Assembly (NCBI GenBank): GCA_025094145.1
Contig: JALLLS010000063.1
Span: forward strand, 1-64,000
Length of the DNA stretch: 64,000 bases
Source of the DNA: Spinellus fusiger
Taxonomy: Eukaryota > Mucoromycota > Mucoromycetes > Mucorales > Phycomycetaceae
Direction: 5' to 3'
Each line of letters opens with the position of its first letter. Within the stretch, counting starts at the first letter, position 1. The translations under genes were made by a program, and so were the position numbers. Under the pieces are notes generated by a model. It saw nothing but the letters and a program-made list of their open reading frames with translations. It had not been told where the DNA came from and did not search any database. This document shows positions 1 to 64,000 of this stretch, in pieces.

Positions 1-1598
1 AACACCGATGTCAAGCTAATAGGCCGATAGTTACTAGGGTCATCCTGCTCTCCTTTGTTTTTGTAAATAGGTACCACCTGTGCTGTTCTCCAGGCCACAG
101 GCGTCCACGACCATCTCCAACACAATGTGAAGATCTGATGTAACAGAGGCACTAGCACTCGAACTAGGGTTTGAGCATTTCTGCTCTAATATGATCAATG
201 CTGGTGCTTTTCGATTTGGCATCTTTCGAATAGCAGAGTGAATAAAGTCTACGTCCCATGGGACTGGATTGTCTTGGAGAGTAAACTCCTTACGCTCCTG
301 TCTTTCCGTAGATCCGCCAAACACTCTCTCTAGGTGGTCAATCATGCGATTGGCAGCATGCCGAGGCCCTCTGAAGATGACAGGGAAATTGGCGAACGTC
401 TCCGCAGCCTCATTCCTTTCACAGCACTTGTCATCTCTGTTAAGCCCTTACGGACTTTATCACAAAATACATGCCAGGTTTGTCGTTGTGCTTGCCTTAT
501 AGCCTTTTTCAAAGCTAAACACGCTTCCTCATACAAGCGGTGGGCTTCAATGCGTTCAATATCATTGCCTACCCGTCGTCTAAAACGATAAAGTTCTTGA
601 CGACGGTCAGCTAACTGTTGTAGATCAGCATTCCAGTAGCTTTTCCAAGCTTTTGGATGGGATTGTGCGCGCCCTACGCTATCATCCAGGGCCTTGTAGA
701 TTGACTCATTGAGTCTCTCAGCAAAGTCCTCCATCTTAACAGAGCACAACGGGGTTTTGTCTTCCAATATTTTTTGGATCTCTCTTTGCAGTTCACCTGT
801 GTTCTCTGCAAAACATCGCTTGTACTGGTCACAGACTGTTTGTTTGTTTAAACGTTGCAGTCTCCAGAGGCGACGGACAGCTGTTTCTGTCATGAGCGGT
901 GGCATGAGCACCGGCTGAAAGGACAGCTCACACAAGTGGTGGTCTGAACCTAACGTCAGATCGTCCCTAATGTGCAAGCACACTTCGGAGAAGTTGTAGC
1001 TTCTTGACAGGAACAGGTCAATAATGCTAGCAAACCGACGACCATCTGCTAGAATTCGCTCATATGTAGGCAAGCCAAATGCCAACTCTGAGTTCCACAA
1101 GGTTAGATCCTGACGGCGGATCCAGTCTTCAAATCCCACATGTCTGTCGTTTATGCCATGATCTCCAGTCAGGCGGCCTAAACGTGTATTCAGGTCACCA
1201 AGGACGAGTGTGAAGTCGTCTATGGGTAGTGAATTCAACCTTTCCGCAGCCTCACTAGACGACAGCCTCGGAGGTAGGTACAGACCATGGAGTGTATATG
1301 GGCCAATCCTACAGGAGACCACAAAAGGATTAGTAATTGGTAAGGAATGTACATGGTAAGGAAAGTCAGGACGAATAAAGAACGAAACTCCATCAAAACC
1401 TCGTCCAGCATCACCATGGGCTGTAGCATAGTTGTGTATTTGTATCCAGGGGCACCTCAACATTTGCATGTCTTTGGTCAGGAAAGTCTCTGTCACTAAA
1501 AGTATATCAATATCATTCTGCACACACACATTCAGAACGTTCACCAGTTTGGGCCTGATTCCACAAGCATTCAATAGACCAATCTTCAGTCTATTCAT
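1..1598 (-). pseudogene. LINE copy A ORF2: AP-like endonuclease and start of reverse transcriptase, frameshifted
   Basis: ORF2 starts at 1598 (MNRLKIGLLNACG) and reads openly to 342. The endonuclease domain is clear: LNACGIRP, VTETFL near residue 35, VLGDLNTR near residue 132 and a terminal SDHHL motif near residue 218, the exonuclease-endonuclease-phosphatase pattern of LINE endonucleases. The reverse transcriptase begins with MPNRKAP at about 215, but reaching it needs a frame change near 410. A second frame change near 210 is needed to read on to the YKNKG and NYRPISLTS motifs close to base 1. The catalytic RT core and C-terminus lie outside the window. With at least two frameshifts, this copy cannot make a full ORF2 protein. 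Confidence 0.85.
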
Positions 1599-2539
1599 AA
1601 TTCTTCTCGGTGGATGTTTTGGGCGTCTCCCTCATCTTCTTCCATAGCTGAGCCTGATCCAAATGCCTGGATGGCCTCTTCTTCAAGGGTGGCGGGGCGG
1701 CTGGCAACTGGGGTCTTGGCCTTGAGATCCGCCAAGAGCTTCTCAAAGGCAGTGGCAGAGAGGCAGGGAGTGACATTACCAGAGCCAAAGTGGCGAGCAA
1801 TGCTGTACCCTAAGTGGGTGGGGGAACGAAGACAGGTGTTTGACACTCTCTGGTCAAAGAGTTCCTGGGCCTTTGCAGCCTTGGTACTGTTGGTTTCCCC
1901 TTGGAGCTTTGGGTCTGCAATGACTGCAGCGGACACAGGGTTGAAGTCCTTCACTGGACTGATCTTAAGCTTCTCGAGGTGCTCCTCGAGTTCCTTCTTG
2001 TAGCTGCTGTGGACCAGCAGCGCAACTGTTCCCCTTGCCGGGAAGTGGATGTCAATGATCCGTGACTGTTGGATCTTCAACGATCCCAACATCTTGCGGA
2101 CCTGGCCGTACTTAAGGTATCGGCGGCAAGGGACGTATACGAATTCGTACACTGAGGGTCCAGTGGGCTCCTGCAAGGCACGTACTGCTTGTGCCTTAAG
2201 CACTGCTTTGGCCTTTGTAGGCTTCTTGGCCTGGGGGTTCTTCTTTGCCATGCTGGCGTAGGTGGTGGGTGTGGGTGTGGGTGTGGAGGTTGGGGCATGC
2301 TTTGAAGCAGCAGTCGAGTTGTCCTGCTTGGCAGGGGTGGCAGGGGTGGCAGTGGTGGTGGTGTTGGTGGTGCTGGTAGTGGCCTGAGCCTGGAGGGATG
2401 CAATCATTGCATCCTTGGCCTTCAATTGGGCCTCCAATTCCTGGATACGGAGTCCAAAGATCTCCATCTGTTTTTGGATTGCCGCCATCATCTGCAGCAT
2501 TTGTTGGGCGTGGGTGTCGGCCTTTTCCACCTCGGACAT
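1595..2539 (-). CDS. LINE copy A ORF1 protein (coiled coil plus conserved C-terminal domain)
   Basis: This is an intact 314-residue ORF. The N-terminus (about residues 5-50) is heptad-rich with many Q, A, L and E residues and likely forms a coiled coil. A Thr/Pro/Ala-rich linker follows. Residues about 130-215 form a globular domain starting near VYEFVYVPCRRYLKYGQV and running through ARGTVALLVH. The same block is recognisable in ORF1 of copy B (YTYVYIPCSRQMN, ARSVIGLLVH), which shows it is the conserved core. By analogy with other LINE ORF1 proteins it should bind the element RNA; that is inference. The TGA stop overlaps the ORF2 start in the tetranucleotide ATGA at 1598-1595. No frame damage is visible here, unlike ORF2. 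Confidence 0.8.
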   Translation of the reverse strand: MSEVEKADTHAQQMLQMMAAIQKQMEIFGLRIQELEAQLKAKDAMIASLQAQATTSTTNTTTTATPATPAKQDNSTAASKHAPTSTPTPTPTTYASMAKKNPQAKKPTKAKAVLKAQAVRALQEPTGPSVYEFVYVPCRRYLKYGQVRKMLGSLKIQQSRIIDIHFPARGTVALLVHSSYKKELEEHLEKLKISPVKDFNPVSAAVIADPKLQGETNSTKAAKAQELFDQRVSNTCLRSPTHLGYSIARHFGSGNVTPCLSATAFEKLLADLKAKTPVASRPATLEEEAIQAFGSGSAMEEDEGDAQNIHREEL

Positions 2540-2992
2540 TTTGTTCTCCTCGGTTCTTGCTCGGGTGCGTTTGGCAAGCAGTTTTTCTTTTCTGCTTTTA
2601 GGGACGTCGTAGGTGGTGGGGACGTCGGTAAGGCCAAACTCGAAGGGTTTGGCGGGTGGTGCTGAGGTGGGGTCCGTGGTTAATGGATCCAGTGTGATAT
2701 AGGTGGCGGGGGGTGTTGGTGTTGACGGATGGGTGATTGTAATGTTTGCTGTAGATTTTATTATAACTCTTTGGGGTAATATTTATTACGCGAAAGAGCT
2801 CTTCAAGACCTTATACAGTATCAGGCAAAAGAATAATAATTTATTTCATTTTCCGATAGGATTCTTGTTTAGGGAAATACTTATTCTTTATCATAAACAC
2901 ATACATTAAACACACAGTAGAGACTTGGAAATTGGATGAAGTATAAAGAAGGTCAACAGGATATTAAATACAAATTTATTGGGTGGAAACCT

Positions 2993-4040
2993 TTAATATT
3001 TGGTGCTTCCATCCTTGGCCTCAATGACAGCCCTACATCTCCGCCCCATGCTGGCAATGAGGTTGTTGGTAGTCTCCTTAGGGATTTTATCCCAGTCTTG
3101 GACCAATAGAGCTTTAAGATCTTGGAGGGTGCTTACTGGGATCATCTTCGTACAAACTGCTCTGTCCATCTCTTCCCAAAGATGCTCAATTGGGTTCAGG
3201 TCGAGGCTTTGAGAGGGCCACCCCTCCATCGTGACTATGCCTCTCATTCTTCCATTTCTTAGTCTCCTTACTAGTATGGCAACTGACATTGTCTTCTTGA
3301 AGAAAATAGCCTACCACTGGATTCAGTGCCGAAAGATGAGTCAGCTAGGGGCAATAGGCCTTCTCTAAAATACTGGTGTATTTGGCACTATTGATGGATC
3401 CCTCCACCATAGCAAGTCTACCAACACCTTCACCAGAAAAGGAACCCCACACCATCACCCCAACATCACCAAACTTCATCGCTGGCTTCATATTCTTTGG
3501 GTGGAGTCACCCCTTCTTCCTGAGCACCACCCTGCTGTGGTTGTTGCTGCTCATTAGCTGGAGCTTTGATTCATCGGACCAGATGACTGTCTTCGAGTCT
3601 TCATCTATCCAATGAAGGTAAGTCCTAGTCTAAGTAAGCCTCAACTTCTTGTATTTAATGCTGAGAGAAGGTTTCTTAACAACCCTGAAAGAAGAAAGGC
3701 CAATCCTCTTTATCATCTCTCTAAAAGTGCTCATGCACACTTTGGTGTTCATCTGTTTGCAAAGTTGATCTATTGTCTGAAATGAACTCCTTTCTATCTC
3801 GCATACAACCTCTCTCTCGTCCTTCTACTTCAGAATAGGCTTGCACCCAGAGCTCTTCCCTGCTTTGAAGCAGTCATTTTCCTTGTACTTCTTCACGATA
3901 AGGCTGACAGCAGAATTACTGATGCCAAACATGGCTGCAATATTCATTTGTCTGGTGCCATGTTGGGTGGCCTCGTGAACAATGAGTCTAAGAGTAAAGT
4001 CTTCGATATTTTTCTTATTGTCTCTAATAGGCTTGATGGT
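2993..4040 (-). pseudogene. Tc1/mariner-like transposase relic, copy 1
   Basis: Read on the minus strand from about 4040, the fragments follow the Tc1 order. First comes a helix-turn-helix region (ending in MFGISNSAVSLIVKKYKEND), then a WSDES segment around the second catalytic Asp, then GVMVWGSFSGEGVG, and at the end WPSQSLDLNPIEHLWEEMD, the signature around the last acidic residue of DD34E transposases. The C-terminal 98 residues are open (3289-2993). Upstream the frame is broken by stops (for example near 3640 and 3825) and frameshifts. Terminal inverted repeats were not identified, and 2761-2990 holds only AT-rich sequence. This is a dead Tc1-family element. Confidence 0.85.
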
Positions 4041-4970
4041 TTGTTAAGTGGTGTTGAAAATAATAGATATTATAGCGGAAAAAGAAGAAATGAGGAATAA
4101 GCAAAAATATATATATATATATTTTGAGCAAAATAGAGGTCGGAAAATAAAATCTTTATATGTTTTCCACCGGACACTATACTTATTGTTTTTGAGTGGG
4201 AACGCCAACGCCGCCATAGAGTGCAAAGACCCCTTCAGCAACAGACGCTGTATCCTCACTTCTCCTCCGATCTTTCCTCTACCACCTATTCTTAGCCCGT
4301 TTAGCAAAGCCAGAAGCTGCTAGTGTAGTTGCTGTAGTTGTGTCTTCAGGATTGTCCGAGTTGCTCTAAGTATCCCTAGTTGGTTTTCGGATTACCATAG
4401 GATAACAGTTATCTTTTTTTTTTTGGTGTCCTGGTTTCCTTGCTGACTTTATGGCCTTTTGGATGTCTATTCATAATTCTCATTTTACCACCATATCCAC
4501 TCATTTGAGGTTTTATATTCTCTTATTCTTCTGTTTCCTTTCTCTTTGCATTTTTTTTCACTTTTGTATTTGAAGTGTTTCTATGTTTATTCTTAAATCT
4601 TCAAAAAGTCCTCATACGGTGACTAATATGCCCAATGCGCGAATAGCAAATTACACCCAAAAAATAAAAATACTTTGAACTGTAGAAGTAAAGTAACCAG
4701 AAAAAAAGTAATGAGGGTTCTTCAAATTATAAGCTATTTTTATACTAAAAATAACGTACACTATTTTTAATTTTTCATAACACTTCTTTAATTATGAAGT
4801 CTGCACTATCCAACACCATGAGCATCTTCACCAGAACACCTGAAATGTATAAGAAGGTATACCAGCATTGAAATCAGTTTAACTATTCTCCACCAGGTAC
4901 TTAACCTTAATTCTACCAAGGCTGAGGCATCTCAAATGTTCAACGTGTCTACTTTTATTGTAGGGAATAT
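4041..4970. other. AT-rich spacer between two transposon relics, no gene seen
   Basis: Both strands were read. The short ORFs here are unconvincing and overlap on opposite strands. There is a TA run near 4109-4121 and several T tracts (4413-4424, 4548-4556). No tRNA-like fold, splice-linked ORF or known motif was recognised. Parts may be non-coding ends of the flanking Tc1-like relics. Confidence 0.5.
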
Positions 4971-4974
4971 CATA

Positions 4975-5640
4975 AAGCATTTCAACAAGACAAACTCAGT
5001 GGTACATTCTCCCAAGAGTAGCTGTAGGAGAAAGCTAGATCGTAGGGCCCATTTGTGGTTGAGAAGAACAGTTGTGAGGATCCCCAACAGACCAAGGATG
5101 CTATCATAGTAGCCATGGCCATCAAAGTCACAGACAAGACTTTGAAGAAGTACCTTGATGAAATGGAGTTCCACTCTCTCAGTCCAGTAGTGATGCTTCT
5201 TTTGACAAATAAAAACATAGAGGCAAGGCTCCAGTGAGCCCGTGATCACAGAGTAGAGCCAGTGAGACATAAAAAAGACATCAAATTTAGTAGGAAGCGT
5301 GTTAAATCCTTTGAGCCTAAGAATACCTTGGAAACAAGGAAGTTTGGAGGAATGGTATGGGTCTGTTTTATCAACCAAGGTGTTAGGAGATGGAAAGTAG
5401 CGGAGAGTAGAATGAACTCCAGCAAGCGTATTGATGTCTTGGAAGAAGTCTACTGTCCTAGGCTTAAATATTTCTCCCCTAAACTATGATATCAATGGCC
5501 ACGTACAGGAGGACACTACAAGACCTCCTACAATTTAAACAACCTGATTTGAAGGCAAAAATGGTATAATAATGACTCTTTACTAGTCCTTACAATGTCC
5601 TGATCTCAATCCAATGAATGTATAAAATCATAGCATTGTC
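4975..5640 (+). pseudogene. Tc1/mariner-like transposase relic, copy 2
   Basis: On the plus strand the pieces follow Tc1 transposase order, spread over several frames. RRKLDRRAHLWLRRTVVR at about 5020-5070 resembles the start of the second DNA-binding helix-turn-helix. It is followed by KDAIIVAMAIKVTDKTLKKYL and LLTNKNIEARLQ. Then come FSRKRVKSFEPKN and KFGGMVWVCFINQGVRRWKV, matching the usual GGxVMVWGCF segment, and RIDVLEEVYCPRL. Stops and frameshifts break every domain and the C-terminal acidic signature was not found. It points opposite to copy 1 and is more degraded, so the two are independent dead insertions or an old inverted pair. Confidence 0.7.
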
Positions 5641-5881
5641 AAGCTAAAGTATGGAGACTAAAAATGTCAATATTTTGAATATCCAAATACCTATCCATCT
5701 TATAAAGAGACTTCATAATTCGCTTGTTTATTAAATACAGATATTTATCTAAGAAGTGTCATATCTTATTTCTGTTATGCCTGGAGATAACACAGACCAG
5801 GACATTCATTTATCAGTCTAGTCATCCATTCCTCTCTACAATAACTTATAAACTGTATGGAGTATTCTCGTCAGACTTCTT

Positions 5882-8800
5882 TTATATTTTCTGAACACGG
5901 CGATTGATCTCATCTACCAAATGATCTATGGAGTATCCCCAACTTGCTATCATGATCTTCAGTGTATCATTTAGTGCGCCATGGGATTCCTGAAATAATA
6001 GAGCCAATACACATTTGATGAGCATGAAATCAAAAACAACCACCTATAGAGAGTATCTTACTTTGGTATTGAAGTAGTCAATTGTGTTGGGTCTATCAAT
6101 AACAAGCTTAAACATTTTCTTCTGTAATTGGGCCTTGAACAAATCCTTTCCACTCTTTCCACTTGCTTGTAAATCTATTATTGTTTTCTTCACGGTTGCT
6201 TGAAGTAGAGTGAAGCTTTTAAGCTATTGTATATTCAACAAAAGGAAAAGATTACTTGACTATACTATTCTCTTGAATACTTACCAGTTCATCCACTGTA
6301 TTCTCTGCTGCCTTTCTCTTTGCATCTTTACTATTCAAGCCAAGTGCTCTGTTCATCATTTCAATAAGTATAGAACTGTAGCTATATGCCTATTATTTGT
6401 GTTAATATATTTCATTATTAAGGCTATGTTTACCTCCAATACAATAGATGTCTCATGGAAGTTCATCCATGAGATATTTTCCATAGTATAAGAATGGCTT
6501 TGAGTGACTAAGTTGTAATAGAGACATGCTTAGTAGAATTCAACCTGTAATCTAAAGATAACTGTACCACGAGTTTCCATGATGCTATTAGCTGCCTTTA
6601 GAGATTCAACAATCTTTGTTGTATCTATTAAAATAGGCATATAGTTTAATCCTCAAACATAAATGAGTGACAATCAACCACTTACTTTCAGCACTTTTGA
6701 CTGGGATTCTGGACAAAACCAGTGCATTGGCTAATTCATAGATGCACTGTGCTAACCAATATTCGTGTGTTGTTACCTAGTAATAATGATCTAAGTCATA
6801 TGTACTCCCATAAACACTACCGATATACCTTTGATTGAATGTCATCTTTCTTTAAAAAGAGTCCAAAGTGTTCAACCATGTTCTGTAGATCCTTACTCTC
6901 TTTCGTATCGCATGCTGCACTAAGAACATTCAGAATATAAGAAAACATTTGAAGCCATATTTTCTATAGCAAGAATAAGAATAACACAGTAAGCTTGTGA
7001 ATATTTCAACACAACTTACGTTTGTACTAGCAGCAGGCTTGAATATTTCTTGAGCAGTAGGCTTTTCTTTAGAATTGCAATTCATAAACACCTTGAAATC
7101 ACGGTTATCCGATCGAGACTCAATGAATGCATCTATACTCTGCTATGAGCACCTAATATACTTGTTGTGCCTCTAATACAATACTCTACCATCAAATTTG
7201 ATCTTAGACACATCTAAATCCTGGAAGAATTGAATTGCATATTTTGTCTGAAATGTTGCATTGAAGCTATCAATTCTAGCAATCTCTACATTGATAATGG
7301 CGTGCTGTAGTGATGTATCCAATCGTCTCCGGAACTCAATGAATTCTTGAATCTGTAGATACACATACACATTTCTGCTTCAGTTGATCTATTCTTTCAC
7401 TTTTGTTTTTACCTTGGAGAAGGTGCCAAACTGGTAAGCTCTTACAAGCATCTCGGGAGTCTAATAAGCAATAAAGACTCATTTGGTTCAACCACAAATA
7501 GTGCATCATTTTCTATTCTATAGTACCTCGACATCATTGCTTTTGTAGATTGAGAGTGCCTCAAAAAGCATATTCTCAACCTCATCATGGCATCCCAGTG
7601 TTATGTATCGATCTGTAAAGTAGTGACTATACAAAATTAAATAAATAGGGTTGAATTTTATCTATTCTTTATCTAATATCCTTACATCATGGTATCATAC
7701 TGGATTTGCTTAATGTCCATGGTTTTGATGATTTGTTGTGGGCGTGCACAGACACCTAGCATACCCTTTAATCTTACATGGAGCACAGACAGCAACATAA
7801 ATGACTTACCAAGCATAGTGTACAGGCGTGCAAGTGTTAATTTGATATGAAAGTTAGAAATACTTTTGGCCAACGCGATTTCCAGAAGAGCCACTGCTTG
7901 AATAAGCAGAGAGATATCTTTATGTTGGTAGTAAAGGTCCAAGAGTACATGGCTGGCCAAAATAGCATGTTCATCACCATACTGGTATTCTGTCTTTTCC
8001 AGTCCCTCGCCTAATGTCACAGAAACACACAGGGATTAAGTTCTTTGTACTCTTCTTATTCCATACCTAGAGGAAGTGTATCTTGGTAGGTCTTCCATAA
8101 AGCATTCACAAGAGAAATTCCTTGCTCAAATGTCAAATCACACTGAAGATCAAGGAAGCGTTCTAATTTTCGAATGTTGGTTCTTTTGAAAACAGACTTG
8201 ATTTTTTCAGCCTACATATCCATTGACAATGAATTCTCCAATTTGCGATATAAAAATCTACCTTTTCTTCTGGTTCCTGAAGAGAGTCTTCAAGTGTCTG
8301 AATAAACTGTTTTGCTTTTTCAGGGGAAGTTCTCAAGTAAGAAATATAAGTCTGAAGATCTTCAAAACAACAGCTTTTAGATCCAAATCGATGGAAATAA
8401 GCAATTATATTATCCAAAGAGATCGAAGGATCTATGATTTGCATGAGTCTCCTATTGGCCCACTGAAGCTCCTACCTCGACCATGACTACTACCAAGTCT
8501 GTAATCCAACTCAAGTTCAGCCAAGAAGGGTCCTCTTTTCATTACAGGTGCTTCCAAGGCAGCCTTTTTCAATTTTTCAATGAGCTGGAAGGCCTCTTGG
8601 ATGAGATCTGCATTTCCTTCCTCCACAAGTGACTGTATAGCATCAAAATAAGCTAACCAGTGGATCCAATCGTCTGAATTCTCTTGAATAAGTGCTTGTT
8701 GACTAATGTCCAGTACTTCATGCCATTTCTTATTGACAATCAACAGTTCTGTTCTTATTTGACGCACATCCGGATCCCGTAAAGACTTTTCTCCAAGAGC

Positions 8801-9811
8801 AGTGCTAAATAAAGCAAGTGCCTCTTCTTCTTTTTTCTGGTCCAGTAAAATCAAAAGGTACAGCTGCATGTGTTCCACTTCACTCAAGCGGCCTTCTGTC
8901 TGTGCCTTGCTCATCATTCTTTCTGCAAGAGTATATGCAATCCCAGCGCCTGCTTGACCCTATAATAATAATAACAATAATAATAATACAAAGTATAACT
9001 ATGAACTGATTTGTGGAAGAGCAACAATAACCCTCTACTGTTTTAGTGTATGTTACCTGAAGTGCCAACGACATAATGGCCCAGAACAGGTATTTATCGT
9101 GTTTAAACGCACGGTGCAATTTCAAGGCTGCCTGCTGTTGTCCCTTATGATCGTTGTTGCGTACCATAGCCATAAACCAATGATTGGCAAACTCCTCATT
9201 TTTGGGCTGAGCATTAGCAGCACTTTCATACATCTTCACAATAGTTGTGTCTAGCAAGTGAAGAGTATAGAATGCATATAAACACCCAACCTCCTACAGA
9301 AAGAAAGAGAGAATAGCATAATACATACGATCCCCGAGTTCCTTAAGTGCCATGGTAGCAGCTTGAAGCGTTGCTTCATCAGCAGGAATAGCCTTTTGTA
9401 CTTCTTGACACAGTTCTGCTGCTTCTTCTGATTTACCCGTTCTAATAAGTACAATGGCCTTTAATGCCTATCCACAAGGAAGAGAAAGAAAAGATAGAGT
9501 CCTGTAAGTACCGCTCTACTCTTCGTCAGGCTATCATAGTCACCTGCCTTGATCAAGGGCCACTCGGGTGTCTTTTTCAGCATTTTATTAGCATGCTGGA
9601 GCGCTTGTTTATACTGTCCGTCATCAATGGCCTCTATAAGTGGGGTTCAATGCAGACCATGGACAGAGATAGATAATATACACGCATAAAAAGATCAATC
9701 AAAAGGTAATTTTCCTCCTCCATAGAAAGGAGAAAATAAGAGAAAGAATATGCGTTTTATTTTACCATACAAAGGTCGCAGCTTCTTCTCAGTCAAATAG
9801 TCAAAGGTCAT
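5882..9811 (-). CDS. NAA25: NatB N-terminal acetyltransferase auxiliary subunit (NAA25/MDM20), multi-exon
   Basis: NAA25 is the TPR-rich scaffold that anchors the NatB catalytic subunit NAA20 at the ribosome; NatB acetylates N-termini beginning Met-Asp, Met-Glu, Met-Asn or Met-Gln. The gene starts at 9811 with MTFDYLTEKKLRPLYEAIDDGQYKQA. Family hallmarks follow: NEEFANHWFMAMVRNNDHKGQQQAALKL then FWAIMSLALQ (9240-9060), and RLSEVEHMQLYLLIL (8900-8840). About 15 or more short exons are joined by small introns. The last exon ends in SIDHLVDEINRRVQKI with a stop at 5884-5882. The intron at 9547-9468 keeps the frame only if it uses a GC donor (AAG/GCAGGT) with a normal AG acceptor. The gene is divergent from UTP12. 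The alternative of another TPR protein is unlikely given the order of motifs. Confidence 0.88.
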
Positions 9812-10561
9812 GGTGTGAAAGACAGACCAAAACGTGTAAAAGAAGTACAGTGACTGCTTCCAATGAGAAAGGCATAAGATATTAGTAAGTCACATGGATA
9901 TACTTTTAATGCAATGTCTTTGATACTTTTATTGTTTCCAACTGACACTAGAAGATGTATGAAGTGTTTCTGTTGTTATCACCTAATACATGTTTATTCT
10001 CTTTATTCTTCTCTTTATTCATCAGTATTGCAGTCTGATATTCCATTCAATAGAAGGATTCAGACCTATTCTCTGTAGCCTAATATGTCTAGAAATGGTT
10101 TCTATGTCTGTCTAGAAATAAACACTGTTCTTGGGAATATTTCTTTAATTCAATGCATAGTCAGTTCTTCAGATTATAAAATGAAGAAAGTGTCCCTTAT
10201 AGTCAGTTGTAGTGCTTCTCTTTTATATACCAGAATCTCCTCCCCCTGTCTTCACTACTGCCTACAGATAATATAGGCACAGATCATTGTAGTTTCCCTT
10301 TGTCTCCAAGTGTTCGTTTTCCCTACTGACTCTAAATACCACTCACCACTGGAAAAGGGGAGAGGAGGGGCAGGAAAAGAAGAGAAGAGAATAGAAAAAG
10401 AAAAAAAGAAAAAAAAAGAAAGAAGGAAAGAAGGAAAAAGGCAAAAAAGGGGTCCAATGCATAAACCAAGCCACCAGACCATCTTTGAAATGAACCGTCA
10501 CCAGAACAAGTCATGAAGATCGTCTCATTTTTTTCTTACCACTCCACAGCACTTTATACTC
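9812..10561. promoter_or_regulatory. Divergent spacer between NAA25 and UTP12
   Basis: This is the only space upstream of two divergent housekeeping genes, so it should hold both promoters. It contains a strongly purine-rich tract at about 10355-10450 (GA and AAAG runs) on the plus strand, about 110-200 bases before the UTP12 start. No coding exon was convincing; short ORFs here look like shadows of low-complexity sequence. Confidence 0.45.
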
Positions 10562-13500
10562 ATGGTGAAAGCCTATCTTCGTTACGAAGCACTTGCGACT
10601 TTTGGTGTGATCGCCTCGTCGCTAGCAAATATTGTCTATGATGCCACCGGAAAACTTGTCATAGCCTCTGCCCTGGAAGAAGTGCTTGTGTGGGATCTTA
10701 AAAAGGGCATTCAGGTAGGTTCTCTTCATTCTCCCATGTTCTCTCTTGCAGGCACTCATAAAGGTCCTCTTCCTTCTTTATTATTATCTCTATCTTTATT
10801 ATCTTTATTTGTTAGGTTGGAAAGTGGAGAGAGCCAGGCAACAAAGCAGAAGTCACCTGTATTACAAGAAGCCCCAATAACAAGGATTATGCTGTTGGGT
10901 AGGTCGAGAACAACCATAGAAAGATAGCTCACTCTGTTTCTAGTTATGCTGATGGTGCGATTCGTCTGTGGAATATCGACGCCACCACCTCCACTGTCAC
11001 TCTGAGTGGACACAAGTCTGCCATCACAGCTCTTGCCTATGACAGCGACGGCACACGACTTGCTTCTGGATCAAAAGACACTGACCTGATTGTATGGGAT
11101 ATTATTGCAGAGTCAGGATTGTTTCGACTGAAAGGACACAAAGATGCAATCACCTGTTTGACGTTTTTGTCCAAACCAGACACTGATGCTATGGATGTAG
11201 AGGGTGCGCCAAGTGGTGTGGGGATCTCCACCAGTGGCTATCTTCTCTCTGCCTCCAAAGACACACTGATTAAACTATGGGACCTGTCAGCTCAGTTCTG
11301 TCGAGAAACAGTGGTGGGCCATCGCAGTGAAGTGTGGTCCTTTGCTGTTTCTTCTGATCAAAGGCTCGTTGTTTCTGGTGGCTCAGAACCAACATTGAAG
11401 GCATGGAAGATAGACTGGAGGATTCTCGGATTGTCTCTAGAAGCCTTGGGAACAACCACCGTCCATCAAGAGTCCACCACCCCAGCCAGTTTAGAAAAGG
11501 CAATCACTTTGTATGGTCAACTGCCTCGTAAAACACGCGATCGTATTGTCACTCTTCAGTTCCATCCTTCTGAAAAGTATCTGGGTGCACAGGCAGCAGA
11601 TAAGTCTGTAGAGATATACCGTGTGCGTGATCATGAGCAAATACGAAAGAAGATCCAGAGACGCAAGAAGAGAGCAAAGGAAAAGGGAAAGGAAGGCACT
11701 GTTAGTGATGAGATTGAGTTGGAGGACGAGATTACACCCCAGACAATTATCCGCACACCTGCTAAAGTGAGAAGCTTTGATTTCTATCCTTGTGTGGATG
11801 TTGAGAAGGCTGGTCATCTGCAGGTAACAAAGAAAAGAAGAAGAAAAGGGGTATGGCCAGCTTATTGGGTGATGTCTATTCTAGCTTGTCCTATCATTGA
11901 CCAACAATGTCATTGAAGCCTACACGATTCCTATTGCTAAAGAAAAGGACAATGAAGAGCCCGAAGAGCCCAGTCGACAGTTCTCTATTGACTTGCAAGG
12001 CCATCGTTCTGATGTTCGTGCATTGTGTCTGAGTTCAGATGATGAATTGCTTGCTTCTGCTTCCAGTAGTAAGTATTTATTATTACTATTACTATTACTA
12101 TTATTATTGGCTTTACTATGAGCAGAGCAGAGATATTGATGTTTTATACAAAGATCTGTTGAAGATATGGAATGTAAAAACAAGAGCCTGTATTCGATCC
12201 ATTGAGTGTGGTTATGCTCTTTGCAGTACATTCTTACCAGGCAACAGACATGTAAGAGAAGGAAAAAGAAGAGCAGGAGAAAGAACAGGAGCTCACTGGA
12301 GTGATTGAATGGCATAGGTCTTGATTGGAACCAAGACAGGAGAACTCGAGCTGTATGACATTGGATCCTCTTCTCTTATAGAATCAGTAAAGGCTCATGA
12401 TGGTGCTGTCTATTCACTACAGACTCGCCCAGACAAGCGTGGTTTTGTAACAGGCAGTGCTGATAAGGATGTCAAGTTCTGGGATTTAGACATGATAGAA
12501 GATAAAGCAAGTGCAGCAGTAAGTTGTGTTGACTTCTCAGTCCCATGCATACTCATCTTTTATTCTAGAAAGCAAAACGCCTGACATTTACACACATGCG
12601 AACATTGAAGATGTCTGATGAAGTTCTATGTGTAAGATACAGTCCTGATCAGAATCTGTTGGCTGTCTCATTACTGGACACTACAGTAAAAGTATTCTAC
12701 CATGATACACTCAAATTCTTCCTGTCTTTGTATGGACACAAGGTAAATAAATGGACATCATATCATTCGACAGTGTGCTTATACCGTTCCCGTGTTTAGC
12801 TTCCTGTACTGTCTATGGATATCTCATCAGATAGCACACTCATTGCTACCTGTTCAGCAGATAAAAATGTTAAGCTTTGGGGTCTCGATTTTGGTGATTG
12901 CCATAAATCTCTCTTTGCACATCAAGAGAGTGTAATGTCTGTTCAGTTTGTACACGGAACTCACTACTTCTTTACTGTCAGCAAAGACAAGACCATTAAA
13001 TACTGGGATGGTGATAAGGTAATATGACTCTTCTATAAGCCATTGGGCTAACAAGTGCCCAGTTTGAGAATATTATGAAATTGGAGGGTCATCATGGAGA
13101 AGTATGGGCATTGGCCATCTCTAGACAGGGTTCTTTTATTGTTACTGGCTCTCATGATCGATCGATCCGTATCTGGGAACGCTCTGATGAACAGGTGAGA
13201 GATCAAACAGAACATACATTGAGACTATGCGTGTATTCATCTATTATTATTATTATTATTATTATTAGCTTTTCTTGGAGGAAGAGCGTGAAAAAGAACT
13301 CGAAGAATTGTACGAGTCTACATTGATTAGTCAAATGGAAAAGACAGACCTTCAGGGGGGTGAGGCCGAGGTTGATTCAGCAGGAAGACAGACAATGGAA
13401 ACATTAAAAGCAGGTGAACGAATCATGGAAGCGCTTGATTTAGCTGATGAAGAGAGAAATGCATGGGAAGCCTATGAACAGGCAAGTCAGTCTATAGCCC

Positions 13501-14048
13501 CTTTAAAAAGCGTCATCTAACTTATTTTCTTTAGTCAAAACTGCGTGGATTGGCGGCACAGATACCTACTCGCCACCCTATTCTTATTGCTATGGGCGAT
13601 ATTTCACCAGAAAAGCACGTTCTCACTACCATTGAAAAGATCAAAGCCAATGATCTTGACGAGGCACTCTTGGTGCTTCCCTTTTCAAAAGTTACATCTC
13701 TCTTATACTACGTTGAAATCTGGGCAAAAAAGGTAGCCTTTAAGACTCTACAGCACTGTACTTACCTATTCCTTATAGAACTGCAACATCATCTTAACCT
13801 CTCGAATTCTTTTCTTCCTCATCAAAACACACCATAACCAAATTGTGGCAAATCGCATGATGCGACCCATGTTAGACTCCATTAGAGTTCACCTCCGAGC
13901 TCAATTACAGCGTCAGAAGGACCTAATGGGTTACAACCGAGCTGCCCTGTCTTATTTGCAACGTGACTGGAAGGCAAAGAATATAGCAGACTTCATTGAG
14001 GAAGCACCGCCTGTTGAAGAAAAGAAACGCAAGTTTGTGAAGATCTGA
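10562..14048 (+). CDS. UTP12: U3 snoRNP / SSU processome WD40 protein UTP12 (DIP2, WDR3)
   Basis: UTP12 is a tandem WD40 subunit of the UTP-B module of the small-subunit processome, needed for 18S rRNA processing in the nucleolus. The start [17 protein letters not shown] at 10562 matches the family N-terminus. WD40 blades are seen throughout: [80 protein letters not shown] and [10 protein letters not shown]. The segment [10 protein letters not shown] ... [23 protein letters not shown] (about 12710-12870) is highly diagnostic. The C-terminal Utp12 domain spans about 13540-14040 and ends in KKRKFVKI. There are about a dozen exons; introns near 12070-12155 and 13200-13270 carry ATT/ACT microsatellites. 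It is convergent with the SAM carrier gene; an A-run at 14099-14115 lies just past the stop. Confidence 0.93.
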
Positions 14049-14266
14049 TCCATAATTTTCTCTAGAATGTACACACAATAAACATAAAAAATATTTTTTA
14101 AAAAAAAAAAAAAAACACCTCTTGTTAGTATATTTTTCTTCTAGTGAATAGAATCTATGAGCCTGTCTGTACAAAAAAATATATATTAAATGTGCTCGTG
14201 TAAATTAGTGTACAGTGCAGTGTAGAACGTAACAAGAATGCTTCTATGCTATAACCTATTTTATCT

Positions 14267-15589
14267 TTATCTATCTTCTAACATTTGAGACTGTGCAAAG
14301 GTCTTGACAGCCTTTTCATAGACACCCAGAAAGATACTTCCTCCGATGGAGATCCACATCACACGAGGACCAATGCCTGCCAACAGAACACGAGGACCTT
14401 CTTCAGCTACAATACGCTTCATTGTAGATATAATGCCTGTGTACTGTTTTGAAGATTGATTCTACTCAAACCATACATTAGTAGCTACTCTATAGGATCA
14501 GGACGGGGATGTTTTTTTTTTGTTTTTTTTGTTTTGTTACCTTGCTGGAGAGCATGATTCTTGTTTTGCACACATCCAAGGGGGTAGTAATAGCAGCAGC
14601 AATACCACCAGCAAGGGATCCCCACATGGCAGCCTCATAGGGTTCAGCTGGACGTCCCTTGTAAGTACCATACGAGAATTTAAAGTACTCATACAGTGGG
14701 AATTGAATACAGGTAAATGGGATTTCCCTTGCTACTGTAGAGAGAAAGCCTCGGTAGAATCCAAGAATACCCTCTGTACGAATGACATGGGAGACAGCCG
14801 AGGAAGTGGACTGGAACTGTTTGGTCTGCATACGCTGTTTAATGACTTCTGTAGGAACACGGACAGTACAGGCAGACTACAAGTAATAGAAACCAATTGT
14901 CAGACAACCCTCCAGTCTGTAGTTGTTACTTGCAATTTCTCCAAGAGAAGCAGCTGACATGTGGATTAAAGGTGCATATTTGGTGGAGTCCACAGAAGCC
15001 CCGAGAATACGCTTCATAGACTCATAAGTCACAAAGAAAAGAGAAGCTAGACAAGGGTCAATAGGGCTTGTCGGGTGGAGATGTTTCTTCTTTAGTGACA
15101 ACCTACCATTGGGTGCACTACCCACTACTGCAGATAGAATACCAGAATAAACACCACGAAATCCACCCGAGGCAATAAACCCTGCTTGAGATTGTAGTCT
15201 TGTTTTGATTGTATCTATGAAGAAGAAGAAGAAAAAGAGAAGATTGGACAAGAAGAGGTTAAGTGAAAAGATACAAAAAAACACACTCCTTTATTAATTA
15301 TAATAATACTCTTGTAATAAATGGTAGGACTCTAGCTATAAACTATGACACCTCTTGGAGGAGATTGACACTTCTTGAGGGAGGTTGACACCTCTTATTA
15401 TTATCACTAGCACGAAAATTCATTACCTAAAGGAAACAAGGCAGTATCTACAGCTGTTCCTGCAAGAGCACCTGCTACTAAGGCCTGCTGAATACTGGCA
15501 TGGTAGGCAGGTCGTGCTAGATTATCACTACTCATGGCCTTGTGGACTGTAGAAACAGCTTGACTTATTGTCGCGGGTACCGAAAACAT
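14267..15589 (-). CDS. Mitochondrial S-adenosylmethionine carrier (SLC25A26 / PET8 family)
   Basis: This is a mitochondrial inner-membrane carrier predicted to import SAM in exchange for S-adenosylhomocysteine. It starts at the ATG at 15589 ([10 protein letters not shown]). A first exon carries the first helix ([18 protein letters not shown]). The next exon completes the first carrier signature, [13 protein letters not shown], then [20 protein letters not shown]. The second repeat continues with [33 protein letters not shown] and FPLYEYFK. The third repeat is [12 protein letters not shown] and [19 protein letters not shown]. The [15 protein letters not shown] string is typical of SAM carriers rather than other SLC25 members. 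The stop is at 14269-14267. Four or five exons are evident. It lies head to head with DNMT2, which uses SAM, although DNMT2 itself is nuclear/cytosolic. Confidence 0.88.
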
Positions 15590-15981
15590 CAACTCTTCAA
15601 ATCTCTGTCACAGACCTGGTGTGTGACTTGATAAAACAGTAGTCTCTGTTGCTGAATCAAAGACTTCCTCTTATAGAAACATCTGAAAAAATAAAAACTC
15701 ATGTGTTGTTAGGGAGACAGTTACCAGGAAACACACACTTATAGGATTCTTTGCGTGAATGCTCTTTAGATTCTTTCATTGTTGAAAATATAAATAAAAA
15801 AAGCTACTTTTTATATAGTCACAGTAACAAATTCATCTTCTCAACAACAATAAGGGAAATAGTCAACAAACTTAAGCATGTGTCTTGTCCTACACCATTC
15901 AAAAAGCGATGTCAAGTCTCTCTTTTGTTCTCTTTACCAAAAATAATAATAATAATAATATTTCTTCTTCTTTAGTTCCTC

Positions 15982-17617
15982 ATGACAGATCCCATTCGGT
16001 GTATTGAATTCTTTTGTGGTATTGGAGGACTGGTATATAATGCTATGGAAAAGAAGTGTGTTTATTTTATCTATACTGTGCTAGCACTATGCACTGAATA
16101 TAGCAAGAATTCGGGCTCAAGTCGTAGCAGCGTATGATGTGAATGAAATTGCAAACAAAGTGTATAAGCACAACTTTAAGAAAGCACCATTAACAGTAAC
16201 ATCAAGAGAAAGAGAGAGAGAGAGAAGAAGAATACAGATGAAGTTGAATTTGATTTCATTTTAGAGAACAATCGACCGTTTAGCACCAAAAGACATTGAA
16301 AAGTAAGCAAGACAAACACTTGTAATTTCTTACTACAGTTTTCTTTATAAATATATAAAAAGGTTCTGAATATAAACAATTCATTATTACCAATAGATTT
16401 GATGCTGATTGTTGGCTTGTGAGTCCTCCTTGTCAGGTAAATCACCCACTGAGAATCACTTTGTTTATTCAACTCTTCTATACAAGCCTTATACTCGTGG
16501 TGGTAATGGAAAAGACATTGAAGATCCAAGAGCAAGGGCACTTGTTCATCTTATTGAGTTATTACCAAAACTATCAAAACCACCCAAATATATATTTGTG
16601 GAGAATGTCAAAAACTTTGAGGTGGGTTGTATATCAATGGGCAGTGCTTATAGGAGACAATTTGGTAGATATCTGAATCAAGGCAGAAACTTGTAGATCA
16701 ACTTGACAGCATGAATTATGAGATAAACGAATGTCTCCTGTCACCAGAACAGTTGGGCATTCCTAACCGTCGTTTGCGATACTACCTTACAGCCCGTAGA
16801 CGATCCGATACTTCTGATGCCACTGATCTCCCTCCTCTTGTACCTAGTAACGAAAGAGACATTCATACTGCATGGCCTTTTGGAGGCAACAGTGCTACAG
16901 AAGTTACTATCCCTGAAATAGGTTTATTTCTTGAGAAAATATCAAAGAACGACACACAGTATTCTGTGCCATCAAAATACATCCTGAAATTAAGAGGACT
17001 CCGACTGGGTATGTCTTTTAACGTGTATCTACGGGGGTGGGGGAGGTTCTCTAAGTCCTTTTTATTATTGTTAGATAGGCTAACATGACTCCTAGATATT
17101 GTACGCTCATCGGACAAAATGACTTCATGTGTTACAAAGGTAGACATGCCCATGCACTTCTTCATAGAGCGTCAAAAGAGTAGTGATGTTTATACTCTCT
17201 ATAGGCCTATGGATCCCACCACATTCTTACCAGTGGCTCAGTGGTACAAACAAAGAATATGGAGGCAAGTAGTGTATGATTGTTCTTTATTATTAAGCCT
17301 GTCTTTCACAGATCACTCGTTACGACTGGAATGATCCCTCTTCTCTGCTTGACCTTGGTCTTCGCTTCTTAACTCCTACTGAAATTGCACGTCTCCATGC
17401 CTTTCCTCTGCCTGGCTATCAGCTCCATGTTCCCAAGACAGATGAAAAGAGAGAACCACAGCCCTTTTCTCCTTCTACCTGTCCACCTCACCTGGAATTT
17501 CCTCGGGATGTTGGAATGAGTCAACAGTTCAAGTTGTTGGGAAACAGTCTCAACTGTTGGGTAGTTGCTGAATTACTACGATGTGTTTTGTTTGAGCAAG
17601 AGAATCTTTTGCCATAG
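15982..17617 (+). CDS. TRDMT1: tRNA (cytosine-5) methyltransferase DNMT2/TRDMT1
   Basis: DNMT2 enzymes methylate C38 of tRNA-Asp (and some other tRNAs) with SAM. Motif I is FFCGIGGL at residues 9-16, completed over an intron with HYALNIARIRAQVVAAYD. The catalytic motif IV is VSPPCQ, joined across an intron to PYTRGGNGKD. Motif VI is YIFVENVKNFE, motif VIII covers NRRLRYYLTARR, and the C-terminal motif X is LLGNSLNCWVVAELL. The PYTR context after PPCQ is typical of DNMT2 rather than DNA methyltransferases. The normally invariant Cys-Phe-Thr segment reads CVT here (MTSCVTK, near 17125), and the following residues do not resemble the usual glycine-rich GTGSVL stretch. Six or more exons; the stop is at 17615-17617. 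It is divergent from the SAM carrier gene, and an AAT repeat at 15943-15962 lies just upstream. Confidence 0.9.
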
Positions 17618-17954
17618 GAAACAGAGCTACGGTATTCTTTTAAAGAATAAAAACATGAAAAGTGGGTGGGCAGGGTCAAATAGGCTATCATCAGTCCAAA
17701 CTGAAACTAAAATGACAAAAGAATGTTATCTGTCTCCTTGGGACAATGGCTAGTTTACCTCCTTTTTGATATAACGCACTGGCCTATAGAGCACTCTATT
17801 CGTCGCTACACAGGGTCATGTATGAAAACGGGATATCCCAGACGCAGTCTAATAAGGAAGAGTGTAGCATAGAGTCACCCATAGATGAGCAACCATTTTA
17901 AGATACTAAAGACACTGTAGCATTTGTGGGCAATAAACGAAATATGGTGACACT

Positions 17955-18455
17955 AATAATGTGACAATAGAATGGTTATAATAAAATAGCTATAGTAGAA
18001 TGGTTATAGTAGAATGGTTATAGTAGAATGGTTATAGTAGGATGGTTATAGTAGGATGGTTATAGTAGGATGGTTATAGTAGGGTGGTTATAGTAGGATG
18101 GTTATAGTAGTAGAATGGTTATAGTAGAATAGTTATAGTAAATATAATAATAATAGAATAGTTATAATAGAATAGTTATAGTAAAATGGTTATAATAAAA
18201 TAGTTATAATAGAATAGTTATAATAAATGGTTATAATAAAATAGTTATAATAAATGTTATAATAGAATGGTTATAATAAAATAGTTATAATAAAATAGTT
18301 ATAATAAAATAGTTATAATAAAATAGTTATAATAAAATAGTTATAATAAAATAGTTATAATAAAATAGTTATAATAAAATAGTTATAATAAAATAGTTAT
18401 AATAGAATAGTTATAATAAAATGGTTATAATAAAATAGCTAGAATAGAATAATAA
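17955..18455. repeat. AT-rich minisatellite, about 14-bp unit, some 35 copies
   Basis: A tandem array of a TTATAATAAAATAG-like unit runs for about 500 bases. The left half mostly has the variant TATAGTAGAATGGT or TATAGTAGGATGGT. The right half is homogeneous TATAATAAAATAGT. A few units differ in length (for example around 18100-18150 and 18230). It sits between the DNMT2 3' end and the secreted-protein gene that starts at 18984. There are no unique spacers between units, so it is not a CRISPR-like array. Sequence 17618-17955, between DNMT2 and the array, shows no gene. Confidence 0.9.
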
Positions 18456-18915
18456 TAATAAAATGAAAGAACACTAACCATGGTGATCATAGCCCACAAC
18501 ATCCAATTTGAGATCCAATAAATGCATAGCTGAAATACCATACTTTGGTAATTCAGTTCAAATCAATTCGCACACATACTCATTTGGTCTAGAATATAAT
18601 TGAACAATTCGAGTAGAGACATGGCACATCACTATCCTGTGGATAAAGAGAACATGCGTGGGTTGATCTATAGAGTGTCTGAGGGGGCATTCTGTGAGTT
18701 GTAGGCAGAGAGGAACACAAGAAATAGTAAAGGCATGAAGAGGCACAGCACCAGATTTGATTTCATTATTGTTATGCTATCTGCTTAGCCAATAAACATA
18801 GCAAGAATGACACTGGGGAATGTCTCTTCAATAAGCATTCTTTTGCTCATCACTTTAATCTTTTTAAAAACACTTTAAGAGAGGGGGTGTAGGCGTGTGT
18901 GTTAGAAGTAGAGAG

Positions 18916-18923
18916 TATATAAG
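18916..18923 (+). promoter_or_regulatory. TATA box of the secreted Asn-rich protein gene
   Basis: TATATAAG lies 61-68 bases before the ATG at 18984, followed by a pyrimidine-rich leader (about 18936-18965). This is the clearest TATA box of any gene in the window and fits a strongly or inducibly expressed secreted protein. Confidence 0.6.
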
Positions 18924-18983
18924 AAGTGACTCTTACGCACCCTCTTTTTCTTATATTATTATCTATTCATCTTATTCACTGCC

Positions 18984-20087
18984 ATGAGACTCATTCTTTC
19001 TCTTTCTGCTGCTGTTCTGTGTGTGTCTATGGTATCTGCTGCCCGTGGATCTCATGCTTCGTAAGTCACTTTTTTGTTTTTGCTCAGCCAAAGATGGGTC
19101 CAAAGTGACTAGAGTGAATCCTTTTCTCACGATTATTGATATAATTATTATCTTATCTCAGCCTTATGAAGAGAGCTGAATTTGGTGAGCCTGTTGTTGT
19201 TGGTGCTGAAGACAGAATTATCGATGGAAAGCTATACCATGCCATTATCCAACAAGTACAGCCTTACACAGTTGTAACTGATTATCAAACTACTACTCTG
19301 ACATCTACTGTCACAGTTACTAGTGCATTGAGTAAGTGGATAGCTTCATCGTTTGCACAATGAACTAGCAACACCAAGGGCAGCTCTCATCTCTTTATCT
19401 CTAGACTTCCCCTTCCTTTCCAGTCTTGTTGAAACCAAGCCAGAAGTACAAGAAGTCTATGAAGAGCAAGATGAATACTATAACAACTACAAGAACGACT
19501 ACCACAAGAAGAAGGGTGGTTCTGGTGCTGCTCTTTTGAAGGACGTCAAGGGAGGTGTTAGAGGTATTGCCAATGGTATTGAAAGCACTGCTGCAGGCAA
19601 AGCTCGCTTCAAGAAGGATCTTCTCAAAGCCAGTGGAAGTTTGATTGACGGAAAGGTGCATGGTGTTGGTCATGCTCTTGACAGTGTCATTGATGGCAAG
19701 GTCAAGGTGATTGATGGCATTGTAGATGGCACTACACACAAGATGGGCCGCAAGGCACACACTATGGGCAATGTCATTGGCGCTGTTCATGATGGCAAGA
19801 AGCACCATGGAGGACACAATGGCCACAACAACAATGGCCACAACAACAAAAATAACAATGAGGGCTATGAAAACAATGAAAAGTACAACGATAACGACAA
19901 AAACAACAAAAACAACAATGATAACAACAAAAACAATGAAAAGCACAACGATAACAACAAAAACAACAACAATGGCTACAACAACAAAAACAACAACAAT
20001 GGCTACAACAACAAAAACAACAACAATGGCTACAACAACAACAACAACAAAAACAACAACAACAATGGCCACAATGATGGTCACTAA
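18984..20087 (+). CDS. Predicted secreted protein with Asn/Lys/Gly/His-rich repetitive tail, function unknown
   Basis: The first exon encodes a good signal peptide, MRLILSLSAAVLCVSMVSAA, with cleavage likely after the Ala-Ala. It is followed by RGSHASLMKR, whose Lys-Arg is a possible Kex2-type site. Exon 2 has EFGEPVVVGAEDRIIDGKLYH and a Thr/Val-rich stretch (about residues 60-80). Exon 3 continues after an intron ending near 19404 and holds a KDVKGGVRGIANGIESTAAGK region with repeated IDGKV motifs, which look like short beta or helical repeats. The last about 95 residues (19800-20087) are almost only N, K, G, H and Y in GHNNN and NNNGYNNK units. I do not recognise the family. A cell-wall or extracellular matrix protein is a reasonable inference. 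Three exons; the first GT donor follows CATGCTTC. Confidence 0.7.
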
Positions 20088-20245
20088 ACTCGAAACAACA
20101 TCCCAAGATAAGCTTGGACGCTCTCTACTTCTTTTATATCCTTATTCTATCCTCCCCTTTAGAAGTCTAATTTGTAGCATTCTTTTGCTTTTTAATCATG
20201 GACACCCAACACAGTGCCTTAATAAAACATGGCTATTTTATCCAA

Positions 20246-20305
20246 AGAGATATTCTTCAGTTCAAAGATATATTCTTCAGTTCAAAGATATATTCTTCAG
20301 TGTAA
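20246..20305 (+). repeat. Three tandem copies of a 20-bp unit
   Basis: ATATTCTTCAGTTCAAAG-type units repeat three times just downstream of the secreted-protein gene; the third diverges (CAGTGTAAAG). This may overlap the 3' UTR or polyadenylation region. Confidence 0.7.
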
Positions 20306-20459
20306 AGGGATCTACTTTAGGACTATCGTTATTATGATGGTAATGGATAGTAAAAATAGAATCATTGGTAATTGTGAAAGAGAATAAATAGTGTCTGTAG
20401 AGAGTAATAGGTGATAGTAGTAGATGGTAATTAATGAATAATAACACAGTGTACTTTGT

Positions 20460-20862
20460 AATAACCTTTTAATATCTTTTATTATCTCTTAGTATCTTTT
20501 AATATCTTTTAATATCTTTTATTATCTCTTAGTATCTTTTAATATCTTTTATTATCTCTTAGTATCTTTTATTATATTTTATTATCTCTTAGTATCTTTT
20601 ATTATATTTTATTATATTTTATTATCTCTTAGTATCTTTTATTATATTTTATTATATTTTATTATCTCTTAGTATCTTTTATTATCTTTTATTATATTTT
20701 ATTATATTTTATTATCTTTTAGTATCTTTTAGTATCTTTTAGTATTTCTCCATATCTCTCCATATCTCTCCATATTTCTTAATAACCTTTTAATAACCTT
20801 TTAATAACCTCTTAATAACCTCTTAATAACCTCTTAATAACCTCTTAATAACCTCTTAATAA
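20460..20862. repeat. 10-bp repeat array (TATCTTTTAT type) followed by an 11-bp array
   Basis: From about 20466 to 20745 the sequence is built from decamers TATCTTTTAA, TATCTTTTAT, TATCTCTTAG and TATATTTTAT in changing order. From about 20778 to 20862 the unit changes to an 11-mer of the form TTAATAACCTC or TTAATAACCTT. The T runs in the first array recur close to every 10 bases, about one helical turn. No ORF crosses it. The spacer 20870-21410 up to the RHO1 leader contains no recognised gene; a 13-14 base duplication (ATGACGAGCACCTC) is at 21287-21313. Confidence 0.9.
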
Positions 20863-21414
20863 CTATATTTCTATATTTCTTCATAATCTCTTCATAAGAA
20901 GTAAAATAGCTTCCATCCTTATCAATAGCACTATCAAAAGAGAGGCATGCATTGCACTACTTCAAGGTGAAACAAGAACAAAAGGTAGAAAGGACAAAGA
21001 ACGTGCAGACACACAAATGCGACCATGACACGTGAGATGTGTTCCTTACTTCGACTCTCAGCTGCCCTCAGAAAGACAGATCACGTGCATCAACAGTGGG
21101 TCCGTAGAAATTAGGGCGATCGACCATGCCTTCTTTCACACCCACTTTACATTCTTCACAGGTACGTCATGTGTCTGTGATGAACCTTTTCTTTTCCTGT
21201 TCTATTTCATGGCGCAGAGTGAGAGAGAGGGGAAAATAGTCTAGAGAGAAGGGGCAGGAGGAGTGTAGACTGTAGATGGGCTGCTCATGACGAGCACCTC
21301 ATGACGAGCACCACAGGCCATAGAAACCTATTACAGCAGAGGAGGGGGAAGAAAAGAAAAAAAAATTCAGCCAACAGAACTACACCTCATTCCATAGAAC
21401 ATTTCCTCATCTTT

Positions 21415-21462
21415 TCTCTCTACTCTACTCTACTCTACTCTACTCTACTCTACTCTACTCTC
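21415..21462. repeat. CTACT pentamer microsatellite
   Basis: About nine copies of CTACT lie in the RHO1 5' region, about 120 bases before the ATG, inside a pyrimidine-rich leader that continues with TCTTCTTTCTCC-type sequence. Confidence 0.9.
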
Positions 21463-21580
21463 TCTTCTTTCTCCTCTTTCTCTTCTTTTCTCCACTCTTT
21501 AATAGTAACAGGTAAGGAAGTTTCCCCTCTTCTCCTCTTCATTAGATAGCACTGTAATGACTCATCATTGACAACAAAAG

Positions 21581-22838
<1,258 letters not shown>

Positions 22839-23147
22839 GACTTGAAGGGAAAACAAACAAGAGGGTCTATATAGCGTGTGCGTGTCTTTTTTATTCTTTG
22901 TGTGTCTGTCCGTGTGCGTGTGTGTATGTGCGTGCCTATTTCTTTTTCTTTTTTGTATCTCACTTTATAACACACTTTTTTTTCTCTTGGTGTCTTTTCT
23001 TAACAAATTCACTTTATTTTATATAAAAAAACACACTGAAAAGCCCACGGTTTTCGTCTTGTAAGGTAGAGAGTGCCTATAGCTAGTTGTGTTGTATTGT
23101 GCCTGTGCCTGTGCCTGTACAGAAGAAAGAATCCCCTTATAAGAGAG

Positions 23148-23345
23148 AATAATAACACTAATAATAATAACAACACTAATAATAACAACAACACTAATAA
23201 TAACAACAACACTAATAATAACAACAACACTAATAATAACAACAACACTAATAATAACAACAACACTAATAATAACAACAACACTAATAATAACAACAAC
23301 ACTAATAATAACAACAACACTAATAATAACAACAACAACAATAAT
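23148..23345. repeat. 15-bp minisatellite (AATAACAACAACACT)
   Basis: About twelve tandem copies of a 15-base unit, ending in a run of AAC and AAT triplets to about 23365. It lies between the RHO1 3' end and the caleosin gene. Because the unit is a multiple of three without stops it leaves an apparent 127-residue Asn/Thr ORF, which has no other support. Confidence 0.9.
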
Positions 23346-23581
23346 AATAATAATAACAACAATAAACGTAGTAGTTTAGATGGTGGATCTACGGAAAAAA
23401 TAAACATCAACATTCTCGAGAGACAAGTGTGTATGTGTGTGTGTATGCGCATGTGAATGTGTGAATGTGTGTATGTGTGTTTATGCAGTGGTTGGTCCTA
23501 CCTTCTTAACAGAAATATACAATATATGGATAAATAGATAGATAAACAATAAATAAACAATAACATTAAAGGCATGACAAG

Positions 23582-23608
23582 ACTTGCACCCGATAGAGTT
23601 GTGCAAGT
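23582..23608. other. Perfect 8-bp stem, 11-nt loop inverted repeat
   Basis: ACTTGCAC at 23582-23589 and GTGCAAGT at 23601-23608 are exact reverse complements around an 11-base loop. It lies about 160 bases before the caleosin ATG in an otherwise featureless spacer. It could be a palindromic protein-binding site or an RNA hairpin. It is not a tRNA: no A or B box follows. Confidence 0.4.
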
Positions 23609-23769
23609 AAGGTTAGGCAGCACAGATTGCAGCCACCAGACTCCGCCAAGACACTCTGAACAGTTTTGTATGTGGATTCATATAAATAACGTCTGCTTTA
23701 TTTTTCTATTTCTTCTATTGTTCTTCTCTTGTTGGTTTAAAAATAGGCGCTGAATTAAAGCACAATAGA

Positions 23770-26700
23770 ATGCAGCCCATAACAACCGAAACTGCCTTGA
23801 CCTTCAACGCCCACTCTACAGCCTGCACGACACATGCTGCTTCTGATCATTCAGTACGACATCTTATTTGAGTGGGTGACTGATTGTATTTGCTAGGTAG
23901 TAAAGAAGCATTTTTATTACTGGGATCACTCCAACAAAGGCTATATCACACCCATCGATGCATTCCAAGGTAAATTGAATAGAAAGAAAGAGAGACAGAT
24001 AGATAGATAGATAGATAGGGATCTTCGTTGACAGCAGTGTCTTACCATCAACAGGCTGCACTGAGTTGGGTTACAGCACATTTTACAGTGTTCTGCTGGG
24101 CACTATGATGTGCATGTTCTTTTCCTATGCAACACAAGATGCCTGGATACCGGACCCTTTCTTCCGAGTGCGATTGAGTCCACTTGTCAATACAGAGGTA
24201 AGAAGTACAAGCATAGATTAAGAACCCTGCCTCCCCACTGCTATCCACAGTACAAGGGGAATACAGTCCAATGAACTTACAAATCTTATCTTTAAATCTT
24301 ATCTTCTTTTGTTCCATGGCACTCCATAGGCCTATAGCAAGTTTGAATCCAATGGGCAATTTGATAGAGATACATTTGAATCTCTGTTCATGGCCCATGC
24401 AAAGAGCGATCCCTTGGGCCAGACTATCACTATGAAGGAATTCATCACTATGATGAGATCTGCCAAATCACATGGCATGACCTGGTAAGTCCTACGAGAG
24501 ACTAAATACAGTGACTAGAATAAACCACCCTTGACTGACGCTCCCTGTCATCGTAGGAAAACACCGCTGTATGAATGGTGTACACTGTACATCTTTGCAG
24601 GTCATCATGGCAGTCTTAGAAAACAGGATGTCATGGCTGCTTATAATGTAAGAAGCTGAAACTTGAACCTTCTCAGCATTGTCTCTAACATGCCAAAAGG
24701 GAACCCTCTTTTTCCGTGTACGTGACACCAGGCGTCTTGTCACTAATCAAACGACATCATCAGGAAGTGTACATTCTCCTAGTCTTATCCATTACCCACC
24801 CCAAAGCCTGGTACATAGCATCACAGGACGGATCTCATCACTAGCTAAAAGACTCGAGGAGAATTTCCATGCCTTGGTAACAAAGTCTGAACAGAATCCC
24901 CCTTCTCGCTCGCTTGTATGGACCTCTCACACAACATCAAAAAAAACCCCTCCTTGTGAGGTCGAATTAAGCGACACCTCTTCTGTCGTTGCCTCTTCCT
25001 CTTCTTCTCTTTCACAACCTCTGTTGGCAGGGTTACTGCAACCAAGTAAGGAGGAGGAGGGGGAGGAGGAGAAGAAATATAAAGCCATAGAATGGGATCA
25101 TAAGAGTCCATTGACAGGTGTAAAGAGATCAGAAAGAAAGAGATCCATGGTGGAAGGGGTACAACTTGATCTTATGCCCAGTCTCACAGGCATTCGTCGA
25201 TCCTCCACACTCCACCCTACAATGCCACTGGAAGAGACAGAATCCTCCTCTTTATACATACCATGGCTAGAAACTCAGAGCGACATAGGCTTATCCACAC
25301 AACCCTCTGAACCAGCCAAAGAAACGACAGTTCAGCTGATCTCACATCTCACAGGTGTTCCTTACTATGAAATACAAGGCACACACCCAATAGAGAACAC
25401 TCCCCTGTTTAACTTGGATCTTCTTGCAGTCCCACCTTACACCACAGAAGATGGCATAGATCAACAAGAAACAGACTACGACCGGGAAACCCTCCATCAG
25501 CGACACATCATGGCCCATCTGGGATCCTACTTGACAGGTGTTTGTTACTCTAATACCGCCACAACACCATCGTGGTATGGTATGGGCAATGATCAGACTT
25601 CTCTGCTGAGTACCGAGCTATTATCACTGACAGAGACTCAAAGACCACCCACCTCCACAGAAATCCATCGTCATCACTCCATCTCCAGTGAATTGATCAG
25701 TGCCGATAACAGTTACTATGATATCTCTGCTGTTTTTGCTGGTCTTCTTCATCCAGACACAGGCAAGCACGCCTCTTCTCTGCTGGGAGTCTCCTCTGTA
25801 GACACTCTGTTCAACCGAGGCACAGTAGAGCATGAAGAAGAAACAGAGACTTCCTATGTGAGTAGCTCGGATGATGTCATGGACCATGGATGCTTTACAG
25901 ACCCTATCTTGTACTGTGGCCTCCAGTCCCCACCACCTCTAGTCTCTTCTGTTGATTTAACAATGGAGTTTACCGGGGGGCATGAGGGTCTACTGCCTAT
26001 TGATGTTATATCTGCTGTTCCTCTGACGGGATTGAGTTCATCTCCACCACAGCAGGACACATTTTGTCTTATGGACTTGGACATGGACCTGTCACAGTGT
26101 ATATCCACTGAGTCTAGTGAAGAAGTGACAGAGACAGTTCTTTTCAAGGGACTGTTGAAGAAGAAGGGGAGTGACTCCTCCGTGTCTGCTCTTGTAGACT
26201 CTAGTTTGCTCGGTGGTGGTATGGAATATCAACAAAACAGGGGTCGTGCTTCTACCAGTGCTAGTGAAAGAGAGGTCGATCAGATGACAGTAGATGCAAC
26301 CAAGGATCTGCTTCATAGCTACCCTCTCCCTACTCTTGGCATTGGAAAGGATGACACTGCCAATACCAAGAAAGAATCCAAAAGAACTTACAAGAAAAAG
26401 AATGTGGAAACAGATGAACCAAGCATATCTATTGAAAAAGACTTGACAGACACTGCCAATGCCAAGAAAGAATCCAAAAGAGCTTACAAGAAAAAGACAG
26501 TGGAACACTCCATGGCAAATGATTCTAGTGAAGAGACTCTTCCAGACACTACCAGTACCAAAAGGATGTACAGAAAAAAGTCATTGGAGACATCCTCACT
26601 GATCAATTCTGCTGAAGAAACTACATCAGATGCTATCAATGACAGTGCCAATGCCAAGGAAACACTCAAGAAAAGGACTACAGAGACTTCCGTGGCAGGA

Positions 26701-27120
26701 GGTTCATCTGAACAGACTACACCAGACACTGCTAATGCTACTACTTCCAAGAAAATGTCCAAGAAGAAATCACTGGAGACAGGTCTAGCAGGTGACACTA
26801 CTGGAGAAACTACATCAGATGCTATCAGCACCAAGAAGAATAAGAAAAAGAACGTAGAGACTCCTGTGGTAGTAAGCGATGCAATTGAAGAGAATGATGT
26901 GGATACTTTCAATATCAAAAAGCTGTCCAAGAAACAATATAAGAAAAAGACTTCAGACTCTTCTGTGGCAAGTGATCCTGTGGAAGAATCTCCTGAAAAT
27001 ACTGCCGATCTCAAACCATCTACAAAGAAGCAGTCTACAAAGAAGAATCCAAGAACGTCTGTGGCGAGTGGTTCTATTGTAGACCAGACGACTGACACTG
27101 AAGCAGCAACTTGGCAATGA
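23770..27120 (+). CDS. Caleosin-family protein with a very long repetitive C-terminal extension
   Basis: Caleosins are lipid-droplet proteins with a Ca-binding EF-hand, a hairpin membrane anchor and often heme peroxygenase activity. Exons 1-5 (23770-24650) give the complete caleosin pattern: HFYYWDHSNKGYITPIDAF (EF-hand loop with Lys where Asp is usual), GCTELGYSTFYSVLLGT (membrane hairpin), WIPDPFFRVRL, FESNGQFDRDTFESLF, MTWKTPLYEWCTLYIF and AAYN. They splice in frame at about 24700 to GTLFFRVRDTRRL, the usual caleosin end. The last exon then stays open for about 790 more residues to 27120. That tail holds at least five LTG[VIL] motifs (SPLTGVKR, PSLTGIRR, SHLTGVPY, SYLTGVCY, VPLTGLSS), acidic Ser-rich stretches, and from about 26350 a Lys-rich array (KRTYKKKNVET, KRAYKKKTVEH, KKMSKKKSLET) with spacing of roughly 30-40 residues. 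Typical caleosins are 200-300 residues. Tail function is unknown. Confidence 0.8.
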
Positions 27121-27805
27121 AAAGTGTACTCTGGATCCAATGGGTAGAACAGCACTCATAGCCTAACCATCTGCCAGTTCCATACAAGATGAGAAACACA
27201 TAGTGGGAGACGAATTGCATTAAATTATATGGCTGTTGCTTTATAAACAAAAGCATTAGTATAGCATAACATAACATAACATAACATAGCATCTTTATTG
27301 CTCAAGACAAACTGCATCCCTTTTTCAATCTTTTATATCTTTCTTAAAAAACAATTAGCAGTTTATTTAATATTAACATATTATTTTAAATTCTATATGT
27401 ACATAAACCTATATGTCTATTATAAAATACAATAAACTATAGATAAATGCATACATACAATAGACAAAAGATGGATCTGTAAAGTAAATCTATAATAGAA
27501 ATACTAATTTACATAATGATAATAATAATAAATACAATGATCAGTATTTAAACATCTCATCCCAATACCTTCTACTTTACTATCCATTCATGGTTACTCC
27601 CTTTTACATCGTCCTTTCAATACCACTGCACTCTCTCACTTGCCCCTGAAAAGAACAAGACAGTACCACTGCAATCAAAGAAAACAAAGGTTCGGAGGCA
27701 AAGAACAGCACGGGCAATCAAAACAAAACAAGACGCTCTCTCTGAAATACAAAGGGGGTTTGGCCAATAAGGAAGAATAACTGATTTTCTAGTCTACTTT
27801 TACAT
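27121..27805. other. AT-rich spacer without a recognised gene
   Basis: Contains a short CATAA/ATAAC tandem at 27264-27290 soon after the caleosin-like stop and otherwise low-complexity AT-rich sequence. No ORF or RNA gene is supported. It ends at the left terminus of the mobile element at 27806. Confidence 0.5.
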
Positions 27806-29036
27806 GTACACACCCAAAGATTTTCTGGACTTTAACAGTTATATCCTTCCTTTTGAGACAGAAAAAACGCACCTTATATGGAACAATGATTAGAATCAAA
27901 GGGTTTATGGATGTCCAATTTGTTATTTCCTTTTGTAGTATACCTCACTATCAAATTGTATTATCAATAGAATATAGTGTTGATGAATAAAATTGTTTAT
28001 TGTAATAGTATAGCTAATGATATATTATGTACTATAGCTACTGCCAAAGTACACTCCCTTCATAGCAATAGAATCTATATCCCAACATTATAATGGTTTA
28101 TCCTTGGGAGATAGATTACAATGAGCTCAAGCCCAGATGAAGACACTGCCTACCTTTTTATCACTAGAATAGTCCTTGGTAGTGTCTACAACTTCCTTCT
28201 ATTGTTTCTCTTTGTTAATAATGGCACATTACCTTGCTCAGTTATGCTCATATTGACATGTGCTTGATTGTTATACTGTGGGCTTAAGGATAGCATATTA
28301 TGTTAAACAATAGATACAGTGATTGAGTTGTAATGTCAGGTTTGCTTCTTCCTTTTATCCAACTTTATAGTGTTTAATCACACAGTCCATAGTCGATGCT
28401 AAGACAGACAGACAGCGAAAAGGTTTTTTTCAAACACATTAGCCAACCAAAGAAAACAAGTCGAGAACAAGAAACAGTCAGCTGTTCAAGTTCTTAAAGC
28501 CTATCTTGTTTATACGCTAGGAAGCTGTTTGGATTAAAGTCTATCTTATTAAAGATATAGACAATTACACTTTTTATATTAGTTTTCTATTTCTTCTTTG
28601 ACTGTGAATTTGTCTATTCTGCCATTCCCAGGCAATAGCTATGATTTTCATAGAACATCCAAGCAGACTGGGAAGGGTGGCTGCCCTATCCTACAGTGTG
28701 TATAGTTTTGGTTTTGTATTTCAAGGCCATAGAATTCCATAAAGTGATTTTATTGTAAAATATCTCCTTTATTCTGCAATAAAGGGCACTAGGGTTATCA
28801 ACAAGACCACTAGAGAGATAAATGTATAGATATTGGGTCTCTAGCAGGGACTACGAAAGAGAGTATTATTACAAAGGATAGTCTAGGGAAATCAAAGACC
28901 GTACATGAACAGGAACACAACACACAATTTGATCACAACAGGTAACTAGGCAACTGTTCTTTAAGGAATTCTTTTTCTTTCTAGAATGTTGTTGTAGTCT
29001 GGATTACTTTGGTGGTTCTGATTAAGCAAATGGCTT

Positions 29037-29246
29037 GTGAGATTTCTTTTTGTTCTCAAGATCTGCCATACTTATATTACAAATAACCTCACTGAGGTAT
29101 TAGTGAATTTCAACAATATCCGCGCTTGCCAAGGTTGTGGAATTGTTTGGAACAGAAATGTGAATGCATCAAAGAATATCTATACAATTACAGAAGAGTG
29201 TTTAAAGGGTCTCCACCGACCAGTTCCATTCTGTAGAAAAGAATAG
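29037..29246 (+). pseudogene. Fanzor (eukaryotic TnpB/OrfB-like nuclease) C-terminal relic
   Basis: Near the C-terminus the ORF reads RACQGCGIVWNRNVNASKNI. This is the second half of the zinc ribbon (CxxCG) followed by the RuvC-III motif that in TnpB and Fanzor proteins reads RDVNAxKN. Fanzors are RNA-guided DNA nucleases carried by eukaryotic transposons. Here the catalytic Asp of RDVNA is Asn (codon AAT at about 29157), which should abolish nuclease activity. The ending HRPVPFCRKE fits the short basic tail seen after this motif. Upstream in 28455-29030 I could not reconstruct the first RuvC motifs or the first CxxC; the frames are broken by stops. The call rests on one strong motif in a mobile-element context. 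Confidence 0.65.
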
Positions 29247-29457
29247 ATATTCTTATTTGTATTCATATTATATATCACCCCATCGAAGGTGGTTTTCTCT
29301 GGGATTCAGATATCTACAGGTAAATCTACATAGTTTTTATTTAAAAACTAACATGAGTACATCTTAATTTATTTTCGCTCCTCAAATCGATGTCATTTCT
29401 TAAACAATTTTATTTCAACTATTTCTTTTTATATCCTAAAGATCTCCTGGTGTGTAG
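29247..29457 (+). ncRNA. Candidate omega/fRNA region between the Fanzor relic stop and element end
   Basis: In TnpB and Fanzor elements the guide RNA is usually encoded from the 3' end of the nuclease ORF to the element's right end. The 211 bases from the stop at 29246 to the terminus at 29457 are non-coding and include a possible hairpin-rich GATATCTACAGG region near 29308. This is inference from family organisation; no transcript or fold was computed, and the nuclease next to it looks dead. Confidence 0.2.
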
Positions 29458-29874
29458 TTAGCTTATGTAGCATAAAACAAAGATTATACTTCTACTTGTG
29501 GACAAATTAATAAACATAAAACATCTTTATTCCTACCTGCCTGTATATTTACCATGTAGAAAGAAACACCCTAGAATACGCTGTATTTTTTTATTCTCTG
29601 TTCTACTGTGCTATAAAACACTATAACATTCAATTGGCTACTATGGATATCAAATGGGTCTTCTTAGAATCTAATCTACTGCTCATATCAGTGGACACTC
29701 AATCCTATTATGGTATCTTACAGAAAGTACAATAGAAATGCACGTGATAGTAACACACACACACTCTCTCTCTGGGCGTATGCTTCGACACGTCTTCCCT
29801 TTATTATTGTTATTTGTTTTCCCGTCTGTTCTTTTTTCTTTTCTTTTCTTTCTATTATTCTTTATACTCTTTCT
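29458..29874. promoter_or_regulatory. Spacer and pyrimidine-rich leader upstream of the ABC transporter
   Basis: Mostly AT-rich; a pyrimidine-rich stretch (CTTTTTTCTTTTCTTTTC type, about 29829-29875) directly precedes the ATG at 29875 and looks like a transcription start or leader region. An in-frame ATG at 29710 extends the ORF upstream but would bury the targeting sequence, so it is disfavoured. Confidence 0.4.
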
Positions 29875-32280
29875 ATGCTGAGAGGTTGTCTTTGGTGTGT
29901 GGGTCGTGCATCCAATAACGTCACATTAAAAAGACATGCACTGATATCCACACCCCTCTTGTCCCAGCGGCTGGTATCTCGCACTGTCCTACGCACAGCC
30001 CCTGGAAAGGTCTTGTTTTCAAGTGCTACTACTTCCTCCACGTCTTCTTCTCAGTCCAAGGTGGTCAGTAAAGTAGGAGAAACAGTCTCTACCAAAGAAC
30101 AAAGAAAGAAGTTGGATCGTGAAAATGTGAAACGTCTTTTTGCCCTTGCCAAGCCAGAAGCCAAGAGTATTTCGGGTAAGTAGGACGGCTATGACTGTTG
30201 GGTCTGTAGGATGGATACTTATTGTATTATTACTATTATTATTATTACTATTATTATTATTATTATTTGGATACTAAGCGGCGGTGGGATTGCTTTTCGT
30301 GTCTTCAACTATTACTATGGTGCGTTGATAGTTACTCTCTTTAATGGCTCACTGTGATACTAGTCTGTTCCATTCTCCATGGGCAAAATCATTGATATAG
30401 TGACCAATCCATCCACAGAGGGTATCTTAGGACTCTCAATGCCCCAGTTCTTTGTTGCATTATCGGCTGTTTTCTTGGTGGGTGCAGCTGCTAATACAGG
30501 AAGAGTGCTTTTGTTCCGATGGACAGGAGAACGCATTATCCAAAGACTGCGCAATGATCTCTATCGTTCTATCCTAAGACAGGACATGGCCTTCTTTGAT
30601 AGGAATCGAACAGGAGAACTCATCTCACGTCTTTCAATGGATACAAATATTGTTGGGAAGAGTATTACTAACAATGTGAGCGATGGGCTTAGGTGAGTCC
30701 ATACAATGGAACAGAACAAGTTACTCAATAGAGGGCGGATGAATGTAGAGCCCTTGCCACGACTGTTGTTGGATCTTCAATGATGCTCTGGGTGAGGTAA
30801 GAAGACCAGTCATAGCCATAGCAAGTAGAAGATAATAGTCTAGTAAGACAATGTATAATAAAGACATGTGTACTTTATTGTATTATATTGTATAGTCCTC
30901 AATTGACGGGTATTATGATGTTGATTGTCCCTCCTGTCGCTGTCTTTGCCATTGCCTATGGTCGCTATGTAAGAACACTCTCCCGCAATACACAAACAGC
31001 CCTCAGTGAAATCACAAAAGTGGCAGAAGAACGCATCAGTGCCATTCGAACTGTACAGGCCTTTGCCAAAGAAAAGGTGGAGTTGCGACACTATGAGCTT
31101 CGTGTGGCAGATATCTACCATTTAGCATGTAAGGAAGCCATGGCCAATGCTGCTTTCTTCGGCGGTGCTGGTCTATCAGGCAATTTGGTGGTGTTGGCTG
31201 TGCTGTGGTATGGTGGTGTAATGGTGGCAGAAAGTGCTATTACCATTGGTGAATTGACCTCCTTTATGCTATACACTGCTTATGTGGGCACATCTCTTGG
31301 AGGCTTGACGAGCTTCTATTCTGAAATTATGAAGGGTGTGGGTGCATCAGAACGTATCTTTGAATTATTGAATCATCAGAACACCATTTCTGTGGAGAGT
31401 GGAATACGCCTGCCTGACTTGAAGGGAATGATCCAGTTCAAAGATGTCCAGTTTTCTTATCCTACACGCCCACAATCTCCTATCTTTGAGAACTTCTCAT
31501 TGACTGTCAAACCAGGCACAGTTGTAGCCGTAGTGGGTGCTTCTGGATCAGGAAAATCCACTCTCGGATCCCTTTTGTTGCGTTACTATGATCCTACTCA
31601 GGGGGCCATCTATATTGATTCTACCAATATCAAAGACATTGAGCTGCACTGGTGGCGCAAGAACATTGGTGTTGTTTCTCAAGAGCCCGTCTTGTTTGCA
31701 GGCACCATTGAAGAGAACATTGCTTATGGACAAGAGAATGCTACCAAGGCAGAGATTGAAGCAGCTGCTATTAAGGCCAATTGTGCTTCTTTTATTGACT
31801 CCTTCCAGGACAAATATGATACTTTGGTGGGTGAACGTGGTATCAGTCTGAGTGGTGGACAGAAGCAAAGAATTGCCATTGCTCGTGCACTCTTGAAGAA
31901 TCCTTCTATTCTCGTGTTGGATGAGGCCACCAGTGCCTTAGGTATAACAAAGACATAATCAATAGATGGATTCTGATGTATGGACTCTATATTTTTTCTC
32001 TCTCTTTCTCTCTCTCTCTTTAGACTCGGAATCAGAAGTACTAGTACAAGAAGCACTTAACCGACTCATGCATGGACGCACTGTGTTTACTATTGCCCAC
32101 CGCCTATCTACCATTCGTTCAGCTGATTTGGTGGCCTGTCTTGATAAAGGCAAGGTGGTTGAACTAGGCACATACCAAGAACTGGTAGATAAGGAAGGAG
32201 GTGTTCTTCGTCATCTTGTCGAATTACAATCTCTTGGTGATTCTCCTCTTACACCTAGCACGAAGCACATTCTACTCTAG
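29875..32280 (+). CDS. Mitochondrial ABC half-transporter, ABCB10/MDL1 type
   Basis: This is an inner-membrane half transporter with one six-helix transmembrane domain and one nucleotide-binding domain, expected to work as a homodimer in export from or protection of mitochondria. I chose the ATG at 29875 because it begins an Arg/Ser-rich, acid-poor presequence (MLRGCLWCVGRASNNVTLKR). The membrane domain includes SVPFSMGKIIDIV, RLRNDLYRSILRQDMAFFD and NRTGELISRLSMDT. The ATPase domain has Walker A GASGSGKST, Q-loop VSQEPVLFAGTIEENIAYG, signature LSGGQKQR, Walker B ILVLDEATSAL completed across an intron with DSESE, and the H-loop IAHRLSTI. The match to ABCB10 around QEALNRLMHGRTVFTIAHR is close. 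About six exons; one intron has an ATT/ACT repeat at 30221-30268. The stop is at 32278-32280. Confidence 0.9.
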
Positions 32281-32431
32281 ACTAGACGTACTATAAAACA
32301 TACTCATTCACTCACTCAACCACTCCATCTACCCCCTTACTCTTATACACCACAGCATAAAAGGATGATTCTCACTTATATTTCCATAAACAATTAACCT
32401 TTTTTTTCTTTCTCTCTTTTCCTCTTCTTTT

Positions 32432-33028
32432 TTATAAAGCACGATGAACAAGGGGTCCTTGAATAACTGACTTGTAATGGACAGATTCCATATCATAAAT
32501 AGCAGAGGCCAAATCACGCCTTATATCAAGAAGTGTCTTTTGAATCGTCTGTTTCTGAGCAGTCAGTGCTTCTGATCTCTCCTTGTACAAACACGACAAT
32601 GTATGGGTATCATTCAGTAGCAAGTGTTGTTTTAGCTCAGTAATAAGGCTCAGCAGTGACTCTGAAGACCTCACCTAGAAGACGCCTAAGCAATAATAAC
32701 TAGTAATAACTAGTAATAACTAATAACTAATAATAACAAGGGCCTTACAATTTGAGCTGTCTGACTTTCTATCTGGTATCCTTCCTGAGCTACCTTGAAC
32801 TTGTCTTTGTCTTTGTTCTGTTCAGCTGTCAGTGCAACTCCTGTCTCTTCTGTCCCTCCTGTCCACCAGTATCTATTGAGTCCTTACTTCTCCAATTTTA
32901 ATAATATCAGAAAAACAATCCACTAGTTTAGCAATATCATCATCAATGCGTTTGTTGTACTGGTCTTCCACTTGCAGAGGAATAGGACGTGGGCCAGACT
33001 GTACTTGGTTCTGGAAAGGACCTGACAT
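32432..33028 (-). CDS. MED22: Mediator complex subunit 22 (MED22/SRB6)
   Basis: MED22 is a small helical subunit of the Mediator head module that links activators to RNA polymerase II. The start at 33028 gives MSGPFQNQVQSGPRPIPLQV followed by EDQYNKRIDDDIAKLVDCFSDI, the family pattern of a helix ending in FxDIIK. The second exon carries KFKVAQEGYQIESQTAQI and the third VRSSESLLSLITELKQHLLLND, again matching the MED22 helix that begins with ESLL. It ends with ASAIYDMESVHYKS and a stop at 32434-32432. Three exons and about 150 residues match the usual size. Its ATG lies in a CATG palindrome that also gives an ATG on the plus strand (33027), the possible first exon of APC1. Confidence 0.85.
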
Positions 33029-33315
33029 GAGAAGAAAGCAAGAGAATGAGAAAGAGAAAGAAGAAAAGGGACTCAATGCCAGTCCCAGTGACAGTCCCAC
33101 TTCTCCCTCAGTAGATAAGTGGCCATGGCCTCATGCCCAAAGGGTCTCCTCCATGGTGAGTGGCTTATTCTATGCTAAAGTAAGGTCTCCTACGTCAGTC
33201 TTCTTTTCTTTTTTCTTTTCTTTTCCTGTCACGAACACTGGACACCTTTTTCTTTTCTCCTGTTGAAAGAGAGAAAGAGAGAAAAGAAAAAGATAGGCCA
33301 CAATAGCAATATACC

Positions 33316-36300
33316 ATGTTGCAGGTGTTGACATTGTTTGAGCCTTATGGAGAAAGCCATGTCCAACAAAACCCCCATCTCATGAGTGTAAGGAAGGAAG
33401 AGTCTATGGTGTTGGACTTCACTTCTCTTGAGACAGGCCATAGCAGAGACACCTTGGCAAAGACACCCCCACTGTCCCGCTATTCATTGCACGCAGCCAG
33501 CACCGTACCACGGACTCCCTTGGGTGTATCGACAGACGAAAGAATAATTGAACATCCACCTCACTCTTCCTATACACTGCCTAGGGTGTCTATTGAGAAT
33601 ACTGCGTTGGCTATTGAGGATGAAATCTACCTGTCCAATACGATGGTGATTTGGAGTAGAGGAGGTAGGGTACAGAAGGTGTTAAAGTATGAAAACGAGA
33701 AGAAACCTATTCGATATGCATTCTTTTCTTGGCTTCCCTACTACGAGGGTCCTGGATCAGGAGAGAAGTTGTATAGAAGAGGCTCTTCTTTGGCTTTGGA
33801 GACTCAGAAACAAAAGAAAGACAGTCTATTGAGGAATGAGGTCGACAACAGCTTATTAAGAAAGTGTCTTTGTATTGTGTTGGAGACATATCTTCATCTC
33901 CACTTTATGAATGGCCTTGACTATACTATTCATCCTCCATTTATAGTGGGAAATGTGTGTGTGTTGGAGATTGGATTTCTACTACAGAAGAGTAAAGACG
34001 ACATGAATAAGATTCGCTACCGAGAAGATCAAAAGTATGAAGAGAGATTAGAGAAAATGTATCATCTCAAGCATAGACACACTGTGTTCGATGATATATG
34101 TAAGGAAGAGGAGAAAAGGAGAAAAGAAAGACTACAGCCTACATTGGAGACAGAATATATTGCCATTACAGGACTTGATCATATTACAGTAAAAACTTCT
34201 CTACCCAAAGATCATCAACTTGTGTCGAAGGATGCTATCATGTACAAAGAATGTCCTTTTATTGTTACTTTTCATAAGGAAGAGAATAGACACTATGTTT
34301 GGACTTATACTCTCAAGGCAAAGAAGTATTCTGCTGCAACCATGAAAGAAAATATGCTAAAGAGAACATCAAAAATAGTGAAGAATGATTTCATAAATAT
34401 GCCTTGGGAAATGGAACCTTTGGTGGAAGATCCAGTAGAGGAATGTGAAAAGAAGAAGAGACGACTCTCATTTTTAATGCCTGCATCTATCAAATACTTA
34501 AGAGAGGAAAGTGATACGAGTGAAGACAGAGCATCCAGAACGCTGAGGGTGTCTAGAGAGAGAGAATTACAAGAAGATGAAGGCAGAATATCGAGATCCT
34601 CAAGGGGTTCAAGGGGTTCAAGAGATGGAAGAGAAGAAAGAGAATGGAATGGTTCAGAAGCATCAAGTTGTTTAAAGAAAACATATGTGTCTGGAGAATC
34701 AGTTACTATTAAAGAAGAGAAAGAGGGTAAAGCAAAGAGAAATTCAAAAGGCTTAAAAACTACAAATCCATCACTTGTCTACAGCATCTTTAAGAGATCT
34801 ATGCTGAATAAGATTCAAAAAGGTGAGAATATGTTCAAGATACCACCTGATTCGAAAGAGAAGGAAGAGGAGATGAAAGAGGAAGGAAAAGGAAAAGTGG
34901 AAGAGACTGGAGAGAATAAGGAAGAGAAGCTTATGGAGTTCTTTTTATTATGGGTAGAAGATAATCCAAGGTAATGAGAAGAGATAAAGACAGTATCATT
35001 ATCTAACATTGACTACTTGTTATTAGAAATACAAATACTATAAACACACAGAAATCTTCAGAAGTGTTTGTTGCAGATGGTCTCTATGGAAGAAAACATC
35101 TGTGTATTATGAATCATCAACAGAATCATCTCATTATTATGGATATGGATAAGCTAAAAGACAATAGTAATGATAATCCAAAAGTACTCGAACTAGAAAC
35201 AAGTTCTGCGCTACCCATCTGCGCTACACGATCAGGCCTGAATGATATTCTCCTTGTTCAAAATAATGCTTTGAGGCTTATTATCGATGCATGTTCTCCA
35301 GACACTATAATGGATATACCACTACCCCTTAACATGTTGACTATGAAGATTGAAAGATTGAAAGATAGTGTGAATGAGAGGTTTAACATTGTATCTGCTA
35401 CTCAAGTCACAAGATGTTTGATCAACCTTAAGCTTTGCTCGTGTCTTGTACTTGACTGTATAGCAGCTATCTATTGTGCTCTTGACAATCATAGCTTCTC
35501 TAAATTCAGAAAAAGACTATTGCAATATCACTTTAACCATCAGATAGAAGATCAAATGGGTAGAAAAAAGGTCGATGATGAGTGGAAATCTTTTACTGTT
35601 GTTTTACTATCCTTTTTGAAGATTGAAGGTTCTGACTTAATATATCCTGAGAATGTATATAGGTAAAGTGAAGCCACTGCTAACACTTCACCCCTCCACT
35701 CTTTCTGTAACTTATTGGACTACAAAAACAGTGCCTGGATTAAAGAGTCAATATGCATTGGAAAGGATGGTCTAGATGATTATACAGAATATGTTCATAA
35801 GATATTGAATGCTCTTCATTTATTATATGAAGATTACCGGTTCATAACTATGAAGAGAACTCTACTTCCGAAGATTAGAGATCTACTACACTGTCTATCT
35901 AATTTATTAAAGGAAGATGAGTGGACTAATTACTATGTATCTCATGGTGCAAATCCTTCTGTTGATACACAGTGTATGTTAAAAGCCAAACTAAACACTG
36001 TTGGAGAAAATGGAAGAAGGGTGGATGTTTAAATATTCATTTATTTATTTAGACCATATCAACATAACTACATCTATGGAGTTCTCTTCTGGTCCTATAG
36101 ATATCCATCTTTTGCTACAGGAATCAATTCATAACAAGGACGACACTTCTATCAAGAGACAGCTCAAAGATTTCTTTGCTATGGATTTAAATAGAGGCGT
36201 TGGTCACAATGAATATGGAGCATATATCAGGAAACTAACATGTGTATATATTGGCATCATCCAGTATAACAGTGATCCTATAAAAGTTATTACCTGTGCA

Positions 36301-38910
36301 ATGAAAGACTGGCAGAGTAAAGACGTTGATGCTGTCCATCCAACTTTTGCACAACCCATTGTAGATATTCTTAATGCAGTTAAGCTGAATCCTCCTTTGA
36401 ATTTATCTGGGAGTGTTTATTCATTAATAGGTAAATTTGGTGAATGGAGAACACTCTCTCTACCAAGGCTAATATCTTACCTGCTTATTATAGGTCGGTA
36501 TGATATAGTAGAACAGCTTCAAAATGCTTTAAAGATAGGTGACCCAAATTCATCAATGTCTCAGTTTTTTGAAGAGGTAAGAACCTTTATCATAGCACTA
36601 ATATTGAATGTGGATATAAATGAAACCTGTAAGCTAATGAACTTAACTTAGCCTGCAATTAGAAATTCAGACGTGCTTTTTAATGAAGCGATCGATCTAA
36701 AGAGAGAAACTGCAAACTTTTATGGTTCAGATTCACTTAACAAGGAAATAGAGCAACTTCGCTTTGGTTACTCTGGCTTAGTTTCTAACATTAGAAACAA
36801 ACTTGATGTTACAAAAGTAAATGAAGCTCAGATGACAGTTATGCCAAATGAAGGGTTAGTAAAGACTTGGACTTACCCATTTGCTTCTATAAATTCTAAT
36901 TGTCTGATGATATTAATAATAATAATAGTGCTGAAGATGTGGAAAAAGAGCAGCAAAGACTCGTTGTAAATATAGCGCAAAGAACGATGGCACAAGCCAT
37001 TGGGCGTGGGATGTATTGCTATCGCACCTACAAACAAAATGCACCAGGCTCTTTCTTATTTGAAGATATTAACCTCTCGGTGAAAATGCTTCCACTTAAA
37101 CAAGTAGTAGAAATAGACACCAACCTTGTTCATGTAAACTACTTGGATTGGCCAAAGTTCCATATGGGTGTGAGTGCTGGTCTTTGCATTAACCCGGATG
37201 TCGACACTAGTGACAATTGGATTAAACAGCTGAAATCAACAGAAACAGACCCTCAGTACGGAGGTCTTTTTCTCGCCTTGGGACTCAATGGCTATCTTCT
37301 ACAACTGCCAAGTGGTACTTGGCATGAACGTATCTCAGAAATCTCTAGACTTGTTGCCTCGGGATTTTTACTTGGACTAGCAACAGCCTACCGGGGAAGC
37401 AAAAAAAACGCATTGTTTAAAATTATGTCTATGAATATTCCACAGTTCATGAGTGATGGTGCAGTTAAATCATCAGAGGCTTCAATTATTTGGGCTTCGT
37501 GTATTATGGGGCTTGGACTTGTCTACATGGAGAGTATGGATAAGAATATCATAAACATACTGATGAATGAACTTTCAAAGAGTATCCCAAAGGCAAGAGA
37601 TAGTAACATTGAAAACCTTGAGAGTATTGGGCTATCAGCAGGGTTTGCCATTGGATTTGTTACGCTAGGAAAAGGAAGTGGGCATCTAGGGCTGCCAGAC
37701 ATGAACATCGAAGACAGATTACGCCGACTAATGAACGGTGAAACCCCAGACATTGTAAAGAATCATTCATCAAATCAAGTATTTAGAGGCAAAGGAGATT
37801 TGGATGCCACTGGACCAGGTGCAATCATGGCATTGGCACTTATGTTTCTCAAAACAGAGAATGTCAGAATAGCAGATGAGATCTATAAGATGAATTCTAA
37901 AACTCACATCTCCTATGTTCGTCCAGAGTTTTTTCTTCTTCGTGTTATTGCACGAAATTTAATTCTATGGAATGGTATCCAATCCACTCGTGAATGGATT
38001 GATGAACAACTGCCGTCTTTAATTTTATCTGGTATCAATAATAAGCAAAATCCTCCTTGGCAAACACATGTGTGGAATCAGGCAATGTTTCATATTATTG
38101 CTGGTGCATGCTTATGTATTGGTCTAAAATATGCTGGATCAAGAGATGTGAATGCTTTTCAATGTCTTTTGGAAAGATTGGATTATTTCATGGAAATGTC
38201 TGAAATAGAAGGTAATTTTTTATTTATTTTTGTTTTTAAAAAAAAGTACTCGTTGCATCTATCTTACCGTGAATTTAGCTGTCAGTTTTCAAGAGCGCAT
38301 TACAAAATGTGCCATTAAGACAAGTATCGATGTTATTGTTTCGGCAGCTGCTATGGTGATGGCTGGTTCAGGAAATGTTGAGCTATTTAGGAGACTGAAT
38401 AAGCTTCGCGAAAGAACAGAATTCATTGAGAGATACGGCAGCCAAATGTCTATTCACATGGCCATTGGGCTGCTATATGTGGGACTTGGTGGCTATACAC
38501 TAAGGACAGATAATGAATCTATTGCAGCACTTTTATGTGCGTTTTATCCTTTCTATCCAACTTCTTCAATTGATAATCAACAACACCTTCAATCTCTTCG
38601 TCACTTTTGGGTGCTTGCTCTTGACTCACGATGGCTTACTTCTTTTGACGTAGAAAGTCAGGCACCGTGTCGTGTTCCTATTGTCATGACAATTGTAGAA
38701 GAGAAGAATTCAGAAACAACACCTGATTCAGAGGAAAAAGAAATTCGCATGATGACACCCTTTTCTCTTCCATTACGTGAATCCATTAGGAGTATGCGTA
38801 TTGATAGCCCTGAATATTTTCCCCTTTGTATCAAATTTAATGAAAATAATGTCTATCAGCAATCGATTTTACAAAGGGGCATTATATATGTACAAAAGTA
38901 TATAAAATAA
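33316..38910 (+). CDS. APC1: Anaphase-promoting complex subunit 1 (APC1/CUT4/BimE)
   Basis: APC1 is the largest scaffold of the APC/C ubiquitin ligase that triggers anaphase. The N-terminus VLTLFEPYGESHVQQNPHL aligns with the family's first conserved block, followed by NTMVIWSRGGRVQKVLKY and NGLDYTIHPPFIVGNVCVLE (WD40-like N-domain). A long charged, Ser-rich insert occupies about 34140-34960. The C-terminal half holds the proteasome/cyclosome repeats: AGLCINPDV, GGLFLALGLNGYL, SGFLLGLATAYRG, CIMGLGLVYMES, SAGFAIGFVTLGKG and GPGAIMALALMF, then YVRPEFFLLRVIARNLILW, which is diagnostic. Exons are 33316-34970, from 35027, from 35733, then several more, with the last from about 38279. The stop is at 38908-38910. 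Start choice is 33316; an alternative upstream exon at 33027-33155 would splice in frame to 33325. Confidence 0.92.
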
Positions 38911-39767
38911 CACTTGGAATTGTATAAAAGCAAGATAAAATATTGTTCATGAGGCATTAGCTGTATCAATGGCATGTATGTTTGATGTTGGTATTGATTG
39001 AGTACAACAATAGAGTGTGGATATGCTTATACTCGATAGTATAATTATCTAAAGAGATAGAAATATTACAAATCCCTATTAACTGATAATTTACTTATGA
39101 TCAATAAGATCTAATTCATTTGGCCCAGCACTATCAAATTGAGAGATATTCAGTCAAGTAGCTCTAATACTTAAACAATGTAAGATATTTATAACAAGAC
39201 AAATTGAAGCATCTTTATGATAATAAAAAGAAACTCTTTAGAGGGCATTGTTAAATTCCAAAGAAGAATTATCAGACTCAAGAACGAGATACTTCTATTA
39301 AAACAATTTTGACATGTCTATTTATACTAAATAGATAGGTGGCTGTGTTATTAAGAATAATCTGTTACTGTTTTAGGATGCTTGGTAATAATGGCCTGTT
39401 CAGTAGACTTTAATATACAGTGTCTTAACTATGAATTACATTGTAGAAAAGAGACAACTTAATAATCATTCTGTGACTGCTACTGTTGTCTTCATGATTA
39501 CAGCAATGGTACTAAGTGTTGTGTGTAGAAGACAATATATAGTGTATAGTATAAGCTGATAGCTGATAGCAGATATCAGAATACAAATTTTATTAAGAAA
39601 ACTGTATGAGTATATATATGATTGTTTCTATGGTACTATCCAATTGCTAATTAGAATATGCTATATGAAAAATAAAGAAGTATATGATCTGTGACAAGAA
39701 AGTGATATAAAATAAAAGAGTGGGATTGGTGGCAGGGAAATGGTGTAAATAAAAGAGTGGTCTTATT
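38911..39767. other. AT-rich intergenic spacer, no gene seen
   Basis: Both strands are closed by frequent stops. There is a small overlapping direct repeat AGCTGATAGCTGATAGC at about 39555-39571. No tRNA-like or other RNA fold was recognised. It ends at the LTR-like repeat. Confidence 0.5.
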
Positions 39768-40157
39768 TGGGTCATCACAACACTGCACTGTCAAATAGAG
39801 TAATCTTATTGGCTACACATGTCTTCCCTTTTTGGAACACACATTATCCTATGTGAATACACACAGATAATATAATATAATTAATAAGATAAATGCTAAT
39901 GCAATATAGTGTCTTGGCTTAACATGTTCACTGTGAAGAGAACATAAAGACAAGACATGTATATGCAATTGTATACTATAGAATTTAGTATAAATAATCA
40001 AGTGAATTCAATGAATAAACATTATCTTCTATCTTCTCTTTTATTCTTCTTCTTTGATCTATGTGGGCTTCAGTCCAGACCTTGTTATCCTCAGTTTCCT
40101 CTTATTGCTGTCTCTACTTTCGGGCTTAGTATTATCCTGAAAAAATTAGTAACCTAT
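39768..40157 (+). mobile_element. Solo LTR-like repeat A, upstream of tRNA-Gly
   Basis: About 390 bases are shared with repeats at 53682-54069 (minus), 60122-60510 (plus) and, in the 3' half, 59764-60117 (minus). The unit contains a promoter-like TAGTATAAATAATCAAG followed about 25 bases later by AATAAA, as in an LTR with a TATA box and a polyadenylation signal, but no coding region lies next to it. Its 3' third (after CAGTCCAGACC) matches copy D rather than copies B and C, so two subfamilies or a recombinant are present. The 5' end is set only by length match and no clean target duplication was found for this copy. The 3' end lies about 14 bases from tRNA-Gly. Confidence 0.65.
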
Positions 40158-40171
40158 AAAACCATCAAATG

Positions 40172-40242
40172 CGCTGATGGTTAAGTGGTATAATCTTCGC
40201 CTGCCACGCGAAGGGCCCGGGTTCGATTCCCGGTTAGCGCAC
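40172..40242 (+). tRNA. tRNA-Gly (anticodon GCC)
   Basis: The 71-base sequence folds as a tRNA. The acceptor arm GCGCTGA pairs with TTAGCGC (with one G-T), the A box is TGGTTAAGTGG, the anticodon loop CTGCCAC contains GCC between arms TTCGC and GCGAA, and the B box is GGTTCGATTCC. A is the discriminator base. A T-run (TGTTTTATTTTT) follows as the Pol III terminator. No intron. Confidence 0.97.
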
Positions 40243-40630
40243 TGTTTTATTTTTGCTTGTGAAAAGTGTTTAGAATGGAATGTGTGTTTAAAACACCAAA
40301 AGATAGCTAGAGGCTTTTTTAATACTAGAATGGGATGGGATGTTCAAAGAGTATACACATGGTCTCATTAGTGAATTATAAGACAGAGATACCAAATAAA
40401 CATAAGTGTCAAAGGTAAGCCCATCATGCATTAGTTAATCATTCAATTCGCCATCTATTTATAAGATGTATGGTTAGTTGCATGAATATACATAATTGTC
40501 CATATTAATACTGCTAATAAATGTTTACTGCTATTAAAGGTAGGCTTTCTTTTACACTATTGTAAAGTAGATTTGCTAAATAATTTATTTGTGTAGAGCC
40601 AAGCAAGCTTTCTTGTAGAACATCAAATAC
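40243..40630. other. Spacer between tRNA-Gly and LDAH-like gene
   Basis: AT-rich, 388 bases, includes the Pol III T-run near 40246-40255. No coding or RNA feature recognised; the downstream part is the 3' flank of the minus-strand LDAH-like gene. Confidence 0.5.
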
Positions 40631-41810
40631 TCAGTATCTATCTTCTATCCATGCAACTACTTTTTGAGCCATGTAGCTTGAATGTTTTTCCTCTATTAAA
40701 ATAAAAAGATAAGCAAGAGTTAATACGTTTATTATATTGTTAGCTTAGGATAAAATAACATTACCAAAAATAAATGCATGGGGTATATTTTCTTGACAGA
40801 GATAAACTTGTGCTATTCAACTTGTAAGTAACTTAGCACTAGTGAAGTAAAAATACCTTTGGGGAATTTTTCTTTCATATAGTCATAATGCTCCAAAGGT
40901 GCCCAATGGTCATTTTTTGAATAATACATAACAAACTTATCAACATGTGCATCATAGAAATCATGGTCTAGTGCCTTGATGGTGTCCATTTCTTCAAAGG
41001 CCATGTGTAATATATTTCCAACTATAGAACCACTCATTAACTGATGAGCTGTCACACTTAGACTCGGTTCTCTCTGTCCCGTAGCCAATGCAGTAAGTCC
41101 ATGTCGAATAGGAGCAGGCATCCATGAGGCTAATGTGGCAGCAGTAGAGACCAAACAGTTTGGAATAACAGCACCAATACGCTAAACAGAGAATAAAAAA
41201 AATATTAAAATAAAAAAAAATAACAAAAACATATATATTAACTTACAACCATAGAGACTCCATTTGGTGTAAGGGCAATCTCACGTAAAGTAGGAAACAG
41301 TGCAATAAGACGATGGATGCCTTCTGTTTGTCGCATCTTTAAAACTTCTGCACAAATATAGGACCCTACAGAATGGGCTATAAAGATATAGCGTGTTTCG
41401 GATGAATTCATGGCTCTGATAGCATCAAAACAGGCAGCCTTGTGATCAATTTGATCTTGTAGTGAGTAAAATTTGTTTTTGTTATGAGTGTGAGGTAGCC
41501 TTGTGTGTTGACCAGTAGAATGACCAAGATGAGATACTAGAACACAATAAGCATAGGTCTATTATCTATTGATTAGTGGCTTACCACCATAGATCTCTAA
41601 ATGGCACTCAGATGAGCTGTAAATCTCTTCCAAGAATCTTGTGTAGTATTCTACTAGTCCTGGATTACCAGGGACAAAGAACAGTACTGTTTTTTGTCCT
41701 TTTGTTGGATTCTTAGCTGGCCACCATAAGGTTTCTGTTGGATTTCCTTGCACTTTCCAAACTGATCTAAGAGGAGTGCATAGTAACGAAGAGGGTTCCA
41801 TTATTGTCAT
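40631..41810 (-). CDS. Lipid droplet-associated serine hydrolase (LDAH family)
   Basis: This is an alpha/beta-hydrolase related to LDAH (C2orf43), which sits on lipid droplets. Starting at 41810, MTIMEPSSLL leads to TVLFFVPGNPGLVEYYTRFLEE (the family GNPG motif), then SHLGHS, FIAHSVGSYICAEVL with the nucleophile elbow (HSVG), SMVVRIGAVIPN and DKFVMYYSKNDHWAPLEHYDYM, where an acidic residue and the DHW motif fit the catalytic Asp region. The last exons give NIPHAFIF and EEKHSSYMAQKVVAWIEDRY, with the candidate catalytic His in PHAF. The stop is at 40633-40631. About six short exons. The catalytic set appears complete. Exact substrate is unknown for the family (sterol ester hydrolase activity has been debated). 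Confidence 0.85.
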
Positions 41811-42774
41811 TGTTGTTGTATTGTATTGTATTGTATTATATTATATGTGAAAGAAAAGAATGAGTCACGTTGAAGCAGAACAGGGCCTAAATTCGAAAAG
41901 TAATTGCCTTATTTATATATAAAAATAAATCAATGTTATTTTCATTTCCAGAAGCCACTCTTTCACCATACTATGAATCTCATAGATCAATGGGCATTGC
42001 GTTCTTTTTCACAAGTGAAGCATATAATCATTATCAATCACATATTTAATCTAATATCAAATAACACAGACAATTTAAACCTTATTGTCTTTGGTTATAA
42101 TCTCAGACTTCTTATTCCGCTCAGACGCTTCCTGTGAGCATAACTTTGTTAATGCACTATGAATGGTAACAAAAAGCAATTAGTCTATTTAAAAAAAGAA
42201 ACATTTGATCTATTATTTATTGTTATTTTTATATTTAAACAAAGGGATCTTCCTAGGGGTACCTATATGAATGAAAAATATGAGAGCAAATACACATCTC
42301 AATAGTTCAATAAAGACATATATCTATTACACTGTTTACTCTTTAAATTCAAACAAAAGTTGATTTCATAGGTATAGGTTTTGGCTGCAAGATGTATCAC
42401 AATGAATTCTTTTGTTATTGTTATCTTTTGTTTCTGACAATCTTATACAATTCTGGAGAGAATCAACTCAACATCTAATTAAAAATAAAATACAATAAAA
42501 GAGGTCATTTTCAGGCATATTCAATGTGAAAGCACTGTAATGTAGGCATTATTTGATTTATATTCACTCATGAATAAATAATAGTCTTATTACAGAGGTC
42601 TTCTTTTATTTATAAATGAGTTCAGGTACACCTCTGCTGATAGACTGTTGTTATTTGATGATTGTAAGGATTTGATGATGGGTGAGAAGTAGATAGGGAT
42701 ACACATTAGTAGTAGATGACTAGTAGACTGCATAGGACAGGAGAACCATTCTCCACTACTGGTACTGCAACAGA
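41811..42774. other. Intergenic spacer, no gene seen
   Basis: Contains a short TGTAT/TATAT run upstream of the LDAH-like gene (41816-41850) and otherwise AT-rich sequence. The 77-residue ORF at 41904-42137 has no recognisable domain or splice support. Confidence 0.5.
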
Positions 42775-43960
42775 CTAACTACTGTTTGTAAGTAGCACAT
42801 ACTCAGGACTTGCATTCTCATATTCACTCATCAGCAGCTGTTTTTGGTTCTTTTGCATGAACCTAGAGCCAAGTGTCAGTCCACAAATAATGAATAATAT
42901 CCTTACTTTAATATATCCATTAGGCACTCTGTTAATACCATTACACCTTCCGCATCCATGTCTGTGTGTGCTATCAGTGTAGGCATTTGCACTAAAAGAC
43001 ATAAGCTACTTTTTCATCTCCTGTAATGACTTACCAAACAATCGCAGAAGATGTTCAGCACCATAGATGTCTACCATCTCCTTTTGAGACATTGTTTTGC
43101 GGATCTCAGCATATTGATGACGCTCAAACCGATATAGAAGCATGTTCCCGAGAGCCTTGTTGAAATACGTACGGAGGCCATGGGTGACTTCTTCCACAAG
43201 CTCATCGTTTCTAATAGCAGAAAGAGTGAGAAACAGGACACTCTGGTGTATTCTACGAACAGTTCTCGACCGTGCTTCTTTTCCTTTTTGTATTGTTTGT
43301 AGCGATCCAGTACTTCATTGACTGTGGGTTTACGAGGCAGTGTGACGAGCTACTCATAAAGCATTAACAAGGGATCCATACAAAAGTGTGTGTTCCTTTT
43401 CTGCTGGTAGCTGTTACCTGCTGGTTCTTGGTGACATTCTCCCAATCGTCGACTAGCTGTCCTTTGAGAGTATCAGGAATATCTAAGCGAATCTCAGGCT
43501 TGTTTAAATAATCTTCCTCCTAAGGGATAAAGCGTCAGCCCGCAGTCTCTTTCTTTTCTAGTAAACAAAAAATGACTTGCCGACAAGGAAGATCCTTTCG
43601 AGGGCTTTCTAACGTTATAGAGTTCTTTGAGTTGGCGCTGCATCCTCAGATTAGGCTCATTCCATCGAAGTACGCGTGTTTCTGGCACCCATTCATCCCA
43701 ACTAGCCTAGCATCAGCAACACGTCCTCTATAAATAATAGTTACGTTTGCTTCCACCCTTTGTAATGAATAAAGTAATGGGGGCCTGAGTGTTCGGTGGT
43801 CTCATCCATCCATTGTCTATCAAGCACCTATTCTCACATAAGTTATAGTCTACTGTATTCCTACTTTAGCCTCATAGAGAAGAGGGCCATGGAAACACAG
43901 CACCCGTTCATTCTCTTCAAACTGGAAAGAAGTGTCTGTAATAGACTCAGTTTCAGCCAT
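42775..43960 (-). CDS. EAF3: Chromo-domain/MRG protein EAF3 (MRG15, Alp13)
   Basis: EAF3 is a subunit of the NuA4 acetyltransferase and Rpd3S deacetylase; its chromo barrel reads H3K36 methylation. The start at 43960 encodes MAETESITDTSFQFEENERVLCFHGPLLYEAK (in several blocks), a typical chromo-barrel beginning. Downstream exons give WDEWVPETRVLRW and NEPNLRMQRQLKELY, the conserved end of the barrel. The MRG domain follows: IRLDIPDTLKGQLVDDWEN, TVNEVLDRYKQYKKEKK, EEVTHGLRTYFNKALGNMLLY, FERHQYAEIRKTM, DIYGAEHLLRLFGK and a C-terminal SEYENASPEYVLLTNSS. About seven exons. It runs in the same direction as TOA1, with 209 bases of T-rich sequence between them. Confidence 0.93.
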
Positions 43961-44169
43961 GGTAAACACTCGACAGTCTTTGTTTGATCAAGAAACAGAC
44001 TGTTTTATGTGACTCGATTCTAAGGCCATCGGGCAAATTCTTTATAAGAGAAGGGGATGGCCGAAATGTATACAATAAAAACAGCACCCTTTTTTTCTTT
44101 TTTTTTCCTTTTCCTTTTCTTTTTTTTCTTTAAAAATAAAAATAAAAAAACACTATTACTGTCTTTGTT

Positions 44170-44900
44170 TTACCACTCAAAGTCACCCGTGGCACGGTGG
44201 AACAAGTAGTCACGACCATTCACCAGCATAATACCGTCCTTCAATACGCACTTCCATTTGTTTTTTGTGCGGGTTACCTTATCATAGAGACATAGGATAA
44301 TATGTTCAATCTCTTCTCCCCCTTCACCATCCTCTGCCTCTTCATCAGTATCATCGAGATCTGAATTGATGTCATTCTCATCCTACACAACCATGTTAAA
44401 GAGTGAGTTATCATAGAGGCACTTACATCTTCAGCTTCACCATCTAGTTGGGCAATACGCCGTTTAGAGCGCATGCCTGCCTTGAGGGCATTCTCTCTAG
44501 CTTCACGCATCAGTGTCTGGACACTCTCTGGCAATGTGTCAAGTGCTATTGATCCTCCTGATGTTGATGTTGCTGAAAATGACAGTTCAATTTTTGGTGG
44601 GCTGTTCTGTTGGATAAGGTCATGTAGGTGGGCATCAATTTCCTAATGATAGCGAGTGAGTAGGAAGTGAGTAGTAGGTGGCTTACTTGTGTAGTCATTG
44701 TACTGTCCCGAACACTGTCTCGACTATCATCACAAGCACCGTCTGACTGTGGGAGATGAGGCCTTGCACCACCAGGGAGTTGTAAATCTGGCCTCGATGA
44801 GCGATTTTGTGTAGGCTGTTGCTGTGTTTGTTGCTGTGTTTGTTGCTGTGTAGGCTGCTGTGTAGGCTGCTGCTGTTGTTGTTGTTGTTGCTGTTGTTGC

Positions 44901-44931
<31 letters not shown>

Positions 44932-45667
44932 GATGGTGTGCTTGTTGAATTTGCTGCTGCTGCTGCTGATGATGGTGTGCTTGTTGCTGTTGCAAATGTT
45001 GCACATGCTGCTGTACCTGCTGTGCTTGTTGTTGTGCTTGCTGCTGCTGTGCCATAGGATGCATTAACCGGAAGGCACCATTGCCAGCATTGTACTGCAC
45101 TGTCGGGGATGCATTGGTCTCAGGGCCATTTTGCTGTGATATACTAAAGTTGGGATTTGCCATGGGTACTGCAAAATCTGTAGGTCGCATACCAGCACTT
45201 GTTGATGCTAAGCTTGCCAGACTTGCTGAAGAATTGGCTGTGTAAGGCTACCATAGTAATTAGCAAAAGCCCATGAATATCCACACACACACACACAAAA
45301 TCACTCACATCAGAGCCATTCGCAGGTGGAAACTGAATTCCATTCAAATTTTCGCCTGTAGTAAGAGCAAGTCCATGATCATCTCCCTCTTCGTCATAGT
45401 AAGTTTCATCACTGAAGCCAAAGTTGGCTACTCTGGAGCGAGCTACTTTTGTTTCCCATGACTTTACTATAAGAAAACAAGCCTTCTACCACTATGACCT
45501 ACCCGTTGCAGTTCTTGAAGCACTGCTTCATCAATGCCCATGTCTTCAAATTCACCACGTACTTGGTTGATCACGTCGTCAATCACATAGCGGTAGACAT
45601 TGGACTGGTAGCATATTCAGCAACAAGAATCACAGCAAGTATAGCTTACCACAATAGCATTCGACAT
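44170..45667 (-). CDS. TOA1: Transcription initiation factor TFIIA large subunit (TOA1)
   Basis: TFIIA stabilises TBP on the TATA box. A tiny first exon (45667-45650) encodes MSNAIV and is spliced to SNVYRYVIDDVINQVRGEFEDM then GIDEAVLQELQRSWETKVARSR (in pieces), the four-helix N-terminal alpha region. A long Gln-rich linker (about 44805-45060) includes a run of about 22 Gln. An acidic stretch (DLDDTDEEAEDGEGGEE) precedes the C-terminal beta domain LCLYDKVTRTKNKWKCVLKD then GIMLVNGRDYLFHRATGDFEW, which is diagnostic. The stop is at 44172-44170. About seven exons. The 5' region adjoins a transposon derivative starting 507 bases upstream. Confidence 0.94.
44806..45058 (-). repeat. CAA/CAG (polyglutamine) repeat in the TFIIA linker
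   Basis: Mixed CAA and CAG codons encode a run of about 22 Gln at about 44863-44932 flanked by QTQQQ, HHQQQ and QAQQ variants. Read on other frames the same DNA gives poly-Asn/Ser or poly-Leu ORFs, which are shadows. A homologous Gln-rich linker is common in fungal TFIIA, so its presence is normal though the length is likely variable. Confidence 0.9.
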
Positions 45668-46173
45668 GATACAAGTTCAGCTACAACAAGAAGGAGAGTC
45701 TCTTTAGAAAGAAGTGTCACTGAACACGATGTCTTTTTTTTAAAAGCCGGTGATGAAGAATAGACAAAATAATTAGTCAACCGTCTCTCTCTCTTTCTCT
45801 CTTTTTTTCTTTCTTTCTCTCTATGCGTCATCATAGTCAAGAACAGTCAAGAACAGCACACGTTAAGACTCCAGTTGAATACAATAACAATAGAAACAAT
45901 GAACCTTCATGGAAAAACACCATAATGAAGAATCGAAAAAAAAAAAGAGAGTAAAAAAATGGGCTTCAAGGCTCACCTTAAAAAAGAGTTGAGAAGTGGA
46001 ACAAGGAGAGCAGTATTTATACCGCCAGAAAATACCGACACCACAGTTATGGGCCTATCTCTGTACACGTCACAGTTTCTGGGATTCAATAATGAGTATG
46101 TGATTGGACAGAATAAACGGAGACAATAGGTTATTACTAAATATGATTGGATCTCATAAGCATATTGATCAAG
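45668..46173. promoter_or_regulatory. TOA1 upstream region
   Basis: Contains a pyrimidine-rich tract at 45785-45825 (CTCTCTCTTTCTCTC type), an A-run near 45936-45948 and otherwise mixed sequence up to the transposon end at 46174. No other gene recognised. Confidence 0.4.
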
Positions 46174-47409
46174 CTACACACCCAAAGATTTTTAGGATAT
46201 ATAAGGAAATAAACTGAGAATAAAATTGCAATATTCTTATGATTGGCTAATATGTTTAAAAAGGCTTTTTTGCTGTCTAAATGGTCAATTTCAAACTTTA
46301 CTTACCTGTTTAAGCAATGACTATTGACTTTGCAATTAAAAAGTATAGAATTAGCTGTAAAGACAAGAAATAGAACAAGAATCACCCCAAAATTAAAACT
46401 CAGTCACTGCATTTATTGTTTAACATATCGTGTTATCCATAACCCCACAGTATTTGCAGTATAACAATGTTTAAGAAAGATGTTTATTATAAGACACATA
46501 CTGAAGTAACTATAGTGGTCATTGCCCATAAAATAGAACCAAACTCACTTACATTGAGAACTGTATAGTCAATCATTGACTCAGTATTCATAATCACTTC
46601 AGTAACTATGTTATTGTAACTGGTATTAACAGTGGTGCTTAATGATAAGGTATTGTTTCTAATACTGGACTTTAGGCTCAAGGCAAATAGAGTGTGAATT
46701 GTTTGACTTGTGAATTTTACGAGTGAAGACTAAAATGTATTCATTAATAGAATAGAGAGAGAGAGAAAATATTATTTGTTTTGATAATCCCCTCTTGTTA
46801 TTTCCCATACTGTCCATACAACTTAACACCCAAGTACTCGTCAAGATGAGCATAACTGAGCAAGGTAATGTGACATTATTAACAAAGAGAAACAATAGAA
46901 GGAAGTGACAGACACTACCAAAGGCTATTCTTAAGATAGAAAGGTAAGCAGTGTCTTTATCTGGGCTTGGGCTTCTTGTAATCCACAAGATACTCATTGT
47001 ATTGTTATTAGGCAAGTAAAGATTCCTTTCAGGTCAGTCCCAAGTAGTCTTCTATACTGTTTAGGGTATCTGGGGTATAATCATGATCATGATCATAGTT
47101 ATCTATCCCCTAAGGATAAAGCACAAAGCTTTTAGGGTATAGATTCTATTGCTATGAGAGAATGCACTTGGGCAGTAGCTACAGTCATATAGTATTAGCT
47201 ATACTATTACAATAAACAATTTTATTCATCAACACTATATTCTATTGATAATACAATTTGATAGTGAGGTATACTACAAAAGGAAATAATTATGTGAATA
47301 TCCGCAAACCGTTGATTTTAAACACATTTTCATATAAGGTGAGTTTTTCATTTACTTAAAAAGAAGGATATATCATCGCTTAAAAGCCAGAAAATCTCCT
47401 GGTGTGTAG
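46174..47409 (-). mobile_element. Internally deleted Tnp2/Plavaka-family element
   Basis: The ends CTACACACCC (46174) and GGTGTGTAG (47401-47409) are inverted repeats with subterminal homology to the elements at 27806 and 60644. About 450 bases at the 47409 side match the left part of the 27806 element. On the minus strand, 46681-46487 encodes a fragment (DYTVLNVSEFGSILWAMTT) that aligns with the C-terminus of the transposase at 60972-61310 (ECIVLNTSKFGSLFWTMTT). The rest of the transposase is missing, so this copy is a 1.24-kb deletion derivative that could only have moved with help. It occupies most of the interval between the divergent genes TOA1 and RRP3. A clean target-site duplication was not identified. 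Confidence 0.75.
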
Positions 47410-47625
47410 TGGGAAAAGTGACTTGTAGGCCTATCCCCTGACGCATGGCACTACCACTATTTCTGAGCCTTTGTGTGGAGAGAGTCACGGGTCATTATGA
47501 GGAAAGTGACTTGAGATGACTGCTGCTGGAGACCAGGGAAAAAGGAGAGTGTGACTTTTTATCCTCTATCTTATTATGCAGTGGCTTGTCCAGACAAAGG
47601 TTGGATTTTTTATTGCAGTGGGGCC

Positions 47626-49229
47626 ATGCATCCCTTCATGTCTGTCATTACGTCCAAGCCTAGTATCGATATTGAAGCACTTTCTGCCAAGAAAGCTGAG
47701 GATACTCTATTTTCTGATCTCGTAAGCTGATACTACCTCTCTTATTATCCATTTCACTTTATTTATTTTAAACTCTTGCCTTGCTATGTAGGGTGTCTCA
47801 AAAGAACTCTGTGACGCATGCGAAAAGCTCAACTTTAAACATCCTACCGAGATTCAGAAAGAGGCTATTCCATGGGCACTTGAAGGCCGAGATATTATTG
47901 GTCTTGCTCAGACAGGTTCTGGTAAAACAGTTGCTTTTGCTCTGCCTATCATCCAGAAACTCTGGGAGAGTCCCAAGGCAGAAGCATTCTTTGCTTGTGT
48001 CATGGCTCCTACAAGGTAGACTCGATAAAGACTAGGCGATGAAAATAACTTTTATATGTTTATAATAGAGAACTAGCCTACCAGATTTCAGATACATTTG
48101 AGTCCCTGGGATCTGTTATTGGTGTACGATGTGCAGTGATTGTGGGTGGCATGGATATGATGGCACAATCTATTGCTCTCTCTAAGCGACCTCATGTTAT
48201 TGTATGCACACCAGGTCGTCTTCAGGATCATCTGGAAAACACAAAGGGATTCAGTTTACGCACACTCAAATACCTCATTATGGATGAAGCAGATCGATTG
48301 TTGGACATGGACTTTGGTCCTAAGATTGATCAGATCTTAAAGGCCATCCCCCGTGAAAGAAACACCTTTTTATTCTCTGCAACTATGACCACCAAAGTAG
48401 CCAAGTTACAAAGAGCAAGTTTATCAAAGCCTGTTAAAGTAGAAGTGGCTACAAAGTAAGTGTTCTTTGCCAATGCACTGTTCCTAACTCCTAATACAAA
48501 AGGTACTCTACAGTCAAGACACTGTTACAGTACTATCTCTTTTTCCCTCTCAAGCACAAGGATTGCTATATGGTTTACTTACTGAATGAGTTTGCTGGCA
48601 ACTCTACTATTATCTTCACACGCACTTGCCATGATACACAACGTATTGCTATTATGCTGAGAAATCTCGGCTTTGGTGCCATTCCTCTCCATGGTCAATT
48701 GGCACAGGCAAAGCGTCTTGGTGCACTGAATAAATTCAAGGCTGGCACACGTAGTATTCTTGTCGCCACCGATGTAGCCAGCAGGTAGGTTTCTACAAGG
48801 CAGAGAGAGAGAGAAGGCACAAGATATTCAACAGATATGTACAGAGGTCTTGATATCCCTCTTGTGGATGTTGTCATCAATTACGATGTACCACAGTCTT
48901 CCAAGGACTACATTCATCGTGTCGGACGTACAGCAAGAGCAGGACGTTCAGGAAAATCCGTCACTTTTGTCACTCAGTACGATGTAGAATTGATCCAGCG
49001 TGTAGAAAAAGATTTGGAGCGAAAACTTGACGTGTTTCCCCTTGAGAAGGATGAAGTGATGATGCTACAGGAACGTGTGAATGATGCCCAGCGTATTGCC
49101 ACACTTGAAATGAAGGAACACGCCAATAAAAAGGGATCCAAGCGCGGAAGAGCAGATGAGGATGAGGATGATAAAGAGGAAAAGAGATCCAATGTACCAA
49201 AGAAGAAGTTTGTCAAGAATAAGAAATAG
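47626..49229 (+). CDS. RRP3: DEAD-box ATP-dependent RNA helicase RRP3/DDX47
   Basis: RRP3 unwinds pre-rRNA in early 18S processing. The start is at 47626 ([12 protein letters not shown]; a second ATG lies 12 bases on). Q-motif region: [16 protein letters not shown]. Motif I AQTGSGKT, Ia APTRELAYQ (joined over an intron), Ib [79 protein letters not shown] and [16 protein letters not shown]. The helicase core shows no damage. The C-terminus is Lys/Arg-rich ([15 protein letters not shown] ... KKKFVKNKK), fitting nucleolar location. Seven exons or so; the stop is at 49227-49229. Only 216 bases separate the ATG from the transposon derivative upstream. The genome window also holds UTP12 of the same processome. 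Confidence 0.94.
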
Positions 49230-49300
49230 AAACACTTTCCTATTTACATAATTAAATAATAGAATTCATTATCACATAGCGTACTATGCTTGTTTATTTT

Positions 49301-50521
49301 CTATTGAAATGCGACATTCCATTTCTCAGCAATGGCAGAAGTACTTCCACCAGCAAATCCGGTGCCTTCTGGGCTCATGTCTATAATTTCCTTTGCCTTT
49401 GCTTCACATACATAGCATCTTTTTGACTTTATGACAAATCTCTGAACACATGAAGTACATATGACATGGCCACAGTTGCGTAGAACTAGAATTGCACAGT
49501 AGATAAGTACTAGAGATGGGTCTATCTAACTTACTGGATAGTTTAGTGGAATTAGAAAGAGACTTTAAGCAGGCAGGACAAACGTGTCTGTCATTTCTCC
49601 CGTCTTCTTCTTGGAATTTGACGGCAGTTAGTGACTTGATGCTGTGGCATAGAATAGGTCAGTCTTATCCCAACCACACATCTCCTACCTAACAGGATGA
49701 GATTCCTTAACAGCTGTACACATGGCCTGCTTCTGTACAGGTTTAGCCAATTGAGCAAGTTCCTTTGCTGCCTCAGGTGTCATGGAAGGCTAAGGCATGT
49801 CATTTAGCCAATACTAACACAGTGTTCCTTACCACCCAGAAACTGCCTATTTGTGCTTTGGCAGCCTCTGCCTTTTCTTCGGCCAATCGCTGGGATGCCT
49901 TCTCTACCTCTCTTTCAGCCATATCTTGTAGATCCTCTCGAATCAGCTCAAATGTACGCTTTGATCCTGTTGTAGCTAACAATCCCCATAGAGATACACA
50001 TGCACTTTGAGGACAAGACATATGTCTACGTCACGTACCAGCCGAAGTATCGCTCTTCAAGGACTCCTTTTCCAAAGTAGAATTCACAGGTACTGTCTCA
50101 GAAGACACAGCCTTCTTTCTTGCACCCAACATGCTCGTCTGCGTCTTTTCAAAATCACTGAGCATTGCCTGTCTTGCTTCTTCTTCTTCTTTGTCTTTCT
50201 GTTCCTGCACAGTCACCAACTTCTGCTGTAATAGTCGCTCTTCTCTTTTGGCAATCTGCTTCTGAGTCAAGATAGACTCATAGATGCACTCTTTACAGAC
50301 CAAGTGTCCGTGGGTGCATATCACTGGATCTCTTGCTGTCTGTAAGCACAGGAAACAGGCGTTGTATTCTCGGAAGGAGTCTCTGCCCAGACGTTGCTGC
50401 TCTATTAGTGTCTATCTGTGTCGATGTTCCTTCTTACTCTCTTTGTTCCATACTCCAATGCGTTGGCTTCATGGTAGGTGAATACACTGGAGGCTGTGTT
50501 GTTTTTGGAATGACGAGGCAT
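49301..50521 (-). CDS. NOSIP-like U-box/RING protein
   Basis: NOSIP-family proteins are E3 ligase-like factors associated with splicing complexes. The first exon starts at 50521 with MPRHSKNNTASSVFTYHEANAL, matching the family start (MTRHGKNxTAxxVYTYxE in the well-known members). The next exons give a first U-box-like half: CFLCLQTARDPVICTHGHLV followed by CKECIYESI, then a coiled, Lys/Glu/Gln-rich linker (KREERLLQQKLVTVQEQKDK). The C-terminus has a RING-like cluster, LRNCGHVICTSCVQRFV and RCYVCEAKAKEI, ending GTGFAGGSTSAIAEKWNVAFQ (GTGFAxxG is the family tail). The stop is at 49303-49301. Around six exons. It is divergent from CWF19L2, another splicing factor, with a 161-base shared promoter. 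Confidence 0.88.
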
Positions 50522-50682
50522 GGCAAAGGTCTTGGCTGTGGTGTGTCCATGGGCGCACTGGGTGATTATTATTTTTTCATGGACACTCCCTCCCATCGAC
50601 CCACAGAAATCAAAAGTCACACTCATCTGCATTAACAGTCCCTTTCTCCGTTTCTTGTCTTTCCAACTTCTTTTATATTCAC
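50522..50682. promoter_or_regulatory. Bidirectional promoter of NOSIP-like and CWF19L2 genes
   Basis: Only 161 bases separate the two divergent start codons, so both splicing-related genes must share this promoter. A CCATGGGCGC stretch and pyrimidine-rich sequence toward CWF19L2 are visible; no TATA box stands out. Confidence 0.5.
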
Positions 50683-53163
50683 ATGGGAGAACACAAAGAG
50701 TCAAAAAAGTCAAGCAGAGAGGGAAAGATAAGACACCACAAAAAACACAAAAAGAGCTCAAAGAGCTCAAAGAGGTCAGAAAGGCAGTCGGATGGCAGTG
50801 AGACAGAGATAGATTATGACGACCCTTCACTCTGGGTAGAGTCAACAGAAGTGTCCTGTGTCTCTACCACCCAAGTCACTACAGAAGCAGTCGATAAAAA
50901 GGGAGAAGAGGCTCGTCATGAGTGGATGTTAAGTGATTCCTTTGACTTTTCTTCTCTTGGAGAAGCACGTATTAAGAAAGAAGACATAAAGCCTCATCCT
51001 GAAGAGGTGAGTACATTAGTCCACCAGTACCGCCATTGACTCTTTCTATAGCCTAAAGTGAGTGCCAGGGAACTCAATGTGCACTTGAAAAATGGTCTTC
51101 ATGTTGACCAATATCCCAAACAAGAGAAAAAGGCCATTCAGTTTGGAGATGCTGGGTCAAGTTGGAGAATGAAGAAACTCAAGCGTATTATGGAACAAGC
51201 AGAAGAAGAAGGACGGTCTGTACAAGAAGTAGCCCTTGAACGATACGGTGTAAGCGACTTTTTGTTGTAGTTGTAATCGTCAGAGCTATAACACCACTCA
51301 CACACGGTATGCTATTGTCTTAGTCAAGGGAGAAGATGAAAGAAGCATTTGATGAGAGAGAATATTTAGACCGCAACAATAAACGTTCAAGACATGACAC
51401 ATCACGCTCCAGTGGAAAAAATGACAGACGATATACATTTACTGGTGGTGACAAGTCAGGTCAGGCCTTTTATCGTCCACGTACAAGTGAAGGACATGAC
51501 AGGTTGGATGAGTTTGGTAGAGAAACAAAGCGGAGACGACCTTCGAGATCTCGTTCAAGATCAAGATCACCCATCAGGGCGGTGGAGAAGAAGAATGAGA
51601 CAGAGGCACTACAGCAGCTGTTAAAGGCCAGTCATGCCGCCCAACCCCATACACCTGTCATTATTACGCAGCATGACATGTCAACAGCATTCTCTGAAAA
51701 CCCCATTCTTACACGAGACGAACTGAACAAGATGAATGCTAAAGTGATGAAGGCTAGACTTATGGGATCTGAAAATGCAGATCAATTAGAAAAAGACTAC
51801 CAGGTGGAGGTAAAAAGAACAGAGGCTATGCAAGCAGCAGTGAATGGACAGACCACCGGCAATGCTTCTATTGTCACTGTTCTTCCTACGGTGGACAGTG
51901 ATGGTCGTCTCTATGATACTGCTCTCTCTCATCCAGGCACATCGAATCGAGAGAGAAGTAAAAAAGAAAGATTTGCTGGCACACATGATCCAAAGACAGG
52001 AGAGAGAATCAAGTACAGCACATCAGAGAATGCCATGTCATTGATGGAAATGGTGCGCCAAGAGAAAGCAGGCAGTAAAAGAGCCACCAACATGGATCTT
52101 GAATTTGCCAACAGAATTGTATCGGATGTTACCTTTGAGGTGGGTGTATTACTCAAAAGAAAGGAAGAGGACTAATGTTTATATCACTATAGAACACATT
52201 GGATTATATGGATGAAAGGGCAGATGTAATGGCCACCAAGAAGGGCATGTCAGAAGAACAAAAAATGCGATATGCTGTTAATGGTAAGTCATGACACTAT
52301 AGCCTTAAAGTGACAGGCGTATGGTAGACTATAAGCGCACACAGCAAGTATTGGAGCGCTGTCGGTTTTGCTACCATGATGCTAACCCACCCCAGTGTGC
52401 CATGATCGCATTGGGTACTCAGACATATCTTGCCCTGCCCAATGTACAAGAGTTGGTGCCAGGCCATTGTATGATTGTTCCACTTCAACATGTCACTTCT
52501 ACGCTTGAATTTGATGATACTGTTTGGACTGAAATAAGGGTATTTATTTGAAAAGGCTATTGTTATCTCACATCTATCACTACTAGAACTTCCAAAAGTG
52601 CCTACTACAAATGTTCCATGAACAAAACTGTGGTGTCATTTTTATGGAGACAGTAACTAATTTAAGAAGTCATCGTCATACTGCCATTGAGGCTATACCA
52701 GTACCCTATGGTATTTATGAAGACATGCCTGCATTCTTCAAGGTGGGAATTATAGTTTGGCAAGTGTCTCATTGTGCATCTAGGAAGCTATTCTAATGGT
52801 GGATGAAGAGTGGTCTCAACATAAGAAGCTTATCGATACTACAGAAAGAGGGTTTAGAAATTCAATGGTAAAGAATCTACCCTATTTTCATGTCTGGTGT
52901 GGCCTTGGTACAAGTTATGGCCATGTCATTGAAAACGAAAAGGAGTTTCCTTACTGGTTTGGCAAGGTATAGTAGAAATAAAATATAAAATAAACAAGTA
53001 TTTACTTTTGTTTTTATAGGAAATCATAGCTGGTGCTCTTGATATTGGACCAGAGCGGTGGAGACGACCCAAATATCAGCATAAAAGTGATAACCAAGCA
53101 CGTCAAAAAGAGTTCTTGAAGTCATGGGAGAAATGGGACTGGACATCTTCCTTAGACCAGTGA
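50683..53163 (+). CDS. Spliceosome-associated protein CWF19L2 (Cwf19/DRN1 family)
   Basis: Cwf19-type proteins join late spliceosomes and help intron-lariat turnover. The start at 50683 gives MGEHKESKKSSREGKIRHHK, a Lys/Ser-rich tract. Central blocks: DYDDPSLWVES, SARELNVHLKNGLHVDQYP and RRRPSRSRSRSRSPIRAVEK (an RS-like stretch). Family domain 1 runs from about 52320: RCRFCYHDANPPQCAMIALG, TYLALPNVQELVPGHCMIVP with the HIT-like His set (GHCMIVPLQH), then FHEQNCGVIFMETVT. Domain 2 follows: EEWSQHKKLIDTTERGFRNS, PYFHVWCGLGTSYGHVIEN, FPYWFGKEIIAGALDIGPER. The end WEKWDWTSSLDQ is typical. The stop is at 53161-53163. About eight exons. Intact. Confidence 0.93.
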
Positions 53164-53600
53164 ATCTTTAGGCCATATTGTGAAAATAAGATCCATACCT
53201 TTTATTTTTCTCTTCTTCTGTATATTTTCACACTTGGTCATTGACATGATAGAACACTTTAATCTTTATACTGAAAAGAAAGACAGTATAATAAAACAGG
53301 ACAGTTTTTTTTTTAAAAAAATGCTAGTCTCGAAATTATTTACAAATAGGCAACTCATTGTTAAAACTATAATTCCAATCAAAATAGTCATACTTTTGAA
53401 TAATTATTAAAAATATTTTCAACATATATGACTATAGCTATCAATAATCGATATCATGAACTAATAATTAACAACCACAAAAAGTATAAATAAGGAACCA
53501 TAGAGATCAAACAGATGTAAAACTTAATTTATTGTGTAAATATAAAAAGTCAAAATGTACTCTACAACTGTTCTAATGAACAGTTAGAGTGACAGTTGTC
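53164..53600. other. AT-rich spacer, no gene seen
   Basis: Short ORFs here lack any domain. The left half is the CWF19L2 3' flank; the right half is the 3' flank of the minus-strand tRNA-Phe. Confidence 0.5.
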
Positions 53601-53673
53601 TGCCACGAGTGTGGATTGAACACACGACCTTTAGATCTTCAGTCTAACGCTCTCCCAGCTGAGCTATCGCGGC
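53601..53673 (-). tRNA. tRNA-Phe (anticodon GAA)
   Basis: The 73-base minus-strand sequence folds as a tRNA. The acceptor GCCGCGA pairs with TCGTGGC (one G-T), the A box is TAGCTCAGCTGG, the anticodon loop CTGAAGA carries GAA, and the T arm is GTGTGTTCAATCCACAC. A is the discriminator. The layout matches eukaryotic tRNA-Phe. No intron. Confidence 0.97.
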
Positions 53674-53681
53674 CTCTTTCT

Positions 53682-54069
53682 TTCGTTCTCTAATTTGCAT
53701 AAAATAGTTTTAAGCCTGGAGGTACGTGCACAGAGTGGAATAGCTAGTGGTTCTTGGTTTGGACTGAAGCCCATGTAGATCAAAGAAAAAGAATAAAAGA
53801 GAAGATAGAAGATAATGTTTATTCATTGAATTCACTTGATTATTTATACTAAATTCTACAGTGTACAATTGTATATACATGTCTTGGCTTTATGTTCTCT
53901 TCACAGTGAACATGTTAAGCCAAGACAATATATTGCATTAGCATTTATCTTATTAATTATATTATATTATCTGTGTGTATCCACACTGGATAATGTGTGT
54001 TCCAAAAAGGGAAGACATGTGCAGCTAATAGTATTACTCTATTTGACAGGACAGTGTCTAGCACGGACA
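53682..54069 (-). mobile_element. Solo LTR-like repeat B, 8 bp upstream of tRNA-Phe
   Basis: This 388-base unit is the reverse-orientation relative of the repeats at 39768 and 60122. It starts TGTCCGTGCTAGACACTG (at 54069) and contains the same TAGTATAAATAATCAAG promoter-like string and AATAAA. The 5-bp sequence TTTCT flanks it exactly at 53677-53681 and 54070-54074, a target-site duplication. The side nearest the tRNA is its 3' end, and only three bases lie between the duplication and the tRNA-Phe 5' end. No internal retroelement coding sequence is attached, so it is a solo LTR or a short LTR-only element. Confidence 0.75.
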
Positions 54070-54252
54070 TTTCTGCTAAGAAAGACTTTTTTCAAAAGCA
54101 AAATTGTAAGTCTATCCAAATTTGAAAATCATCCATACATCACCAAAACGCTGCATCCATCAAAAAACACAATCCATCCATCAACATCACCCACCTCCCC
54201 ACCTACTGTCCAAGTTTCAGGTCAACACTACTTGAATAGCAGTAGATACACC

Positions 54253-55233
54253 ATGTTTGCCCATTCTGCTGAACAACAGCTTAATGCTTCAACCCAGGCT
54301 GAGATCGTTTCGGCTCTTCAATCTATGAGCTCAGAACTAGCTCAGTTAAAGCAGCAGCAACACCAGCAACAGCTCCAGCAACAGCAGCAACATGAACAGC
54401 AGCAACAGCAGCAACAAAGACTGGAGGCATTTGAGACCATCATGGAAGAGAACATGAGGCTCAAGGCAACCATCACAGCCTTACAGGCTGAGATAAGTGC
54501 ACTCAAGGCACCAACACCAGCAGCACTGGCAACTGTCACTTCTAAAGTGATACAGAGCAGAGAAATTGACACAGACCATTCTCTGCCAACAGTAAAGGAC
54601 TCTTCTTGGGCCACAGTGGCCAAGAAACACATCCCAGCACCCTCCAAATGCCCCCAGACATCAGCAAGACATGTTGCAGCTGCTTCATGTGCCTTCACCA
54701 TCCAGGAAGGTGAAAAAGGATACACTTATGTGTATATTCCATGTAGCAGACAAATGAACTGTCCAGAAGTGCATAAGCTTCTCAGAACCCTTGGCTTTGA
54801 CACTGGATGTATCCTGGATGTCTCCTTTCAAGCAAGATCAGTTATTGGTCTTCTTGTTCACCTACAGTATGTACCAGATGTAACAGCCCTCTTGGACAAG
54901 GCTAGTGTTACTATCTACAAGGACTTTGACCCCAGAGACCCAAAACACTTGGCAGACCCCAAGTACAAGGACTTCTCAAAGGAAGACCTCTCACTGGAAG
55001 CCATGCACATCTACCAGAAAAGATGCCTGCAGGCCATTGAATATATGAGACCCCACACTGCACACTCTGTAGCCACCATCTTTGCTGAGATGGGTTGGAT
55101 TAGTGAGTCCCAGATTCCTGAGAACCCCCACAAGAGAAAAGTGTATGAAGACAGGGATGATCCAAAAACTGCATTCAAGTGTCCATATGAAGATATGAAC
55201 ATGGATGAACCCTCACAAGACATCACCTTATGA
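54253..55233 (+). CDS. LINE copy B ORF1 protein
   Basis: The likely start is the ATG at 54253 (MFAHSAEQQLNASTQ); the longer ORF reading from 53836 runs through the LTR and is artefactual. The 326-residue protein has a Gln-rich coiled-coil N-terminus (residues 20-85, with QQQ runs) followed by Ala/Thr linker. The conserved core begins with YTYVYIPCSRQMNCPEVHKL and includes ARSVIGLLVHLQYV, equivalent to the core of copy A ORF1. It ends with acidic sequence and the TGA stop, which overlaps the ORF2 ATG as ATGA at 55230-55233. The frame is intact. Confidence 0.8.
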   Translation: MFAHSAEQQLNASTQAEIVSALQSMSSELAQLKQQQHQQQLQQQQQHEQQQQQQQRLEAFETIMEENMRLKATITALQAEISALKAPTPAALATVTSKVIQSREIDTDHSLPTVKDSSWATVAKKHIPAPSKCPQTSARHVAAASCAFTIQEGEKGYTYVYIPCSRQMNCPEVHKLLRTLGFDTGCILDVSFQARSVIGLLVHLQYVPDVTALLDKASVTIYKDFDPRDPKHLADPKYKDFSKEDLSLEAMHIYQKRCLQAIEYMRPHTAHSVATIFAEMGWISESQIPENPHKRKVYEDRDDPKTAFKCPYEDMNMDEPSQDITL

Positions 55234-58200
55234 ATAGAGTCTTATTAGGCTTATGGAATGCCAATGGGCTCTACCACACTATGATCCATGATATTTTAAG
55301 ACACTCACACTCATTTCATATGCTTTTCATTACAGAAACCTGGCTTCTCTCTCCTTCATGCCTCCCAACCTCCTGGACCCAGTTCCACACATATGGCCTA
55401 CCAGTTGCTGGAAATTACTGTGGCTCAGTGGGTATATGTGCCCTCATCTCTCCCTCCTGTCCTTTCCCTGTCACTCACCTACCTATGCCTTCTCCCTATG
55501 CCCTGAGTGTCCAAGTTGGATCACTCAGAATTGTATGCCTCTACCTTCCCCCCTCTCTATCTCTTGAAGAAGCTTTTGGTATTCTGGACTCTATTCCTTT
55601 GACAGAAGACACCATTATCTGTGGCAACCTCAATGCAAGGATGGGTGTACTAGTAGGAGATCATTATACTAACACTTGTGGTACTGCTCTGGGATCATGG
55701 CTAGAAGATTGAAATCTTCATCTCTATAACAGTATGCATGCATATGGTGTGCCAACCTACCTCACATATCAAAACAACCAACAGCACAGCAGTATCATTG
55801 ACATGTTTATATCCAATTGCCAGTTCACCAATGTCACCATGGATATACAGACAGAGCTGTCTCTCAGTTCTGATCATAAGCTTATCCACTTTGCTTTTGA
55901 CTATGGCATGGCTGAATTCCCACCACCACCACCTCTGAGAAAGACATGAAACTTGTCTTACTTGAAAGAGCCTGATATTGCAAGGCTGTATTTACAAAAG
56001 TTCAGATTATTCACACATGATCTGTCTTCTAGATTAACATCACTTGTAGCAGAGCCTCCACCATCATGTCCAGACTTTGACACTCTCAATGAACAGTTCA
56101 ATAGCTGTGTTTACAGTGGCCTGGATGATTCTGTTGGTAGGAAATCAGCAAGGCCATCCCACTGGAAGAAGTTCTGGAATAGTTCTCTGCAGTCAGCAGT
56201 AGAGCTCAGGGACCACTACTACAAGAAATGGCGTTGTTCTGATGGCCTTGACAAGTTGCTCTGGTGGCAGAAGCATGGTGATGCCCAAAAAGCATTCAGA
56301 AGTGAAGTGCAAAGAGCAAAACGACAGCAATGGCAGACCTTTTGTAGGAGTATGGAAAAGGACTTCACAAAAGCAACATCAAAAGTGAAGCAGATCAAAA
56401 GACGTTGCCAGCCCCAGCAAAGCTTTCAGCATGATGAGGGTGATAAAGCAGCAGCAGAGGCTATGAGCAGACATTTGGCAGAAGTGTACAGTGGATGCAT
56501 CCTTCCATCAGTCAGACCACCACCACCACCACCACTCAATGATGTCCATCCATTCCCAGCACTTGACTCACCATTCTCTAGAGAGATTGTGACCATGATC
56601 ATTGGACATCTACCCAACAGAAAAGCACCTGGAGCAGACCATCTCAAAGCAGAAATGCTCAAGCCTCTTAGGCCAGTAATATCCCAGCTTCTTTCCCAGT
56701 TCTTTACCTTGTGTTGTCAATGGTCTACTGTCCCTCATCACTGGCATTATGCTCAGGTTCTTCCAATCTACAAAAAGGGTGACCCAAAAGATGCTGCCAA
56801 TTATAGGCCTATATCACTCACTTCTGTTCTTAGAAAGCTTTTTGAGATGTGTCTCTCATCCTTGCTGCACAAACACTCACCACCACTGGATGTTGCTCAG
56901 GGTGGATTTAGACCAAGACGTGGAGCATTAGACCAGGCATTGTGCTTGCATGACCTGATCAAGGCTTACTACAAGAGGCACAAACACTATCCAGTTGTTG
57001 CCTATCTAGACATCAAGGATGCCTATGATACAGTAGATTGTAGAGTCATCTGGCATGCACTCAAGCAAAGAAACACACCACCACCACTTCTGGCCCTTCT
57101 AGTTCATCTCTTTGATGCTGTTTCTGTGACAGTGATACTGAAAAACTGTGAATCACGTCCATTTTTGCCAGTGACAGGTGTCCTTCAAGGATCAGTCCTG
57201 AGTCCTTATCTGTACTCAATCTACATCAACTCTCTGGCACCTTTGTTCAGAACAGTGGCAGAATGCCAAACAACAACATTTGTTCCTTCCTTTTCACCTT
57301 CTTCCTTGTTGGCTTATGATGCATCTATCATTGGCAGCATTAGTACCAGCACAGAACAGCCCACAGCAATCAACTCTTTGTTCTTTGCAGACAACATTGC
57401 AATCTTTGGCAAGGCAGAACAAGTCAAGCACATGCTCAATTAGCAGAGCACCATTCATTCTTGTTGGGCTTTAGGTGGAGTCCCTCCAAGTGTGCAGTCA
57501 TAAAACCAGCAAGGTCATCACAACAGCATACATACCAACTGTATGGTGAGCCTTACCCTTTATCAATGAGTTTATCTACCTTGGTATCCCTTTTAGGTTC
57601 AATGGTATCCATGCTCCCTCAATAGTCACTCATAAAAACAAGGCACCATGCTGGCCATGTCCACACTTCACTCTCTTGGTGCTTCTTGTTCTGAGTTCTC
57701 TCTGCTTCTAAGTTCAAGACTCTATAAGACCTTCATAAGGCCAAAGTTTGAATATGGCTTGGCCATTACTTCATTCATTAAGAAAGACATCAAAGCACTG
57801 GAGACAATACAGGATTGTTGCCTACATATGATACTTGGTGGTCACCCACAAGCTCAACACAAGTAATGAAGCACATCTGCCATCTCTCTAGCATGCAGTT
57901 TTGTTCAGATGTCTTGAGAACCAAGTTTTGTCTTTGATCCAGAGCACTGCCATCTCAGTGTCTCTTGTCTCTTTTATCAAGGCACCATCCATAAGATTCT
58001 TCACTCTCAGTGCTATGCAATAATCCACTGTACATCTCACTACCACAAGAACCTCTAGACACAGCAGCAAAACAAAGAGTGTACTTTGAGCAGCAGCACC
58101 AGATCCTGTTTGACAGATATCTTGCCTCAACAGATAGAGTCCTGATCAAGGCTTGTAGACCTTTGCTGGGCACTGACCCTATTCTATACTTGCCAGCATC

Positions 58201-58549
58201 TATACAAGATTGTAGCAGATTGATTCATTGGAGAATGGGGTGGCTCCCTGGGAAACCAAGACCCTGTCAGTGCAATGCAGAAGAGCACACATCTAGATGC
58301 CGTTTGGCTCTCTGCCCTCTTGTTCCTGCACATCTTTGGGAGAACCTACCCTTGGCTGTTCATGATACACACCCAATTGACAATGCAATCTCAGCCTTAC
58401 CTCTTGTCTCTTCCTCATATCCATCTTTCTGGGTAGCACTCATGAGCATTCTTTGGCACTTTGATCAGCTCTGCAATCCAGAGGGTGACTACTCTACTGA
58501 CCCAAGCCCAGGCATGGTATGGTTTGACCAAGCAGCAGCACCTGTATGA
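55230..58549 (+). pseudogene. LINE copy B ORF2: endonuclease, reverse transcriptase, C-terminal zinc motif; inactivated
   Basis: ORF2 begins MNRVLLGLWNANG at 55230. Endonuclease motifs are present: ITETWL, CGNLNARMG and the terminal SSDHKL. The same frame is interrupted by TGA at 55710-55712 and again at 55947-55949 (this one lines up with Trp in copy A), then runs open to 57443. Reverse transcriptase motifs: PNRKAPGADHLKAEML, YKKGDPKDAANYRPISLTS, VVAYLDIKDAYDTV and GVLQGSVLSPYLY; the catalytic FADD reads FADN at about 57388-57399. After 57440 a shift to another frame is needed (WSPSKCAVIKP), with further shifts near 57650 and 57900. The last part (58010-58549) contains CQCNAEEHTSRCRLALC, a likely C-terminal zinc motif. 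This copy cannot retrotranspose. Confidence 0.88.
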
Positions 58550-58790
58550 AAAGTCTCTTGTTTTTCTTCTCTCTTTCTCCCTCTCACTGCCACACTTATT
58601 TAGAGCAGCTGCAGAGTGGAGAGTAGAGACAAGCATTAGACCAATTAGTCTTAGTTTTTCCTTCTTGCACTACTTTTTTGTTCTTTTGTCCTGTGAAACT
58701 TTTTTGTATCTTTTTCTTTTGATTCTTTGGATAGCAGAGTGCTAAATAAGCCCATGCATACATCCTTAATAAAACAAAATCTTTAAACTG

Positions 58791-59757
58791 AACTATTGCA
58801 GCATCTCTCTTTTGACATGGTGTGTGTGGGCCTTCCCAGCTTCAGCCACCAAGAAGATGGAACAGGCCATGCTTCTCTTTTGTTTGGTCCCAAACCATGA
58901 CGTGTGTTGCAGCTCTCCTCTGTCCAGCAAAGACAGAATCACTAAGTTTTCCTTGTCTTTCCATTTTCTTTTTTTTTCCTTTTTTGGTGTGCATTTTTTT
59001 TGCACTACGTTTCTCTATTTTTCTATTTTCAGTCCATACTTTTCTTCTTCTACACCACACTTTTCTATATTTTCCCTTTTTCAGTCCACACTTTTCATTT
59101 TATTAATTACCATTCTTTTGGTAATTCAGTAGTGTTAACCTTATTTCGTGGCATATTTCATCTTATTTTATTCTATTATCCCATGGATATTATTGTAAGC
59201 TACATAATAGTATAATCACATTAGGAATTGCACTATTACTACACTCTACAATGCTTATATGAATTGACTTCATTATATTTTTACCTTATTGTCTATTAGT
59301 ATAAATACTCCTAGTTATTTTCACTAATAAACATTGTCAAATTCTATCTTGATACTTCTTTCTAAATATTTCTTATTCTTTTATTTTGTTATCTTATTCT
59401 TCTGTTTCAATTAGATCTTTCAGAGACAAGTGTATCATTTTGTTGATTTCTACTTGTGAATTATCCATTGTGTTTTGTACAAGTCAGTCTCTGTGTATTC
59501 TTGATTGTACTGTTTTCCTTATGAACTTGTTATTCACTGTTTTTTTTATATTTGTATCCTATGATATCCCTTTCTCTTTTACATTCACTTGTGGGTGTAA
59601 ATTTCATTTTATTTTAGATAGTCAATTCTTTTGAAGAGACTATTCCCCTTTTTCCCAAACCCATTTCCCTCCATTATCAGTGATAATCTTTATTTTAACC
59701 TTTATTTCTATCTTTTTATCCACCTGTCACATATCACTAAATACCACACGTGTCACT
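58791..59757. other. T-rich, low-complexity spacer
   Basis: Apart from the first about 120 bases, the plus strand is very T-rich (CTTTTCTTT and TTTTTCCTTTTTT runs). The ORFs are Phe/Leu/Ser-rich in several frames at once, as low-complexity DNA gives. It may include unrecognised transposon remains. No gene supported. Confidence 0.5.
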
Positions 59758-59763
59758 TTCTTG

Positions 59764-60117
59764 TCAGTTACCAATTTGGACAGGATAATACTAAGCCCAA
59801 AAGTAGAAACAGCAATAAGAGGAAACTGAGGATACCAAGGTCTGGACTAAAGCCTCATAGATCAAAGAAGAATAGATAAAGAGAGGATAGAAGATCCTTT
59901 TTATTCATTCAAAATAGTTGCTTATTTATACTAATTTACATATGATACAATTGACTAAGTACATCTTGTCTTCAGTCTACTCAGGGTGAGTGTGACTTCA
60001 TCCAAGACATACTGTTTGTTCAATTATTTAATAAACCCAAAAGAAGTAATCCATGTGAGTCCAATAAGGAAAAGTGTGCTGGCCAATGGAATCATAGCAT
60101 TTAGTATAGTGGCAACA
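59764..60117 (-). mobile_element. Solo LTR-like repeat D
   Basis: On the minus strand the 3' part (CTTAGTATTATCCTGTCC, TTCAGT/TTTAGTCCAGACC, GCTTTAGTCC region) matches repeat A, and the central TAGTATAAATAAGCAAC with AATAAA is the shared promoter-like part, but the 5' third differs from copies B and C. TTCTTG flanks it at 59758-59763 and 60118-60123, giving a 5-6 bp target duplication. It lies head to head with repeat C. Length about 354 bases. Confidence 0.6.
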
Positions 60118-60121
60118 TTCT

Positions 60122-60510
60122 TGTCCATGCTAGACACTCTCCTATCAAATAGAGTAATACTATTGGCTGCACATGTCTTCCAAAAAAGGAAGACACATTA
60201 TCCTGTGTGGATACACACAGATAATATAATATAATTAATAAGATAAATGCTAATGCAATATATTGTCTTGGCTTAACATGTTCTCTTTACAGTGAACATG
60301 TTAAGCCAAGACATATATATGCAATTGTACACTGTGGAATTTAGTATAAATAATCAAGTGAATTCAATGAATAAACATTATCTTCTATCTTCTCTTTTAT
60401 TCTTTTTTTTTATCTACATGGGCTTCAGTCCAAACCAAGAACCACTAGCTATTCCACTCTGTGCACATACCTCCAGGCTTAGAACTATTCTGTCCAAATT
60501 AGGGAACAAC
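60122..60510 (+). mobile_element. Solo LTR-like repeat C
   Basis: A 389-base copy starting TGTCCATGCTAGACACT, close to repeat B along its whole length, with the same TATAAATA and AATAAA. Flanking ATTCT (60117-60121 and 60511-60515) is a candidate duplication, although repeat D's insertion overlaps its left side and part of the match may be chance. It has a 16-base palindromic pair CTTGGCTTAACATGTT ... AACATGTTAAGCCAAG at 60267-60309, a stronger internal inverted repeat than in copies A and B. Its right side abuts a LINE 5' fragment. Confidence 0.65.
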
Positions 60511-60643
60511 ATTCTGCTAAGCAACACTTTTTTCAAAAGCAAAATTGTAAGTCTATCTAAATTTGAAAATCATCCATCCATCACCAAAACGCTGCATCCA
60601 TCAAAAAACACAACCCATCCATCAACATCACCCACCTCCCCAC
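60511..60643 (+). mobile_element. LINE 5' fragment interrupted by a DNA transposon
   Basis: This is a close copy of the first part of LINE B (54070-54205): GCTAAGNAANACTTTTTTC, then CAAAATTGTAAGTCTATC and the CATCCATC-rich leader. The match ends exactly at CCCACCTAC, where the Plavaka-family terminus ACACACCC begins. LINEs normally lose 5' ends, so a 5'-only fragment is best explained by the transposon having inserted into this copy, with the remainder expected beyond its far end. Confidence 0.8.
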
Positions 60644-63600
60644 CTACACACCCAAAGATTTTTAGGATATAAAAGGAAATATCCTGAGAATAAAATCAAA
60701 ATATTCTTATGATTGGCTAATATGTTTGAAAATGCCTTTTTATTGTCCAGATGATTGATTTCAAACTCTGCCTGCCTATCAGAACAAAGATAATTGACTT
60801 TGCAATTGAAAAGTAGAAAATTAGCTGTAAAGACAAGAAATAGAACAAGAATCACCCCAAAATTAAAACTCAGTCACTGATATTCTTCTCTTAGCATAAT
60901 TTGTTATCCTTAAGCCCACAGTATTTGCAGCATAACAATGTTTAAAAAAATATTTATTGTGGGACTTGCACTCAATTAACTCTAGTGGTCATTGTCCAAA
61001 AGAGAGAGCCAAACTTACTTGTGTTAAGAACAATGCATTCATTCATTGACACAATGTCTACAACTTGTTCAACAACTATCTTGTTGAGGGCTACCTCAAT
61101 GGTAGTGTTCAATAGGAAGATAACATTGTTTCCAATGCTATCTTTTAAACCCAAGGAAAAAAGAGAGAAAGAATTGGGACCTGCAGCCAAGGCAAGATGT
61201 TGAGGGTGGGTGGCTGAATTCTCACCAAAGACAAGTTGGAAGTTGTAAGGAAGAATGGTGGCCATATTCTCCCTTTTGTCAATGGTAACAACCTTAACAA
61301 AGACAGGCAAAGCACCAGAAAAAAAGAAAAAGAGACCAGCCAGACCAACAACTATTCTTTTGGAGCTGCAGTTGTTGTCTGCAAGCTCACAAGACAGAAC
61401 AAGAAGATGTATTTGCTAAAGCAGCTTAACATTGGCTCCAGCAGTAAAGAGACCACCATGGCCAGACACCTGCCAGTACCCACCCTGAAAGATGTGTGTC
61501 AAGATACACTTCTTTCCAAAAGACACAGCAACATCCCAAGAAGGTGACTGCCTGTTGGTGTGCAGTATGTGTTCTCAGATAAACTTGTTGTATTGTTCAC
61601 CTCTCTCTGTTTTGTATTGAACAGGTGAACCAAACTGCAAGATATCTTTGTACAGGTGGTGGAGGAGATGCAGCTTCAAGGTGTTGCTGATGATTGTCTT
61701 TGCAGATGCACTTGGAGCTGGCAAATTATCATACATGATGATAGAAGCAACCAACTTTTTTGTAGCAGATCTGACCTTGTCCACATAGATATCCAGACAT
61801 GCCTCAATATCCTGCATGTAGAGAAGAGATACAAGCAAACCAAGCTTGACAAAACAATCAAAGATGATTGCTTTTGAATCATTGTTGCTTATAAGTCTTC
61901 TTTGGACCAGGTCACACAGGATGGTGGGCATCTGCTGGATGATGATCTTGTAGTCTCTTCCAAGATAAGATCAACACAGGTGAAATAGAGTATGGTGCTT
62001 TCTTGTGAAAGCCTTTGAGTTGTAGTTGAAGAATCTTTCTTCCAACTGCTTCACTTCTTTCTTGGCATAAAATGGCACCATGCCAACCACAAGATGTTTT
62101 GCAACACCAAGAAGGATGGTGTGGAGTATTTCCACTGGGCAATCCATGGTCAGATCCCACAACTACAAGGACAAAAGGGCTTTTCCACCAGTCAACTTGT
62201 ACCCAGTGTCAGAGTTGCTTCTGAGGCTAGCATTGCTGGGGTTGCTGGCACAATGCTGGTACATCTCCACCAGATCCTCCTTTCTTCTTCTTGCATGAGC
62301 AGCACCATCCACTCCCTCCTGCTCCACTGTTGCATTTCCACTATTAACCCAGTAACACTTTCTACATGGCAGCCTAGCCTTAGCACCAAGACTGCATGCC
62401 ACAGCTGTATGCATAGGGTTGTCTGCCATGAGAAAGTGCACCACACCAACAACAAGAACAGTTTCACCATACTCCACATTGAACATCTTCACACCTTTCT
62501 CCAAGGCTCCAAGGTCCTTCACAAGCTCTGGGAGCATCTTCGTGATTGACAGCTTGTTGCTGGTGCAGACAAAGAACAGATTCTCAACCTTACACTGTTC
62601 TTTGAATGGCATTGCTGCAAGAGACATTACACAACTCTCAAACTTGTTCCACTTTTTGGTTGTATTGCCACTTGTATCATCTAAGAACAAGTTCAGAGGC
62701 ACAGTTTTTACTAGCATGAACTGTCTGTTGGGGTTGGTGGTACTTGTAGCAATTTTTTTGAGTGGGTAGTGGGTGGTAGAGTTGGTGTGGGTGTTGTTGG
62801 AAAGTTGAATGACTTTCACAATGTCTAGAATGACAATGCTTCTGACAGAAGACAAACCAGATGCTTCTTCATAGGCATTGGCCATCAATCTACTGCTTGA
62901 CATGAAAAAGGAGGCAAGCTTGTATGGTGAAGTTACACTTTCACCAGGAGAGGCATATACTAGATCTCCCACCCAGAGATCCACAGAAATGTTGTTAATG
63001 GTGACAGTGACCATTGGGTGCTGGAATAGTGGGTGTGTCTTTTATTTCTCCCCTTGCTGAGGCAAAACACTCTGTTCAGGTGTTCTGTCTGGCAAGGCAG
63101 AGAGCATTGTTGTTTTGAGGGGGTTGGTGGTGAGCAGCCTCAAATGCTCAGAGGGTTTGTTCATAGAGAACTGGTGGATGGTGGTGGGGAACTTGGGGAC
63201 ATGGCTTCTCACCCTCTTCTCAAGGTTAAGAACCCTGTTTAAAGCAGGAGCTTTCTCCTAAGGATTGGCAAGACAAGCCTCTCTCACATCTTTGCACAAG
63301 GTGATGATCTCTCCTGCAAATCTTCTTGAGATACATTCCTCATTTTCAGTAAAGAAACATTGTATGATCATCTCCAGCTTTGTCAAGAATGGGAAGATAT
63401 CATCTACAGAGGCAGCCTCCTCAAAGGTATTGTTACTGCTGTCAAAATCATCTTCCCCAGTAACCCAAAGAGTTTCTTCTTCAAGAACTATCTCCTGGTC
63501 ATCATCACCTTCCTCTTCTACACAGAAGACTGTGGTGATGGCAGGGAGAGGTCTGTAAACAATAGAAAGAAATCATGATGAGCTTGGTTCTTATCATTCT

Positions 63601-64000
63601 ATGCTTTTGTTTCTACAATAAATACCCAGAAGAAGACTCAGGCATAGAACTATTCATAGTAGAGAATGAGCAACATTACTTTTAGACTTGAGATTATCCT
63701 TACATTTTATGAGTAGAAAGGTGTGATTTCAGATTTCCCTTGGTCTTAAATGTCTTTTGGCAGACAGTGCAGGTGGGAATTTATTCTTCTTGAAGTTGAT
63801 GGTGGTGAGGGACATGGTGTTTGAATTCCTTAAGCAAAAGTGTACTGTTTGGAATAATAAGATTATATTTCTCAAAAATGCAAAGGGTGCATTTCTTCTC
63901 ACTATTTATGCTAATCTACATTTTATATATATGGAATAACTATAATAGGTTCTACAAGAATAGGTGGTCAAGCTCCCTATTTTCAATAATGGTAAAAGAG
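60644..64000 (-). mobile_element. Tnp2/Plavaka-like DNA transposon, right end open at window edge
   Basis: The end at 60644 (CTACACACCCAAAGATTTTT) is the same as at 46174 and the inverted relative of 29457. The interior on the minus strand encodes a large transposase described separately, with a 3' UTR of about 300 bases at 60644-60970 that is shared with the two derivatives. No second terminus was found before 64000. It is the closest thing in the window to an autonomous source element for the family, although this copy carries stops. Confidence 0.8.
60972..63773 (-). pseudogene. Tnp2/Plavaka-like transposase, broken copy
   Basis: Read on the minus strand. A C2H2 finger lies near 63770-63708 (CTVCQKTFKTKGNLKSHL), which many such proteins have at the N-terminus. 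Next come EHLRLLTTNPLKTTMLSALP and ALPDRTPEQSV, then an open 283-residue block (63014-62163) with MPELVKDLGALEKGVKMF, HFLMADNPMHTAVACSLGAK and ARLPCRKCYWVN (the CxxC pair near PCRKC). It continues MDCPVEILHTILLGVAKHLV, then LKLHLLHHLYKDILQFGSPV and YKTERGEQYNKFIREH, and ends in a segment finishing SKFGSLFWTMTTRVN at 60972. The MDxPVEILHT...LLGV string is typical of Tnp2-type (Plavaka/CACTA-related) fungal transposases. Stops near 63041, 63258 and 61421 and a few frame changes make it non-functional. Naming it Plavaka is inference; Tnp2-superfamily is firmer. Confidence 0.75.

Follow-up and report, generated by a model that had tools for sequence, protein, structure and literature searches.

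Among the closest described systems are the Spu-1 Fanzor elements of Spizellomyces punctatus, for which the part of the paper that was available counts 134 ghost loci beside 42 loci where a Fanzor gene is present in full or in part (Saito et al. 2023, PMC10432273). The same part reports two conserved bases preceding the left repeat, a demonstrated guide RNA, no transposase found between the same ends and, at one Fanzor locus, overlap of a guide RNA with the final 17 codons (Saito et al. 2023, PMC10432273). Further Fanzor partners, namely hAT, Mariner, Crypton and Helitron, are mentioned in the accessible text of PMC10711439, and a full-length Fanzor1 protein of known structure is described from Parasitella parasitica in the portion of PMC11423790 that was at hand. 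In Mucorales fungi, Fanzor1-type proteins captured by DNA transposons, including non-autonomous families, are described in a source of which excerpts were available; these give 9-bp duplications for MuDr-type Fanzor elements, and EnSpm or CACTA is not named in them. For the transposases, the account used here is PMC12730594, which we take to be by Kojima (2025). According to its available sections, the CMCT clade is marked by C(2)C and H(3-4)H motifs and by CA..TG ends with duplications of 2-5 bp, and ESTA and Plavaka of this clade carry TET/JBP cargo in fungi (PMC12730594).

The window, that is, the whole stretch of 64,000 bases of Spinellus fusiger DNA that was analysed, holds an element at 27807-29456 that is best explained, with good probability, as a recent deletion derivative within a high-copy non-autonomous DNA transposon family, itself derived from a CMCT-type element with a Fanzor gene in its 3' untranslated region (UTR). 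As far as the available text on Spu-1 goes, the two systems are alike in being inverted-repeat Fanzor elements with many gene-less copies that have ends and with conserved bases upstream of the left end, whereas S. fusiger differs in the 458 sites at which a remnant motif occurs, in the introns of its gene and in the presence of transposase elements that share the left end. The S. fusiger elements also have TA at their ends and not the 9-bp duplications given for MuDr-type Fanzor elements in the excerpts. Measured against the available sections of PMC12730594, they share with CMCT/ESTA elements a cargo gene, CA..TG ends, a likely TA duplication and the C(2)C and H(3-4)H motifs, and differ in the cargo, which is a dioxygenase there and a Fanzor in S. 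fusiger; TA target and CA..TG ends place them closest to ESTA, by the description of ESTA in those sections. Compared with the P. parasitica protein, as described in the portion of PMC11423790 at hand, the likeness of the S. fusiger copies to TnpB/Fanzor-type proteins is C-terminal only.

Anatomy of the element within the window

The features of the element and of two relatives in the same window are as follows.

27807-29456, forward strand: whole non-autonomous element of 1650 bp, terminal TAs included, both ends recognised
27807-27830, forward strand: left end, TACACACCCAAAGATTTTCTGG..., its TA the likely target duplication; left-end pattern repeated genome-wide
28273-28454, forward strand: remains of a transposase-gene 3' UTR (28273-28334 and 28410-28454), matching the 3' part of the 60644 element and the 46174 element
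28455-29404, forward strand: Fanzor-derived block of 950 bases, missing from both other window elements, edges without inverted repeat
29045-29057, forward strand: junction of an internal deletion of about 575 bases that removed the RuvC-II exon, placed by alignment with longer copies
29061-29246, forward strand: last Fanzor exon, with stop codon TAG at 29244-29246
29157-29269, forward strand: long hairpin of 113 bases spanning the final codons, the stop codon and the first part of the 3' UTR, a candidate guide-RNA scaffold
29405-29456, forward strand: right end, 82-83% over about 53 bases against the ends of the two other elements
46174-47409, reverse strand: related non-autonomous sibling with the same two ends and transposase 3' UTR sequence, without the Fanzor block
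60644-64000, reverse strand: transposase element running past the edge of the window, with its 3' end at 60644
60972-63572, reverse strand: transposase reading frames, interrupted in the window copy (60972-61415, 61575-61970, 62163-63041 and 63258-63572)

Window alignment matched 27807-28124, 28114-28273, 28273-28334, 28410-28454 and 29405-29457 to the sibling at 46174-47409, in inverted order and at 81-87% identity, and found no counterpart there to the 950 bases of 28455-29404. The 60644 element matched only at 28273-28334, 28427-28454 and 29407-29457, together with the terminal repeat. An earlier, sequence-only reading of this DNA had both termini common to two other elements, which holds for the sibling but is shown for only one of the two, because the 60644 element runs off the window and has one end visible. 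The same reading had placed an extra block of about 945 bases at about 28455-29400, correct at both boundaries to within a few bases, and a repeat search of the block found no inverted repeat at its edges, such as transposon ends of its own from a chance later insertion would have given. In longer copies elsewhere in the genome, the same 3' UTR stretch comes after the C-terminal tail of the transposase.

The element sits between an ABC transporter host gene (PF00005, PF00664) to its right at 30822-31958 and an 817-codon open frame at 24667-27120 that had no Pfam match. Another repeat family occupies 39780-40153, 53685-54069 and 59767-60507, including 302-base inverted copies at 94% (39780-40081 versus 53756-54057), and its pieces near 60 kb adjoin the transposase element. 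Tandem arrays with units of 14, 10, 11, 12 and 18 bases were observed at 17902-18502, 20397-20874, 22247-22432 and 23112-23414.

The Fanzor gene in the window copy and in fuller copies

A CQGCGIVWNRNVNASKN motif was found in the window exon 29061-29246, bearing out the Fanzor-type CxxCG...WNRxVNAxKN motif proposed for 29037-29246, with the exon slightly inside that range. Its second zinc knuckle is intact (CQGC), the first is damaged (CHTY), and RuvC-III reads NRN, with Asn for Asp. The exon alone does match the OrfB-type profile PF07282 (E 4.1e-4), as the check suggested for this interval had foreseen, but its 20.9 bits lie under the family cut-off of 26.3. Sequence comparison gave no match in the window copy to the RuvC-II exon, to RuvC-I or to the N-terminal part of the S. 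fusiger predicted protein P0001, and about 60 Fanzor codons are retained; the Fanzor/TnpB C-terminal motif of Bao and Jurka (2013) is missing from it, as there is no TS exon and the remaining parts read CHTY and NRN. A TTTTGTTCTC-like repeat is present at both breakpoints of the deletion in longer copies. A twin on C110 is 99.76% identical (3 mismatches and 1 gap in 1651 bp) and has different flanks; therefore the deleted form probably moved recently. To judge from its letters, this copy is dead as a nuclease, comprising cargo and ends only, and an active nuclease in it finds no support there; the earlier description of a guide-nuclease-bearing module thus does not suit a copy with some 60 codons, no RuvC-II exon match and NRN in place of NRD. 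Among 62 loci, which are distinct places among the best matches and not a random sample and which include the nearly identical pair L058/L059, a RuvC-II exon match was absent in 21, and NRD was retained in 51.

A 32-base zinc-exon motif, taken from the window exon in the form commonest among the other copies, occurred at 458 genome sites at no more than three mismatches (reversed control, 0). Out of 457 candidates, 150 were scored against PF07282 and 147 of these exceeded the cut-off; the other genome scans scored 150 of 988 and 150 of 770 candidates. Longer copies have an upstream exon AYGTG...VDEFRTSR, then a short stretch with intron marks and then the zinc ribbon. In the unspliced copy L062, one frame had no PF07282 match and the other scored 34.0 bits, and removal of two predicted introns (75 and 74 bases) gave a C-terminus of 141 amino acids, VDKFLTSKICHTC...CQSCGIVWNRDVNASKN, that scored 49.5 bits (E 4.7e-13) over positions 6-60 of 60; the predicted introns are supported because the score climbs in this way on splicing. 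The spliced product also matched guided_TnpB (E 3.2e-8, 33.3 bits, the cut-off of that model being 100), had the TnpB-like protein L79 as its best PDB match (6.7e-5), and contains the motif of Bao and Jurka (2013), that is, [TS][TS]xx, a four-Cys zinc ribbon and RD, as TSKICHTC...CQSCGIVWNRD.

Further upstream, the gene can be followed through P0001, which is 68% identical and in which GVDLGRK resembles RuvC-I by eye. Its GVDLG lies 136 residues upstream of RTLR (TL, not TS; counted by hand), where the motif of Bao and Jurka (2013) asks for a RuvC-I Asp 125-275 residues upstream of a TS pair. The RuvC-I stretch was matched at 18 loci, C13:411155, C140:135754, C127:161349, C46:568077 and C119:231006 among them, and two elements on C1, at 1102820-1105177 and 1158279-1160762, have this stretch (with three stops each), the C-terminus and both ends. 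A complete Fanzor reading frame was found in none of the longer copies examined. The earlier reading had suggested looking for intact copies that join a Fanzor gene to these termini; many copies do join Fanzor exons to the ends, but the intact gene was not encountered. A fuller Fanzor gene at C13:411155-412256 is the likely place of the partial gene model BDF14DRAFT_1710815, and the nearest exact left-end pattern among those listed is 4.3 kb upstream of it. Equal-scoring pairs of Fanzor remnants on opposite strands, about 2-17 kb apart, were observed on C112, C117, C131, C167 and C172 (for example C167:17362- and 20188+, and C172:96007- and 97923+), and represent inverted duplications or assembly palindromes.

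A protein search for relatives of the Fanzor gene returned one, from S. fusiger itself, and a second search of 391 candidates, with a length limit that P0001 falls just below, returned none at E 0.1. The predicted structure of P0001 (pLDDT 34) was useless. Sequence search could not tell Fanzor from TnpB, and the likeness it points to is that of a C-terminus to TnpB/Fanzor-type proteins only; the eukaryotic location, the introns and the transposon setting are consistent with Fanzor1. Divergence was compared among 35 copies, after those more than 98.5% identical had been dropped from 38, and at codon positions 1, 2 and 3 amounted to 0.148, 0.095 and 0.190 in one exon and 0.148, 0.184 and 0.168 in the other. 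Taken overall, third positions diverged 1.26 times as much as first and second positions (permutation p 0.033). Intron 1, at 0.197, diverged more than the exons (0.144 and 0.166), and intron 2, which lies between the RuvC-II exon and the equivalent of 29061-29246 in L062 and other longer copies, diverged less, at 0.097. These values may hold, at best, a faint trace of past constraint.

Ends, guide-RNA question and probable transposase partner

The termini read CACACC..GGTGTG with an adjoining TA, which is present at nearly all ends. The right-end pattern has 369 exact sites in the genome and the left-end pattern 675 sites at no more than one mismatch, with no site for either reversed control. 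Linkage to the Fanzor remnants was counted from the exact matches listed on C1-C49, with rows of one transposase locus merged. C1-C46 hold 38 exact zinc motifs, of which 24 have an exact right end on their own strand within 400 bp downstream, at 225-283 bp, and 17 an exact left end no more than 3 kb upstream, the opposite-strand count being 0 in each case; both exact ends occur at 12 of these 38 motifs and delimit elements of 960-2559 bp. No empty insertion site was found among the loci examined. At a nested insertion on C29, the junction GTGTGTA|CAAAGG can be compared with the uninterrupted TA|CAAAGG, consistent with a TA target, and on this one junction a TA target duplication is likely.

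The hairpin at 29157-29269 has a minimum free energy of -37.1 kcal/mol (z -5.8 versus 200 dinucleotide shuffles) and was also detected as an inverted repeat. Across 43 copies, 94.5% of its cells are paired, with no covariation beyond shuffles in the same 43 copies. When alignments were folded and compared with column shuffles, in which dinucleotides are not preserved, the 3' UTR alone gave z -2.56, comparison stretches -2.45 and -2.26, and the hairpin-containing stretch -9.30. Rfam returned one match (E 0.97), below the cut-off.

The position of this hairpin at the 3' end of the gene would suit a live RNA-guided system, in which fuller copies make Fanzor, right ends give guide RNAs and a TAM-like YC|TA left flank sets the target. 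The same can be said of the RuvC-I loci, 7 of the 18 being without a stop inside the matched stretch, and of the flanks of the ends. Of 52 left ends, 40 carry C directly before the TA, against 27 of 58 right ends that carry G directly behind it (Fisher p 0.0016); the comparison omitted right-end-type ends also matched by the left pattern, and it includes a few poorly matching rows. C is likewise found before 23 of 29 Fanzor-linked against 4 of 11 transposase-linked left ends (p 0.02), counted on C1-C57 with the Fanzor rows picked by hand. However, both tests were made after the data had been seen, 40 of the 60 left ends without either link have C as well, and the window element itself has G before its left TA. 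Both flanks lean to TCTAGA, and because the right flank also favours GA, part of the signal would be a palindromic target preference. Little codon constraint is visible, one exon having no third-position excess; intron 2 is less variable than the exons, though intron 1 is more so; and the hairpin without covariation stands beside the lack of an intact Fanzor gene among the copies examined. A live system of this kind is therefore regarded as unlikely, though it is the strongest of the alternatives.

The likely partner transposase was approached through the protein of the 60644 element, which has 119 genome matches, with longer open frames at other loci. Eighteen relatives were found, three from S. 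fusiger and the others from Mucorales such as Fennellomyces, Parasitella and Circinella, from Basidiomycota and from metagenomes, with one labelled Albugo candida. Mucorales is also the order of S. fusiger itself. In an alignment of 13 transposases, C258 and C261 (CxxC) are nearly invariant, the consensus KxHxLxHL is present, and D, D and E were picked out by eye as the catalytic residues; with CxxC and KxHxLxHL, the protein bears marks of the EnSpm/CACTA-related (CMCT) clade. The narrower assignment of the earlier reading, to a Tnp2/Plavaka-family element, was not upheld. The Pfam Plavaka family (PF18759) had no match at E 1 in two S. fusiger frames and 8 relatives, and none in a genome scan in which the control likewise matched nowhere; Tnp2 (Transposase_21, PF02992) had none in the S. 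fusiger frames and relatives, nor in a genome scan whose control again matched nowhere. The termini also differ from those of Plavaka, given as TGT..ACA or CATCA..TGATG in the available sections of PMC12730594.

Among the matches listed on C1-C49, an exact Fanzor-family left end lies no more than 3 kb upstream of 10 of 24 transposase loci, with none on the opposite strand, and it is absent at the other 14. An exact Fanzor-type right end follows within 6 kb at 1 of the 24, the nested case on C29; the right ends seen at transposase loci read CTTTGGGTGTGTA or similar, so that the right ends are similar and not identical in type. Among the matches listed, no exact zinc motif lies within 6 kb downstream of the transposase at any of the 24 loci, and no single element combines a transposase gene with a Fanzor gene. 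A candidate for such a joint element on C29 (transposase 3106-5174, Fanzor 5926-6291) was rejected, as the transposase element is nested inside the Fanzor element. A C-terminal tail of the transposase, at 47-59% identity, lies upstream of the Fanzor exon on the same strand in 13 of the 62 loci. Nothing else speaks as strongly for the Fanzor block having entered a transposase element downstream of the transposase gene.

The C29 case demonstrates that nested insertion occurs, and a separate Fanzor transposon could by chance have inserted into an old transposase-derived copy; but the junctions and ends are common to many copies, no inverted repeat borders the block, and this origin is very unlikely. 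Slightly less likely again is movement of the family by a Tc1/mariner transposase, to which the TA at nearly all ends and Tc1-like frames seen by eye beside L017, L024, L037, L038 and L069 would correspond; these frames stand on varying sides and strands of the Fanzor copies, however, and it is the other transposase that has the left-end pattern at the 10 of 24 listed loci, plus a similar right end. That the zinc-ribbon likeness is a coincidence and the block unrelated to Fanzor is scarcely credible, since only the window exon taken alone falls below the Pfam cut-off, against the nearly full-length match of spliced L062, the 147 of 150 scored candidates and the GVDLG at a suitable distance upstream in the P0001 gene model.

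A Fanzor-carrying family and its significance

The origin in a CMCT-type element would have begun when an intron-bearing Fanzor gene was taken into the 3' UTR of such an EnSpm/CACTA-related element, about 50 bp from its right end, and the Fanzor-carrying form would then have spread as a large non-autonomous family. To go by the ends, the family is probably mobilised in trans by transposase elements, through a cut-and-paste mechanism that targets TA. More tentatively, and by analogy with proposals for other Fanzor elements, the Fanzor part could have served the family as an RNA-guided nuclease, aiding its persistence or copying, and could do so even now from fuller copies. In outline, the sequence-only reading had anticipated this: Fanzor cargo in the 3' UTR of a transposase-type element agrees with the block boundaries and with the transposase tails upstream at 13 of 62 loci, and non-autonomous mobilisation in trans is the likely mode, the ends being common with or similar to those of transposase elements. 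Where it saw the joining as an event in this copy, the pairing instead belongs to a family of hundreds of copies.

A joint EnSpm/CACTA and Fanzor element was not found in the open-licence PubMed Central papers searched, and the one work among them in which Fanzor occurs together with EnSpm/Plavaka names them in separate sentences about an alga. Jiang et al. 2023 reportedly made a wider Fanzor survey. The CMCT-Fanzor pairing is accordingly new as far as those papers go, is not a new kind of system, and no priority is claimed for it.

The family bears on what Fanzors do for eukaryotic transposons. A genome-wide network, in which several hundred CMCT-type copies, mostly lacking a working Fanzor gene, are moved by a transposase from elsewhere and the Fanzor of a few fuller copies uses right-end guide RNAs of them all, is conceivable but doubtful; if it were true, its signs would be the TAM-like YC|TA bias left of Fanzor-linked copies and the common RNA hairpin at the 3' end of the gene. 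With Fanzor elements, gene-less copies and transposase elements of the same left end together in one 38-Mb genome, help in trans, guide use and target choice become testable.
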